Source of the DNA: Ditylenchus dipsaci
Taxonomy: Eukaryota > Nematoda > Chromadorea > Rhabditida > Anguinidae
Assembly: GCA_004194705.1 (NCBI GenBank)
Contig: SADC01000032.1
Span: 310,001 to 374,000 of the forward strand
DNA: 64,000 bases
Direction: 5' to 3'
The translations under genes and the position numbers were made by a program. Positions within the stretch are counted from its first letter, which is position 1. The number at the start of each line of letters is the position of its first letter. Shown here one piece after another: positions 1 through 64,000 of this stretch. The notes beneath the pieces are model-generated. The model did not search any database. It saw only the letters and a list, made by a program, of their open reading frames with translations, and was not told where the DNA came from.

Positions 1-707
1 ACCTGAATTTTCATGTACAGACTATAAAGATTAACAAAAGAAAACCTTTTGGAGCAGTCGACGACAGCCGTGGCATTCAAGGAGTGGTTGTGGTGACGAT
101 CCACGTAGACATGCTCAAATTTTTAGGAGCGACGACCTTGACCAAAGTTCCATCAATAGCACCACAGATGTTTGGCATACTTTAGCACATTTCCCGAAAA
201 GTCTCTAGCAATTCTTCGACATCCAGCTTCTGTTGATGGCCATCCAATTTGATCATTCAGAACCTTGTTCAGCATACAGGTGACGTGTTTGATTATTCGG
301 CAAATAGAGGCTTTATCAGGACCTGAAAGAGTACGAATATGAAAAATTCAGCAATTGCAACTTTTAATCAACTGACCTCTGCATCTCCTAGAATGTTTAG
401 AAGTGAATTCGATGCGTAGAATCGGAGAGCGACAAGAAGGCGATTCCATGGCGGAATGATATGTAATCCCTCTCGCTGAGTGACAATCAAAGGCCCAACC
501 AACTGCAAGAGCTTTTCCACCTCTGACTTTGTAAACCGAAACCTATAAACATTAAGGACATATGTGTTTAAAAGTGCAAACATAGTGAGCACTAACCTTT
601 CTTGAACTGAGCATCGTATAAGTTGGTGTTGCTAAGTAGACTGCGGAAACGCTTCTTTTTGTTTGCTCTAGCTCTTCTTCCTCACTGCTGCTGTCATAGA
701 TATTCAT
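1..707 (-). CDS. PIF/Harbinger (HARBI1-like) transposase, partial
   Basis: DDE transposase of the PIF/Harbinger superfamily, a nuclease-type protein for DNA transposition. Exons on the minus strand: 707-597 (ATG, then acidic SSSEEEEE-type start), 542-377 and 322-1, joined by GT-AG introns. Exon 2 reads FTKSEVEKLLQLVGPL and LLVALRFYASNS, the usual N-terminal helical region. Exon 3 contains the segment carrying the first catalytic Asp (CGAIDGTLVKVVAP), then HNHSLNATAVVDCSKRF. The second Asp and the final acidic residue would lie left of position 1. At least two single-base deletions break the frame (near the end of exon 1 and around 140-150), so it is either decayed or carries assembly indels. 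Expected full length is about 350 aa; roughly 200 aa are seen. It could be a domesticated HARBI1 copy rather than a transposon; no terminal repeats are visible. Confidence 0.75.
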
Positions 708-1009
708 AACTGCCTAAAAGATCTGTGATTAATGAAAGCGGTCTGTAATCAATGAAACTGAGTTCGACTACTGAGGGTAAATTAAAACCAACAATGAACG
801 TGGGTACCACTTCGTAGGTATATTCCCCTATTACTACCAAATTTGAGAAACAGTCAAAATATCACAATTGCTCTGTAAAATCGCAAAAAATACTCAAAAA
901 TTTGAATTCTACGCAAAAAATTGCATCTAGAAATGACCAAAACCGAAAAAAAAATTTACTTTCAACTTTCACAAAAATCGGACCACCTATTTTCACCCAC
1001 CGATTTTTA
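708..1009. other. Unassigned spacer upstream of transposase
   Basis: AT-rich sequence 5' of the transposase. It would contain the promoter or the right terminal repeat if the element is mobile. I see no ORF, tRNA or clear inverted repeat in it. Confidence 0.4.
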
Positions 1010-1171
1010 CCGTATACTTTCAACTTTCAACTTTACACTTTCAAGTGTTGCAACACTTTCACTTTCAACTTTCTACTTTCAACTTTCAACTTTCACAAAT
1101 TTCACTTTCAACTGTTGCAACACTTTCACTTTCAACTTTCAACTTTCAACTTTCGACTTTCAACTTTCAAC
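1010..1171. repeat. (CTTTCAA)n minisatellite
   Basis: Imperfect tandem array of the 7-mer CTTTCAA, interrupted by two TGTTGCAACACTTTC segments. It directly abuts the left LTR of the next element, where a normal left flank would be expected. The open frames across it are repeat artefacts. Confidence 0.8.
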
Positions 1172-1335
1172 TGTTGCAATAGGCCCAGTTATTGTTGAGT
1201 CGTGTAATTGTCGTGTTGTGCTATAAACCGTTCTCTGTTATTATTGTGTGCTATTAGTTTTGAGAACCACATAAGCGCTTGTTCCATCCCATTAGGTCCC
1301 ATATCATATACATTCATTCATATCCCATTACAACA
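1172..1335 (+). repeat. 5' LTR, internally deleted
   Basis: From CAGTTATTGTTGAGTCG to TACAACA it is nearly identical to the right LTR; the first part of the 227-bp LTR is missing or replaced. Confidence 0.7.
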
Positions 1336-1337
1336 TT

Positions 1338-1362
1338 TGGCGCAGTCGGCAGGATTCGAACC
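1338..1362 (+). other. Primer-binding site for tRNA-Ser
   Basis: TGGCGCAGTCGGCAGG continuing into ATTCGAACC is complementary to the 3' end of an animal tRNA-Ser: CCA, the acceptor strand GACTGCG and the T arm GGTTCGAATCCTGCC. The match is about 25 nt, longer than the usual 10-18. Confidence 0.75.
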
Positions 1363-1970
1363 TACGCGGGCAAAGCCCAATTGATTTCCAAATTCAAATT
1401 CAGGTTCGTGTCACAGGATCCACGTGAATCAAATGAAGAAGCGGTTTGCCCTGGATGATCCTCTCTTTGATAGTGGCCAGCCTGCTCATGGTGCTCGTGG
1501 AAATGCAAGTGGAAATGGTGCTCCTCAGAATACTTCATCCAATCGTCATCAAAATTCTGGTAGTATTAGAATTATTCCTACACAGCATTCTCCCACCCCT
1601 CAGACAATCCTCTCGATTTAGACAACCCCCATTAGATTAATTCATGACCCTAAGACAAAGCAGTGGACTAGGTCGAGGGTTAACTTGACATAGGGGAGAA
1701 GAGCAAGACACCTATTTAATACATGCATTTTATTTCTTCATCTCATTTGTTTGATACTGGCTGTGCATGTATCTATTGCATAGGAGCTATGTCTTCGCGG
1801 GATGTAGTCTCCGGTTTCCTAGTAACTACGGCGAACGGTTCCATTAAGTCCATGTAGTAAAATAAATGTCTTGTTGTGTTTCTTTGTATTGGTGTTCTTG
1901 TCTCTTTCCTCTGTGCCTTTCATTACTGCGGTCATCTTAAAATTCTATGGTTAAAATTAAGCGAGGGAGA

Positions 1971-2197
1971 TGTTGTGAGGATTAATTTGAATACGTTTTT
2001 GTCTCGTATGGAATTCTATGTGACTGCATAGAATTCCTTATTTCATCAGTTATTGTTGAGTCGTGTAATTGTCGTGTTGTGCTATAAACCGTTCTCTGTT
2101 ATTATTGTGTGCTATTAGTTTTTGAGAACCACATAAGCGCTTGTTCCATCCCATTAGGTCCCATATCATATACATTCATTCATATCCCATTACAACA
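1971..2197 (+). repeat. 3' LTR (227 bp)
   Basis: Begins TGTTG and ends ACAACA, preceded by the purine-rich tract. Carries the same GTGTAATTGTCGTGTTGTG block as the left copy. Confidence 0.8.
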
Positions 2198-2306
2198 CGA
2201 GTCATTCGAAACAACTCGAAAGAGTACACTGATAGACGAAGAGAAGTGTCCCCCGCCAATTCTACTTTCGCACATTCCATTGCGCGCAAAAACCATGTTT
2301 CTTTAA
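2198..2306. repeat. Truncated TTAA-type MITE
   Basis: Matches the right part of the element at 6727-6918, including GCGCGCAAAAACCATG and a final TTAA at 2303-2306. Its left part was lost beyond the LTR insertion. Confidence 0.6.
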
Positions 2307-2804
2307 ATGAAGCTTTCTTGGATTGCTCTTGGTTCTTTTTTAAGACAAACAAATGGCAATGCTTGAAGCTTTCCGAGTTTGCTCTACTCCTTTTTGAACC
2401 CTTTAACACCGAGGAGCATATTCCTCTTCATGTCTCGACTTATTGCATGTTTGAACCACTTCCTCCTCTAGATCCTCGTGCATTTCTGGCTTTAGATTCC
2501 TCAATATTTTTGAGAACTGTCTCCGATTTTCCTCGTTTTCACCGTTGACTGTGGCATCTCGAATTCGCAAATAAATTTGTTTGAAAAAAGTTGCACATGG
2601 TCAGAATAAATAATTTTTTTGATTTATGCAGCAAATTTCTAGATTTTTACAGCAAACTATGAAAAAATTGTTTCCTTCATCTTGCATAGGTTTAGAAACC
2701 TTTCGATTTATTTTCACAAATTTTAAAGCTAGAATATTTTTCTTAACTCCTTATTGAAAAAAGACACAATTTTAGACAGACAGACATAGCATCTTTGTAT
2801 TTTC
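2307..2804. other. Unassigned spacer
   Basis: An open frame runs through part of this segment, but it starts inside repeat sequence and has no recognisable domain or splice signals. From 2570 the sequence is AT-rich without features. Confidence 0.35.
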
Positions 2805-4291
2805 TTAGCAAGTGATGCATTCGTAATCCACATTTACACACACATAGCTATATTGGAAAACCAGCAGTATGAAACCTATAGAATCAATCCAGAATTTGGA
2901 GACAGCAGAACTTAGGTTGTCAGCTATATAGTCGGGCTTGAATACATCATGGTTTTCCCACTGGTCCCTCCATTTGCCAGTCCTCACCTGGATGGCCTTG
3001 ATACCGATGTTCTGAGCGGCTGAGATGTCCGACACTATGTCATCTCCAATCATCACCACCTAAATAGCCTTTTTGATACTTTTTGAAAAAAAAACTCCAG
3101 TGCAGTCAACTCTCTATAAATCGGAACTCCTATAAATTGACACTTACAGCGAACCGGCACTGTGAAAAAGCCTAATTTGGTTGGCCGACAAAGAAATTAG
3201 ACACAGCTAAATCTAAACTTATTTCTTTTCAATTATCACTTTTCGAAATTATCGTGATAAGTGTGATAAGTAAAGCTAAAATACACATCACACACAGGGC
3301 CGCAATTCGGGGGGGGGGGGGTGGTCACAGAGGTAATTAACACCCCCCCCCCTTCGGGGCGGACGGAGGCCGAAGGGGCGGAAAAAAATTAGCCCCCTTC
3401 CTTGGCCGGTAAAATTAGCAAAAAATAGGCAAATTACCCCCCCCCCCCTTGAGAAAGTTGAAGTTACGGCCCTGATCACACATATAATGATAAATATTTT
3501 ACTTTTCACTTATCCGCTAGCTGAAATAACGCCCAGGGTGCCATATTCTATATGGCACAGTCAATGAAATTAATCATTCACCTGCTCTTTGGTCAGACCC
3601 ATGTCAGTGACAGCAGTCATGAAATACTTTTCTTCAGGCTTGCCCACCACAACATGTCTACAGTCAGTGGCATATTTGAGGGCCATGGCGTAACCGCCCA
3701 GATCCAGGCAAGGACCATCCACTCTTTGGTAGAACCTTCTGCAGATTTAACAACTTGAACAGAGCTACAATGAACATAAGTGCCTACCCACAACCCAGGG
3801 AAATCAGAAAATGGTCTTTGTTCGCGAGTAAGACTCGGAAGGCAGCATTCATGTTGGGATGGGTGAATTCGTCTTCAGCGTCCCCGACCACCACGCAGTT
3901 GGGCTCGGACAGATTGCACCCTGCGAATTCAGACACTATTCCTGAAATTGAGATTTTTTAAAGTTGCCATTGGAAATTTTTCCAAGTAATACCTTTGTGC
4001 ACTAACAGATGAGGCCTTAGGTTGTTAGCTTTGACATAGTTGGCGGCAACTGGTGCAGGGGTGAATATGTGTGCTGGGTCTAGGTCAAAGCCGAGCTTAG
4101 CCAGTTTTTCGGTCAATTTTGTTCTTGTGGATGTGCTTTCATTGCTCACAAATCTAACTTTGCTATGTGAATAGAGCCTGAAAGTTTATTTTTTGTAACA
4201 AGCAGGGTTTGGCCTTTTACCAAACCTTTTGGTCGCTTCAACAGATCCTTCAATAGCACAACCTCCATCGGACTGGAATTGTACAGGACTC
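2805..4291 (-). CDS. LHPP: LHPP-like HAD phosphatase, 5' incomplete
   Basis: Phospholysine phosphohistidine inorganic pyrophosphate phosphatase family (HAD superfamily, C2 cap), a cytosolic phosphatase. Minus-strand exons: 4291-4226 (GVLYNSS...GSVEATK), 4177-3993 (VRFVSNESTSTRTKL, LGFDLDPAHIFTPAPV, LRPHLLVHKG), 3941-3788 (NCVVVGDAEDEF...FLISLGCG), 3738-3582 (RFYQRVDGPCLDLGGYAMAL, HVVVGKPEEKYF) and 3059-2805 (VVMIGDDIVSDISAAQNIG, IQVRTGKW, DNLSSAV). All junctions are GT-AG and, apart from one indel in the first listed exon, their phases agree. HAD motif III Lys (VGKP) and motif IV acidic pair (GDD) are present. The first exon with the nucleophile Asp (DxSG in the family) is not found. The C-terminus beyond SKFWIDS is hydrophobic and unlike the family, so the last about 25 residues may be a wrong read-through. 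HDHD2 is the nearest alternative; the VRTGKW and GDDIVSD segments favour LHPP. Confidence 0.85.
3295..3474. mobile_element. hAT-type MITE with 8-bp TSD
   Basis: Terminal inverted repeats CAGGGCCGCAA / TTACGGCCCTG flank 180 bp with long C and G runs. The 8-bp direct repeat ATCACACA lies at 3287-3294 and 3475-3482. It sits in the LHPP-like intron 3060-3581. Its G and C tracts make a strong hairpin. Confidence 0.85.
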
Positions 4292-4399
4292 CTTCAAAAT
4301 TACTCTATTTTCCTTCAATAAAATTCAAAAAAACTTAACAGCATAGGAAATCGATCACAAATACAGTCGACGCTCGATTTAACGACACCCAAAAACGTG

Positions 4400-4620
4400 G
4401 TGGGCAGAACAGATAACTTTATCTGAACCGATAAATTTGTCTATCAGACAAAATTCAAACTATTTTTATCTGTCAGATAAAACTTTACCTGACAGATTAA
4501 ATTTTATCGGTCAGATAAAATTCGATTTTTAAATAAAAATTATTACAAAATTAAAGAATGGATATATTCTTGAAAAATAATTTGAATTGTATCTGATAGA
4601 TAAATTTATCTGTCAAAAAA
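4400..4620. repeat. ATCTGACAGATAAA palindrome cluster
   Basis: Several copies, in both orientations, of ATCTGACAGATAAA and CCGATAAATTTATC variants. A second, very similar cluster is at 50790-50920. Confidence 0.6.
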
Positions 4621-5319
4621 TTGTGTAACACACTTGCAAATCTATAGAAATTTTCAAGAATAATAGCGACTAAAATATTTGATGGGTTTCCAATCCCCAA
4701 AAAGTCAAGAAATTTAAAAATTTACAATTTTGGTAAGGATCAGTAAAGAATAATTTTTTTTCATTGTATATTGGACTTTAAGGTTTTGGAAATATGTTTC
4801 TGTCTAGATATATCAATGGATGATCTCAAAAGAAAAGGAATCTGGATACACTCCTTCGCTTTTGGACAAAATTTCATAATTGTATCCACGCAGCTGATTG
4901 TCGAAACTAAATTTGTTGCGGTACAATGGTTGTGGTTGAATATGGCAAGAAAGAAATAAACAATTTATTCTGGCATAAATTTCGCGATCTTTTTTTATTT
5001 TAAAATTTTTCGACCTTTTTAGGGGGTTAGCAATTGCAGTAGTTCCATATTTTTCATTTCTTTCGCAAATATGCGTTGGTCCTCCCTATGCTGCCTGGTC
5101 GACAAACTGGTACCTGTACGGGTGCTCTATGCTACCCTATAAGTAAGTGCCTGTAAAGTGATAGAGATGTGACAAAGCAGCGACCAAATTCTTAAAGCGG
5201 CCAAAAAACTTGAAAAAGCGGCCAAAAGGTGTTACATTCTGACGTAAGCCTTTTAAGATAGATAATAGTTTGAAAATACGGCAAAAAATGTTAATTTTTC
5301 CTGTTTTTCTCTTTATCTC

Positions 5320-5430
5320 TTAAATCCCGAAATTTCTTCGGGATTCGGACGGGACCCCGGACTTTATTTCCCAAAATCCCGACCCCGAATTTTTTTCGCT
5401 CGGAAATCCCGTCCCGAAGGCCGCTTTCTG
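5320..5430. repeat. TCCCGAA/TTCGGGA motif cluster
   Basis: Repeated ATCCCGAAATTTC, CGGGATTCGG and CCCGACCCCGAA motifs in both orientations, resembling subterminal arrays of hAT-like elements. No ends or target duplication were found. Confidence 0.45.
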
Positions 5431-5613
5431 TCTCTAGTTTTTAATTTTTCGGAGAAAAAATCTCAAGCTTCTAAAAAACGATTGTTAAAATATGAATTCT
5501 CGCGGTATTTGTGATCAGACTATTAAAACAGAATTCTAAAAGTCTTCAAAGATCAAGGTACAAAAGTATTACACTAGTTGGAATTGAATTTTTTGGGCGT
5601 CGTTAGGACTGTA

Positions 5614-6173
5614 TCTCACCCGGGCATATTCACTACAGCATCAAGTCACTCCTTCCACGGTCAATTTTTATTGATTTATACCAATTTATATGAAGCAGCT
5701 ACTATTTCACTATTTTTACACTATTTAAACAATAAATAACCTGTAATATCCAAAAGAAATCCCCTGACAGACTTCATCCAAAGCAGACCAGAGTCAGTAT
5801 TAGCAAATGAGCCACTTTCCTGCTCTTCCATTCTATCGCTACTGCATTAAAAAAGCAGCAACCAAGGAAACAATACAGATTACACTGCGAAATTGATCAA
5901 AGTTTGAATAAAATCAATTTCAAAAGATATTGTAGATATGATTGTTGGCAAAGTGATATAGAAAAAATATTTGAATAATTTTGCCAAAAATGTGCTTTCA
6001 TTTTTGTGAAAAAATGATACACTTTTTACCGTCTTCTTTTTGACTGCAGTCAACTCTCATAAAAATGTCATTTTCTCTAATTAAATTCCCATCTGTGTTT
6101 GGCGATTTTTTAATTCTCCATTTTTTAAGTTTTTTACCGATTATAATTTTGTTCTTCAAACTATGTTTGTCCA
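5614..6173. other. Unassigned spacer
   Basis: AT-rich. A half pogo-type terminus (CTGCAGTCAACTCTC) lies near 6045. No gene recognised. Confidence 0.35.
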
Positions 6174-6244
6174 TACAGTCAACTCTCGATATAGTGCGGT
6201 CGCTGTGTACCAGAAAAAGCGCACTATATCGAGAGTTAACTGTA
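6174..6244. mobile_element. 71-bp pogo-type micro-MITE
   Basis: TACAGTCAACTCTCGATATA at the left and its near-perfect inverted complement ending TAACTGTA at the right, with about 15 bp between the arms and TA at each end. Confidence 0.75.
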
Positions 6245-6488
6245 CATAAGATTTTATAGGTCTTACTGAGAATGGCCAATGTTTACCAATCCACAGCCAG
6301 TTTGTCCGCCAGAAGAGCTGCGTATAGTTCTGAAGAAGATAAGTCAATGTGGAACTTTTATGTGCAGTCAGTTTTTTTATTTTCACTCACTTCTTAAAAG
6401 GGCATACCAGCGCGTTACACTGCAATTAAGGCGGGGAGCCGTTTTTCATCAATCGTCCTTGTTTTCACTCGTTTCATGTCCAATTCTA

Positions 6489-6722
6489 GGGCCATGACCA
6501 CGCGTTGTGGATTGTCCACCGCCAATTCAAGAATTTTCGCCTAATCATTAAACTTCTGTGCGGATTTTTCAGCTTAGTTTCTAACGAAATAAGGCCTATA
6601 ATTTAATTTTAGGTATTGTTTCGTTAGAAACCAAGCTGAAAAATACGCACAGAAGTTCAATGATTAGGCGAAATTTTTTGAATTGGCGGTGGACAATCGT
6701 GGACGTAGACGGCAATGGCCCT
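6489..6722. mobile_element. TTAA MITE family A, nested
   Basis: Inverted arms of about 105 bp around TAGAATTTAATTTTAGG-type centre. Outer ends GGGCCATGACC / GGCAATGGCCC; right TTAA at 6723-6726, left site degenerate (TCTA). Relatives at 16368-16594, 45258-45488 and 51822-52275, and a half copy at 10320-10457. Confidence 0.75.
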
Positions 6723-6726
6723 TTAA

Positions 6727-6918
6727 AGGATCATGTTTTTTGCGCGCAGTTGCATGACTAGAATTTGGTTTTGGTGGGGCACAGTTCTCTTTAGTCTCTC
6801 ACTATACTCTTTCGAGTCGTTCGAAACAACTGAAAAGAGTGCAGTGCTGGACGAAAGAGAACTGTCCTCCGCCAATTCGAATTTCGGACATGCCGCTGCG
6901 CGCAAAAACCATGCTTCT
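6727..6918. mobile_element. TTAA MITE family B, nested
   Basis: Ends AGGATCATGTTTTTTGCG / GCGCAAAAACCATGCTTCT with TTAA at 6723-6726 and 6919-6922. It shares its left TTAA with the preceding element. A truncated relative is at 2198-2302. Confidence 0.75.
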
Positions 6919-7241
6919 TTAAGGCCCGGTCCCCATGAGTGAGGATTTTTTCCGCTTTCCTCACTCAAAAATGGCCAGCAATTTCTTTCTCTCATGACTG
7001 TTTTCTATAAACGTTCTGTCTAATCCGAGAAAAGTTTTCTGCCTACTTTTTGAAAGTAGGATCAAGTCATAAATATCAAATTTGACATGAAACGAGTGAA
7101 AACAAGGACGGTTGTTGAAAAACTGCTGCTACCCGCCTTAATTTGCAGTGTAACGCGCTGGTATGCCCTTTTAAAGGGGCGTTCCCGGTGCGATCAAGAA
7201 ACGAGCAACAGGATGTGGCGAGAAATTCGCCTGATTTCAAA

Positions 7242-7428
7242 TACAGTCGACGATCGATATAACGTCCCTCGAGGACCGGCCAAAATAGGTCGTTGTATCG
7301 AGCGGACGTTATATCGAGCGTTCATTTGACTAAATTTTAGTCAAAGCTGACCAAATTCGTGATTTTTTCGGGACGTTATATCGAGCGGGACGTTATATCG
7401 GGGGTCGTTATATCGAGCGTCGAATGTA
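7242..7428. mobile_element. Pogo-type MITE
   Basis: TACAGTCGACGATCGATATA at left; GAGCGTCGAATGTA at right, with three extra copies of the ATATCGAGCG motif inside the right half. Confidence 0.65.
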
Positions 7429-7497
7429 GTCATAGCTTCTTTCATGACGTTACATTTACAAACCGTTTTTACGATTCTTTTTTAGCCCGAAATTAAA

Positions 7498-8076
7498 AAG
7501 CCCCCTGCGCCTCCTTCTGGGGCTTGGGGGCTTGGAGTTAAGATGCGCACACCCACATACCTTAGACACAAATCACTCGGAAGTGACTCTGGATGCATGA
7601 AAAATATCAGAGTTATTTATGCGGTAGGCCCCGGAATTCAAAATATGTTCAAATTACATCTTTTTGAGGTCTCAAAGTACCCTTTTGAAACGATAAAAAA
7701 GTTGTTTCCTAACAATTTCCGCACTAAAAAGTGAAGTTCTCAACAAAAAAAAATAGTTACCGAAGATTGACCAACTGCCTTGGTCCCCCAAGGTGATTAA
7801 ACCAAAAAGGGTACCTATACATCTTAAAAAAAAAAAAAAAAAAGATGGAATTTGAACATAGTTTTGTTAGCTGCGGCCTACCGCATAAAGAAACTCTGGT
7901 ATGCATATTGTTTTTATGCATCCAGAGTTACTCCGAGTGATTGGTGTCTAAGGTACGTGGGTGTGCGCCCCCTTCGGGTGCGCAGGGGGCTTGGTTGGTT
8001 AGAGATGCGCGCACTCACTTACCTTAGACATAATTCTAGAGAGACTCTTGATCAGAATGCATTCAGGCAGTAGTCC
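7498..8076. repeat. Two foldback cores in inverted orientation
   Basis: Core copies at 7498-7652 (minus) and 7851-8076 (plus) of the recurring palindromic core. Marks: TACCTTAGACACAAATCACT, GGATGCATGAAAA, GCGGTAGGCCCC, and in the second copy CGCACTCACTTACCTTAGAC. Both copies are incomplete. Confidence 0.7.
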
Positions 8077-8467
8077 CCAGTTAGGGGTACCCAGATGGTG
8101 GTCTTCTAAACTTGAGGTGAAGAAGATTTCAAATTCTGTCTGTCGGCCGGTCACTTGAGTGTCATAAGTCGACTGTTCTATGATAATTTACATACTGCTT
8201 TCATAATTTGGCGCTTAAGTCACCCTAGTATACCATATTTGAAGCTCAGGAAAAGTCGATATGCTAAAACAGGATTTCCAGAAAAGTTGAAATCAGACGA
8301 ATTTCTCGCTGCGCCTGTAGCTAACTTCCCTTAATGGCTTGTTCACGTACTTCGAATAACCATAATTAAAAAACACGGAAAAAATTTGTTTCACATGTAA
8401 CTCGCTCCAAGACCAATTCTTGCTTCCAAAGTAAAACTGGCATTATTTAAATCAAACTAAATTGTAG

Positions 8468-11088
8468 AAAAGTTCGCAAAAGAAATCCTGATGCACTTGC
8501 CAGGCGTGCTTCCCTCTGGGCAGAATATGCTATGACCTGCAACACGAAGAGAACATACCAAACCTTAGAAAAACAGTTGGTTTCTATTTCCAGCATAATC
8601 AAAGTTAAAAGAAGCTGTTCAGTTTTCGCGACATCCTGCTGCCCAGGATAGACAATGCTCCCATTGATGATGAGGATGTGATACTCATACTGGAGCTGTG
8701 CAAAGTGAGTCTGGCTGATAATGATGCTCAGAGAAAGTTGGTTTTATTTTGGTTACTTTCTACTGTTGATTTCAACTATTTAAGCCTGAAACGGCGCTTG
8801 AGAAAACTGTGTGAATTAACTATAAACCACCCTTCACTTTTTGTGCAGAGAGTCACTCGCTTAGGTAATATTTGTTTGGACCTTTATATGCTTTCAAAAT
8901 GCCGGAAAAAATTGCCTTGATTTCCAAGCTAATTTTTGGAAATATCGATCTCAATATTTTATGTGGAAATAAGATAGAAATTTTGGCGCTACCGGAGTAT
9001 ACCCCCTCCCCAAATGAATTTTTTTAAAAGTGTTTTCAAACACCCTATATCGACCTAAAATTGCCTCAGGAGTTCAAAAAAGACATTATTTTTGTGTTCT
9101 AGTTAATAAAAAATTGAGTTTTGGGACCACCAAAAAATACCTATTTTGACCATTTTTGAAGGATTTAGGGCCATATTAGGTGGGAAAGGACCAAAAATAG
9201 ACCAATTCAGTGTAAAAAGGAAGATGTTGAACATAGTTTTGTTGACTGGGGCCTACCGCGTAAAGACACTCTGGTATGCATACATTTTTATGCATCCAGA
9301 GTCACTTTCGGTGTGCGCATCTCAACTCCAAGCCACCAAGCCCCTTCGGGGGCGCAGGGGGCTTGGTTGGTTAGAGATGCGCGCACTCACTTACCTTAGA
9401 CATAATTCCGAGCAAGACTCTTGAACAAAAATGCATATAGAGGCTCTTTTTGCCCAGCTTCAGTGACCAAAACATGCCAAAATAGGCAAATGGTCGAAAT
9501 TTAAAAATGTCCAAAACTCAATTTTTTATTTACCAGAACTCAAAAATAATTGCTTTTTTGAACTCCTGAGGCAGTTTTAGGTCGATATAGGGTGTTTAGA
9601 AACACTTTAAAAAAATTTCATTGGGGGGGGGGGGGGTATACTCCAGTAGGGTCGAAATTTTTTATAATTACAAATAGGAGGCATTTCTGAAAAAAAAATC
9701 GGGATAACTTGTCCGTATTTTCAGAAAACAGATTTCAAAGACCTTCAAATACTGCCTACAACCCTCCCAACTACCCTCCTCCTGTCTTCGTTCCAGACAC
9801 TCAACTACCTCCTACAGGCACTTCAATCATCAATAAAATCATCGAGAAGAATTCTCAAGAAGATGAAATAGTGGATGACTCATTTCGTTGTGTCAATCCA
9901 GACCAACCTCTAGGCAACGACCAAGGCTACCTGACGTTTATCCAGGAGGTCACTTTAGGAAGGCAGCAACCATTCCAACCAAAAGAAACACATTTCAAGA
10001 CATCTAGCCAGAAACAGCCTTTGAAAAAGACCACAAGTTGGAGCAGCGTTACAAGGTTAGTGGGATATTTTTTTAAATTATAGTTAATTTTTAGTACATC
10101 AAATAATTCAAAATTTGTTGAAAGCTTCCTGATCGGCCTCCGCATCACATCCGCATCCGCTAAGCCTATTGTGAACACGCTTCCGCAACGCCTTCCTCAT
10201 CCGAATGCGGTCCGCAATGCGTTCCGCATGCGGACCGCATTGCGGAGGCATTGTGAACACCAAAAATGCGGATGCGGTGCGGATGCGGACAAAAAACGGA
10301 ACATTGTGTAGGGGTATAACAAAATAAGGCCTAGAATTTAATTTTAGGTATTGTTTCGTTAGAAACCAAGCTGAAAAATACGCACAGAAGTTCAATGATT
10401 AGGCGAAATTGTTTGAATCGGCGGGGGACAATCGTGGACGTAGACGGCAACGGCCCTTTAACAGAAACTTCACGGGTTGGCATTACTTATCTGTAATTGT
10501 ATTTCAGTGGCGAATACCTGATGGATCTTTCCAACAGTCCAGTTCGACTCAAAACCCTAACTGAAGAAGCAAGTGAGAATGATGATACTATACAGCAACA
10601 CTACGAAACTGCACCTAGTCAACCAATTACGCCAAGCACTAATAGCTCGCCAGTAGTTCCTGATTCTGAAGAAGCTGCCCAACCTCCAGCCAATTGTCAA
10701 ATGTGACTGCGCAGAAAGAAGAAATGGAATTGACTTTGACTCAAGAAGACCAACTAGCCTCAACCAGCAATGCAAGTACTGACCAAGTGACGCAGTTAGA
10801 ATTGCAGTGGCACAAACAACTGACTCAGAAGAACAGGGACAATAAAGGTGTGACACCATGCAGGTGCTCCAGTGCAAGGAGTTGCTCAGGTCCAGAATTA
10901 AACTGACGGCAAAGGGGGTTAGTGGTAACTACTTTCTGTGACTAATTTTCATAATGTAGAAATTTTTTAGCTATTGCCAGCTGACTCGCTCCTAGGTTAT
11001 TTTTGAATTATCATGGGTTGACTAATTTATGCTGGTTGTATTGATTTTAGATGGAATACCCGACAATGTCAAGGATATGGTGGAAGAG
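8468..11088 (+). CDS. Unrecognised multi-exon gene with a 16-nt micro-exon
   Basis: Exons: 8468-8704, 8849-8864, 9725-10055, 10507-10847, 11051-11088, each AG|...|GT. Phases agree: ELCK | RVTRL | ENRFQRPSNTAYNPP, then ...WSSVTR | SGEYLMDLSNSPVRLKTL, then ...QKNRDNK | DGIPDNVKDMVEE. The first exon starts after TTGTAG and reads NPDALARRASLWAEYAM, then FSFRDILLPRIDNAP and DDEDVILILELC, with one base missing near 8615-8625. The fourth has one missing base near 10690. The middle part is rich in Pro, Ser, Thr and Gln and looks disordered. I recognise no family. 5' and 3' ends are not located; the weak donor GTTCAA after 11088 could instead be read through to a stop 16 codons on. The second intron holds a foldback, the third a GCGGATGCGG cluster and half a TTAA MITE. 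Confidence 0.65.
8849..8864 (+). other. 16-nt micro-exon
   Basis: Flanked by TTTTTGTGCAG and GTAATATT. Its length converts phase 0 to phase 1, exactly what the neighbouring exons require. It encodes RVTRL plus one base. Confidence 0.6.
8985..9660. mobile_element. Foldback element with palindromic core
   Basis: Arms of about 220 bp (ACACCCTATATCGACCTAAA ... and its complement TTTTAGGTCGATATAGGGTG) end at GGAGTATACCCCC / GGGGGTATACTCC. The recurring core (9229-9440) lies between the arms. A relative is at 54530-55050. It lies in an intron of the 8.5-11.1 kb gene. Confidence 0.75.
10125..10300. repeat. GCGGATGCGG / CCGCATCCGC motif cluster
   Basis: About ten copies in both orientations of CCGCATGCGG, GCGGATGCGG and CATTGTGAACAC. 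Looks like the terminal arrays of a small DNA transposon; ends not resolved. Confidence 0.5.
10320..10457. mobile_element. Half of a TTAA MITE (family A)
   Basis: Matches the right half of 6489-6722 from AGGCCTAGAATTT to GACGGCAACGGCCCT, with TTAA at 10458-10461. The left half is absent, replaced by the GCGGATGCGG cluster. Confidence 0.65.
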
Positions 11089-11795
11089 GTTCAATTTAAC
11101 CAAATTGTATTTATTTTTATTATTTACATATACTTTTAGTTTGCCCATCTGCTAAAGTGGTGCTTGTCGGACACTCCTTCTCCCACCAAGTCAATTTAAT
11201 AAGAAGTTTAAAATTTGTTTCCATATGAAATGTATTTATGGAAACCATTTTCACGATAGGTATAAACAAAACATTCTTCAGCACCAAGCAACAAATAAAC
11301 ACCTTTTCCACACCATAACCATTTTCAGCCGACAAAAAATTTTTTCAACTTCTAACTGATTTTCTGACAATTTTAAAAGAAAAGTTTTGTAACTTTGTCT
11401 TTTTATTAATACCACCTCGACCTCTCAGAAAATAGGAAATTGAGTGTTTGGGCTCGAAAGAGAGCCTAAGATATGATGAGCACGATAACATCGAATTCGG
11501 CCACTTTTTCTTAAAAATTCACCAAGCTGTGGCCTCCTAAAGTTTGAAACTCAGAAATAGCAGTACATTTCTTAAAACAGTTCATACTTAGGTAGAATTT
11601 GAGCATTCAGAGCCATTCAAAAGCCTATTCGACGCGGAATGAGTTGCTCTTTCATATGAGTACAAAACCTTTACAATCTGTTGTAAATTCCAGCAAAAAA
11701 TGCCTCCCGAAGTTGCCCGAAAATCATGATACAGGTATTATAAATAGGTATTATTTGCCCTATTACTTTGCTGACCAACCAAATTGGCTCCAATG
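11089..11795. other. Unassigned spacer
   Basis: No repeat family or gene recognised. The open frame at 11599-11853 runs into the pogo-type terminus after it and has no splice support. Confidence 0.3.
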
Positions 11796-12589
11796 TGTGC
11801 TTATATCGAGAGTGTGCTTATATCGAGAGTCGACTGTACTATACTTATTGTGATCATTACTATAGCTCCATTCATACTCCGGCGTAACACGTAACACGTA
11901 ACAAATTCTGTTACGCTACTCGTGTTACGCGACTCTGTTACGCGTAACACTTTTTTGAGTCTCGTAACAGACCCGCGTAACAAAAGTCGCGTAACAGCAC
12001 TTTTTGATGTTACGCGTAACATTTCGCGTGTTACGCGTAACATGTTACGCGTAACAACCGAGTCGCGTAACACATTTCAGGTCAACGATTCTTTCTTGTT
12101 TGTCAACATTTACGTTTAAACGGCGATCATACAAAGGTAAAGGATGCTAACTGGAGATATACAGGAAAGATATTTACAGTTTTCTCTGTCCAACAGACAG
12201 ATCAAGGTAGTGGCAGAGCCCAAGTACTCAGGTGGTCTGAATCAGGTGATAACACCTGAGAAGTCTGATCCAATGCCAGGGCACATTATATCAAGTCCTC
12301 CTAAAAATACACAGTCTCTATCCCTCCGAGAATTTCCTATCTTTTTATTCAGATATCCGCGCATTCTTTTTCACAGGGCTATTCACAAAACCCATCTTTG
12401 CATAGAAATCATCTTTATATAGTGTTTACCATCAGCAAGTGCTATTTTTTTATATTTTAGACCAGGATCATTATTTATTTTTCGCGATCTTTTTTTAATC
12501 GATAGATATGGCTGAGACGAGGCGCGTAACATAGTGCTTTTTTTAATTTAATTCAAAATACCGATGAAAATTTATTTGGATAGTAACTC

Positions 12590-12725
12590 AACCATCTGGA
12601 TACCCTGTTTACCTGAAAGGTACTAAAACTGCCTGGAGGGTGCCCAAACGCCTGAATGCTACTCCAGTCGCCTGGAGTGTGAGCAAATCGCCTTGATCCC
12701 ACCTCAACTATCCGGAAAGTGTACG
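12590..12725. repeat. Degenerate CCTGG-type tandem repeat
   Basis: Units of about 12-24 bp around ACCTGGGTACCA. Similar stretches at 13110-13195, 15185-15375 and 16160-16235. Confidence 0.5.
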
Positions 12726-12956
12726 ACCAGAAGGTATCCTGAATCTTCTAGAAGATACAGCAATTTTTCGTGTAATTCTATCTTTTTGAAAAACGGTTAG
12801 ATTTCATATTATTAAGGGGTTACAAGCGCCTATTGGCGACTCTAGTCATTCTAAAGTCATTTAGGGTATATGCACGAATTTGCTGACAATCTGATGATTG
12901 TTTAAAATAAACTAATTTTTAAATAGGCTGCCAATATTAACGCAGTATTTTATATA

Positions 12957-13085
12957 GTCAAGTCTCGACATAACGCGACCCCTTGGGACCAGAAAAAGGT
13001 CGCGTTATACCGAACGTGAATATGACCAAATTCTTTTTGCTGGAATCATTTCAAGGGTTGCGTTGTATCGAGACACGACTGCATT
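12957..13085. mobile_element. Pogo-type MITE, nested
   Basis: TAGTCAAGTCTCGACATAAC at left and GTATCGAGACACGACTGCA at right. The interior repeats the GCGTTAT motif. Confidence 0.6.
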
Positions 13086-13924
13086 ATGAGTTTGTAAAAA
13101 AAAATTCAGCCACCGGGGCATGACCACCTGAGCATCAGCACCTGGGCACCACCACCTGGGTTACCCCATCTGAATACGACTACCTGGATACCAACCGAAA
13201 AATGAGTTTGCGAAAATTGGGAGAAAGTCGGAACCCAAACATCCACAAAAAATCCAGGCTAAAATACATTATCTCCAATTTGGACGGCAGGAATTTTTTT
13301 TTACTGCAAACTTCGATCATACATTTTGTACTTAAAAAGAAACTAATATGCTGTACTTGAGTGCTCCGGAAAGATATCCAACATAGGTTCGCAAAACGTA
13401 GCAGAAAGTTGAGCTCTAAGTTAAAAGTGGCGAAAAAAAGACACAGCGGATCCAAATACCATATGGGATATAACTTAGCAAAAGCGAGTCACGTAACAGG
13501 GTGTTGTTACGTGACTCAACTCGCGTAACATGAGATGCTTCCTAAATAGGAAAATTTCTATCTCTTCAGAAAATTCTATCTTTTAGAAACTTCTACACAC
13601 TCTTAAATCCCGTTAAACATAAGAAGACAAATATTTCAAAAGGTCAAAACACAAAAAAATGAATCCAGAAGCCGAAAATCAGGTGTTACGTGACTCGATG
13701 TTACGCGTAACAAAATAGTGTGTTACGAGACTTTGTTACGTGACTCGAAAGCAGTGTTACGCGTAACAGACATGCGTAACACGAGTCGCGTAACAAATTA
13801 TGTTACTTGACTCGTGTTACGCCACTCGTGTTACGCGACTCAAAAACAGTGTTACGCGTAACACTAGTCAAATTGTGTTACGCGGGTCGTGTTACGCCGG
13901 AGTGTGAAGGATGCTTATGAAAAT

Positions 13925-14068
13925 TTCGTCACAGTTTTCTAAAATGTCCGAAAGAGGTTAATAATGAAATGTGGCGGAAACTCAAATAGTCGCTGCTTTT
14001 TGAATATTTGAATTCCCGCCACATTTCTATATCAACCTCTTTCGGAAATTTTAGAAAACTGTGTCGAA
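13925..14068. repeat. 144-bp foldback
   Basis: CACAGTTTTCTAAAATGTCC at left pairs with GGAAATTTTAGAAAACTGTG at right; arms of about 60 bp including CGCCACATTTC. Confidence 0.7.
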
Positions 14069-14096
14069 CTTTTCATATTTATGATCACAATAAGTA

Positions 14097-14169
14097 TACA
14101 GTCAAACCTCGATTTAACGACACCATAGGTCAGTCCCCAGGGGTGTCGTTAAATCGAGGGTTGACTGTA
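14097..14169. mobile_element. 73-bp pogo-type micro-MITE
   Basis: TACAGTCAAACCTCGATTTA at left and its inverted complement ending GTTGACTGTA at right, arms of 28 bp, spacer of about 17 bp, TA at both ends. Confidence 0.8.
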
Positions 14170-14264
14170 GCAGGCTCAAAAATGCCTCATGCAAGTTCAA
14201 TAATTCAGAAGATATACGAATCAAGGGCAATTCAAAAGTAAGCTAAAAACCATGATACCCGTAT

Positions 14265-14575
14265 CAGGGCGTAATCGTTTTGCCAATGGCATCTTTTTGC
14301 TAATGAGATCACTTCACCAATGGTATGCTTTCGCTAATAGCTTCTTTTCTCAAGTATTGTTATTTCTTTGTCAGGAAATTACCACTCATTTAGTAGCCAG
14401 TGAGATGAACTGCAGAATGAGTGGTAATTTGCTGGACAAGGGAATAAGAATAGTCGAGAAAAGAAGCTATTGGCAAAAAGATACCGTTCGCGAAGTGATC
14501 TCGTTGGCAAAAAAATTCCATTGGCAAAAAAGATCTAATTGGCAAAGGTTTCATTGGCAAAACGATTGCGATCAC
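14265..14575. repeat. Foldback with TTGGCAAAA repeats
   Basis: Inverted arms (CGTAATCGTTTTGCCAATGG vs CATTGGCAAAACGATTGCG) with several TTGGCAAAA copies. Centre contains ACCACTCATT / AATGAGTGGT. Confidence 0.65.
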
Positions 14576-15374
14576 CACACCCCCCCCCCCCCCGTATGAT
14601 GGTTTCCTGGGAACTTCGGGAGGCTCTGTCTCGCTGATTCTTGAAGTAATCTCGAAAAAGGGGCAGCACTTCATTATAGTACTCTCGGCTGCTCTACACG
14701 AATCTGCAAAAAAAGATCTCAATGTGCTCTCTTTTTTGCTGTATATGTCGTTCTTCCTGCTTTCTGTTTTGTTTTCCAGGTTTTCTTCAAGGATTCGTGT
14801 TCAGCATGGCCGATTTACTCGAAAGCTGCTCTTTAAAGCCCAACTCGCTGTCTAATTTCAAATTCCATTCAAGACAACAAACATTTGTATTGTCAGAAAT
14901 TGAATTTTTTGTTCTAAACATTTCTAAGCTTAAACCGAGGTGTAGAGTTATAAAAAATATTATGTGTGCTCAAAATTTTGAGATTTTTACCACAAAAGTC
15001 GGAGAAACCAGGCTAGCTGGAAAAGGTTATCAAACCTGAGAAAATACAATTTGTAAAAGAACATTTTATTTTAGTACTAGTTTCAAATCAAAGCGAACGT
15101 TACTGTATTCTAACTTGTAGTCGTAGGTGGTGTGATCAGGTGATAGTACCCAGAATGTCTCGCCGGACTGGTTTTACAAAGGTAGGCGTACAGAGGTGGT
15201 GGTACTTAGGTGAGGGAACTCAGGTGGGATGCCCAGGGAGTGATAAATAGGTGATGGTGCCCAGATAGAATACCTAGGTGCTAGTACTCAGATAAGGGTA
15301 GCAACATCGAGGTACCCAGCTTGTGGCAAGAGATGGAAATTCATATATAGATGGGTTTATCCAGATAGAGGTAC

Positions 15375-16165
15375 CCTGGTGGTCGGCCACGGACCATTCC
15401 CTGCCGCGCCAATTCCCTGCCGGGGCCAATTCTCTGCCGGGAAAATATACTAGTAAAACCATATCCAATCAATTTCCCAACTAAACAAATTGCATCTTTA
15501 TTGAGAACCAACTCGGACAACAATGGCAAACAACTCCTTAAACGAAAAGAAAGCAATACAATACAACATTTCCGCGTACAAATATGAATAAAATCTATTA
15601 AAACAGACAAGTAAAACAGACGGACGATTCACTCACTGGGACGATTTATTCACGGTTACTACTCATTTGGGGCCTACTCATTTCGCCTCTCTCATTTAGG
15701 ACCCACTCATTTTGGACCTATATCAATATAGGATTAAAAAACACCCTGTTGCTCGAAGAACTCTTTCGAGCCAGCATTAATGTACACTGGGCTAGTTTTT
15801 GCCGAATAGCAGTGAATTCATCCGCAGTAAATTCATTGCTGGTAAATTTATCCTCGATAAATCAATTAAAAAAATTTGTGAGGTTAATATCCTCAGGTTT
15901 TATAGGAGAACCATTTGGTACTTCCACATTGAATTCATCCACAGAAATTCGCTCCAAGTGGTCTTCCACTTGGAGCAATTATTTTCCTTCACTTTTTCGG
16001 GTTCCAAAACCTGATTTCCAAAAATATTTTTTTCAAAAAGCGGGGTCCAATATTTCCCAGCAGGGTATTGTCGTGGCAAGGAATTGTCTCCGGCAGGACA
16101 CTGTCCGGCAGGGAATTGGCCCCGGCAGGAAATTGGCGCGGCAGGGAATTGTCACGTACCGCCCG
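15375..16165. mobile_element. Element with CAATTCCCTGCCG terminal arrays
   Basis: Three units of CAATTCCCTGCCGGGGC-like sequence at the left end and five inverted units at the right end. Interior 15440-16050 has no recognisable coding sequence. Flanks are CCTGG-type tandem repeats on both sides. Confidence 0.6.
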
Positions 16166-16367
16166 GTGGTAGTACCTGGAGAAGGGTGCTCAGATGGAGG
16201 CAAATAGGTGGAGGTATCCAGGTAGGTTTACGTAGGCGCCTGTTCGTTCATACACATTCTAAACACAAGTCACACAGAAAATTTAACTCACTTTGCACAA
16301 CCCTGGTTTTCAGAATATGATAATCAAAGAAAACTTATGGTATTGTACTTTTGGTAGGTTTACTTAA

Positions 16368-16594
16368 AGGACCATGCTCGTGGTGATCTGGTGGGTCCCG
16401 CTAATTCAAAAAATTCCTAGTCTTTGGGCTTCTGTACGGATTTTTCAACTTGGTTTTTAACAAACAAGGTCTAGAATTTAATTTTAGGTATAGTTTTGTT
16501 AGAAACCAAGTTGAAAAATCCGTACGGAAGTTCAATGGTTAGGAAAATTTTTTGAATTGATGGGGACTCAACAGACCACCGCGAGCATGGCCCT
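16368..16594. mobile_element. TTAA MITE family A
   Basis: Ends AGGACCATGCTCG / CGAGCATGGCCCT, TTAA at 16364-16367 and 16595-16598. Inverted arms of about 100 bp share TTTTTCAACTTGGTTT with the other copies. Confidence 0.85.
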
Positions 16595-16894
16595 TTAACG
16601 AATTCTAGTTCTGATGAAACTGTTTTTTTAAATCCAATTCACTGTCAAATTTGAAATCCCACTCAAGACTAGGAGCATTTGAACCACAAAAAAAAAAAAA
16701 ATTTATCAAATTTTGTTTAAATATTTGTTGTCTTGAATGGAATTTGAAACTGGACAGCGAGTTGGACTTTAAAGAGCAGCTTTTAAGTAAATCGGCCATG
16801 CTGAACACGAATCCATGAAGAAAACCTGAAAAACAAAACAGGAAGCAGAAAGAACAACATATACAGCGAATAAGAGAGCACATCCTATTTCAGA

Positions 16895-17110
16895 AAAATC
16901 CTTATTAGGATCTTTTTGACTGAAGGTTCCTAATTAGCATACTCTAGTCAAAACATCCTAATTAGGATACTCTAGGATGTGGATCCTAGCAGGATATTTA
17001 GGAGCGAATAGGATCAAAACATCCTATTTTATGAACGGAACCCAACTCGTATAGATCCCAACTCGTACAGCCCAACTCGTATAGGTATCAATTCGTACAG
17101 ATCTCGACTC
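16895..17110. repeat. TCCTAATTAGGA palindromes and CCAACTCGTATAG repeats
   Basis: Several ATCCTAATTAGGAT-like palindromes up to 17035, then four imperfect copies of CCAACTCGTATAGAT. Confidence 0.5.
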
Positions 17111-17509
17111 AAAGAAGAGTTCAAATTCACCTACACGCGAACGTTTTATTGGTCAGCTAATACTTTGTTAGCGGAACTAAAGTATTTTCACTATCAATCT
17201 CACAGATCGATGATTTTTCAGCCCATAGAAGTTTGCGAACTCGTCAATTGAAAATAGTCTTCACTCTAAAATGCTATTCAAAAATATGAGACGGGGATCG
17301 TTAAAGAAAAATAATAATTACTGATTGTATTTCCCGACTGCAATCAAACCTCGATAGCGTTACCTAGGTTTTATCCGGTTTCTAGGTGTTCAGGTTGCAG
17401 TTTCGAATAACCCCCCCCCCCCACGGGGACTGATCAGATCGAGGAGATAACATCATATTCGTGTTTCTCGACCCCGATTAAATGAGAAAGCCGGCTGTTT
17501 TTTAAATTC
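17111..17509. other. Unassigned spacer with a half pogo-type end
   Basis: A lone CTGCAATCAAACCTCGATAG terminus lies at 17339. Nothing else recognised. Confidence 0.35.
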
Positions 17510-18165
17510 TGAGAAAAAAAAATTTTTTCGAACCACAGGGGGGGGTATCATGGTTTTTTAGTCAAAATTTGAAAAATTTGAATTGGCGCCTTTTGAATTT
17601 TAAAGGGATAAAGGGCTGTATTGGGAGGGGAAGGGAATAAAAGGGGCCACTTTTATGGCAGAACATTATAAATTTGAATATCTGTATTCTTCGACTGCCT
17701 CACCATGTTTTTCAACTGGACCGTGGCAAAAAGATACTCTATATGCATTTTATGGTCAAGAGTACTTCTCAGAATCATGTCTAAGGTAAGTGAGTGCGCG
17801 CATCTCTAACTCTCAAGCCCCCTGCACCCCTTTGGGGGCGCAAAGGGGTTGGGGCTTGAAGTTGAGATGCGCACACCCACATACCTTAGACACAAATCAC
17901 TCGAAAGTGACTCTGGATGCATGAAAAAGCATGCATACCGGAGTTTATTTATGCGGTAGGCCCCAGCATTCAAAACTATGTTTAACATCTTCTTGTTAGT
18001 GGCCCCTGTGTGATTAGTGGCCCCCTTTTATTCCCTTCCCCTCCCTATACAGCCCTCAATCCCTTTAAAATTCAAAAGGCGCCAATTCAAATTTTTCAAA
18101 TTTTGACTAAAAAACCATGATACCCCCCCCCCCCTGTGGTTCGAAAAAAAATTTTTTTCTCAGAA
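17510..18165. mobile_element. Foldback element with palindromic core
   Basis: Arms 17510-17655 and 18005-18165 are near-perfect inverted copies (CCATGATACCCCC end; AAAAGGCGCCAATTCAAA). The recurring core lies between them at 17739-17985. Confidence 0.8.
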
Positions 18166-18969
18166 TTTATTTCATACATCATAAACATTATCTGTCTTTG
18201 AAAAATCGACCCTACCAGAGTAAAAACCTCTCTGCCGCCCAAAATTTTTCATAACTTTTAATTTTTCGGGAATTTCGAAAGCATGGTCATATATAACCTT
18301 ATATTCAAAATGTAGCTATGCTTTCTAGCGTCAGTTTAAGGATGAACTTGTAAAAGGGAATAAAATGGGGCCACTTTTATGGCAAAACGACAAAACAGTG
18401 AAAAGTGGCGGTGCCACAAAGACTTCCAAAATTAACGATTATGTCTTTTAAAAATATATTTTGGTGCTTTTTCGTCCTGTCAATCGAATATTTGTTCGAA
18501 TATTTAAACTTATAACATTTTTTAGCTTTATTTTTCAAAGCTGGTTTCTTGGAAATATACATTGCCTTAGCTATTTTAGCATATATGTTAAGAGAACATC
18601 TTAAAAAATTATTCTGGTGTTTACTAGGTCTTTTAAAATTTCATTTAAACTTTAGTCATTTAAATTTTAGGCACTTGTTTTGTGACAAACTGGTAGTTTT
18701 GAAAATGTGGTGAGCTATGCTGTTTCTAAAAAAGTGGGCTAAACTTCACTTTACCGGAAATCCAAAACACGGTTTAAAGCGCTTCAAAGCGACCTTTATG
18801 CCTTAAAACGGTTAGGAAACACTTTTTTGAGTGTGGGATGGCTTTTTCTCAGAAAAAATTGTTTGGTTTGCCTTGGTCCTCTCTGTGGTTCTTGGTCATT
18901 TTTGCCTCGGTCTCCTTATGGTTTTTTGGTCATTTTTTGACTTGGTCACTTCTGCTGAACCTAAAAATG

Positions 18970-19220
18970 TATTTGAACATAGTTTTGCTAACTGGGGCCT
19001 AAAACATAAATAATAGAATTGGATGCATGCATTTTCATGCATCCAGAGTCACTTTCGAGTGATTTGTGTATACGGTATGTGGGTGTGCGCATTTCAACTC
19101 CAAGCCCCCAAGCTCCCTGCGCCCCCGAAGCGGGCGCAGGGGGCTTGGTTGGTTGGAGATGCGCGCACTCACTTACCTTAGACATAATTCCGGGCAAGAC
19201 TCTTGATCATAAAATGCATA
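18970..19220 (+). repeat. Palindromic foldback core in left arm
   Basis: Near-complete core: GGGGCCTAAAACAT side, GATGCATGCATTTTCATGCA, TATGTGGGTGTGCGCA, then GCCCCCGAAGCGGGCGCAGG centre, then GCGCGCACTCACTTACC and CGGGCAAGACTCTTGATCA. Mirror copy at 28052-28302. Confidence 0.8.
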
Positions 19221-19309
19221 TAATACGCCTTGAAATAAACTATTTGAGTTTTGTCTGACTTAGGGGGGGGGGGTAGGCACTATTTTGCGGTGTTTCAAAA
19301 TGAGTAGCC

Positions 19310-20340
19310 CCAAGAACACCGAAATCTGTAGCGTACGCACTACAGATTTAGAGCAGTTAGGGAAGTACTCAGGATCCGCACCGCCAACAGTGATTTCAGG
19401 GGTTACTACGAATTTGAGCCCTTTTGATTTGAGCCCCCGCATTTGAGCCCCCGTATTTGAGCCCCGCATTTGAGCCCCGCATTTGAGCCCCATTTAATTT
19501 TTTGGGTGGGCTTATTAGTCCTCGCCCTTCAGGTTCTGATCGAGGTGATCAAAAGTTCCTAGAGTTTCACGCTTTTTTCAGGATCTGATTTTTAACAGAA
19601 CGACAGAACAAATCTAGTGGTACATATGCAAGCAATTTATTGATAACATTCAACAGTTTAAATGAAACACTAGAACAAACAACAGATTCAATAAGTGTCA
19701 ATTTCATTCTCTTCAGATTCTTCTCCTTCTACCTGCCTGCCTTCGGCAGGCAACCTAATTCAATAGGAAGCCCCTTTGTGGGTACATGGTCCGGGAAAAG
19801 GGCTGACCCTTTGGGGCACATGGTCCGGGATAAGGGCTAACTCATTATATACGAGCTCTATATTAGCATCCATCAGATTGCTAATTTTTATATTTAAAGT
19901 AAATATCGATTTTCAAAGAAAAAACACAGAAAAATGAATAAATACAAAATCGGACTTAAAAAAATGAACAGATACAGGCAGTGAAATGACCCGGCGGTGA
20001 AATGTCCGTGTCCCGATTCAAATGTCGGCTTTTGCTATGGGGCTCATATGCGGGGCTCGAATGCGGGAGCTCAAATGCGGGGCTCAAATACGGGGGCTCA
20101 AATGCGGGGCTCAAATACGAGGGGCTCAAAAGCGGGGGCTCAAATCCAAAGGGCTCAAATGCGTGTTAACGATTTCAAACGTTTTTCCCGATATGAACAA
20201 TTTTTCAGTGAGCGTGCAACAAATCTCGAGTGAATCTACAAAATCATGATTTTGCAGCGTGCACACTGCAGATTTTTGGGATTTGCTCTAATCGCCTGAA
20301 TACGTATTGCCGACGGCACATATTTCGAGTAATTTCGAAA
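19310..20340. mobile_element. Element with TTTGAGCCCCGCA terminal arrays
   Basis: Array of TTTGAGCCCC(C)GCA at 19410-19492 and an inverted array of GGGGCTCAAATGCG at 20035-20165. Outer ends show diverged CTGTAGCGTACGC / GCGTGCACACTGCAG inverted repeats. No transposase. Part of the duplicated arm. The short segment 19842-19985 recurs at 37015-37088 and 38826-38893. Confidence 0.6.
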
Positions 20341-20404
20341 CTAGTCTGGATTTGCACCCTTGACAAAGCAAATTTAGAGTACTTTTCCAAAACTCGTGTT
20401 TTTG

Positions 20405-20590
20405 AAGCGTAACTGCAAATTCTGAGTCAGGATCTGCAGCGTCACTGCAAATCCTGACTCAGGATTTGTAGCGATCTGTTGCAGTGACGCTACAGATTCT
20501 GAGTCAGGATTTGCAGTGACGCTACAAACCCTGACTCTGGATCTGTAGCGTCACTGCAAATCCTGACTCAGGATTTGTAGCAACGCTGTT
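20405..20590. repeat. Tandem palindromes AATCCTGACTCAGGATT
   Basis: Six to seven copies of AATCCTGACTCAGGATTTG spaced by TAGCGTCACTGC, in alternating orientation. Mirror copy at 26690-26870. Confidence 0.75.
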
Positions 20591-20607
20591 ATTGGCAGTG
20601 TTTATAG

Positions 20608-21010
20608 TCGAGTTGACCCCTCAACTTTTTAGGGGTCAACTTTTCACAAAAGTGCTAAAATATTAATTTTTTGATGAGAAAGTGCCAAATCTGATATTTA
20701 TGACCCTCACTCAACTTTTTGAGCTCTACAAGATGGCTTTAACAAAAATTTGACATCTTGTCTCTACAAAATTTTGACAAAAGTTGACCCTAAGTTGACC
20801 CCAGTTGACCCCTCAACTTTTTTTACCCACTGATTTTTCTGCGTCAAATTTTTATAAATCACTCGGAAAAACTGCCTATATTTTCGTGTAGAGCTCAAAA
20901 AGTTGCCCTAGGGTCATAAACATCAAAATAAAGAAATACAACGATAAATATTGACATTTTTCGAATTTAAGAAAAAGTTGACCCTAAAAGTTGACCCCGA
21001 CTATAAACAG
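20608..21010. mobile_element. Foldback with AGTTGACCCC ends
   Basis: Starts TATAGTCGAGTTGACCCC and ends TTGACCCCGACTATA; several internal AAGTTGACCCC and GGGGTCAACTT copies. Mirror copy at 26265-26670. Confidence 0.7.
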
Positions 21011-21044
21011 GGCCATTGCAATAAGCTAGCGTTATTGCAATTTA

Positions 21045-21125
21045 AATAAAAATAGGCTGCACCCCATGGGGTCGAACCACGGTCGACTACAGCTCTCTTC
21101 CACTGGGCCAACTGGGTCGTTACAC
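21045..21125 (-). tRNA. tRNA-derived sequence, not a functional tRNA
   Basis: On the minus strand an A box (TGGCCCAGTGG) and a B box (GGTTCGACCCC) lie 21 nt apart, shorter than in a true tRNA, and no full acceptor stem pairs. Best read as a tRNA pseudogene or SINE head. Mirror copy at 26148-26227. Confidence 0.5.
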
Positions 21126-21496
21126 CTCGTTAATTCTCAATCTTATACCCAAAATTTAGTTAATTCGATGAAAAAAAATTAAGTGGCCCTCCTGGGTCAG
21201 GAGGACATTCTGGAAGGAGTCGCGTTGGATTCTCATGTAATCTCTACATATTTTTCATTACGTTTCGGCCACTTAGATCCAATGTTTTAATTCTGTGAAA
21301 ACCCTTGTTAGAGGGTCACCGAAAACTTCATTTCGGCTCTTTTACTGAGCTACCTGACCTATTTAACCTCAATGAAGTTTTTCAATACTCGGACAATAAA
21401 TGTCTCCGAATAGGTACTGGGGCAGAACATGGGACATTGAGGAGCTGGGCTAGGAGACATCACTGATCACGCAAAAATACAATAAAAGGCGGATAA
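21126..21496. other. 3' flank of the micro-exon gene
   Basis: Duplicated in the right arm (25790-26150). Includes a copied block with GAGGGTCACCGAAAACTTC and CATTTATTGTCCGAG-like mirror. No gene. Confidence 0.4.
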
Positions 21497-21502
21497 TTTA
21501 TT
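21497..21502 (-). terminator. Poly(A) signal of micro-exon gene
   Basis: AATAAA on the minus strand, 20 nt downstream of the stop codon. Confidence 0.55.
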
Positions 21503-21521
21503 CTAAACGAATTGAAAAACA

Positions 21522-24118
21522 TTAAACAAAACATGGAAACTGCTGGATTCTTCTGTTGAGTTCATAGCACTGTCTTGTAGACCAGCATCCAGAAACTCTC
21601 TTGATCTTCTGCCTAAATTTTCGATCATTAAGCGACACCAAAGGAAATGTAGAGAAATGCCTACTTATCCTCAGATCGTCTGCAGCACTAGTTACGCCAG
21701 CCAAAGCAACTGCCAGAATCGCCTTATTGAGCTGGAAGGCCAGTGCACCATTGTCCTTCTTACACTTCCTACACGCATTTAGAAGCTACAAACTTAGTGA
21801 GCTCACCGAAAGCGATCCCGCCTGTAAAATAGAGAAAATGGCGTGAAGACTACTTATGACTAAACAGTTACCTGCTAGGTTATCGATTAGGCGAAGAATC
21901 AAGCTGCTACCGAGCTGTTCAGACATCCGATTACAACCTGCATAAAGTGTGTAAAATAGAGCAGGTAGAAACAAAATGGTGAAAAAGAAAGGGTCACTAA
22001 CAGTGTTGTTACAGCGCCGGGATCGGCGCCGGCGCCAGCGCCGGCGCCGACCCTTGCCGAAAAAAGACCCCAGCGCCAGCGCCGAGCGCCTCCCTTGAAA
22101 AATTTGGCTCCGGCGCCAGGGCCGACCTCTTTTGAAAAAATGCCCCAGCGCCGGCGCTCATGGCAGCGCCGGCGCCGGCTTGATAATTTTGTTTTTGCTG
22201 TGAATTTCATGAAAAATTCCTATTTTTTTAAGAGTATGTTTTTACAGTGAGAATGATAATAATTATTTGTTATCATATCGATTAGCAGCATACCGTTTAT
22301 ATTTCCTCTATTAATTCCTCATGGTGAGTGAATGTTGAAAAACAGGGTGTTTTAAAAAATTCGAAGAATTTAAGATGGCTATACCTTTTTATCTAGAACG
22401 AGTTTCTGTTTCACCAATCCTTTTCTTTTAAGTGTACAATGTCAAAAGTATGATTTTTGCTTGGTCCATCTGTTGTTCCGGATTTTAGCCATCTAGGGCC
22501 ACCGACAGACCAGGACCAGAACCACAGAGGGACGAAGCGAAATTTTCGACATTATACACTAAATGAATTGCCGTCAAAAGAAAACGATTGGCAAAAACAG
22601 AAATTAGAAACTCGGTCCAGAAAACAAGTTATAGCCATTTCAAATTCTGCGGATTTCTTGAAGCACCCTGTATTTTCCCTATGCTGAGAAATAAGTCCAT
22701 ATGAGGTGCATTTATTAGAGAGTGGGAGTTCATGAAAAGAATGAGGTAATCCATATTAGTTTTGTGAAAAAAAAAGTTGTGTAAATTACTGTTTCAAGAA
22801 TAGCATATGATACCCTGGTTAAGTAAAAAATTAATAATAAACTAAAAATCAAAGAAAATAAATAAAATAAATAAAAGATTTTAAGAAATGAAAGAAATTG
22901 CAGCACAAAAATTCAGATAATTTACTTTAAAATTAAGAATAATTGATTCTCAATATTAGCCTGTTAAATTTTAAAACAGCGCTGGCGCTGTAGCCGTTCA
23001 AAAAACAGCGCCGGGGCCAGCGCCGGCGCCGACCAGAATTTTTCATTGCCCCAGCGCCGGCGCCGAGCGCCGACCCGGCGCTGTTTTTTCCCGGGGCAGC
23101 GCCGGCGCCGGCGATAGCGCCGGCGCCGGAACAACACTGGTCACTAACTATGTTATGCATAGGCGTCAACTACTGCATTTTTTGCTTGAAGGAGACTGCA
23201 GACTTGTCCTACTTGCAGAAAGGTAGCGTCGGTAGAGAACTGATCCACCTACATAGAAAAGCTTTCGAATTAGTAGAAGTGGAAAAACTGGTTTGAACGA
23301 GTTCATTACCTGCTACATCCTTAGCTGCCTCATCATTAAATCCTACTGCGAATAGATCTGTAAAGTAAGAGAAGTAAGAAGAAAGATGTCGAATGACACG
23401 ATTACCTGCTGCGATAATACCTGAACATTCCTGCTTCAGCTACTGCAAATAGATCTGTAAAGTAAGAGAAGTAGGAGGAAATGAGTCGAATATCACGATT
23501 ACCTGCTAGGCTACGGACAACAAGTAGACTACGCGTGACTGAAGCTCACATTTGACGGTACTTCATGCATCACAAGTAGAGAAAAGCTAGCAGTGTAAAG
23601 GGATCCATCCACGTGCTCTGTAAAAAGCAAAAATAGAGAATAAAAGCTATTCAAATAACAAGTTCACCTGCTAGGCTACCGACAACGAGTTAACTGCCTG
23701 ACATCTGACTGTCCTTGATGCAACTATATTTGTTCTCTGTGAAATAGAGCAATTGAAAAAAACTAGTCCAAATAAATTAGTTACCTGTTACGCCATGAAT
23801 AATGAGCAGACTGAGGTTTTGTTCAGTGCACTTATTTCAACTACGACGAATATGTCTATAATTCAGAAAAAGTAGAGATTAATAACTCTAAAAGAACTTC
23901 TAACCTGCTACGTTATGAATCAGGAGTTAACGTGCGCTTGCAATCTGAGTAACCTGCCATCTGAGAACGCATGATTTATTAAAATGGAATCGCCCTGTGG
24001 ATAAAGTAAATAGAGAGAGTGAAGAAAATTAACTCCGAGAAAATGATTACCTGCTACTTCATTGATAAGCTGGCAACTGAGCTTGCTTGATCTACCTACA
24101 TCGCAAGGCTTCTTAAAA
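21522..24118 (-). CDS. Unrecognised gene of tandem short exons
   Basis: Ten exons read on the minus strand: 24118-24051, 23994-23905, 23855-23785, 23736-23668, 23617-23503, 23454-23406, 23357-23310, 23248-about 23166, 21937-21872, 21821-21522. Except for the donor of the eighth, every boundary is AG|...|GT, donors mostly GCAG|GTAA. Introns are 48-61 bp; the eighth would be about 81 bp without the hAT insert. Several exons are multiples of 3 (90, 69, 48, 66) and phase 1; others (68, 71, 115, 49) miss by one or two bases. Readable pieces: LSCQLINEVA, DLFAVGFNDEAAKDVAG, SEQLGSSLILRLIDNLA, and the last exon LAFQLNKAILAVALAGVTSA ending QQFPCFV. Exons 6 and 7 are duplicates (DLFAVAEAG / DLFAVGFND). 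In-frame stops occur in exons 2, 4 and 5, so it may be degenerate, mis-assembled or alternatively spliced. No 5' end, signal peptide or family is recognised. Its organisation recalls micro-exon genes of parasitic flatworms; that is analogy, not homology. Confidence 0.55.
22001..23139. mobile_element. hAT-type element with GC-rich terminal arrays
   Basis: Ends CAGTGTTGTTACAGCGCC / GGCGCCGGAACAACACTG with the 8-bp direct repeat GTCACTAA at 21993-22000 and 23140-23147. About 180 bp at each end are arrays of GGCGCCGGCGCC; the interior (22200-22970) is AT-rich without transposase. It interrupts the intron between exons 8 and 9 of the micro-exon gene and is missing from the inverted copy. Confidence 0.85.
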
Positions 24119-24827
24119 CTGAGCAGGTGAACAAGATACAAATAGTACTTCAAGAATTAAAGAAAATGGTTAGTCGAACGTCGTCAAATAAAAAGCAGTC
24201 AACTGTTCGAACGACAATCTGTTACCATAAATAGTCAAGTAGTCGATTTTCGATAAAAAAGAATGCACAATACGATTACTTGCGACTACTTTTCTCGCTA
24301 AAATTGGACTGAAAAAACCTGTCATGGAAATAAGTCAAAAGCTCAGTCGTCGTTACTAGTCGTGTAGCAGTCTTGAAGTCGAAGGACTAGCTGTCACAGT
24401 AATTCAACAAGCAGTTAACTTGTAAGTGAAAATCCTTTCCCAGCACGACTACTTCATGAGGACATTTTCATAACTCACCACCCTATCTGGAGGCTTGGCC
24501 ATGCCGTGAACTTTTTATAATAGTCAGGGTAGTATATTTGACGATTACTTCAGCTATCAGCCTCAGCTGTATAAGTTCTAAAAATGTCCTGATGAAGTAG
24601 TAGTGCTTAGCGATGCTTTTTAACTAAAATTGGACTGTTTGTTTTTTCACGGTGGCAGATAGTCGTTCGATTATAAGACTGCTCCACGACTAGTAATACC
24701 GACAACCGAGCTTTGGACTAACTCTCATGACAAGTTTTTTCAAACAAGGCAACGAATATTCGCAAAAAAAGTAGTCACAAATAAACGTAGTGTGCAATTG
24801 CGAGCAGGTCATCAGTTTCTTCGCACT
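24119..24827. repeat. GACTAGTCG-rich spacer with degenerate inverted repeat
   Basis: Dispersed TAGTCG and CGACTA motifs. AGCACGACTACTTCATGAGG (24442) pairs imperfectly with ATGTCCTGATGAAGTAGTAG (24585). This would be the shared upstream region of the two divergent gene copies; no promoter motif is identifiable. Confidence 0.4.
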
Positions 24828-25071
24828 TACCGTATAACCTCTATTAAACGGGCACCCCTACAGTTAACGTTTTTCATATTTGCTTTTCTTTTTTAACCCC
24901 AATATTGTTTAATTTCGAAACAGACGACCACTCATTTTGTAGAGATTCACAAACTCTACAAAATAAGTGGTCGTCCGTTTCGGAAAATAAACAATATTGG
25001 AGTTAAAAAAGCAAAGCAAATATGAAAAACGTTAACTGTAGAGGTGCCCGTTTAATAGAGGTTATACGGTA
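24828..25071. mobile_element. 244-bp TA-type MITE at palindrome centre
   Basis: TACCGTATAACCTCTATTAA at left and its complement ending TATACGGTA at right; arms of more than 100 bp nearly perfect. The same TACCGTAT outer motif is seen at 51841, 55492 and 59144. Confidence 0.8.
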
Positions 25072-25097
25072 TTTGTCTCTCCTTTCTCTTAATTACA

Positions 25098-25740
25098 GAC
25101 ACATTCGACGTATGTGGATTAATTACACCAGATGGTATCCGCGGTCTGAATATTGTGATATGCTTGGACTATTGTTTTCTAAGTGCTTCATTTCACAGAA
25201 GTACCTAATGTAGTTGTGTTAAGCACCGTCAGATGTAGGCTTCTTTAAAAAGCTCAATTTTAAGATGCCTTGCGATGTAGGTAGATCAAGCAAGCTCAGT
25301 TGCCAGCTTATCAATGAAGTAGCAGGTAATCATTTCTCGGAGTTAATTTTCTTCACTCTCTCTATTTACTTTATCCACAGGGCAATTCCATTTTAATAAA
25401 TCATGCATTCTCGGATGGCAGGTTATTCAGATTGCAAGCGCCCGTTAACTCCTGAGTTATAACGTAGCAGTTAGAAGTTCTTTGGAGTAATTAGTCTATG
25501 CTTTCTCTGATTTACAGAGATATTCGTCGTAGGTCAAATAAGTGCCCTTTCCATTGCTAGCTTTTCTCTAATTGTGATGTATAAAGCACTGTCAAATGTG
25601 AGCTTCAGTCAGGCGTAGTCTACTCGTTGTCGGTAGCCTAGCAGGTGAACTTGTTGTTTGAATAGCTTTTATTCTCTATTTTTGCCTTTGCCCTTTCCAC
25701 TGCTAGCTTTTCTCTACTTTTGATATATGAAGTCTAGCAG
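25098..25740 (+). pseudogene. Inverted, truncated copy of the short-exon gene
   Basis: Plus-strand counterpart of the left gene. Exon-like units follow splice acceptors at about 25098 (TTAATTACAG), 25199, 25257, 25379 and 25515. 25268-25467 repeats left exons 1-2 almost unchanged, but exon 2 lost one G of its donor. The next unit joins an exon-5-like body to an exon-4-like end. After 25721 the sequence jumps into the left gene's last exon (25740 = 21540), so the equivalents of 21541-about 23555 are gone. Judged non-functional; the first unit is open for about 34 codons (DTFDVCGLITPDG). Confidence 0.5.
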
Positions 25741-26147
25741 TTTCCATGTTTTGTTTAATGTTTTTCAATTCGTTTAGAATAAATTATCCGCCTTTTATTG
25801 TATTTTTGCGTGATCAGTGATGTCTCCTAGCCCAGCTCCTCAATGTCCCCATGTTCTGCCCCAGTACCTATTCGGAGACATTTATTGTCCCGAGTATTGA
25901 AAAACTTCATTGAGGTTAAATAGGTCAGGTAGCTCAGTAAAAGAGCCGAAATGAAGTTTTCGGTGACCCTCTAACAAGGGTTTCACAGAATTAAAACATT
26001 GGATCTAAGTGGCCGAAACGTAATGAAAAATATGTAGAGATTACATGAGAATCCAACGCGACTCCTTCCAGAATGTCCTCCTGACCCAGGAGGGCCACTT
26101 AATTTTTTTCATCGAATTAACTAAATTTTGGGTATAAGATTGAGAAT

Positions 26148-26227
26148 TAACGAGGTGTAACGACCCAGTTGGCCCAGTGGAAGAGAGCTGTAGTCGACCG
26201 TGGTTCGACCCCATGGGGTGCAGCCTA
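26148..26227 (+). tRNA. tRNA-derived sequence (mirror copy)
   Basis: GTTGGCCCAGTGG (A box) and GTGGTTCGACCCC (B box), as in 21045-21125. Spacing too short for a working tRNA. Confidence 0.5.
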
Positions 26228-28051
26228 TTTTTATTTAAATTGCAATAACGCTAGCTTATTGCAATGGCCCTGTTTATAGTCGGGGTCAACTTTTAGGGTC
26301 AACTTTTTCTTAAATTCGAAAAATGTCAATATTTATCGTTGTATTTCTTTATTTTGATGTTATGACCCTAGGGCAACTTTTTGAGCTCTACACGAAAATA
26401 TAGGCAGTTTTTCCGAGTGATTTATAAAAATTTGACGCAGAAAAATCAGTGGGTAAAAAAAGTTGAGGGGTCAACTGGGGTCAACTTAGGGTCAACTTTT
26501 GTCAAAATTTTGTAGAGACAAGATGTCAAATTTTGTTAAAGCCATCTGTAGAGCTCAAAAAGTTGAGTGAGGGTCATAAATATCAGATTTGGCACTTTCT
26601 CATCAAAAAATTAATATTTTAGCACTTTTGTGAAAAGTTGACCCCTAAAAAGTTGAGGGGTCAACTCGACTATAACACTGCCATAACAGCGTTGCTACAA
26701 ATCCTGAGTCAGGATTTGCAGTGACGCTACAGATCCAGAGTCAGGGTTTGTAGCGTCACTGCAAATCCTGACTCAGAATCTGTAGCGTCACTGCAACAGA
26801 TCGCTACAAATCCTGAGTCAGGATTTGCAGTGACGCTGCAGATCCTGACTCAGAATTTGCAGTTACGCTTCAAAAACACGAGTTTTGGAAAAGTACTCTA
26901 AATTTGCTTTGTCAAGGGTGCAAATCCAGACTAGTTTCGAAATTACTCGAAATATGTGCCGTCGGCAATACGTATTCAGGCGATTAGAGCAAATCCCAAA
27001 AATCTGCAGTGTGCACGCTGCAAAATCATGATTTGTAGATTCACTCGAGATTGTTGCACGCTCACTGAAAATTGTTCATATCGGGAAAAACGTTTGAAAT
27101 CGTTAACACGCATTTGAGCCCTTTGGATTTGAGCCCCGCTTTTGAGCCCCTCGTATTTGAGCCCCGCATTTGAGCCCCCCGTATTTGAGCCCCCGCATTT
27201 GAGCTCCCGCATTCGAGCCCCGCATATGAGCCCCATAGCAAAAGCCGACATTTGAATCGGGACACGGACATTTCACCGCCGGGTCATTTCACTGCCTGTA
27301 TCTGTTCATTTTTTTAAGTCCGATTTGTATTTATTCATTTTTCTGTGTTTTTCTTTGAAAATCGATATTTACTTTAAATATAAAAATTTAGCAATCTGAT
27401 GGATGCTAATATAGAGCTCGTATATAATGAGTTAGCCCTTATCCCGGACCATGTGCCCCCAAAGGGTCAGCCCTTTTCCCGGACCATGTACCCACAAAGG
27501 GCTTCCTATTGAATTAGGTTGCCTGCCGAAGGCAGGCAGGTAGAAGGAGAAGAATCTGAAGAGAATGAAATTGACACTTATTGAATCTGTTGTTTGTTCT
27601 AGTGTTTCATTTAAACTGTTGAATGTTATCAATAAATTGCTTGCATATGTACCACTAGATTTGTTCTGTCGTTCTGTTAAAAATCAGATCCTGAAAAAAG
27701 CGTGAAACTCTAGGAACTTTTGATCACCTCGATCAGAACCTGAAGGGCGAGGGACTAATAAGCCCACCCAAAAAATTAAATGGGGCTCAAATGCGGGGCT
27801 CAAATGCGGGGGCTCAAATACGGGGGCTCAAATGCGGGGCTCAAATCAAAAGGGCTCAAATTCGTAGTAACCCCTGAAATCACTGTTGGCGGTGCGGATC
27901 CTGAGTACTTCCCTAACTGCTCTAAATCTGTAGTGCGTACGCTACAGATTTCGGTGTTCTTGGGGCTACTCATTTTGAAACACCGCAAAATAGTGCCTAC
28001 CCCCCCCCCTAAAGTCAGACAAAACTCAAATAGTTTATTTCAAGGCGTATT

Positions 28052-28302
28052 ATATGCATTTTATGATCAAGAGTCTTGCCCGGAATTATGTCTAAGGTAA
28101 GTGAGTGCGCGCATCTCCAACCAACCAAGCTCCTGCGCCGCTTCGGGGCGCAGGGAGCTTGGGGGCTTGGAGTTGAAATGCGCACACCCACATACCGTAT
28201 ACACAAATCACTCGAAAGTGACTCTGGATGCATGAAAATGCATGCATCCAATTCTATTATTTATGTTTTAGGCCCCAGTTAGCAAAACTATGTTCAAATA
28301 CA
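28052..28302 (-). repeat. Palindromic foldback core in right arm
   Basis: Mirror of 18970-19220: GGTAAGTGAGTGCGCGCATC, the GC-rich centre, then GCGCACACCCACATACCG and CTGGATGCATGAAAATGCAT. Confidence 0.8.
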
Positions 28303-28959
28303 TTTTTAGGTTCAGCAGAGGTGACCAAGTCAAAAAATGACCAAAAACCATAAGGAGACCGAGGCAAAAATGACCAAGAACCACAGAGAGGACCAAGGCA
28401 AACCAAACAATTTTTTCTGAGAAAAAGCCATCCCACACTCAAAAAAGTGTTTCCTAACCGTTTTAAGGCATAAAGGTCGCTTTGAAGCGCTTTAAACCGT
28501 GTTTTTGGATTTCCGGTAAAGTGAAGTTTAGCCCACTTTTTTTAGAAACAGCATAGCTCACCACATTTTTCAAAACTACCAGTTTGTCACAAAACAAGTG
28601 CCTAAAATTTAAATGACTAAAGTTTAAATGAAATTTTAAAAGACCTAGTAAACACCAGAATAATTTTTTAAGATGTTCTCTTAACATATATGCTAAAATA
28701 GCTAAGGCAATGTATATTTCCAAGAAACCAGCTTTGAAAAATAAAGCTAAAAAATGTTATAAGTTTAAATATTCGAACAAATATTCGATTGACAGGACGA
28801 AAAAGCACCAAAATATATTTTTAAAAGACATAATCGTTAATTTTGGAAGTCTTTGTGGCACCGCCACTTTTCGACTTTTATTCGACGCCAAATTTATCGC
28901 TGAGCAATGTGTTCTCAGGTGTCGTCTCGATTTATGCTAAAAATTTTGAGTTATGACAT

Positions 28960-29050
28960 TTTATAGTGAAGTAATTTTCTTCAACCACTAAAATAGACAT
29001 CCTTTGGCTAAAGTACGGTATAAGAACTCCTCCCGAAAACCGGTTTTTAC
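28960..29050. other. Spacer
   Basis: Short unassigned sequence between the palindrome border repeat and the next foldback. Confidence 0.3.
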
Positions 29051-29059
29051 CACTTTTTT

Positions 29060-29640
29060 TGTGTGTTTTAGCATCTTTAACGTACAGAAAACATGTTTTT
29101 AGATGGCGGAAAACCATTTCCAGAAAAAAATATTTTTTTGAAAATTTTGACTTTTTGCCTTGGGGTCCAAGGTAAGCCATCCTAAAAGGGTATCCAGATA
29201 CCTTAAAAAAAGTGTTCGAACAAAGTTCTGTTAACTGGGGCCTACCGCATAAAGAAACTCTGGTATGCATACATTTTTCATGCATCCAGAGTCACTTTTG
29301 AGTGATTTATGTCTCAAGTATGCGTGTGTGCGCATCTCAACCCCAAGCAACCAAGCCCCCTGCGCCCCCTAAGGGGTCGCAGGGAGCTTGGTTAGTTAGA
29401 GATGCGCCCAAAGACTTACCATAGACATAAATCCGAGCAAGACTCTTGATCATACATGTATAAAAGACTATTTTTGTCCAGCTCCAGTGACCAAAACGGG
29501 GTAGAATACCTTAATACACGGTGATTTACCTTGGTCCCCCAAGGCAAAAAGTCAAAATTTTCAAAAAATATTTTTTTTCGGAAATGGTCTTCCGCCACCT
29601 AAAAAAATGTTTTCTGTAACTTAAAGATGCTAAAACACAC
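29060..29640. mobile_element. Foldback element with palindromic core
   Basis: Arms 29060-29180 and 29530-29640 (TTTTGACTTTTTGCCTTGG vs CCAAGGCAAAAAGTCAAAAT; GATGGCGGAAAACCATTTCC). Core copy at 29217-29465 in between. Confidence 0.75.
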
Positions 29641-30673
29641 GAGAAAGGGGTTTAAACTGGTTTTTCTGTTTTATCTTGTTTTTTTAATGTTGTTTATTTT
29701 GCAGTTGTCTTATTCTACAAATATTTTATTGTAGTGGGTATTACATTGAATTAAGAGAGATTGGATCAAAAACACAATAAACAATAGTAGTTACCTTTGG
29801 CTTACACAATTTGGCAATTCACTGTCCATAAACAAATAAGATGAAAATCGAATTTTAGGGAGATCAAACATTTTCTTAAAATACTTCTAAACATTTTGTA
29901 TGGCCATAGTTGAAAGGAAAAGAAAGGAAATAGGCAAGATTATTTTAGTAAAATCGAATTAGTGGGAAAAGTCAATATCAGCAGGAAATTCGGTGACTAG
30001 ATTATTATAATAATAAAAACAAAGGATAGGTCAATATTTGCTATCTGAAAACTTTTTTGGGTCTTTTTTTAAATTCGTAATTACAGTCATAATTCTTAAT
30101 GGCGTTATTAATCGCTGAGTCCGATGCTATTTTTAGCCCAATTTATCAAGTCTTTTGTCAATTTTGATTCCTCTATCGAGTATAAAAAGATGCAAAAAAT
30201 TTTTTATCTTGTCGGTCGATTTTTCAGAAGAAGAGTTTCATATTTTTAATTTCTGCAAAAAATTGATGAAAAATACCTAATTTAATTAAATTTTAACCAA
30301 GAAAAAAGTTTTTCGCATAGTCAATAAAAATTAGTGCGGGCTCCGAACTCATTACATTTTAGGGTATTTTATCAAAAAATTCTTATAGAATATTCACAAT
30401 GGTACTTATTACTCTCTTAGTGCTGAAAATAAATAAATAAAATAAGATTTGGGGTCCTAAAATAGGGCACCAAAATAAGTAACGTATTTTTCTAACATAT
30501 AGGCGGTGTCTGATAGATGGGCCGGGTCTGGGTTAAAAACTAAGGGCATGACCGTCAAGTAGATAAAACACTGTAAATGTTATAAATAAGCACGTTTCGG
30601 AGCCCTGTAATAGTGCCAAAAAAAGTAGTGGTTTCAAGTAAAGTCATAGTAATCTATGGGTGTTAGTAGTGAA
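29641..30673. other. 3' flank of zinc-finger gene
   Basis: AT-rich, without repeats or ORFs I can assign. It presumably includes the zinc-finger gene's 3' UTR at its right end. Confidence 0.35.
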
Positions 30674-33600
30674 CTAGTTGCCTTCGGAGAGTAGGGATAG
30701 CACACTTCTCAGACCTTCACTGGTTTCGTCCCTAAATCTGGTGACCTGTTGATTGATGCCTGTTTGCAGCTGGACCAGGGTATAGATCGAGTTTAGTGCC
30801 ATCTCCAATTGCTTCTCCAGTCTGCCTACTCGACCATCCAGATTGCTGACCATCTGAAATATCAACTATTATATTGTCATGGGCCACAACTACTCACTTG
30901 TTCCACCCTGGAGTTGAGAGTGTTAACCTTCAGCTCGCCCATCATCACCCTCATTTGATGCAGTTCACTGGCTGTGGCTGTCATAGCTGCTGCAGCTCCA
31001 GGTAGATGAGCCAGATCCCCTCCATTGCTACTCGAATGAATATGATTTTTGTTATTGGGGTTGAGGTTGTCCTGACTAGAACTGGCTGACTTTGGAGGAG
31101 CTATATTGTGCATAGCTGCCAAGTGGGCAATAAGGTCTCGAGCTAAAAAAATAGGTGTATAGATGACCATTATTAACGTTGACAATTATACAGTTATCTA
31201 TTAGATTGGTGCATAATTATTTACGGTTTTTTAAAACTAATGTTTAAGAATCAAAATTATTTCAAAAAACTCTTCTTGATACACCATTGTGTAGCTCTGT
31301 TATTCCTCTTAAAAATGTGTTATCATTATTTGTTGGATTATTAAAAAAAGTCGGCGTTTGGCTCTAAATACTAGTGATGACATCATGGGTAGTTGACTCG
31401 TATTTTCGTCACTTCAACTGGTCAAACGTTTTATTCAGGATTTAACATTTTCACAACCCCTCAATGCTGTCTTGTATCGCAGTTCAAGAGCTACAATACC
31501 TATTTTACAGTATCATTTTGAAGATCTGGTTGTGGAGATATACACTTTTGATCAATTTCTTTAAAAAATTACCAAAATTCAAGTTTTTAGGACTTTTGGT
31601 CATTTTTTTTTAATTGATTTTTTTTAAAAGTGTATATATCGACAACCAGATTTTCAAAAAGTATTCTGTAAAATATCAATTGTAGCTCTTGAATTGCGCT
31701 ACAACACGGTTAAAGAGGTTGTTAAAACGCTGAATCCTGAATGAAAAGTTTGACAAGTTGAAGGGATGAAAATACGTGTCAACTACCCATGATGTCATCA
31801 CTATAGTTTAGACCCAAACGCCGACTTTTTAAAATAACCCGAAAAAAAAATATACCACATTTTGAAGAGGAATAACAGAGCTAAACAACGGTGTATCAAG
31901 AACAATTTTCGAAATAATTTTTATTCTTAAACATTAGTTTTAAAAAACCGTAAATAATTATGCACCAACCTAATATTATACCGTTGAATTTTTTAAAGTT
32001 GAACATTATACAGTTAGCTAAAAACCACCACGAAAATTTTTCTGACCTTTTCTGAGCTGTTTGCCGCACTCTGGGCACTTGGACGAGTTCATCTTTCCGC
32101 CTGGAGCACCATTAGAGGGGGGAAGTGTGTAGCTCAAAGATCCACCACTCCCAGACTCAACGCCATCCCCACTACTATTGCCAATGGTCTTCCTGACTAT
32201 AAAATTGGTGGGAGTGGTCTGGGCTATGGTGGCTGGACTGCTACCCAACTGTTTAGATTCAGCTTTAGTACTGTTGTTCCCGAAGAGTAGAGCCTTACAA
32301 GCAGCTGCAGCTAGAGCTGCAGATCCAGCAGACAATTGGGTGTTGTTGGGTGTGGAGTTGCTGACGGCATTCAACTGATCGGCCAAATGGCTGAGTGTAT
32401 TAGGAGACAATTGACCCCCTGTGGTTATGTAATCAGACAGGTGGTTGTTATTTTCTCCATCGTCTGTGTGTTCACCAATCTCCATCTTTAGGGCAGCGGA
32501 ATTGCATTTCTGCAACAATTGGTCGGTGAGGTTGTGATGGTTCAGAGACTGTGGTTGCTGTTGGTGTCCTGAAATATAGAAATTTATGATAAATCGGAGT
32601 ATTGTTTGAAGTTTATAATTCAACGGATTTAAGCTCCCTCAACTACAAAAGGTGAAACTCGTCGGGATCATGGCGACGTACGACCGGCTATTTGTGCAAC
32701 ACTATTGCTCCACCAAACCAAACAAATGAATGTGGCCGGCCATAGGGCCGATTACAAAATGGCCGTTTTCGAAGCCTAGATAAAACAAACTAAATATTGA
32801 TTCTAGCACAAAATTATCCACACAAGAAAATTATGTTTTCCATTAGCTTCCACCAGACTCCACCGAAACACGTCTACCGAAACAATCAGAAATTGATTTA
32901 GTTTAGGAATATTTAATTTATTTTTCTGAAAAATTTTATTCGCAAAAGAATTGTCAGATGTTTGTGCTCATTTTGGTAGCACAGTCAAACCTCTATATTT
33001 CATCGCGCAAGGACCGGCCCTGCCCGGATGCAATATAGAGTGTTGATAATAGGTAATTTATTTTCCGGCCAACCAAACCAAAACAAAAGCGGATGCAACA
33101 TAGAAGTGGATGCAATATATAGGGTTGCTTTATGCAGGGTGTCCAATAAAAACTGCAGCATTTTTGAAAATTTTGTCAAGGACTTCCGCGGACCAGTGAA
33201 ATCCCGAAAAATTTTTGAGATTTCAGCCGACAATTGAAATAAGTTTTAGCTAAAAATACTAAAAAAAAACAATTAACTAACAGAAAGAATATATTATTGA
33301 CTCTTATTAATATTGACTCGACCATTTTTTAATGAAAAGAGTGGTCCAAAATTAAAAGGAATGCAAAAAGGCGGGAATTAAAAATGCTGCATTTTTTATT
33401 GGATAAATCTTTTTTCTGCCCGCATCTGGCTTTTTTCTGCCCGCTTTTAGCTTTTTCTGCCCGCTTTTTCGAAAATGATTTAACATAACCCAATCTGTGA
33501 TAACTTTTTAATTCTGTGCAGCTTTAGTACGAAATTTTCTAAGGAATTCGAATTTATTTACAGAATTTCGAAAAAATTATTGGCTGCTGAGATGTGACCA

Positions 33601-36600
33601 TTTGTTGCATCTAAGAGATTTTTATGCCCAAATTCTGCAAAATGGCCAAAGCTGGACAGGTAACAGCTTTTTTGAAATTCTGTAAATAAATTCGAATTCC
33701 TTAGGAAATTTCGTATACAAGGCTGCTCAAAATAAGGAAAGTTATCACAAATCGGGATCATTTTCAATCATTTCAAAAAAGCGGGCAGAAAAAAGCTAAA
33801 CGCGGGCAGAAAAAAGCCAGAAGCGGGCAGAAAAAAGTCTCGTCCATTTTTATTGGACACCCTGTAGAGGTTTGACTCACATTAACACCTTCAAATTCGA
33901 ACTCGAAGTATGTAAACACCTTCGAGTTTGAGTTCGGATCAAAGGTGTTCACGTAGCCAAAAATCCGAACATGAACTCAAGCTCGAAGTACGTAAAGAAG
34001 CCATCAAGTTTTTGAAATATTATTGTCTCGAAGATTTTACATTGAGTTCGAAAAATTGAGCCTAGATGGTTCCATTAGTTTCGCTTATGGCTCATTTATG
34101 AACTTTGTCGTTGTTGTTGGTGTAAATCGCCTTCACAAAACATTTTTTTTCAACGACAATGACGACGACAACGTTTATAAATTAGCCATAATAGAAAGAA
34201 TTAGAATCATCGTTTATTTTCGCTCTTCGCTCGCTGTCTATATATTATCGACTAAAATTCTTGTTTGTTCAGAAGAATGACAGCTTTCATCCGCAAGATC
34301 TTTGGCTTCAACAAGTCTTCCTCCAATCATTTGCAAACGCCGAAAAGTGTGACAGAAAAGAAGTTGGACCATCGTGGCGATCAATCGCTTGACTATGGTT
34401 GGTTGTCTTACTACTGCTGGGTCAAAGTGTTCATCAACTCACTTTAGAGAAGAACAATTCATTGTACCTCAGCTTTGATTCAGAGGGCTCATCTAATGCA
34501 GTTTCCGCCGCGAAGCAAGACGATGTCAGCTCTTCCGTCTATTCGATCAATGTGAAAATCAGTAACAAGGGAATTCTGTTTATGCCAGCCGCTTCGCCTC
34601 TACAGTCAGTTGCTTCAAATGCGGCGATCGACACGCCAAAGAAAAATAATGAACAGCCGCAGCTTGGATTCGGGCTCGATACTCTGTCGATGTCAACGCC
34701 TCTTCGTGCTCCTGTGACGCCTGTCAAGCCAAGCTTTGATGTCGCTCTGCCATTTGGGAAGCAAGTGAAATTCATCGACAAGAACATCAGCAAGTATGAG
34801 CAGAGAATGGCCAAGACGATGCGAATTATCAAGCGCCTGATGTCTGGCAAGAACCCTACAGCGGATGACCTTTTCTGTTAGTGCTTTTTGAATATATTTA
34901 CATGCTTAACCACCTGCTTTTCAGCCATTGAAAACGAAGACTCTGAGGATGAGGAAGATGATGTGCTGGATATCTCGATGCGCTCCACCTCTCAAATGCC
35001 GACGGAAAAGGACATGGATGACTTGTGCCAGCGATCCAGCCAGCTTCTGACCTCATGGGAAATGCTTCACAATTGCTTGCTGGAAGGAATCGGCATGGAT
35101 GCTATTCGCCCGAAAGATCAATCAGAGAAGTCTTTTGTGATGGGCAAGAACCGACACAACCAGTCAGAGACCGAATAAATTGATTGTGGATTGACCGAAA
35201 ATTGTGACTTTGATTGTTGTGTACTCGAATCATTACTGGTAATAAAGAACTAGTTTGGCTGAAATAGGTTTTAGGGGTTTCAAATAGCTCTTCCTACGGT
35301 GTGAATTTGACTGTCAGAAATTTTTTAAAGTGTTTCCTTGGGCGGCAGGGCAATTGACCCCCTGGACAATTGACCACCAGGGCCGATTGAGCACCCGGGC
35401 CGTTTGACCCCCTGGCTTTTTGACTACGAAAGCTGCTAGCATTTTGTAATTTCATGAAATCATGAATGAAATGAGGCAAATAAAAAGAATTGAACAGCAA
35501 ACACGTTTTTATTCTGGTTAATAGAACAACAAAACAGCAAAGAGAGAGTATAACAGTTAATGGAGTATTCGCCCATCATGAAGCATCCTAGCAATGCCAC
35601 CAAGGTATTCGACAACTGACCTATTCTCGTATGATAGCGTATGTGGTTGAAATACTAGCCTGTTCTCATCTTCAGAGTCACCTAGAAAGAAGTTTCCGCC
35701 ATCGTATCTTTTAAAGCCATCTGGAATTCCGAAGTTTACATCACCTGGAATTGATGGACCATCGGTCTGTCTCATACGAGTTCTCTGAACAGCTTTTGTG
35801 GAAGCACTTTTTGCAATTTTGGATTGAACTGCTCTCGCTGATGGAAGAATATCATTGAATATTTGGGCAGGATTCTATATATAATTTCAATTTATAGACA
35901 ACCATAAAAAGTCTCTTATCAAAATTTTACTTCCATAGTAGTAGCGGCCTTTTTTTTAGATACTGTTTAAATAATGCTACTGGCAGGGCTGTTGCCATGC
36001 GTAAGTTTTGCCTTTTCCCATTCGGAAGTTACCTGAATTACAGGGTGGCGCGAAAAACGAGGCCGCTTTGAAAAAATTTGCGTAGGTAGCTCCTTGTCAA
36101 ACCGATTTCCCCAGGAAATCGATGACAGTGGTTAAGCTACCTAGGAGCTTTGTGGTGTTTCTCTTAATCATAGCCGGCCGTTATTGTGGAGGTTTCCAAG
36201 GACTTGCCACCCGAAAATCGGAAACCGACCGGGCAAGGGTTACATACTTCAATTTTTTTAAGGTGGCCGAATTTTTTGCGCCACCCTGTAGTCAAAAATA
36301 AAGTAGCCTGAAAAATATACAAAAAATGGATCAAATTGAAAACTCCCGACAAATGTGTCAAATTTCCCGACTAATTAATTAATTTTCCCGGCAAATTCGA
36401 ATTTGCCTAAAAGTAATGAATTTTCCCGACAAATCTGTGAAATTTCCCTACAAATCTGTGAAAGTTCCGGCAAATACTTTAATTATAATGTTTAATTGGT
36501 TGTGTAACGGCTGCCTTGTTTCTTGTTTCAAAAAAATTACTTGAAATGACTTAGGTAATACTTTAGAGATGCAATTACAAGCTAAGCGACAAAAGAAGCG

Positions 36601-39600
36601 TGGTGTGGCGCGCGAATGGACAATTGCTCTAGCAAGGAAGATGTCGATGAATGGGTGACTGAAAATGGGGGAAATTGGATACAGTAAGCTGATTCATTGA
36701 CTAATTTTCTGTTTTATCATTTGCGAGCTCTCTTTGAAAATTACTCAAAGAATTAAAAAAACATCTTTCGGATGATCGGAAAATTTGCCGGGAACTTTCA
36801 CAGATTTGTCGGGAAATTTCACAGATTTGTCGGGAAAATTCATTACTTTTAGGCAAATTTGAATTTGCCGGGAAAATTAATTAATTAGTCGAGAAATTTC
36901 ACACATTTGCCGGGAGTTTTCACATACAGCCAAAATATATTACGGATAGTAGTTCAGTAATTGCGTGCTCGTCATTTTCTTCCTCGCTTGAATATTCGCT
37001 AAGTTCGTTAATGATTAGGCGCACGAGCTCTATATAGCATTCATCAGATTGCTTAATTTTTATATTTTTAGTAAATATCGATGTTTAACACGAGAAAGGC
37101 GGACTGTAACTTTTGACTACCTGGGGGTTTTCAGACCTGCTGAGCACGATGATCGCGAAATCAGACCCATGAACTTGTGTGCAATGCCCTTAATTACCCC
37201 AATTTTCAAAACGACTATTTGAAAAATGGATAGTTTTTTCTTAAGGCTGGTGAGCAGTGAAATTATCTGGCGCGGCATTTTCTTTTATGCTCATAAGAAA
37301 GCCCTTTGTCTGAGCTTTCTAATGGTATGTCGTTTGCCTACATATGAAACCATTGAAATGGAACCATATATGAAACCATATTAAACCGGAAATTTTCTCA
37401 CTTGACAAAATTTTACTCAAGCTGCGCAAGACATGTCATATCGCCGTTCAGCTCCATGATGCTTGGTCAATACTTGTAGAGGAATTCAAGAGCTACAAGA
37501 TAAAGCAAAAATCAGCACAAAAATAAAACAAAAGTCACTCAGAATTTCTGAGTCAGAAATTAGAGGAGAAGAAGTAAACTCAGCTGTTTTCCTGGTATTG
37601 AAATTTGAAGGGTACCTGGTTGGCTTATTTATAACCGACTTTCTTTAACATTTTTGGTTTCCAATATACCATAATGATCAGCGTGAAAAATGCGACAGAA
37701 CCAGTTTAAAGACTCACAGACAACAAGCGAATATCATAAAATTCAAGCCAAAACAATTTGACCTCAAAAAACAAACCAAAAACCAGGGGCTTTTGGACGA
37801 AAATTCACGTGGTTATGGCTTGGTTTCGTAATTTTCTCAAAATTTTATTAAAGTTTTTCAAAAAATAAAAATCATGTGATAGAGCATGAAAAACTGCATC
37901 AGATACCAGTATCAGATCACAAGTGTTACTGTGTGTTCCCCTTTTTTGAGAGGATTGAAGAAGTGCCTGGCAGCCCGGTGATGGATCTACGATTCTGGTT
38001 CTATTTCAAGAGGCCTGAAATCGACACTTTGTTTTAAATTCGAACACCGTGACGATGAAAAAACTCGCCAAAGTCTTGGCTATCTTTTGATATACAACTT
38101 GCCCGGAAATTCGTTCCTGGTTCTGTCGCATTTTTCACGCTGATCATTTTGGTATACAGTCAAACCTCGATAATCCGCCACCCCGCTAAACCGCCACCCT
38201 CGATAAACCGCCACCCTCGATAAGCCCGATTTGGTTGGCCGTCAGAGAAACTCAACAAAGTTTACCCCGCTAAACGCCACCTCGATAATCCGCCACCCTC
38301 GGATCGGTCCCATGGGGTGGCGGATTATCGAGGTTTGACTGTATTGGAAATCAAAAATGTTAAGAAAGTCGGTTATAAATAAGCCAAATTAGGTACCCTT
38401 AAAATTTCAATACCAGGAAAACAGCTGAGTTTACTTCTTCTCCTCTAATTTCTGAGTGACTTTTGTTTATTTTTGTGCCGATTTTTGCCTTTTCCTGTAG
38501 CTCTTGAATTCCTCTACAAGTATTGACCAAACATCATGGAGTTGAACGGCGATATGACATGTCTTGCGCAGCTTGAGTAAAATTTGTCAAGCATTAGAAA
38601 GCTCAGACAAAGGCTTTCTTATGAGCATAAAAGAAAATGCCGCGCCAGATAATTTCACTGCTCACCAGCCTTAAGAAAAAAACTATCCATTTTTCAAATA
38701 GTCGTTTTGAAAATTGGGTAATTAAGGGCATTGCACACAAGTTCATGGTCTGATTTCGCGATCATCGTGCTCAGCAGGTCTAAAAACCCCCAGGTAGTCA
38801 AAAGTTAGAGTCCGCCTTTCTCGTGTTAAAGAAAAAACACAGAAAAAATGAATAAATACAAAATCGGATTTAAAAAAATGAACAGATCAAAGATGAACAT
38901 AGTCAAAAAGCCACGGGGGTCCAGGGGTCAGTTGTCGCGGACCCGTTCTCTTGCCTAGCGTGGGGTGCGCTAGACCTTTTTTATTTTTGTAAAATGGGCC
39001 TTTACTGCGTGTTCTTATTTCTAACATAATATTTCCACGAGCCCGGCAAGGGACCTGCCTATGGTACAAGTGAAATGACATGTTATGCTAGCTTTCTTAC
39101 TTCAAACACTTATTCCCCTATCCTGAAATCTTGTTCTGCACTTAGTCTAAGTACGACCTTTTCAACTACAGCGAAGAATTCATGGCATCTTTTTTGATAT
39201 TTTATTGTTTTAGTTTCAAACCGAATTGTTTGTTTAAAAGTTGTCAATAAACTGTTGTTGGGATGTTTTGTTTCAACATAAACTTTTGGAGTGTTTTGAT
39301 TTCAACATAAATTTCGCCTCGCTGTGTTGACTTGAAGTAAAATATCTTCAGTAAAGAAAAGTGAAATATTATTGCATTTAGTTTCGATCAGTTCCAATAC
39401 ATAGATTGAGAATTCCCCACAAAGAGAGGCCGAAGGGAAAGAAGGATCAATTGGCTGTACACAAAACTTTTAAAGACAGATGTAGCAAGGGAGGCTGTTA
39501 TCCCCCTCCACCGCCTGTCTCTCCATTCAGCAGCAACCACAGTCAGTTAGCACAAGACTGGTTGGGTTAGGATTATCATTGGCTGCTACTACTCCTGCCG

Positions 39601-42600
39601 AACCATCCGTTGATCTATCTTGGCCAAACCATTTGAAAGGGAGGCTAACAATCGATCCTTAACACCACCATATTGCCTGTTGTTTTAGGGGGAAAAGTTC
39701 TCTTCCTCTGCTTCTCTTGCTTTTGTAGCTGCCCGGCAACAGTTGGCTATTGCTGTGAAACACAGCGCTTTTCTTGACTGCTGCTGGTTGTTGTTGATCC
39801 CTCAAGCAATTGCCTCGGCTTAGTTTAATGCTACTGCTGATGCTGGTGGTGGTACAGGAATGTAATAGTTTTCGAGGAAAAGAGGAGGGAAAAGACGAGA
39901 GTGTAATAATACAAGCCCACATTAGTTTTCTAAGAATATTCAAATGGGTGAGCAGAAAGTTAACGAGGTTATAGGATTGCCAATAAAACTATCCTTTGTA
40001 GTTGATAAAAGTACATACACAAAATTTCTACAATTATCGTTATTTTGCAGTAGACTTGTATTTGTTTAGCCTGCTTTTCTCACCTTCTCCACAATAAATT
40101 TCCGTGTTATTTCTGTGTCTTTTCGTAACTGACTACGTCTGGATTGAAAAAAGATCGTATTTTCACTAAAATAGCTCATCCTCGACTTTGAAGACCTAGA
40201 AGGGGTGTTAAAAATGAACCCGGCAAAGATTTACCTATTTCAAAATTTTCTTTAAATGGTCAAGTTTTTTTCGACACAATATGTATATCTGAGTCGAGAG
40301 CATATAAATTTTACATCGGTGTTTATCGCGTTTTTCTAAATCCACGAGCTCTACTGACCCTGTTTTTAATTGAACCCCAAAAGATAACGGATCGGCCACA
40401 AGTTTTCTCAATTATTGAGGTTCGAAATTAACGCTATAAGCAACCAACTTCATTACATACATGTCAAAAACTTTAGTTTAAATGACTCACCTATACTATT
40501 GGAAGTGGCTGAAGCTCGTCCAGATGCACTGCCTCCCTCTAATTCATCAGCCATGCTCCCCCCTCTTCCTCTTCGTCTCCAATGGAGTCACCTCCTTTCA
40601 AGTCGATGGAGCCTGCATCCAATCCCAGAGACATCAGGAAACACTCTTCAGCCCCCATTTGTTGAGTGCTGTGCTGGAGTAAAGCCATGCTCCTCCGCCC
40701 TCTTTGGTTACTGAGTCTTGCTGGAGTGGCAACATGCCTTCAGAATCCAACACAATCATGGATCGCTCAAGGAAGTCGATGGCTGCAGGGTCTTTACTGA
40801 CTTTTTGCCCTTCTTGATGATTATGTCATCTGTGCCATGTAGTCTTTTTGCTCTACTTTATGGTGTTTCAGAATGTGCTTGTGAGGTTGCCTGAAAATGT
40901 AGTGTTGACAATCCATCTCACTTGTTAGTAATTTTGGTTATTTCCGGTGTTTATTTAAACTTGTTAAAAAGCTATTCAAATATTTTTGCAGCAAATCACC
41001 TATGGTTCGATTCTGTCTCACAACCAAATTTTATTTTCATATAAATCCAGTTTAATAGAGGTTGCCTAGGGTAGGGTTGCATAAGGAGCGGCTTCATATC
41101 GAGGGTAGACTGTATGCCCAAAAAAATTAGCATGAAAATTGAAAAATCGAAGATTTCCCGAGGCAAGGTTGAACCGGTGACATAAGAAAAGTTTTTTAAA
41201 TTTAATTGAGGTTGTCCGACTCGAGGAAGAATCGAACTTGAGAGTGGTCTCATATATTACTTTCAATTTGATTTATTCTCTTTTTACAAAATAAAGCCGC
41301 CTGTAAATCAATGTATAATTTTCCTTCGCCACCACCCCCTCCCCCAATTAGATTTTAATCTTGTGTGTGTGTACATTAGTGGTACTACTGCTGCTGTATG
41401 ACTGTCCCTTTCCTTATGCCCTCTGGCTATATATATGGGTAGTAGTAATGGATAGTCACTACTACTAACACCAATCAGCCAGTGAATCTGAGGAGGAAGC
41501 ATGTCACATTTTGTAGTAGTATCACCAAAACAACATTTGATTAGTAAACATAGACCTACCCTTGAGACGTGAAGATTTGCCGCAGAACTTGCAAACAAAC
41601 GGCTTAACAGCCGTATGCACAGATCGGTGCTCAGCCAGATTGGACCGGAAGCGAAAAGCCTTGCCGCAGATCTCACACACAAAAGATTTGTCCAGATGGA
41701 AGGCTTGGTTGTGGGACTGTAGCATTTTGGAGGAGGGAAGGTTTTGTGACACGGTTGGCACTGATACATACCGTTACCTGAATTTTTTTAGTTAATAACA
41801 AAGATTAATTACGGCTAGTTGAAATAGCCGAAAACCAAAGAACCACGGTTTTTAAAGGGGGGGGGGAGTGTACCTCCTTTCCGTATCTGGTCCCGTACGG
41901 AAATCGTTTAATTCAAATTAAACCACATTTATAGGTTGCAGGTTCGAATCCCTCTGGTGTAAACTTTATTTTTTCACATTTTTCGGTGATTGAGCTGAAC
42001 TCAGACTGAAAAATACCTATCAATCGCTTGGAAACATTTCCAGGATTGCTTTTTCGGTCAAAAATTGTATTAAATTTTGATTTAAATTTAAAGAAAGTCA
42101 GCCATAAGCCATATACTTCGATTTATATTGCCACTAGCTATTTTATCATTTTTCTATGAGTGATAGCAATTTTCTAGACTCAGGAATACACTAGGTACTC
42201 GAAAAAAAAATTATCACCAAAAATTACTTCGATAATTGGGTCGCGTGCAAAGATTTATTTAGTAAAGAAAATGTATGTTTGAATAAAGTCGCCTGCCTAT
42301 GCAGCATCCGCGTCCCCTCTAGCTTAGATATATTTGTGGGATACTTCCTGACAATCTTCATGCATTTGCAAGACTATCAGAATCATTTTGATATCAAACT
42401 AGTGAATAAAAGGGGAAAAAATAAAGTTTACACCAAGAGGGATTCGAACGTGCAAACCTATGAATGTGGTTTTAATTTGAATAAAACGATTTCCATGCGG
42501 GACCAGATACAGAAAGAAGATACACTTATGAACTTAAGCAAATTGTAGTTCAAGATACATGTTTGAGTCTATTCTTATTAACTGTACAAAAAAGTACACG

Positions 42601-45600
42601 AACAAAGTGACCTACATTTGAACCATTAATGTGCTGATCGCCTAATCCTTCCACTCCAAAGTCAGTCATGGAGGCGATATTGAGAAGGGCAGTTTGGTCA
42701 CCTTCAACCATCACCATTTGCTGCTGTTGAGGCTCCACATCCATGCTGTCTTCACCACTGCTGCTGCCCCACCTCCATTACTATATTCCAGTAGTTTAAT
42801 AGGTGAATTGGTGCTGTCCATATCCTCCACCACCTCCTCACTATTGCTATTGTGGTGCTGGACTGTTGTGGTGGTGAGGATAGGCCCAGGGGCAACAACA
42901 GCTGCTATTGGGGCAGGGCCTGGATCATTGTCCTCTTCCCCCAGCTCAATCACTTTCTTCTACTTTCGCCTGTTTGTCTGACTACTGCTGTTCTCGTCTT
43001 GCAGATCTACTTGGGCCACTGGTTCAGGGCTGGATGAGGGTGGAAGTGGGGAGGAGGCAGACAACACTATCTTCGGGGCACACGGCTAATGATTGCTTGC
43101 TAGCAGCTACTCCTGCTGCTTCCAAATGGTTGTTGTTGGAGATTAGAACAGTATTACCACTGTTTTGTTGTTGATGCTGCTGCTGCATCCTGCTGCTTAC
43201 TCGTCTGGTTTGCTGCTGCTGTTGTTGAATTACCTCTCTGACTGTCTAAAATTAGTTGTAACTGGTGTCCAAAAAAGTTCCCAACGGATTTTTAAAGCCT
43301 TAATTTTTATCAATGTTGAAATCATATCTCTTTTTGGCCAAGGTTAAGAACAAGCACCCACTCGAGTAAAGAACAAGCACCCAAAAAAATCAATAGGGGG
43401 ACCATGGCAAAAAAAAAAGATGCCTTGGTCCCCCTGTTGATTGATTTTATTTTTAAATTTTTTGCTTGGTCCCCCTATTGATTTTTTTGGGGTGCTTGTT
43501 CGTTACCTGTGCCCTCTTTTTTTCTAATACCGTTTTGTAGCCCTGCATCTATTCTTTCAAATGGCATATAACACTTAGCTTGATTATTTTGAATAAATCA
43601 CTGTTTGGCTTTAAAGACTTGTGAGGTTATATTAAAAAATTTACCAACGTTTTCATCACTTTCAGTGATCAATATTTTATTGAATTTTGAAAGTTACAAC
43701 AAATTTTATCACCATGTTGTAGCGCAGCTCAAGAGCTACGAAACCCATATTACAGAATGGTTTTGAAAATCTGAGTGTTGAGATATGGACTTTTGGAAAA
43801 AGTCAATTTTATAAAAAATGACAAACATCCGAAAAATTGGGGAAAAAATTGGATTTTTGCCATTTTTTAAGGAAATTGATTTTTCCGAAAATTCATATCT
43901 CAACACTCAGATTTTTAATGATTGATCACTGAAAGTGATGAAAACGCTGGTAAATTTCTTAAAATAACCTCACAAGTGTTTAAAGATAAACAGTGACTTA
44001 TTCAAAATAATCAGCTAAGTGTTATGCCATTTAAAAGAGGAGATGCAGGACTACAAAACGATATTAGAAAAAAAGAGATATGATTCCAACATTGATAAAA
44101 TATAAGGGTTTGAAAATCCGTCGGGAACTTTTTGGACACCAGTTATTTGAATATAAACTGGTGATGGTACTGGGTGGCGAGGTTTATATGCGTTCATTTG
44201 AAGAAATACCGTATTTTCTCTAATAAACGCCGTCCACAAAAGTTGGATAATTTACTCAAACTTCTGGTTGTCGATTTCACAATTTTTTCTTGTATTTAAT
44301 TCGAATGATCATTCACAACCATATACCGAAAATGACGCCAAGAAGTTGGGCTACATTTTGAGTACGAGGTTGCGAATGAGTATGTAAATAAACATTACAA
44401 AAACGTCACTTCCAAATTAATACCGAATAGTTTGGGACAGGCTATTCGGTATTATTTTGGAATTGACGTTTTTTGTTATTTTAATTTACATATGGCTCAT
44501 TTATAAACGTTGTCGTTGTCGTCGTCGTTGTCGTTGGAAAAAATGTTTTATAAAGGCACTTTTACGCCAACGACAACGACAACGCCAACGACGACGCCAA
44601 CGACGACGACAACGACAACGACGACCTATTTATAAAAATCCAACGACAACGCCAACGACAACGAAAATTTTTCTTCCAAATTAGACAAATTTTGCATTTT
44701 AAGTCAGAATTTTAAGGATTAACTATATTCTCCACACGTTTTCCTTGGAATCTCGTCTGAGAATGCGAAATTTGTCCAATTTTGAATGAAAAATTTCTAT
44801 GTCCTTGGCGTCGTCGTTGGCGAAAAAAGGGTTTTATAAAAAAAATATTCCAACGACAACGACAACGTTTATAAATGAGCCAATACTCATTTGCAACCTT
44901 GTACTCAAAATGTATCCCTACTTCTTGCGTCCTTTTAAGTATATGGTTGTAAACGATCATTTAAATAATATTTCAAGCTCGATGAACGCGGACAAAGTAT
45001 TCACTGCTCGAAATTCAAGTCTCTAAATTTAGGACCCGACATTTGAGGCCCGAAATTTAAGGACGCGACATCTGAGGATGCGACACTTGAGGACAAAGTT
45101 ATTCAAGGCCAGACAAAAAACAAGGATAACTACATTACTTTAGTCTTTTCATTTAAATGTCTGTTCTGTAATGGCTGTATCCTTATTTGTTGGGTCTTAA
45201 ATGTCGCGTCCTCAAATGACGGACCTTAAATGTCGCGCACTTAAATATCGGCCTTAAAGGGGCATGCCCACGCTAATAAGAGGTGGTGCCCGGGAGTTCA
45301 AAATTTTTCCTAATCATTGAACTTCTGTACGGATTTTTTAACTTGGTTTCTAACAAAACAAGGCCTAGAATTTAATTTTAGGCATGGTTTTGTTAGAAAT
45401 CAAGTTGAAAAATCAGTACAGAAGTTCAATGATTAGGAAAATTTTTTGAATTGGCGGGCACCACCTCTTATTAGCGTAGGCATGTCCTTTAAAAGGGGTT
45501 AAAGCTGTTAATGAGATAGTCTCGACACGAAAGCATTAATCCAAAATTTGTGCTCATGAAATGTGATTTTACAGCCATATTTTGTCGACAACTCGGTGTT

Positions 45601-48600
45601 GCGATCTCGAACAAACTTGTGCAAAATTAAAAGTAAAAGTAACATCATCAATATCAGAATTTCTAAATTCCTTTAAAATAACGCCCTAAAAATCAAAATG
45701 GAAAAGGGAAAAAACCATCGAAAAAAGGTGATTAGTCTTCGATTGCATTTGGATTTTTAGGGCATTTTTTTGAAGAAATTTAGAAATTCTGATATTGATG
45801 ATGCTGATCCAACTTTTAATTCTGTACAAGTTTGTCTGAGATTGCAACGTCGAGTTGTCGACAAAATATGACTCAAAAACCACATTCAAAAACACAAAAC
45901 TTGGAATGACTATCTCCTTAACAGCTTTCACCCCTCCTTTAAATGTCGTGTCCTTAAATTTAAATGTCAATTAACGAAAAATAGGCCGCTAATATTACGT
46001 CCACAAAAGTCGATCTTCAAAAACCGTTCCCTAGATGTTCAGTTAAGAATGTCACGTCCTCGAATTCGGACCGCAATATTCGGGTTACAAATGTCACATC
46101 CTCATATTTCTATTCTTTAATGCCAGTCTTCACTTGTCGGACTGCAAATATCGGTCTGCAATAGACCATTTTAATTTGTCTCTTCTTTAATGTTGTATCC
46201 TTAGTAGTCCGTCTTTATATGTCTGGCTTTTAATATCAGTCCTCAATTATCGGCTTTCGAAAAATTCAATCCTCGAGAATTATTCCTTAAATTTTAAGGC
46301 ACACATGTCACCAAGCCACTATAAGAATTAGAAAAATGAAAATACTTTCTTGAGTTTTATGTTTTGAATTTTTTCCGTTTTCATAGGCAGTCCCCAGGGG
46401 GGACCAAGGCAAATTTTTTAAAGTTTTTTTTTCACAATCACAACTTGAAAATATGAAACCGGATTTGTGTTCAGCATGGCCCGTTTGCATGTGAAACTGC
46501 TCTAAAAATTCGAAACTCAGTGTCAAATTTTAAAATCCTCTCAAGACAAAATGGTGCTCTTTTCGCTAAATCAAATGGTTTCCGTCTTGAGAGGAATTTA
46601 AAATTTGACACTGAGTTGCAAATTTTTAGAGCAGTTTCACATGCAAACTGACCAAATGGAACACGAATCCGGTGTCAGATTTTCAAGTTGTGATAGTAAA
46701 TTTTTTGAAAAAATTTGCCTTGACTTCCCAACATCAGAGGCCCAGATACCCCGAGCTGCATCCGATATTTATATTTTTTGGTGAATTTTCACAGCCATCT
46801 TGTAGAGCTGCTCAAGCCGAGTAAAACGAGCCTAAACACGCAGGTGAGCATATACAAAGCAGACCGCTCCTGTCCATTTTAAGAAAAGAGGTCATTTTTT
46901 GTGGTTGAAAAAAACTACTTAACTATAAAAAGCCATAACTCAAAATTTTCAGCATAAATCGGTGTTGGCATCTGAGAACATATTGCTCGGCATTAAAATT
47001 TGGAGTCGTTTGATATGTGACATGCACGGTGGAAAAAATCGAAAAAAACACGGTGCCACGAAAACCTGTAAAATTAATTAATTTAATTAAAATTTTTATA
47101 AAAAACATAATTCCACAAATATTTTTTTTGAAAAACAGGAACTTTTTACAGGAACTAATATATAATGACAAAATAAGATTTATTCTTAGACCCTATGTGG
47201 TTTGGAAATTTATCTATCTGAGGTCGGGTAAGGGTCAAAGCATAGTGAGACCAAGTGAAAAACTATGAATATATATACTAAAAAAATTTAAGGCTCAACG
47301 AAAGTCGATATGTGAAATCGTGATTTCAAAATTCTGTCAGGGAAAATGCTATCGGCGCTTAAATACAAGCGAATTTCTTGCGCAGACTGTATTTTGGGTC
47401 GGATTCGAAACTCGATGATTTTTCAGAACATTGGTGGAACTAAGAAATGGTTAAAAAAAGAGAAGTAGAACAGGGAGATCAGTTACTGCTAGCAGCTAAC
47501 AGTTCTTCTCATCTGATAAACTAGAAGGTTTCAAACCCAATAAAGTGGGGGAGGGGGGGGGATAGGTAACAAGCAGCAGCACAACTACTGCTACAAAACA
47601 GGAAAGACACAACCACCACCAACAGACAGTTCTTTGTTAATCGCCGAGAGAGATGGATCCCGAATTGATAGAGGGGATTGCTGAAATTGGGTTAACAACT
47701 CAATTGATTCTCTATTGATTAGGGGTGACTGCTGCTACTGCACCAAAGCTAAAGGCTTAATTCTAATTTCAAAAATACAATATGGCTGCGAAAAGTTGAG
47801 AAGATACAAAAAGTGGGACTGTTTTACAGTCAGATTTCGATGTCAGATTTCGAGCCACATCAAGTTCGTTCCCGCCTAGGGTCCTACACTTTCTTAACCC
47901 AATTTACGAAGTCTTTTCTAGTCTTTTTTTAACAAGCTAGTCACAGTTATTGCACGGGTTCTGACTTTGCCGGTCGTTTTTGAATAGATAAAAAAGTTTG
48001 CCATTAACTGGTGGACAAAAAGTCCTTGGACAAATTTTGAGCTCACTTTTTGAAATAAAAATTTAACGATGAGAAAATTCCTAAAAATAGGTTTTGTAGC
48101 CCTGAATCTCCTCTTTCAAATGGCATATTGCTTTAGCTTGACTATTTTGGATAAGTCACTATTTGCTCCAAACACTTGTCTGGTCATTTCGAGAAGGTTA
48201 CCAACGTTTTCATCACTTTAGCTGGTCAAATGTTTTATTGAATTTTAAGTGTCACTGCAGAATTTTATCACCATGTTGTAGCGCAGCTCAAGAGCTACAA
48301 AACCCATATTACAGAGTGATTTTTGAATATCTGATGGTTGAGATATGTTTTTGGAATAAATCAATTTCTTGAAAAAATGACCAAAATGAAAGTTTTTGCC
48401 AATTTCTCGGATTTTGGTCATTTTTTCAAGAAATTGATTTATTCCAAAAGGACATATCTCAACCATCAGATATTCAAAAATCACTCTGTATATGGGTTTT
48501 GTAGCTCTTGAGCTGCGCTACAACATGGTGATAGAATTTTGTCGTGATGCTCAAAAATTTAATAAAACATTTGACCAGTTAAAGTGATGAAAACGTTGGT

Positions 48601-51600
48601 AACCTTCTCGAAATGACCAGACAAGTGTTTGGAGCCAAATAGTGACTTATCCAAAATAGTCAAGCTGAAAGCAATATGCCATTTGAAAGAGGAGATTCAG
48701 GGCTACAAAACCTATTTTTAGGAATTTTCTCATCGTTAAATTTTTTATTTCAAAAAGTGAGCTCAAAATTTGTCCAAGGACTTTTTGTCCACCAGTTAGA
48801 AACGAAACCTAGATACAATGGCCCGTTTTAAAATAACAGAGCCACCATGAGGTTTTGCTCTTTAACTGAAAAAAGACTATTTAATTAATTAAAAAAACGA
48901 TCAGCAAATCGGAATGCTTGTGATATTAGGGACTAGACTCTTAAATATAAAACTGGTAAAGGGCTTCAAATATCGGGGTTTTTAATAGTTTCGGCTTTAG
49001 GCCGAAACTAACTTGAGGTGGGGGCCAATATATCGAAGTTTGACTGTATTAATGATATTTTAGCTTACACGTGATATATCTAAAGTTAGATGTTTAAGAA
49101 ATTTTTGGTTTGCTTGATTTTTCAGATGTTTGTGGAAGAAAAAAATTTCCTGATGGATTTTTTTCCCAAGGAAACTACCTCCTCCACAACCATAGTGACC
49201 GCGCTTCTTGAAATTTGGACGGCATCCCGTCCTCGTCCTACAAGTTTTCGACCGGCCATCTAACCGTCAGTCCGAACTTTTTTTAACGGCCGGCCGTCCA
49301 ATTTTTGGCCGTCTTGCTAAAAATTTCTAATGCCGGCCGTCCGCCGGCCGGCCAAAATAATAAAACACCTTGTGACAAATTTTTTCTGATTGTAATGTTT
49401 TTTAGTTAAGAAATTACAGCAACTAAAAAATATATGTTTTGAGTTGTGAGTTTGAGTTGTCACTGTTCAATAGCATCGGGAGAGGGCTGATTCGCCGTCG
49501 CTGAATTCGCCGTCGCAAAACGGAATTTCGCGACAGTTTGCCCTGAATTCACCGTTTTACGACGGCAAATTCAGCCGACGGCGAATTCAGCGACGGCGAA
49601 TTAGCCCTCTCCATAGCATCGGTGGCCTAGTGGTAAAACAACGGTTTACTGTCTAAAGTCGATCGTCGATTCCCCTTATAGATATGGTTTTTCCTCAAAT
49701 TTTACCGAACTGCGTATTGCATACCAGTGCGTTAGGTGAAAGGACAGTTCGTGGCGGTTTTTAGAATGGACAGTTCGTGGTGGACACTTCGTGGCACTTT
49801 TTTGGCACTTTTATAGTCTCCCCCATACTCGGATTTTTTGAAAGTGACCTTAAATCACCTCCCGAACTCTTTTTTTCTGCTCAGCCCGGTAAAAGAAACA
49901 TACCTAAACACTTTCTGAATAAAAAAAGATTAGGTTTTGATGAATTTTTTTGTCTCCCACCCCGCAGGCAAAGATGGTCCGGCTCTAGTATCCGTGTCTT
50001 TTTTTGCCTTGGTCCCCCTGTTGTTTTTTAATGTAATTTTTAAAATTTTTCTTGTTTTGTACCAGTGAATTTTTTAAAGTTTTTTTTTAGGTTTTTGTAC
50101 ACATTTTTCTAGACGATTGTTAACTACAGCTAAATGGCTTTCAAGACGATTGTGGATGTTTATGAAGATATTGATTCAAAACTGCACCTAAAAACAACAG
50201 GGGGGGGGGGACCAAGGCAAAAAGCCACGGATTGTTTACTAGGGTCAATGGTCCTCTTAGGGTATTTTTCACCGAGCTTTACCTTTTTTAAGTCAAATGA
50301 AGATAAAAATAATAGGTTTTGAACAGATTTTACTTTCCGGGGTCTACCGCATACAGAAACTCTGGTATGCATATGTTTTATGCGTCCAGAGTCCCTTTCG
50401 AGTGATTTATGTCTCAGCTATGTGTGTGTGCGCATCTCAATCCCAAGCAGCCAAGCCCCCTTCAAGGGAGCAGGGGGATTGGTTGGTCAGAGTTACGCGC
50501 ACAGATTTACCTTAGACATAATTTCGAGCAAGACTCTTGATCAAAAATGCATTTAGAGAGTCTTTTTGCCCAGTTCCAGCAAGAATTATTCCGATAAATC
50601 ATTCAAAAATAACCTTAAAATGACCATCTACCCCTGAGGGATTGTAGGCAATTTTTTCGGCAAAGTTCAAAAATTTTTAATCAGAAATTATTCAAAAATG
50701 CTTCTCATATCGAGTTAAGCGAAAAAAATGAGTTCGGGGGGACTTTAAAGGTGATAAAAAAGTGACACGAAGTGTCCACCGTACTGCGCAGAACCGATAA
50801 ATTTATCTGAACCGATAAATTTATCTATCAGATAAAATTCAAATTATTTTTATCGGCCAGATAAAACTTTATCTGACAGATGAAATTTTATCGGTCAGAT
50901 AAAATTTTTTTTTAAATCACAACCATTGCAGAATTAAAAAAGGAGTTCTACGAAAAGGGAGCTTGTTTACTTGGGGGGGGAGGTTCTTTTTTGGTCAACT
51001 ATGAATAGTGTTTAGACGCCTTCTAAGTAATTTTTATACGCTGAAACCGATAAAAAAGTAGTTTCCAAATAATTTCCGCAGTAAAAAATAGGTTTTCAAA
51101 AAAATTTGGTTACCATAAGTTTACCGATTGCCTTGGTCCCCCAAGCTAAAATATCGAGTACTAAGGTATCCTACCGGGTTTTAGTCACTGGAGCTAGGCA
51201 AAAAGGTCTCTATATGTATTTTTGATCAAGAGTCTTGCTCGGAATTATGTCTAAGGTAAGTGAGATGCGCACACCCACATACCTTAGACGCAAATCACTC
51301 GAAAGTGACTCTGGATGCATAAAAACATTACGCATTCCAGAGTTTCTTTATGCGGTAGGCCCCAGCTAACAAAACTATGTTCAATCCCATCTTTTTGGTA
51401 TTTTTAAGGATATCCAGTTACCCTTTTTCGTTTATTCAGCTTGGCGGACCAAGGCAATTGGTCAAGTTATGGTAACCAAAAATTTTTTGAAATACTCATT
51501 TTTTAGTACGGAAATTGTTGGGAAACAACTTTGTTATCGTTTTTAGCGTATAAAAATTACTTGGAAGACGTCTAAACACTATTTATGGTTGACCAAAAAA

Positions 51601-52815
51601 ATTGTTCGTGTAACTCGCTGGTATGCTCCTTTAATTCTCGTTTGAATTACACTAGATAGCATATGAAATAACACCCCGTCTCCATAGACTATAATTTCTG
51701 TGAGCCTAAAAATGGTTGGAGAACTCATCTTCTTTGGGGGAAGGAGTGCACTTCAACTTTTACGTTTCACTGGTACCCGCCTTTCGAAATATTCACATCG
51801 GCGACGAGCATGACCTTTTAAAGGAGCATGCCAACGCTAATACCGTATTTTCTTTTTAGTCGGTTTATTTTTCAACCTCTCCAAAATCAGGGATTTTTCT
51901 GGTCTATCTCAAAATTTTTGGATAAAAATGCAAAATCGAAAAAGCGAACTCGGTAGAGCTCATGGTAGCTAAGAAAACGCAAAAAAATAGCTTTGCGAAA
52001 TATTTACTCTGCCCTGAGACACAGACCCTCAAAGTAGAGGGGGTCGGTATATTAGAGAAAATACGGTAAAAGGTGGTGCCCGGCAATTCAATTTTTTTCC
52101 TAATCATTGAACTTTTGTATGGATATTTCAACTTGGTTTCTTAAAAAATTAAGCCTAGAATTTAATTTTAGGTATGGTTTTGTTAAAAACCAAGTTGAAA
52201 AATCCGTACAGAAATTCAATGATTAGGAAAAGTTTTTTTCCCGGGCATCACTTCTTATTAGCGTGGGCATGCCCCTTAAAAGTTCTTCCTTGATACCCAC
52301 TCTTCTTTCTTCCGAGATCGTAAAGGTTTTGATGAAAAAAAAGAGCGAGAAAATTAGTACATTTGAATAATTGCTTAGTATAAATGTTGAATGAAATAAA
52401 AATAGGGTTGTTTGCAAAACATTAAAAAACCGAACATTTTAGAATATGACAGATGGGTAAGAGATGATGTCGGACAGGCCCGACCGGACGGGTGGTCACT
52501 ACGTTCACAACGCCATAGTCAAATTTGTAGCTCAAACTTACAGGTGATAGATTTGCCGTTACAGACACAGATCGTGGATTGGGTGAGGATCGACCACTTT
52601 TGTGGCTTCCCTCCCTGCTATCAGAAACTACTGTGACACTTGTCCTCTGACCTTCCAATACTGAAGAGGAGCTGGAGGAAAGGGCGGAAGAGGGTCTTCG
52701 ATTGCGAGTGGACAATCCTCCTAGGGTCTGATTATTAGCACACCCACTGCTCTGCTCCTTCTGCAGGCCTGTCAAAGGTCTGTCTCGTAGTCGCGCCAGG
52801 ACGTCAACACTTCAC
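30674..52815 (-). CDS. C2H2 zinc-finger protein, large split gene
   Basis: Putative nuclear DNA-binding regulator. Minus-strand exons: 52815-52542, 43245-42616, 41777-41560, 40890-40491, 32568-32047, 31142-30898, 30853-30674 (stop). Donor and acceptor phases agree at the last three junctions; earlier ones are blurred by missing bases. Fingers: CQPCHKTF..H..H (frame broken once), CEICGKAFRFRSNLAEHRSVH, CKFCGKSS-RLKG split by an intron and continuing NLTKHILKHH (one A missing at about 40875), and CPECGKQLRKARDLIAHLAAMH split by another intron. N-terminal exons are Ser- and Gln-rich; 42616-43245 lacks at least three bases (QQQQQQTRRVSSRM ... VIELGEEDNDPGPAP ... MDVEPQQQQM). The C-terminus (SNLDGRVGRLEKQLEMALNS) is a likely coiled coil. 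The 5' end is not found. The family is not identified with confidence. The SSRLKGNLTKHILKHH finger is probably diagnostic in a search. Confidence 0.8.
31201..31973. mobile_element. Mariner-type foldback
   Basis: Ends TTAGATTGGTGCATAATTAT / ATAATTATGCACCAACCTAA with TA on both sides; the terminus resembles the known mariner TTAGGTTGGTGCA end. Long arms, no transposase. Its inner part (GCAGTTCAAGAGCTACAA) is shared with the ACTGGTG elements at 43261, 48007 and 59541. Lies in a zinc-finger gene intron. Confidence 0.85.
32982..33878. mobile_element. Pogo-type element hosting a TA foldback
   Basis: Outer ends CAGTCAAACCTCTATATT / TAGAGGTTTGACT. Inside, 33135-33864 has ends CAGGGTGTCCAATAAAAA / TTTTTATTGGACACCCTG, and within it GCCCGCTTTT / AAAGCGGGC repeats and inverted arms with CAGAATTTCG / GAAATTCTGTAAA. 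Confidence 0.7.
34088..34188. mobile_element. GACAAC-hairpin MITE
   Basis: Starts TGGCTCATTTATGAACTTTG and ends CAACGTTTATAAATTAGCCA; arms consist largely of GTTGTCGTT / CGACAACG. Lies 90 bp upstream of a gene start. Relatives at 44490-44885. Confidence 0.6.
34277..35178 (+). CDS. Unrecognised 267-aa protein, nested gene
   Basis: Three exons, 34277-34397, 34448-34876 and 34925-35178, with 50- and 48-bp GT-AG introns. Phases fit exactly (DYG|EKNNS; ADDLF|S|IENEDSED) and give 267 aa without any frameshift. The start ATG follows TTGTTTGTTCAG, which may be a splice or trans-splice acceptor. The protein begins MTAFIRKIFGFNKSSS, has Ser-rich stretches, Thr-Pro sites (STPLRAPVTPVKP), a basic helix (SKYEQRMAKTMRIIKRLM) and an acidic run (ENEDSEDEEDDVLDIS). 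No domain or family is recognised. It lies in a 7.9-kb intron of the zinc-finger gene on the opposite strand, tail to tail with the next gene. Codons are more GC-rich than the surroundings. Confidence 0.8.
35241..35246 (+). terminator. Poly(A) signal of nested gene
   Basis: AATAAA 62 nt after the stop codon of the 267-aa gene. Confidence 0.7.
35335..35430. repeat. TTGACCCCCTGG-type repeats
   Basis: Four imperfect copies of CAATTGACCCCCTGG-like units between the two nested genes. Confidence 0.5.
35508..35513 (-). terminator. Poly(A) signal of second nested gene
   Basis: AATAAA on the minus strand, 43 nt past the stop codon at 35557. Confidence 0.65.
35557..35936 (-). CDS. Unrecognised 107-aa protein, nested gene
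   Basis: Minus-strand exons 35936-35931 (ATG GAA) and 35874-35557, joined by a 56-bp GT-AG intron in phase 0. The product starts MENPAQIFNDILPSARAVQS, continues with a basic KSASTKAVQRTRMRQTDG segment and ends GGIARMLHDGRILH, with an acidic GDSEDENR in the middle. The two-codon first exon is the weakest part; another 5' exon is possible. No signal peptide, membrane segment or known domain. Convergent with the 267-aa gene, both inside the zinc-finger gene intron. Confidence 0.65.
36041..36288. mobile_element. TA-type MITE (CAGGGTGGCGC ends)
   Basis: Ends CAGGGTGGCGCGAAAAA / TTTTTTGCGCCACCCTG flanked by TA. Mariner/Tc1-like by its target site. No ORF. Confidence 0.8.
36313..36925. mobile_element. 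Foldback with TTTCCCGACAAATCTG repeats
   Basis: Inverted arms of about 160 bp made of TTTCCCGACAAATCTGTGAA units; mirror units TTCACAGATTTGTCGGG. Between the arms lies about 290 bp including a short open stretch (EDVDEWVTENGGNWIQ) of unknown origin. Confidence 0.7.
37089..38825. mobile_element. 1.7-kb TTAA foldback
   Basis: Ends CACGAGAAAGGCGGAC / GTCCGCCTTTCTCGTG with TTAA at 37085-37088 and 38826-38829. Arms of about 610 bp are nearly identical. The flanks join into the sequence found uninterrupted at 19842-19985, which is the empty site. No transposase; the loop is 37700-38115. Confidence 0.9.
38157..38341. mobile_element. Pogo-type MITE nested in right arm
   Basis: CAGTCAAACCTCGATAATCC / GGATTATCGAGGTTTGACTG with TA duplications. 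The left arm shows the empty site (CCAATATACCATAATGATC). Interior is tandem CGATAAACCGCCACCCT. Confidence 0.9.
39480..39950. other. Unique CAG-rich island in zinc-finger gene intron
   Basis: Non-repetitive, less AT-rich than its flanks, with CAGCAGCAACC and GCTGCTACTACTCC motifs. A minus-strand open stretch includes KLSRGNCLRDQQQPAAVKKS. The exons on both sides already fit in phase, so this could be an alternative exon or regulatory DNA. Confidence 0.35.
41887..42513. repeat. Inverted pair of tRNA-derived sequences
   Basis: 41887-41975 (plus) and 42413-42513 (minus) match for about 90 bp: TATCTGGTCCCGTACGG (A-box-like) and GCAGGTTCGAATCCCTC (B box). The intervening 440 bp carries no feature. 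Either two SINEs or a foldback with tRNA-like arms. Located in a zinc-finger gene intron. Confidence 0.6.
43261..44143. mobile_element. TA foldback, ACTGGTG family
   Basis: Ends ACTGGTGTCCAAAAAAGTTC / GAACTTTTTGGACACCAGT, TA on both sides. Inner marks TTTCAAATGGCATATAACAC and GCGCAGCTCAAGAGCTAC. Right arm partly degraded. Confidence 0.8.
44295..44975. mobile_element. Nested foldbacks with GACAAC arrays
   Basis: Outer inverted arms 44295-44380 and 44885-44975 (TGATCATTCACAACCATATA). Inner parts 44490-44640 and 44805-44885 bear ATTTATAAACGTTGTCGTTG and its inverse. The reading frames encode only Arg/Gln-type repeats. A related end is at 59403-59485. Confidence 0.65.
45015..45255. repeat. TTTAAGGACGCGACA repeats, left cluster
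   Basis: Units such as AGGACGCGACATCTGAGG on one strand (45015-45110) and TTAAATGTCGCGTCC on the other (45190-45255). A related cluster runs 45930-46310. Confidence 0.55.
45258..45488. mobile_element. TTAA MITE family A
   Basis: Ends AGGGGCATGCCCACGCTAAT / TTAGCGTAGGCATGTCCT with TTAA at 45254-45257 and 45489-45492. Confidence 0.85.
45515..45925. repeat. Foldback
   Basis: GAATTTCTAAATTCCTTTAA and AATTTAGAAATTCTGATATT mark inverted arms of about 190 bp; centre AAATCAAAATGG / CATTTGGATTTTTAGGG. Confidence 0.65.
45930..46310. repeat. TTAAATGTCGTGTCC repeats, right cluster
   Basis: Degenerate units (AATGTCACGTCCTCG, AATATCGGTCTGC, ATGTCTGGC) continue the 45.0-45.25 kb array family. Confidence 0.45.
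46440..46690. repeat. Foldback, GTGTTCAGCATGGCC family
   Basis: Arms pair CCGGATTTGTGTTCAGCATG with ACACGAATCCGG and AAACTGCTCTAAAAATT with AATTTTTAGAGCAGTTT. Confidence 0.7.
46700..47454. other. Intronic DNA with one dispersed repeat
   Basis: 46920-47160 resembles the right border of the 10.5-kb palindrome (28710-28960). The rest is unassigned. Confidence 0.35.
47455..47760. other. Unique island in 9.3-kb zinc-finger intron
   Basis: Non-repetitive, with CAGCAGCACAACTACTGC, CCACCACCAACAGACAG and several TTGATT / AATTGAT motifs close together. No ORF. Candidate intronic regulatory element by composition only. Confidence 0.3.
48007..48796. mobile_element. TA foldback, ACTGGTG family, near-perfect
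   Basis: Ends ACTGGTGGACAAAAAGTCC / GGACTTTTTGTCCACCAGT with TA at 48005-48006 and 48797-48798. The two arms are almost identical over 390 bp, making this the youngest of the family in the window. Confidence 0.9.
49227..49345. repeat. CCGGCCGTCC motif cluster
   Basis: Six or more CGGCCGTCC / GGCCGGCC copies, some in opposite orientation. Ends unresolved. Confidence 0.5.
49479..49612. mobile_element. 134-bp element with 9-bp TSD (Mutator-like)
   Basis: Ends GGAGAGGGCTGATTCGCCG / CGGCGAATTAGCCCTCTCC, direct repeat ATAGCATCG at 49470-49478 and 49613-49621. Inside are GAATTCGCCGTCG units. Confidence 0.8.
49614..49690 (+). tRNA. tRNA-Gly-like pseudogene
   Basis: GCATCGGTGGCCTAGTGG closely matches the 5' half of animal tRNA-Gly, with a B-box-like CGTCGATTCCCC at the expected distance. 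The acceptor stem does not close. The 9-bp TSD overlaps its first bases. Confidence 0.55.
49757..50791. mobile_element. Candidate element with CACTTCGTG ends
   Basis: GTGGACACTTCGTGGCAC at left and GTGACACGAAGTGTCCACC at right. Interior holds a core copy (50322-50570) and CCAAGGCAAAAA foldback pieces. No TSD found. Confidence 0.45.
50322..50570 (+). repeat. Palindromic foldback core
   Basis: GGGGTCTACCGCATACAGAA, GGTATGCATATGTTTTATGC, TGTGTGTGCGCATCTCAA, then GCGCACAGATTTACCTTAGAC and GAGCAAGACTCTTGATC. Confidence 0.75.
50955..51605. mobile_element. Foldback element with palindromic core
   Basis: Arms 50955-51170 and 51425-51605 (TAGTGTTTAGACGCCTTC vs GAAGACGTCTAAACACTA; GTTACCATAAGTTTACCG). 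Core copy at 51203-51388, shortened in its GC centre. Confidence 0.75.
51822..52275. mobile_element. TTAA MITE family A, interrupted
   Basis: Ends AGGAGCATGCCAACGCTAA / TAGCGTGGGCATGCCCC, TTAA at 51818-51821 and 52276-52279. Interrupted by the element 51841-52068. Confidence 0.85.
51841..52068. mobile_element. TACCGTATTTTC MITE, nested
   Basis: TACCGTATTTTC at left and GAAAATACGGTA at right. The sister TTAA MITE at 45258 shows the uninterrupted site (CGCTAATAAGAGG), so TA was duplicated. Confidence 0.85.
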
Positions 52816-53519
52816 CTATAACTCCCAAAATGGTCAAGCAAAGAAATTAGAGTTGGAACACATAAAAAATTCTTATAAATTGTGAGAATTTATGAGAAAA
52901 AACACAATAGCTATATTTTTGCACAAGAATTTCACAAAAAGCAAATTTTTAAAAGATATATTTCTATTTTTTGCAGGGTAATATTTAATTTTGCCTCCTC
53001 ATTACTGAAAAATGCCCCTATTTTGAAATTAAATTTGTTTCTTACATTTTCTTTATTTTTAATTTTTTTTCGATTCTTGTAAGAGTTTTTTTTCGCCAAA
53101 TAGTTTCTAAAATCGCAAGACTTCTGATTTTGCCGGTCTTTTTCAAGAATACTTTAATTTTGCTTCAAGAGCTGCGAGTCTTGACATTTTAAAAACAGAA
53201 TTCACTGTATTCAGAGTTGTGAGTCCTAACCAGACTCCACTGTAACTTGCTGAACAACAGCGCTACAAAACGATATAGAATTTTCTAAAAATGCATTCAT
53301 AAAAACACAACCAGAAAACATCACCAATAATACCTAATCGGCTCAAAATAATATTCATGCTCATGCTTGTAATCAAACCTACAAGCATTATGAATATGGC
53401 ACAATTTTTCCAAAACATCACCAAAACATGAAAACAAGACCAGAAAAGCAAAAGCTAGTCTTGGGCCAAACAGAAGAAGAATAGTTTGGGTGGGAAGAGG
53501 GTGCCCTAGTGGCTTGTGA
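52816..53519. other. 5' flank or intron of zinc-finger gene
   Basis: AT-rich, no exon recognised. Contains a weak inverted motif around 53330 only. Confidence 0.3.
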
Positions 53520-53990
53520 CTGATTATTATGTATAGTGCTGCTGCTGGCTGTAAGCAGATATTGCTTGCTGCTGCTGCCTCCTCCTCCCTGATGCTAATC
53601 GAAGTGCCCAGGGCACCAGCAGCAGCCGGCTGTCACCCGCACACCAGCAAGAAGAGACTGGCCAGTCAGATAAGCTTGCGCCCACCAGCTACAGGGACGG
53701 CTGTCTACCCCAACCACTGGCATGAGTGGGGTGCCATTGTACAGCCAATGCTTACAGCTAGTGCCTTTTCCTCCTACTCCTCCTCTTATTGACGGCCGAT
53801 TACCATTTGGCCTGTTTGGCTTTGCTGTCCTCCTTCTTTCCAATTTCAATAGCCATCATTGCCAGAGGCTGAGTGCTGCCCTTTTTCCAAGAGTGCTGCT
53901 GGTCTACTAGCTGCTTGCAATTTTGGAAAAAGCCTCCAATTTCAATGGTGTACAGCATACAGGAGGAATGGATTTGGAATGTGAGTAAAG
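53520..53990. other. Unique GC-richer island
   Basis: CAG/CTG-rich, non-repetitive. A minus-strand stretch reads RRRQQQQAISAYSQQQHYT and the plus strand has an 87-codon frame; neither has convincing splice sites. It may be an upstream exon or promoter of the zinc-finger gene. Confidence 0.35.
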
Positions 53991-54051
53991 GCAATACAGA
54001 AATATGGTAAAAATTGTCGAAATAAATTTAAACAAAGTGGATCGTCTATAA

Positions 54052-54128
54052 GTTCTGTATGGTGTATTGGTTAAGATTATCTGTTTTTTCTCCATTCAAG
54101 ACAACAGTTTGAATCCCACCTGCAGACA
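54052..54128 (+). tRNA. tRNA-derived sequence
   Basis: TATGGTGTATTGGTTAAG (A box) and CAGTTTGAATCCCACCTG (B box with T stem) at tRNA spacing. Acceptor ends do not pair, so pseudogene or SINE. Confidence 0.5.
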
Positions 54129-54529
54129 AAATGATTTTTCTTTATTTATTTTTTGGTTTTCGATCTAATGTAAATTTTAAAAGTAAAGGGGAATGAAAAT
54201 ATTATATTTGTAAGATTTCTTATAACAAGTCTCTATGTTCGTATTTCTCGTGCTAAAAGTGGGTGCCCTTTTCAGCCAAATGGGCCCGCTTTTAAGATTT
54301 TCCCAAAGTCCTCACGACTTTTTGGAGATAGAGAAAAAAAGGTAAAAGCCATGCCGCAAAGGTCTCCCCCTTTAAAAAATCAAAATTTTAAAATACTCTT
54401 GCGCATACGATATTTCCCACCCCATTTTTCGAAGTCATTTGCTAGTTTCCTCTCGTTCATCTAGTCCGAAAAGTCACAGGGATTCCATTTTGCCAGTCGC
54501 CTTTCACAGTTTTGCCAAGCAGGACCCGC
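54129..54529. other. Unassigned spacer
   Basis: No repeat family or ORF recognised. Confidence 0.3.
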
Positions 54530-55050
54530 GAGTTATAAAGAATTTGACCCTACGCGAGTAGAACCACCCCCCTCCAAATGAAACTTTTTAAAAGTGTTTC
54601 CAAACACCCTATATCGACCTAAAATTGCCTCAGGAGTTCAAAAAGGACATTATTTTTTAGTTCTGGTTAATAAAAAATTGAGTTTTGGACATTTTGAAAT
54701 TTTGACCATTTGCCTGTTTTGGCATGTTCGGTCACTGGAGCTGGGCAAAAAGAGCCTCTAAATGCATTTTTGTTCAAGAGTCTTGCTCGGAATTATGTCT
54801 AAGGTAAGTGAGTGCGCGCATCTCTAACCAACCAAGCCCCCTTTTTGGTCTTTTCCTACCCCGAAATAGCCCTAAATCCTTCAAAAACGGTCAAAATAGG
54901 TATTTTCGGGTTGTCCCAAAACTCAATTTTTTATTGACTAGAACACAAAAATAATGTCTTTTTTGAACTCCTGAGGCAATTTTAGGTCGATATAGGGTGT
55001 TTGGAAACACTTAAAAAAAATTTCATTTGGGGGTTATACTCCGGTAGCGC
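54530..55050. mobile_element. Foldback related to 8985-9660
   Basis: Same arms (CCAAACACCCTATATCGACC and inverse) and outer GGTTATACTCCGGTAGCGCC. Only one half of the core remains (54747-54846). Confidence 0.75.
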
Positions 55051-55491
55051 CAAGAATTCTTATTTTCAAAAAAAAAAAGTATTTGTTGAGACTCACAGAA
55101 TTTAACTGGCAAATTATTTAATTTTTGAAGAACGACTGGCAAAATCAAAATCTTTGTGATTCGTAGGACTACATCGCCCAGAAATTTAAAAATTACTTTC
55201 AAAATTATTTTAAAAAATAACTAAAAAAATTTAAAAAATTATTAGGAACGAACTTTTTGTGGTTCCCCAAGAATACACTGTAATAAAATAATTGAAAATT
55301 TGGCTACAAAAGTTGTTGGACCCAAATGGGCGAAGAAGTTTTCTGGGAGTGTCATTAAATCGAAGACTTTAATTTTAGCCACCAGTCAATTAGCTTCCTC
55401 TCCGCTCACACAATATTTTTTCAACGCTCTCCTCCTCAAACATCAAAAACCAAGTCTTTTTAATCTAAAGATATTTTACGGAGAGACTGTA

Positions 55492-55733
55492 TACCGTATT
55501 TTCTGTATTAAGTCCCCCCTCTGTAATAACTCCCCCTATATGAACCTCATATCTCAGCCTAGAGAAATATTTCGCAAATCTGTTATTTGCTTTTTCTTTT
55601 CCCGAGTTTTCCCGATTTCTCTTTTCAGATTTTGGTTGAGCACCTAAAAATCTCAAAATCGACCTCAAAATTTTCCCACTTTTTGAGGTTGAACAATAAC
55701 TCCCCCGGGGGACTTAGTACAGAAAATACGGTA
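55492..55733. mobile_element. TACCGTATTTTC MITE
   Basis: TACCGTATTTTCTGTATTAA at left; GTACAGAAAATACGGTA at right. CCCCCTCTGT / CCCCCGGGGGA in the arms. Confidence 0.8.
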
Positions 55734-58629
55734 ATTGTTAATTAAATTCTTCTTATATTTTGGAAAATTAGATGTTCGATACAGCCACATTTGAGAACAC
55801 AGTTATTTTCCATCTAAACTCTTTTTAAATTCTCTTGCTTGCGAGCAAGAAACTAGCAGAGAATATAGTTCAATCAATTATGCAGGCCAAACACTCGTAC
55901 AAATGCAATCATCAATCCACTGTGGACTATAGTAATAGCTGTCACTACAACCAGACCATATTCTCAAGAGGACTGCTGCCAGTGGATTGCCCTCCTCAAA
56001 GAGCACAATTATGGACACACACACACACAACAGCCTGTGCTTTAACCACCAGCCAACAGCTTCCTGTGCTTCCACACAAAAGACCTCTTAATGATTGTAT
56101 TCACAGTTGTTGTTGTATGTGGCAGCATCATCAGCACTGTGGCACTACCCCCAACAAACCATTTCTAATTGAATTGGCTTGTTAGTGGGAGGCACTAACA
56201 CTTACAAAAAGATCTAATGCCCAAATTGTTTTTCTCCAAGCTAATAATAATACAAAAGCACTAACATTTGTTTTCATGGGCAGCAAAATTATATTTGGAG
56301 GACAATCTGTATGATTTTTGTGATGTGAAAAATAGATGAAAGAAAATATTTATAAAAGTCTTGGGTCCTATTTTTTGGACCTTTCTGTAGTTTTTGATTA
56401 AATTTCTCAATTTCTTTTATTTTTTCAAAGATTCACTAACAACATAAATGCATAGATCATAAATTCTCGACGTTTTCTCTAATGATGGTTTTTGCTTGGG
56501 TCAAAACTGAAAGCCTAAGATAGAAAATACATAAAAGATTTACGGTATTTGCTTTTATGATCGATAGATTTCTGAGGAGCTTCGACCATGACTAACTGTG
56601 CGCGGATACTAGAAGCATCTCAATTCGTCCACAAGAAACTACAAAGCTGAAAAGAAAGAATCGCATAGTTAACAGTCGACTTTAAAAGTTTTTTTCATTT
56701 TTACAGTCCTTTCGCTGACTTCAGCGTCCTCATCTCTCCATGGAATCAATTCTGACTTTTCATAATAGGCCTTTTTGTCGCTTTTTTGGAAAGTACTGTT
56801 ATCTACTGTGAATGCTCTAGTAAGCTGGCTCGCCAGAAATGAAAAATATACATAATAAATGATTGCAAAAGATGATTTTCAAAACGAAAAGTTCAACTTC
56901 TCCGTATATAAAAATATTTCTGTGGACTTTATCAATTGTATTTTTGACCCGAGGAAAAAACTTGTCCGTTTCTGTCAATTTACCCCAACCTCTTAATAAA
57001 ACAGTCTTCATGTGAACTAAATTATCGACTTTTTTTGTTTACATTCACTGCAAATTTGTCAACAAAATAGTTTTTGTCAAAACAGCCTAATGAATGCAGA
57101 TTTATGCTGCTGCTACTGCTATAGTTGCTTCTGTGAAAGCCCGCTGCCACAGTTCACCTCAACTCAGAGAAAAAAGGAATGAGGGAGAGCAATAGTAAAA
57201 CTGTGTGCCAGCACCCTCCATTCAATTGCGGTAAATTGCCCCCTCGAGCCAGGGAAGACAGTCAGCTGCCTGGTTGCCTAATCTCCATCCATCCTTCCTT
57301 GCTTGTAGTCCCCTTTCCACTAAAGCTTTCCATTCTTTTGGTCGAATGCTTGCTTGCCTGCCCAGCTAGCTCCACAATTCTACAAATTGCCTACTGCTGC
57401 CTGCCTAATACAAGACTAGCAGGAAGTGGAGAGCAAGAGCGGAAACTAATAAATAAATAAAATATTCGAGGAGGAGAGCGCAGTGTGTGCCTACAGTGCT
57501 TCCACTGCCCAAATAAGGGGGCTTACCACTTCTTTTGTGCTACTACTTCACTAACGTTATTGTTGTTTGGTCTATAAGATGGCGAAGAAATTAGCAGATA
57601 AATAAGAAGTACGGTAAAAAATTGAGATGACATAAATATTATAAAGTAGACCCAGGAAAAGATCCTAATTCCGGAAATTTAAGTTATTGGCATTTTCTCT
57701 TGCCATCTGACCTTTACGACCTCATTTTTGAGAAAACTATTTTGAAAAGAAACAACGTGAGCAATACAGATGACATCACATGGGATCATAAAACATATCT
57801 GAGTCGGTTTTTTTTGTCTTATCCTGTAGAAAATATTTGAAATTAAAGGGGGGGGGGAGCCACAGCGTGTCAGCCCAGGAAATCAAGTGGAATCAAAATT
57901 CAAATTTGAATCAAAATCTGACTTTCGTGCCAGCACCAGGCAAAAATACTGCGATTTGTACACCTTCATACTTTTAATTTTTTGAGTTATGCAATCCGAA
58001 AATTTAATAAGAATGAATGATACCTTCTGAAAGCTGAGCTCAAGCTACAGATTTTCGTTTTTCAAATTTTTAACACACTGTGGGGGGGGGAGGGTTGACT
58101 TCAACACTCGCCTTCCAAGCGTAATAAGTGTTGCGTTGGATTGAGAATTTCACGGGCAATACGATGGTGCAAAGACTTTTGAAGAAAAGTTGGTATGAGA
58201 CGGTGAAAACCTCTCCCGAAAGTAGGCTGTTTTATGTCCCTCTCAACACCTGAAATTTTGGGAAATTTAGATTGTAGTCACCGAAATTTCTATTTCACCT
58301 AGACCTTAAACCATTCAAAATGTTGAGCTGGATCAGAGCTATTTATTCTGCCCAAACTTGCATCAGAGTGATCATAGTTTCACAGAGAATTTATGATTTT
58401 TCTTCCTAAAGATGAAGTTTCTGGATATACTTCTTTTCGACACAGAAAAGGTCAAAACTCTGCCTACAAATCACTTCTAGATGATTAGTCAATAGCAAAT
58501 GAAAGAACAAAATCTTGCGGTTATTTTGACACTGAATACAGCAATAGTTTATCATAAATCAACGAATTATGCAAAATCAGTAAATAAGTTGTTATGCAAC
58601 TTTTCTATAACTTCGTTCCTGAGAACAAA
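55734..58629. other. 2.9-kb block without a recognised gene
   Basis: Two unique islands (55840-56200 and 57090-57520) are less AT-rich and have CAG/CTG motifs like those at 39.5 and 53.5 kb. A 64-codon minus-strand frame at 56817-57011 and a 93-codon plus-strand frame at 57179-57460 lack domains and splice support. The rest is AT-rich, with G runs at 57850 and 58080. Confidence 0.35.
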
Positions 58630-58865
58630 AATCTTGAATTCTGACACCGGATTCGTGTTCAGCGTGATCGGTTTGCATATAAAACTGCTCTCGAAATTGA
58701 AAAGTCACCGTCAAAATTCTGAATTCCGCTCAATACAATAAATATTTGAATTTAAAATTTGATTTTTTTTGTCTTGAGCGGAATTCGGAATTTGATGGTG
58801 ACTTTTCAACTTCGAGAGCAGTTTTTATGCAAATCGATCACGCTGAACACGGATCCGATGTCAGA
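58630..58865. repeat. Foldback, GTGTTCAGC family
   Basis: CTGACACCGGATTCGTGTTC at left pairs with GAACACGGATCCGATGTCAG at right. Centre CTTGAGCGGAATTC. Arms of about 110 bp. Confidence 0.75.
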
Positions 58866-59143
58866 ACTGGAGCTTATGTGCAGCCTTGAATAGGCTAAAT
58901 TTCCGAAAATTGATGGTTTTCGAGGGTTTTTTTTTCGTTGACTGGTTTGGTTGATATTTTATGATTTTTTGCGAAAACGTAGCTAAGATCATGAGCTTTC
59001 ATGAGAACTATCGTACAGAGAAAAAGGTAACATAAACTTAGAGGTAGAATTCAAAAAACCTTATATGATGTCCTCAATAGGACTATTCCAGAACTATTCG
59101 GTAGTATCCTGGAACTGGCATTTTTTCCCAATCTTAATTCACA

Positions 59144-59403
59144 TACCGTATTTTCTCTATTAATTACCCCGGGTAATTATTTTTCAACCCTTGAAAAATC
59201 GAAAAAAAATATCTTGATTTTGAGATTTTTGGGTGCTCAACCAAATTTTAAAAAGTGGAATCAACTAAGTTCGCGGTGATTAAGAAAACGCAAAAAACAG
59301 ATCTACAAATTTTTTTTGAGCTGAGATACAGGGTGCCTATGGGGGTAATTAATAGCGAGGGGGTAATTATCAGAGAGGGGTAATTGATAGAGAAAATACG
59401 GTA
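59144..59403. mobile_element. TACCGTATTTTC MITE
   Basis: TACCGTATTTTCTCTATTAA / TTGATAGAGAAAATACGGTA, with GGGGTAATTA units inside. Confidence 0.8.
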
Positions 59404-59540
59404 CTCCTTTGCAACCTCACACTCAAAATGTAGCTTCGCTTCTTGGCTTTATCCTCGGTATATGGTTGTAAATGATCATGTAAATAAAAATTGTAAAAAA
59501 AGTCAGTTCCTAAATAATACCGAAATCCTACCCTTCAATA

Positions 59541-60149
59541 ACTGGTGACAAATAAGTTCTGCACGGAATTTTGTGCTGATTTTCAGTGATGAAGTCTTTT
59601 TCGAAAAAAATATTATAAACTTATAGTTTTGTAGCTCTTTCTATCCTCTTTCAAATGGTATATAAAGCTTCATTTGAATATTTTGGAAAAGCAATTATTT
59701 GACTACAAACACATGTGAGGTCATTTTAAGATGTTGATAGTCATTTATATCACTTTAACTGATCAAAATTTAAGTTGAAATTTCAAACCTACAACAAAAT
59801 CATAGCACTTTATCGTAGCGCAGTTCAAGAGCTACAAAACCCACTTCACAGAATAACTTTTCAAAATCTGCGTGTTGAGATATGGGTTTTTGAAAAAATA
59901 AATTTCTTGAAAAAATGACCAAAAAATTGTACAAATATTAATTTTTAAAACTTTCAACTTAAATTTTGATCGGTTAAAGTGATAAGTAGCCAAATAATGG
60001 CTTCTCCAAAATATTCCAGCAAAACTTTATATACCATTTGAAAGAGGATGGAAAGAGCTACAAAACCATATGTTTGAACTATTTTTTCGAAAAGATTTCA
60101 TTACTAAAAATCAGCACAAAATTCCGTGCAGAACTTATTTGTCACCAGT
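59541..60149. mobile_element. TA foldback, ACTGGTG family
   Basis: Ends ACTGGTGACAAATAAGTTC / GAACTTATTTGTCACCAGT; left flank TA, right flank GA. Shares TTTCAAATGGTATATAAAG and CGCAGTTCAAGAGCTAC with the relatives. Confidence 0.8.
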
Positions 60150-61020
60150 GAGCACTCATTTCTTCCCGGGTCAACTCTTCGCTATCTATCTTGCTTTTAT
60201 GAAGTGATTTCGGTGTGTTAAAATTCCTATCTGGTTCCCCAAGAAATTCTGATTCTAGAAAGTCACTGAACGCGTTGTCAAATAAATAAAATGGTTATTT
60301 CAGGACGGCTATTTATGGAATGTTTTTAACTCTTCCAGTACGGACCCAAACAAGTGCATATTCTGGTAGAGCATACCTATGTTGTAAGCAAAAGTGCTGA
60401 GATCTTCCTGATACTCGTGCTCAGTGCAGAGATACAGCCTCTCAAAGTTTCAATTTTTCAAACTTTTTGTCTCGACACGAAAGCATAAAAATTGCTGCAA
60501 CTCTTCATACACTTGACCGTTTCAAGAACTGTAAATATCATTTTCTATTGCAGGAATAGGGCTATTTTTTGAGTGATTGTTATCCCAGTTATCTTTGATT
60601 TATGACAAAAATCTAGGTGAAAGAAGATTGACCTAGATGTAAAAATGTGTCCATTCACGAGGCTGAAATTTCGGAAAATTATGTACATAACAATGATCTG
60701 AAGTGCGCAATAGAAAAAAGTGTCGGAACAAGCTCGGAACGAACTTTGAGGGTGTGCGTTTATCCAGGTTCGACTGTACCACTGATTTTGTAGCTAGTGA
60801 GATGAGCTTCAAAAAATGGGACGTAACTTGCTTGAGAGTAGTCTTAAAGAAGTAGTCAAAACACAATGCCAAAGACACGTTGTAAAACTTATTTAGTTGG
60901 GGCCGCATTTTTTAATTATTTCGTGAATCATGTTCTAAGTAATTCTCATAGGCTAAAAACGATGAAAAAATATTTTCCAATACTTTCTTACATAAAGGAC
61001 TGAAACGAGGGTTGAACAAA
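60150..61020. other. Unassigned spacer
   Basis: A lone pogo-type end (CCAGGTTCGACTGTAC) lies at 60762. No gene recognised. Confidence 0.35.
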
Positions 61021-61296
61021 GGGTTGAAAGTGCCAGGGCTAACTATCCAAAAATGCGGTGGTATCCATCTGCAACAAAAGGATTCTCAACCATTGGGATA
61101 TTCAAACATATGGGAGACTCACACAAAATCCGTTCAACAAAAGGACGTCGTTTCAAACAAAGGGATATTCGTGATCCCTTTATTCGTGATTTTGTGGACG
61201 GGCCATACACTCATCTGGAAAAAAGAGTGTTAAAGCATGGTGCGGGAAGGTCGCATTGTGAGCGTATCCTTATAAGAAGGCTATATCTAATGAACC

Positions 61297-61489
61297 TGTT
61301 GTGTTGTCGTATAAATCGTCTATTGTCTCACGACGATTTATCACTGTAACAGTATATAAGGATCTGAACGTATGTGTTCAGATCAGTCGTTAGTGGAATA
61401 AAGAATAAAGCTAGTTGTGTCTCTCTCTCTCTCGCTCTTCTCTCTCTTCTGCTGTGTCCAACCTCTCTCCTTCCTCCCAAGACTCAACA
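61297..61489 (+). repeat. 5' LTR (193 bp)
   Basis: TATA box TATATAAG at 61353-61360; AATAAA at 61397-61402. CT-rich tail. Confidence 0.9.
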
Positions 61490-61490
61490 G

Positions 61491-61500
61491 TGGCGCAGTC
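61491..61500 (+). other. Primer-binding site, tRNA-Ser
   Basis: TGGCGCAGTC, the same first ten bases as the element at 1172-2197. Here complementarity stops after AGTC. Confidence 0.7.
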
Positions 61501-62306
61501 AGCAATGGATATGACCAGCTCAAGCAATATTGGAAGCCAGACAAATCAGCACGCCTGGCTCTTCAACAGCACAACAACACATCAGGAATCTCTGGCTCAA
61601 TTGGTGGTTCTTTTCAGCAGCAAAACCGTGGTGGTGGTGGTGGTGACATCTACAGCAGCTCCTGCCGCAATCTCTACTCATCCGCAATTGCCAGACATGG
61701 AAATCTTCTCTGCTGATGACAGTGATCCGGCCAATTCGACAACTGGATTCAGCGCTTCTCCTTCTCTCTGGAATGCACAGCTCCGTTATGGTAAAGTGCA
61801 AAAGTAAGCTCTCCTGAGCAAGCTTCTCATCCGGAATGATTCTCCAATGGTGGTGCAAGTCTCAAACAATTGCCGCTGGTGCAAGCTCAAGCTGCCGTCT
61901 ATGCTGCATGAGAATCCGAGATTTCACGTCAATCACCTACGCCGAAGTTCTTGCCAGATGAAGATGAATTGCCAGATATTCTATTGGAATGCTTCAATCT
62001 GCCAAGTGTCAAAAGTCAAGTGGCTGCTGCTCTTCCTCAAGAACAGCGATGGAATGGAATCGAAGAACGGTCTCCAGTCCGCTCTCCTGATCAGCTGTCT
62101 GTGGCCGAGTCTCCTCCTTTGTCACCAGTGGCTCAATCTCCTGTTCAAGTGCCGGTGGTACCTTCTCCTCTTCCTTCGCTGCGTCGGTCATCCAGGAAAA
62201 GAGCGCCAAGAAAAATGCTCCAGCTGGATGGAAAGAAGTGCTACAAGAAAGCATCGCCATATCAGTAAAATTATTGTGCCCTTCCCGCTCTATCTAAAGG
62301 GGGAGG

Positions 62307-62501
62307 TGTTGTGTTGTCGTATAAATCGTCTATTGTCTCACGACGATTTATCACTGTAAACAGTATATAAGGATCTGAACGTATGTGTTCAGATCAGTCG
62401 TTAGTGGAATAAAGAATAAAGCTAGTTGTGTCTCTCTCTCTCGCTCTACTCTCTCTTCTGCTGTGTCCAACCTCTCTCCTTCCTCCCGCTAAGGCTCAAC
62501 A
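62307..62501 (+). repeat. 3' LTR (195 bp)
   Basis: Differs from the 5' LTR by a few indels only, indicating recent insertion. Confidence 0.9.
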
Positions 62502-62784
62502 GAACCCAACTCAAAGGTCTTTGTTTGAACATCCTTTTTGAACTGATTTTGTGTGAACCTTCCTTTGTGTGAAAACGACGTTATTGAATGTCGTTTTTCT
62601 TGAACGGATTTTGTGTGAATCTCTATTATTTGAATAGTCTTTGTGTGAGTCTCCCTTATGTCTGAATCTCCCAAGGTTTGAGAATGCTTCTGTTGCAGGT
62701 GGATACCACGAAAAAAGGCCAGCTATCTGGGGTGGGTACACGGCCCAGGATGTAAAATTCTATTCCGAATCTTAAGCTTACAGA

Positions 62785-62812
62785 CACGATAAAGGCGCCG
62801 ATAGGCGCCTGT
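62785..62812. repeat. GGCGCC inverted flank, left
   Basis: AAAGGCGCCGATAGGCGCCT followed by GTTGACCCT. Inverted partner at 63436-63462 across the membrane-protein gene. Confidence 0.5.
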
Positions 62813-62836
62813 TGACCCTAGTATTAAATATTTTTT

Positions 62837-62842
62837 TTTATT
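62837..62842 (-). terminator. Poly(A) signal of membrane-protein gene
   Basis: AATAAA on the minus strand 44 nt after the stop codon. Confidence 0.6.
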
Positions 62843-62886
62843 CAATAAAGCCTTATAAAATCTACAATTCTTCTTCACGACACCTT

Positions 62887-63336
62887 CTAGCCCCTCCAGA
62901 ATATCTGCTTGCACCTGCAGCAACCACCATGGAGTTCATTTAGAGGATGGAGACGTCCTTTGACATCCAGCACTGAAGGGCAAGCTGCCTGCAAACTGCA
63001 CACCCACATAAATGCCTGACTGTCTGAAACAGGGGATTTAACCCCAAATAAAGTTACTAGCGAAAAGAGTACCTACGTGGACAATCTCCTGTTTTGCAGT
63101 CTTTCAATGTCCCTTCTTTGCAACTTCCTATTGCGGCGTTGGATGTAGCAAAACACCAGGATGAACAGAATAGGCCCACAGAACACAATAGAAATGAACG
63201 GGATGTAGAGAATGGAGTGAAGCTCCACTTTCTGATCACTGCTTTGCAGTTCTTCAGTCTCTTCCAGCAGTAGATTTAGTATGGTGGAGGTACTGGATAC
63301 AGCAATGGTATTAGTCTGATTAGAAGCACTGCTCAT
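62887..63336 (-). CDS. Single-pass membrane protein, 122 aa, unrecognised
   Basis: Minus-strand exons 63336-63077 and 62995-62887 joined by an 81-bp GT-AG intron. The junction (phase 2) completes Thr in RLS-T-LQAACPSV. The N-terminus MSSASNQTNTIAVSSTSTI is Ser/Thr-rich without a signal peptide. One membrane segment (ILYIPFISIVFCGPILFILV) is followed by a basic stretch (CYIQRRNRKLQRRDIERLQN), so N-out/C-in is likely. The C-terminus is Cys-rich (HGGCCRCKQIFWRG). Size and layout resemble small potassium-channel beta subunits (KCNE-like), but I see no diagnostic motif. An unspliced reading would stop at TAG right after RLST. Inverted GGCGCC-type sequences flank the gene on both sides. Confidence 0.6.
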
Positions 63337-63435
63337 TTAGGTAGAAGTACTGGGTGTCTCAAAAGTTCTACGTGAACTTTTAAAGCTATAAATTTTTATA
63401 ATTGTTATAATCACATCTTGAATATTTCTTCACAA

Positions 63436-63462
63436 GGGTAGACAGGCGCCTTACAGGCGCCT
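63436..63462. repeat. GGCGCC inverted flank, right
   Basis: AGGGTAGACAGGCGCC followed by TTACAGGCGCCT; inverted relative to the left flank. Confidence 0.5.
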
Positions 63463-63554
63463 AACTTTTTTCATAAAATTACCCCTTTTTGTGCTATTTT
63501 TATTATACGTTTTTATCCTGAAATATTTCTTTGAACACTACGCATATGAATGTG

Positions 63555-63850
63555 TGTATAGGCTGGTTTCAAGTGGTTGAAGGGCTTGAGGATTGTTTGA
63601 GGTTGTTCAGCGTGATTTAGGGTGGTCTAGGTTGTTTCAGGTCGGTTCAGGGTGACTTGGAGTAGTCTAATGTACTTCGGGTGATTAGGGTTTTTTGTAT
63701 ATTCTGAGTTGCTCGGGCTAAGTTTTGGTGGTTTAAAGTCGTTCAAGGGGTTGAGGGTGATATGGGGTAATAAAGTGGCTTCGAGTATTTTGGGATGGTA
63801 ATGGGTGGGTTTGGGGTTGTCGGGTATCAGGCATTTTTTTAACGGATGAT
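63555..63850. repeat. G/T-rich degenerate GGTTNAGG repeat
   Basis: Loose units such as GGTTCAGGGTGA, GGTTGTTTCAGG and GGTGGTCTAG. The minus-strand open frame across it is a low-complexity artefact. Confidence 0.5.
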
Positions 63851-64000
63851 ACCTGAATTCTAACATGTGTATCCGGTTCAGGTCTAAAAATTCGAAATTC
63901 ACAAAATAAATTTTTAACTCTTCTCGAGACAACAAAGATATAAAATCCTCCCATTCAATGTTCTTTAGTTATTTGGCTTATTTCAATGCTTAATTTGCTA

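Follow-up and report, generated by a model that had tools for sequence, protein, structure and literature searches.

Foldback elements such as FB of Drosophila have long inverted arms and internal repeats that vary in length. Tetris and Galileo, which are Foldback elements as well, are reported to combine long inverted arms with internal repeats of varying length. In the Mutator superfamily, insertion leaves target duplications of 8-11 bp. Closer to the species studied here, Tm1 is a Mutator/Foldback family of root-knot nematodes which, in the part of its description used here, has composite terminal repeats, internal arrays of tandem repeats in variable number, MITE-like members and target duplications that are mostly 9 bp long (PMC3169594). 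The same part describes a spliced transcript, Cg-1, inside one element and a second element nested in one copy (PMC3169594). For Ditylenchus dipsaci itself, a survey of plant-parasitic nematode transposons gives a repeat content of 55.7%, and its main text, to the extent covered here, contains no word starting with Tm1, foldback or MITE (PMC11118728). Among the papers judged by title or by the start of the abstract, none dealt with micro-exon cargo in Foldback elements or with the Ditylenchus element described below.

We analysed a 64,000-nt stretch of the D. dipsaci contig SADC01000032.1, hereafter called the window, to which all positions refer unless another contig or locus is named. The exon string at the centre of this work lies on its minus strand.

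Results

A string of micro-exon-like blocks on the minus strand

From 24118 down to about 21520, the minus strand carries short blocks bordered by acceptor and donor signals. A preliminary description had listed ten consecutive segments here. All ten are present at these coordinates, but they are not consecutive, as a 1.14-kb hAT-like MITE lies between blocks 8 and 9. The intron lengths given there agree with the sequence (56, 49, 48, 50, 48, 48 and 61 bp between blocks 1 and 8, and 50 bp between the last two blocks). Micro-exon 1 (24051..24118) is open. Micro-exon 2 (23905..23994) contains an in-frame stop, and micro-exon 3 (23785..23855) is frameshifted in the window copy. The string further comprises micro-exons 4 (23668..23736), 5 (23503..23617), 7 (23310..23357) and 9 (21872..21937); micro-exon 6 (23406..23454) shows a 23-bp gap against four relatives, and the 3' end of micro-exon 8 (23151..23248) is uncertain (around 23151). 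The last exon (21520..21821, with a 3' limit at about 21520) is followed, as had been noticed before, by an AATAAA read from the sequence at 21502-21497. Further upstream, a minus-strand block at 24732..24800 matches residues 13-35 of a predicted D. dipsaci protein by tblastn (61% identity, E 3e-4), and the exon structure may thus start before micro-exon 1.

The departure of this layout from chance was measured with a simple splice-signal rule, in which an AGGT donor and a pyrimidine-rich YAG acceptor delimit introns of 45-65 bp and exons of 35-130 bp. In the stretch 24160-23150, which was picked after the exon string had already been noticed, the minus strand gave a chain of seven introns. 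Over 1000 dinucleotide shuffles of the same stretch, the chain was 0 in 275, 1 in 623, 2 in 96 and 3 in 6, and never exceeded 3, while the plus strand gave a chain of 1. When 1-kb windows were slid along both strands, a chain of at least 4 was found in 4 out of 504 (the best being 6), and all four overlapped the exon string. The exon/intron string is therefore real, its chain being far above chance.

Exons 6 and 7 had been described as a 97-bp tandem duplication. Their spacing is indeed 97 bp, but only 61 of the 97 ungapped positions are identical, mainly in the intron and the first exon bases. The reading frame of the final exon, which had been called clear, fared less well. It differs from the phase-1 frame of the other exons, and among 20 aligned copies, that of the window has a last exon with a divergent 5' end and one mid-exon base where all 19 others are gapped. 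Since the long frame depends on this base, it is private to the window copy, and we rejected it as coding evidence.

A hAT-like MITE interrupts the string

The insert that splits the string (22001..23139) has the ends CAGTGTTGTT and AACAACACTG, short terminal repeats of the CAGTG.. type, and is flanked on both sides by TTAGTGAC, an 8-bp target duplication. At four related loci (L021-L024), the sequence runs straight through the empty site. Duplication length, terminal repeats and empty sites are all those of a hAT MITE, which we take the insert to be from its end sequence and the length of its duplication. It is a high-copy repeat and explains most of the 89 genome matches obtained with the full-length query.

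The string sits in a palindromic element

Missed by the preliminary description, the string is carried by a palindromic, Foldback-like element at 19218..28055 and is thus a transposon-borne sequence cut by a second transposon. Both ends of the element start with ATATAATACGCCTTGAAA, and they were placed by comparison with the loci L065, L067, L021 and L022 and with an end pattern. By self-BLAST, a left arm at 18400..21547 (plus strand) and a right arm at 25733..28872 (minus strand) form a 3.15-kb inverted repeat of 98.9% identity that includes 0.8 kb of flank. Long inverted arms around a centre, as in Foldback elements, are thus found in the window. Arms that are 96.6-98.9% alike occur in L065, L068 and C1335, and L021 and L022 have shorter inverted blocks only. 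Since the palindrome extends 818 bp beyond both element ends, the window copy has probably had an arm duplicated, in inverted orientation and with its flank, at a later time. A missed PacBio adapter was considered as the source of the palindrome. Judged on the assembled sequence rather than on reads, such an artefact is unlikely, because the arms are split by a 4.2-kb asymmetric centre and differ by 1.1%.

Tandem repeats of variable number, the second Foldback trait, are also present in the arms. Self-comparison located 32-bp units at 20406..20587 in the left arm and at 26688..26869 in the right arm, and L065-L067 have arrays in a 27-bp register. The length of the array differs among copies and even between the two ends of one copy, L066 having about 1.4 kb on one side versus about 0.13 kb on the other. 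In the opposite arm, part of the exon string is repeated in reverse (25252..25733, plus strand), with blocks of 92%, 90% and 79% identity, and forms a divergent partner.

Other repeats were seen in and around the element. One high-copy repeat, with tandem ends of the GGGGCTCAAATG type, lies at 19427-20171 and is mirrored at 27102-27871, so that it either predates the inverted duplication or was copied along with the arm. MITE-type palindromic repeats, 70-94% self-complementary, are many in the window (48005-48798, 31199-31975, 33409-33837, 17503-18169 and 29036-29664). On the minus strand at 32018-32638, a stop-free stretch of 206 residues with a zinc-finger-like end (CPECGKQL) had no Pfam match at 0.001.

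Relatives are dispersed and share constant ends

The genome searched comprises 226,978,389 bp in 1,359 contigs. Further loci with the same exon type, as the preliminary description had anticipated, were readily found: relatives of the first eight exons lie on 24 contigs and those of the 3' part on 26, the union of both searches being 33 contigs (the window's own contig is counted in the 24 and in the 33). On four contigs (C915, C1004, C1161 and C1271), the similarity is confined to the last ~200 bp and the sequence downstream. Several copies are divergent head-to-head pairs, for example on C41, C573, C1324, C1335 and C1287. L065, L066 and L067, which are about 93-97% alike among the larger blocks listed, terminate at the same sequence, ATATAACACGCCTCGAAA, with different 30-40-bp flanks (the left end of L066 is on C1324). 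Ends of this kind also bound the window copy, at 19218 and 28055. The element-end pattern ATATAA[C/T]ACGCC occurs 310 times in the genome (146 forward and 164 reverse), and the reversed control 0 times. Among the first 100 of these ends, 12 facing pairs are 264-439 bp apart, which is MITE size, and others are separated by 3.7-11.8 kb.

Target duplications were looked for in the six elements with both ends besides that of the window (L021, L022, L048, L065, L067 and C1335), the window's own being unreadable as its flanks are themselves duplicated. L021 has a 9-bp repeat, TTCATTTTT/TTCACTTTT, right at its ends, with 8 of 9 bases identical. C1335 has a 9-bp repeat, TATTTTGAC/TAATTTGAC, also identical at 8 of 9, and 8 AT-rich bases separate it from the end. 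L022, L048 and L065 showed none, and L067 none that was convincing. Credible target duplications are thus present in at most two of the six elements. These two 9-bp repeats hint at Mutator-like elements, without proving it.

No transposase was found between such ends, and hence no transposase-bearing member of the family, in the paired intervals on C21, C32, C33, C41, C223, C300, C573 and C901: none of the 137 listed MULE matches and none of the 137 listed IS1595-type matches, best candidates that had been scored, fell within these intervals, which derive from the first 100 of the 310 ends and were compared by eye. BLAST comparison of an 801-base piece between the C300 ends with the window, L021-L024, L065-L069 and L071 showed no similarity, which suggests that elements sharing these ends can hold different contents. 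Four ORFs of this piece and four exon peptides gave no Pfam match over the cut-off.

The reading frames within L021 were rejected as a transposase of that element itself, since they belong to a nested element (L021:924-3509) with the ends TAGAGCTGC/GCAGCTCTA and TTACCGAC on either side. By eye these frames are hAT-like, and they had no Pfam match over the cut-off. Exons 1-3 of the string also occur as a 0.3-kb piece at L040-L043 (two loci each on C1251 and C305), where they adjoin a small gene-like stretch. The main blocks of these loci are 94.9-99.4% alike in the four pairs compared.

Traces of past coding and of decay

Most open exons both begin and end in phase 1; exon 1 exits in phase 1 and its entry phase is different. 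Each exon unit corresponds to about 20-27 residues with a rough motif, [DEG]-[LPA]-F-x-V-[AG]-G ... L ... LLI..VA. Over the first 15 columns of 24 exon starts, codon position 3 varied most (difference 0.209, permutation p=0.006), the 24 units having been picked by hand and by eye from several subfamilies. In this same set, 7 of the 24 units had stops in the phase-1 frame versus 16 and 9 in the other two frames, which is a small margin over one of them. The periodicity could come in part from homology of the units at the DNA level. Within the window's subfamily it is weak (0.079 at position 3, 0.057 and 0.056 at the other positions). There, ten pairs of copies differed by 0-9.4% in exons and 0-11.2% in introns, exons being slightly below introns in nine pairs and both being 0 in the tenth.

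In the wider family, exons diverge clearly less than introns. Exon 1 gave 0.118, 0.081 and 0.120 for positions 1-3 versus 0.178 for its intron, and exon 3, which shows no periodicity, gave 0.096, 0.113 and 0.109 versus 0.142; the rows compared are distinct sequences rather than independent events, insertions against the query are unscored, and copies outside the length filter were dropped. With exon divergence below intron divergence, some past constraint among the copies may have existed.

Exon stops or frameshifts were found in the copies that were read (the window, L021-L024, L065-L069 and L071), the other loci having been covered by BLAST comparison only. The preliminary description had left the choice between sequencing errors and real decay. 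Decay stands, since several in-frame stops recur across related copies, and for the same reason we rejected sequencing error, at this one locus, as their chief source. Judged from the sequence, the ancestor probably coded for a protein and the copies seen now are probably dead. Rfam and tRNA scans of the window found nothing, Pfam had no match at 0.001 for seven window ORFs, and a PDB search with exon pieces returned no match.

A predicted D. dipsaci protein uses two element exons

The sole public protein found, one among 302 candidates, is an uncharacterized D. dipsaci protein (A0A915EPS5, P0001). No other relative was seen among 5.8 billion proteins at the sensitivity of that search. Its pieces map to C927 at 81-97%, and the predicted model splices exons 1 and 2 in the phase deduced for the window string. 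The mapped pieces are 48 bp apart with a three-residue overlap, so that the intron between exons 1 and 2 would be roughly 48-57 bp. In the C927 copy, seen via the protein model only, exon 2 is open where the window copy has a stop. At its very start, the protein has a weak resemblance to antisense sequence of the element (E 0.07 and 0.2). In the gene model (C927:48493-53360), an unrelated acidic protein that lies several kb downstream is joined to exons 1-2, and this junction is either an exon fusion or an annotation error.

SL1 RNA was also searched for. None of the 50 full-length matches scored was over the Rfam cut-off, and the one match that was read out contains the 22-nt SL1 leader of nematodes. 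SL1-like loci are evenly spaced on C351 (6620-19444, about 1.08 kb) and on C409 (50373-59806, about 1.17 kb), which is suggestive of tandem SL1 arrays.

Discussion

We consider it likely that the window carries a dead copy of a micro-exon gene, borne by a non-autonomous palindromic DNA transposon of the Foldback type, perhaps Mutator-like. The gene-like structure, a row of very short exons made from similar units with short introns, is real, as the preliminary description proposed, yet it is probably fossil transposon cargo in a nematode. The cargo would be a once-coding row of micro-exons, each giving one repeat of about 20-27 residues and separated by introns of about 48-60 bp, present in both arms and reading outward from a shared centre.

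Some of the observations could also be read as a tandem repeat of ~100-120 bp within a transposon that never coded for protein and whose unit borders resemble splice sites by chance. Units 6 and 7 do repeat with their 97-bp period across intron and exon, and homologous positions carry stops in several subfamilies. However, the blocks vary widely in length (48-115 bp) while the introns stay at 48-61 bp, the exon starts show a codon-position pattern, and stops are fewest in the phase-1 frame (7 of 24 units, versus 9 and 16). This reading is therefore unlikely. At the opposite extreme, the exons could belong to a living or recently living nematode micro-exon family that was duplicated as inverted pairs, with transposon ends hitch-hiking. 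Exon 1 is stop-free in all 14 distinct aligned rows (two of them partial, and insertions being unscored), exon 3 has neither stop nor gap in 12 of 14 rows (the window's frameshifted exon 3 having been filtered out), exons of the wider family diverge less than introns, and a D. dipsaci gene model uses exons 1-2. Nevertheless, the remaining exons are broken in the copies read, the ends are constant in differing flanks, and in the sole public protein the exons are fused to an unrelated acidic protein, its first residues having a weak likeness to antisense sequence of the element. A living family is thus quite improbable in our opinion, and the preliminary idea of a living gene for a variable protein does not hold for the copies read, which carry stops or frameshifts. 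The likeness to flatworm genes that had been proposed fails on the host, which is a nematode, as the SL1-type leader and the D. dipsaci protein also indicate. A schistosome-type micro-exon gene for variable secreted proteins would account for the row of very short exons, but with copies that are broken where read and, at the search sensitivity, no protein relative among the 5.8 billion except the one D. dipsaci model, we give this explanation hardly any credence.

If the string is a dead gene copy in a Foldback-type element, its history may be outlined as follows. The gene would have been built through duplication of units while it was coding, a step supported in part by the data above. It would then have joined an element with terminal repeats, inside which it now lies. 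Capture from a host gene is what we infer for this step, since outside the elements no donor gene came to light. The element, whose copies are dispersed in the genome, would have been mobilised in trans by some transposase, possibly a Mutator-like enzyme. Its copies would have decayed through stops, frameshifts, loss of units and nested insertions, such as those seen in the copies read. The window copy further gained its hAT-like MITE and, as its palindromic flanks suggest, would have had one arm duplicated in inverted orientation together with its flank.

Transposon cargo can thus pass for a convincing multi-exon gene and mislead the annotation of the repeat-rich genome of a crop pest; one public protein model already includes two element exons. 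A further idea, which we hold doubtful, is that the transposon serves as a reservoir, scattered through the genome, of ready-spliced micro-exons with compatible frames. As most exons are in phase 1 at their start and end, insertion upstream of a host gene could add peptide repeats to it, and A0A915EPS5 would be one such case. Were element exons indeed spliced into host transcripts, this would be a direct route for Foldback elements to add repeat peptides.

Among known systems, schistosome micro-exon genes, as far as their description was used here (PMC4350168), likewise have rows of very short exons, but the present row is in a different phylum, decayed and transposon-borne. Animal Pack-TIR elements, in the part of the report considered (PMC8277862), likewise carry pieces of host sequence, whereas no donor gene was identified here. 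Foldback elements in general have similar arms and variable repeats; the window element differs in that its cargo is a multi-exon gene array in both arms. Of the Tm1 terminal motifs, A2 (CCTACCC) is present once in each arm of the window element and is too short to carry weight, and a search of this element for A1, C and D gave nothing. Because the terminal motifs differ, we do not file the window element as a Tm1 member. It also differs from Tm1 by its kilobase-long arms with micro-exon arrays. As far as the part of its description used here goes, Tm1 is nevertheless the nearest described system, the two having in common a nematode host, composite ends, variable tandem arrays, MITE-like members, a nested element and either exon-like blocks or a spliced transcript within the element, and the window element may work like Tm1.
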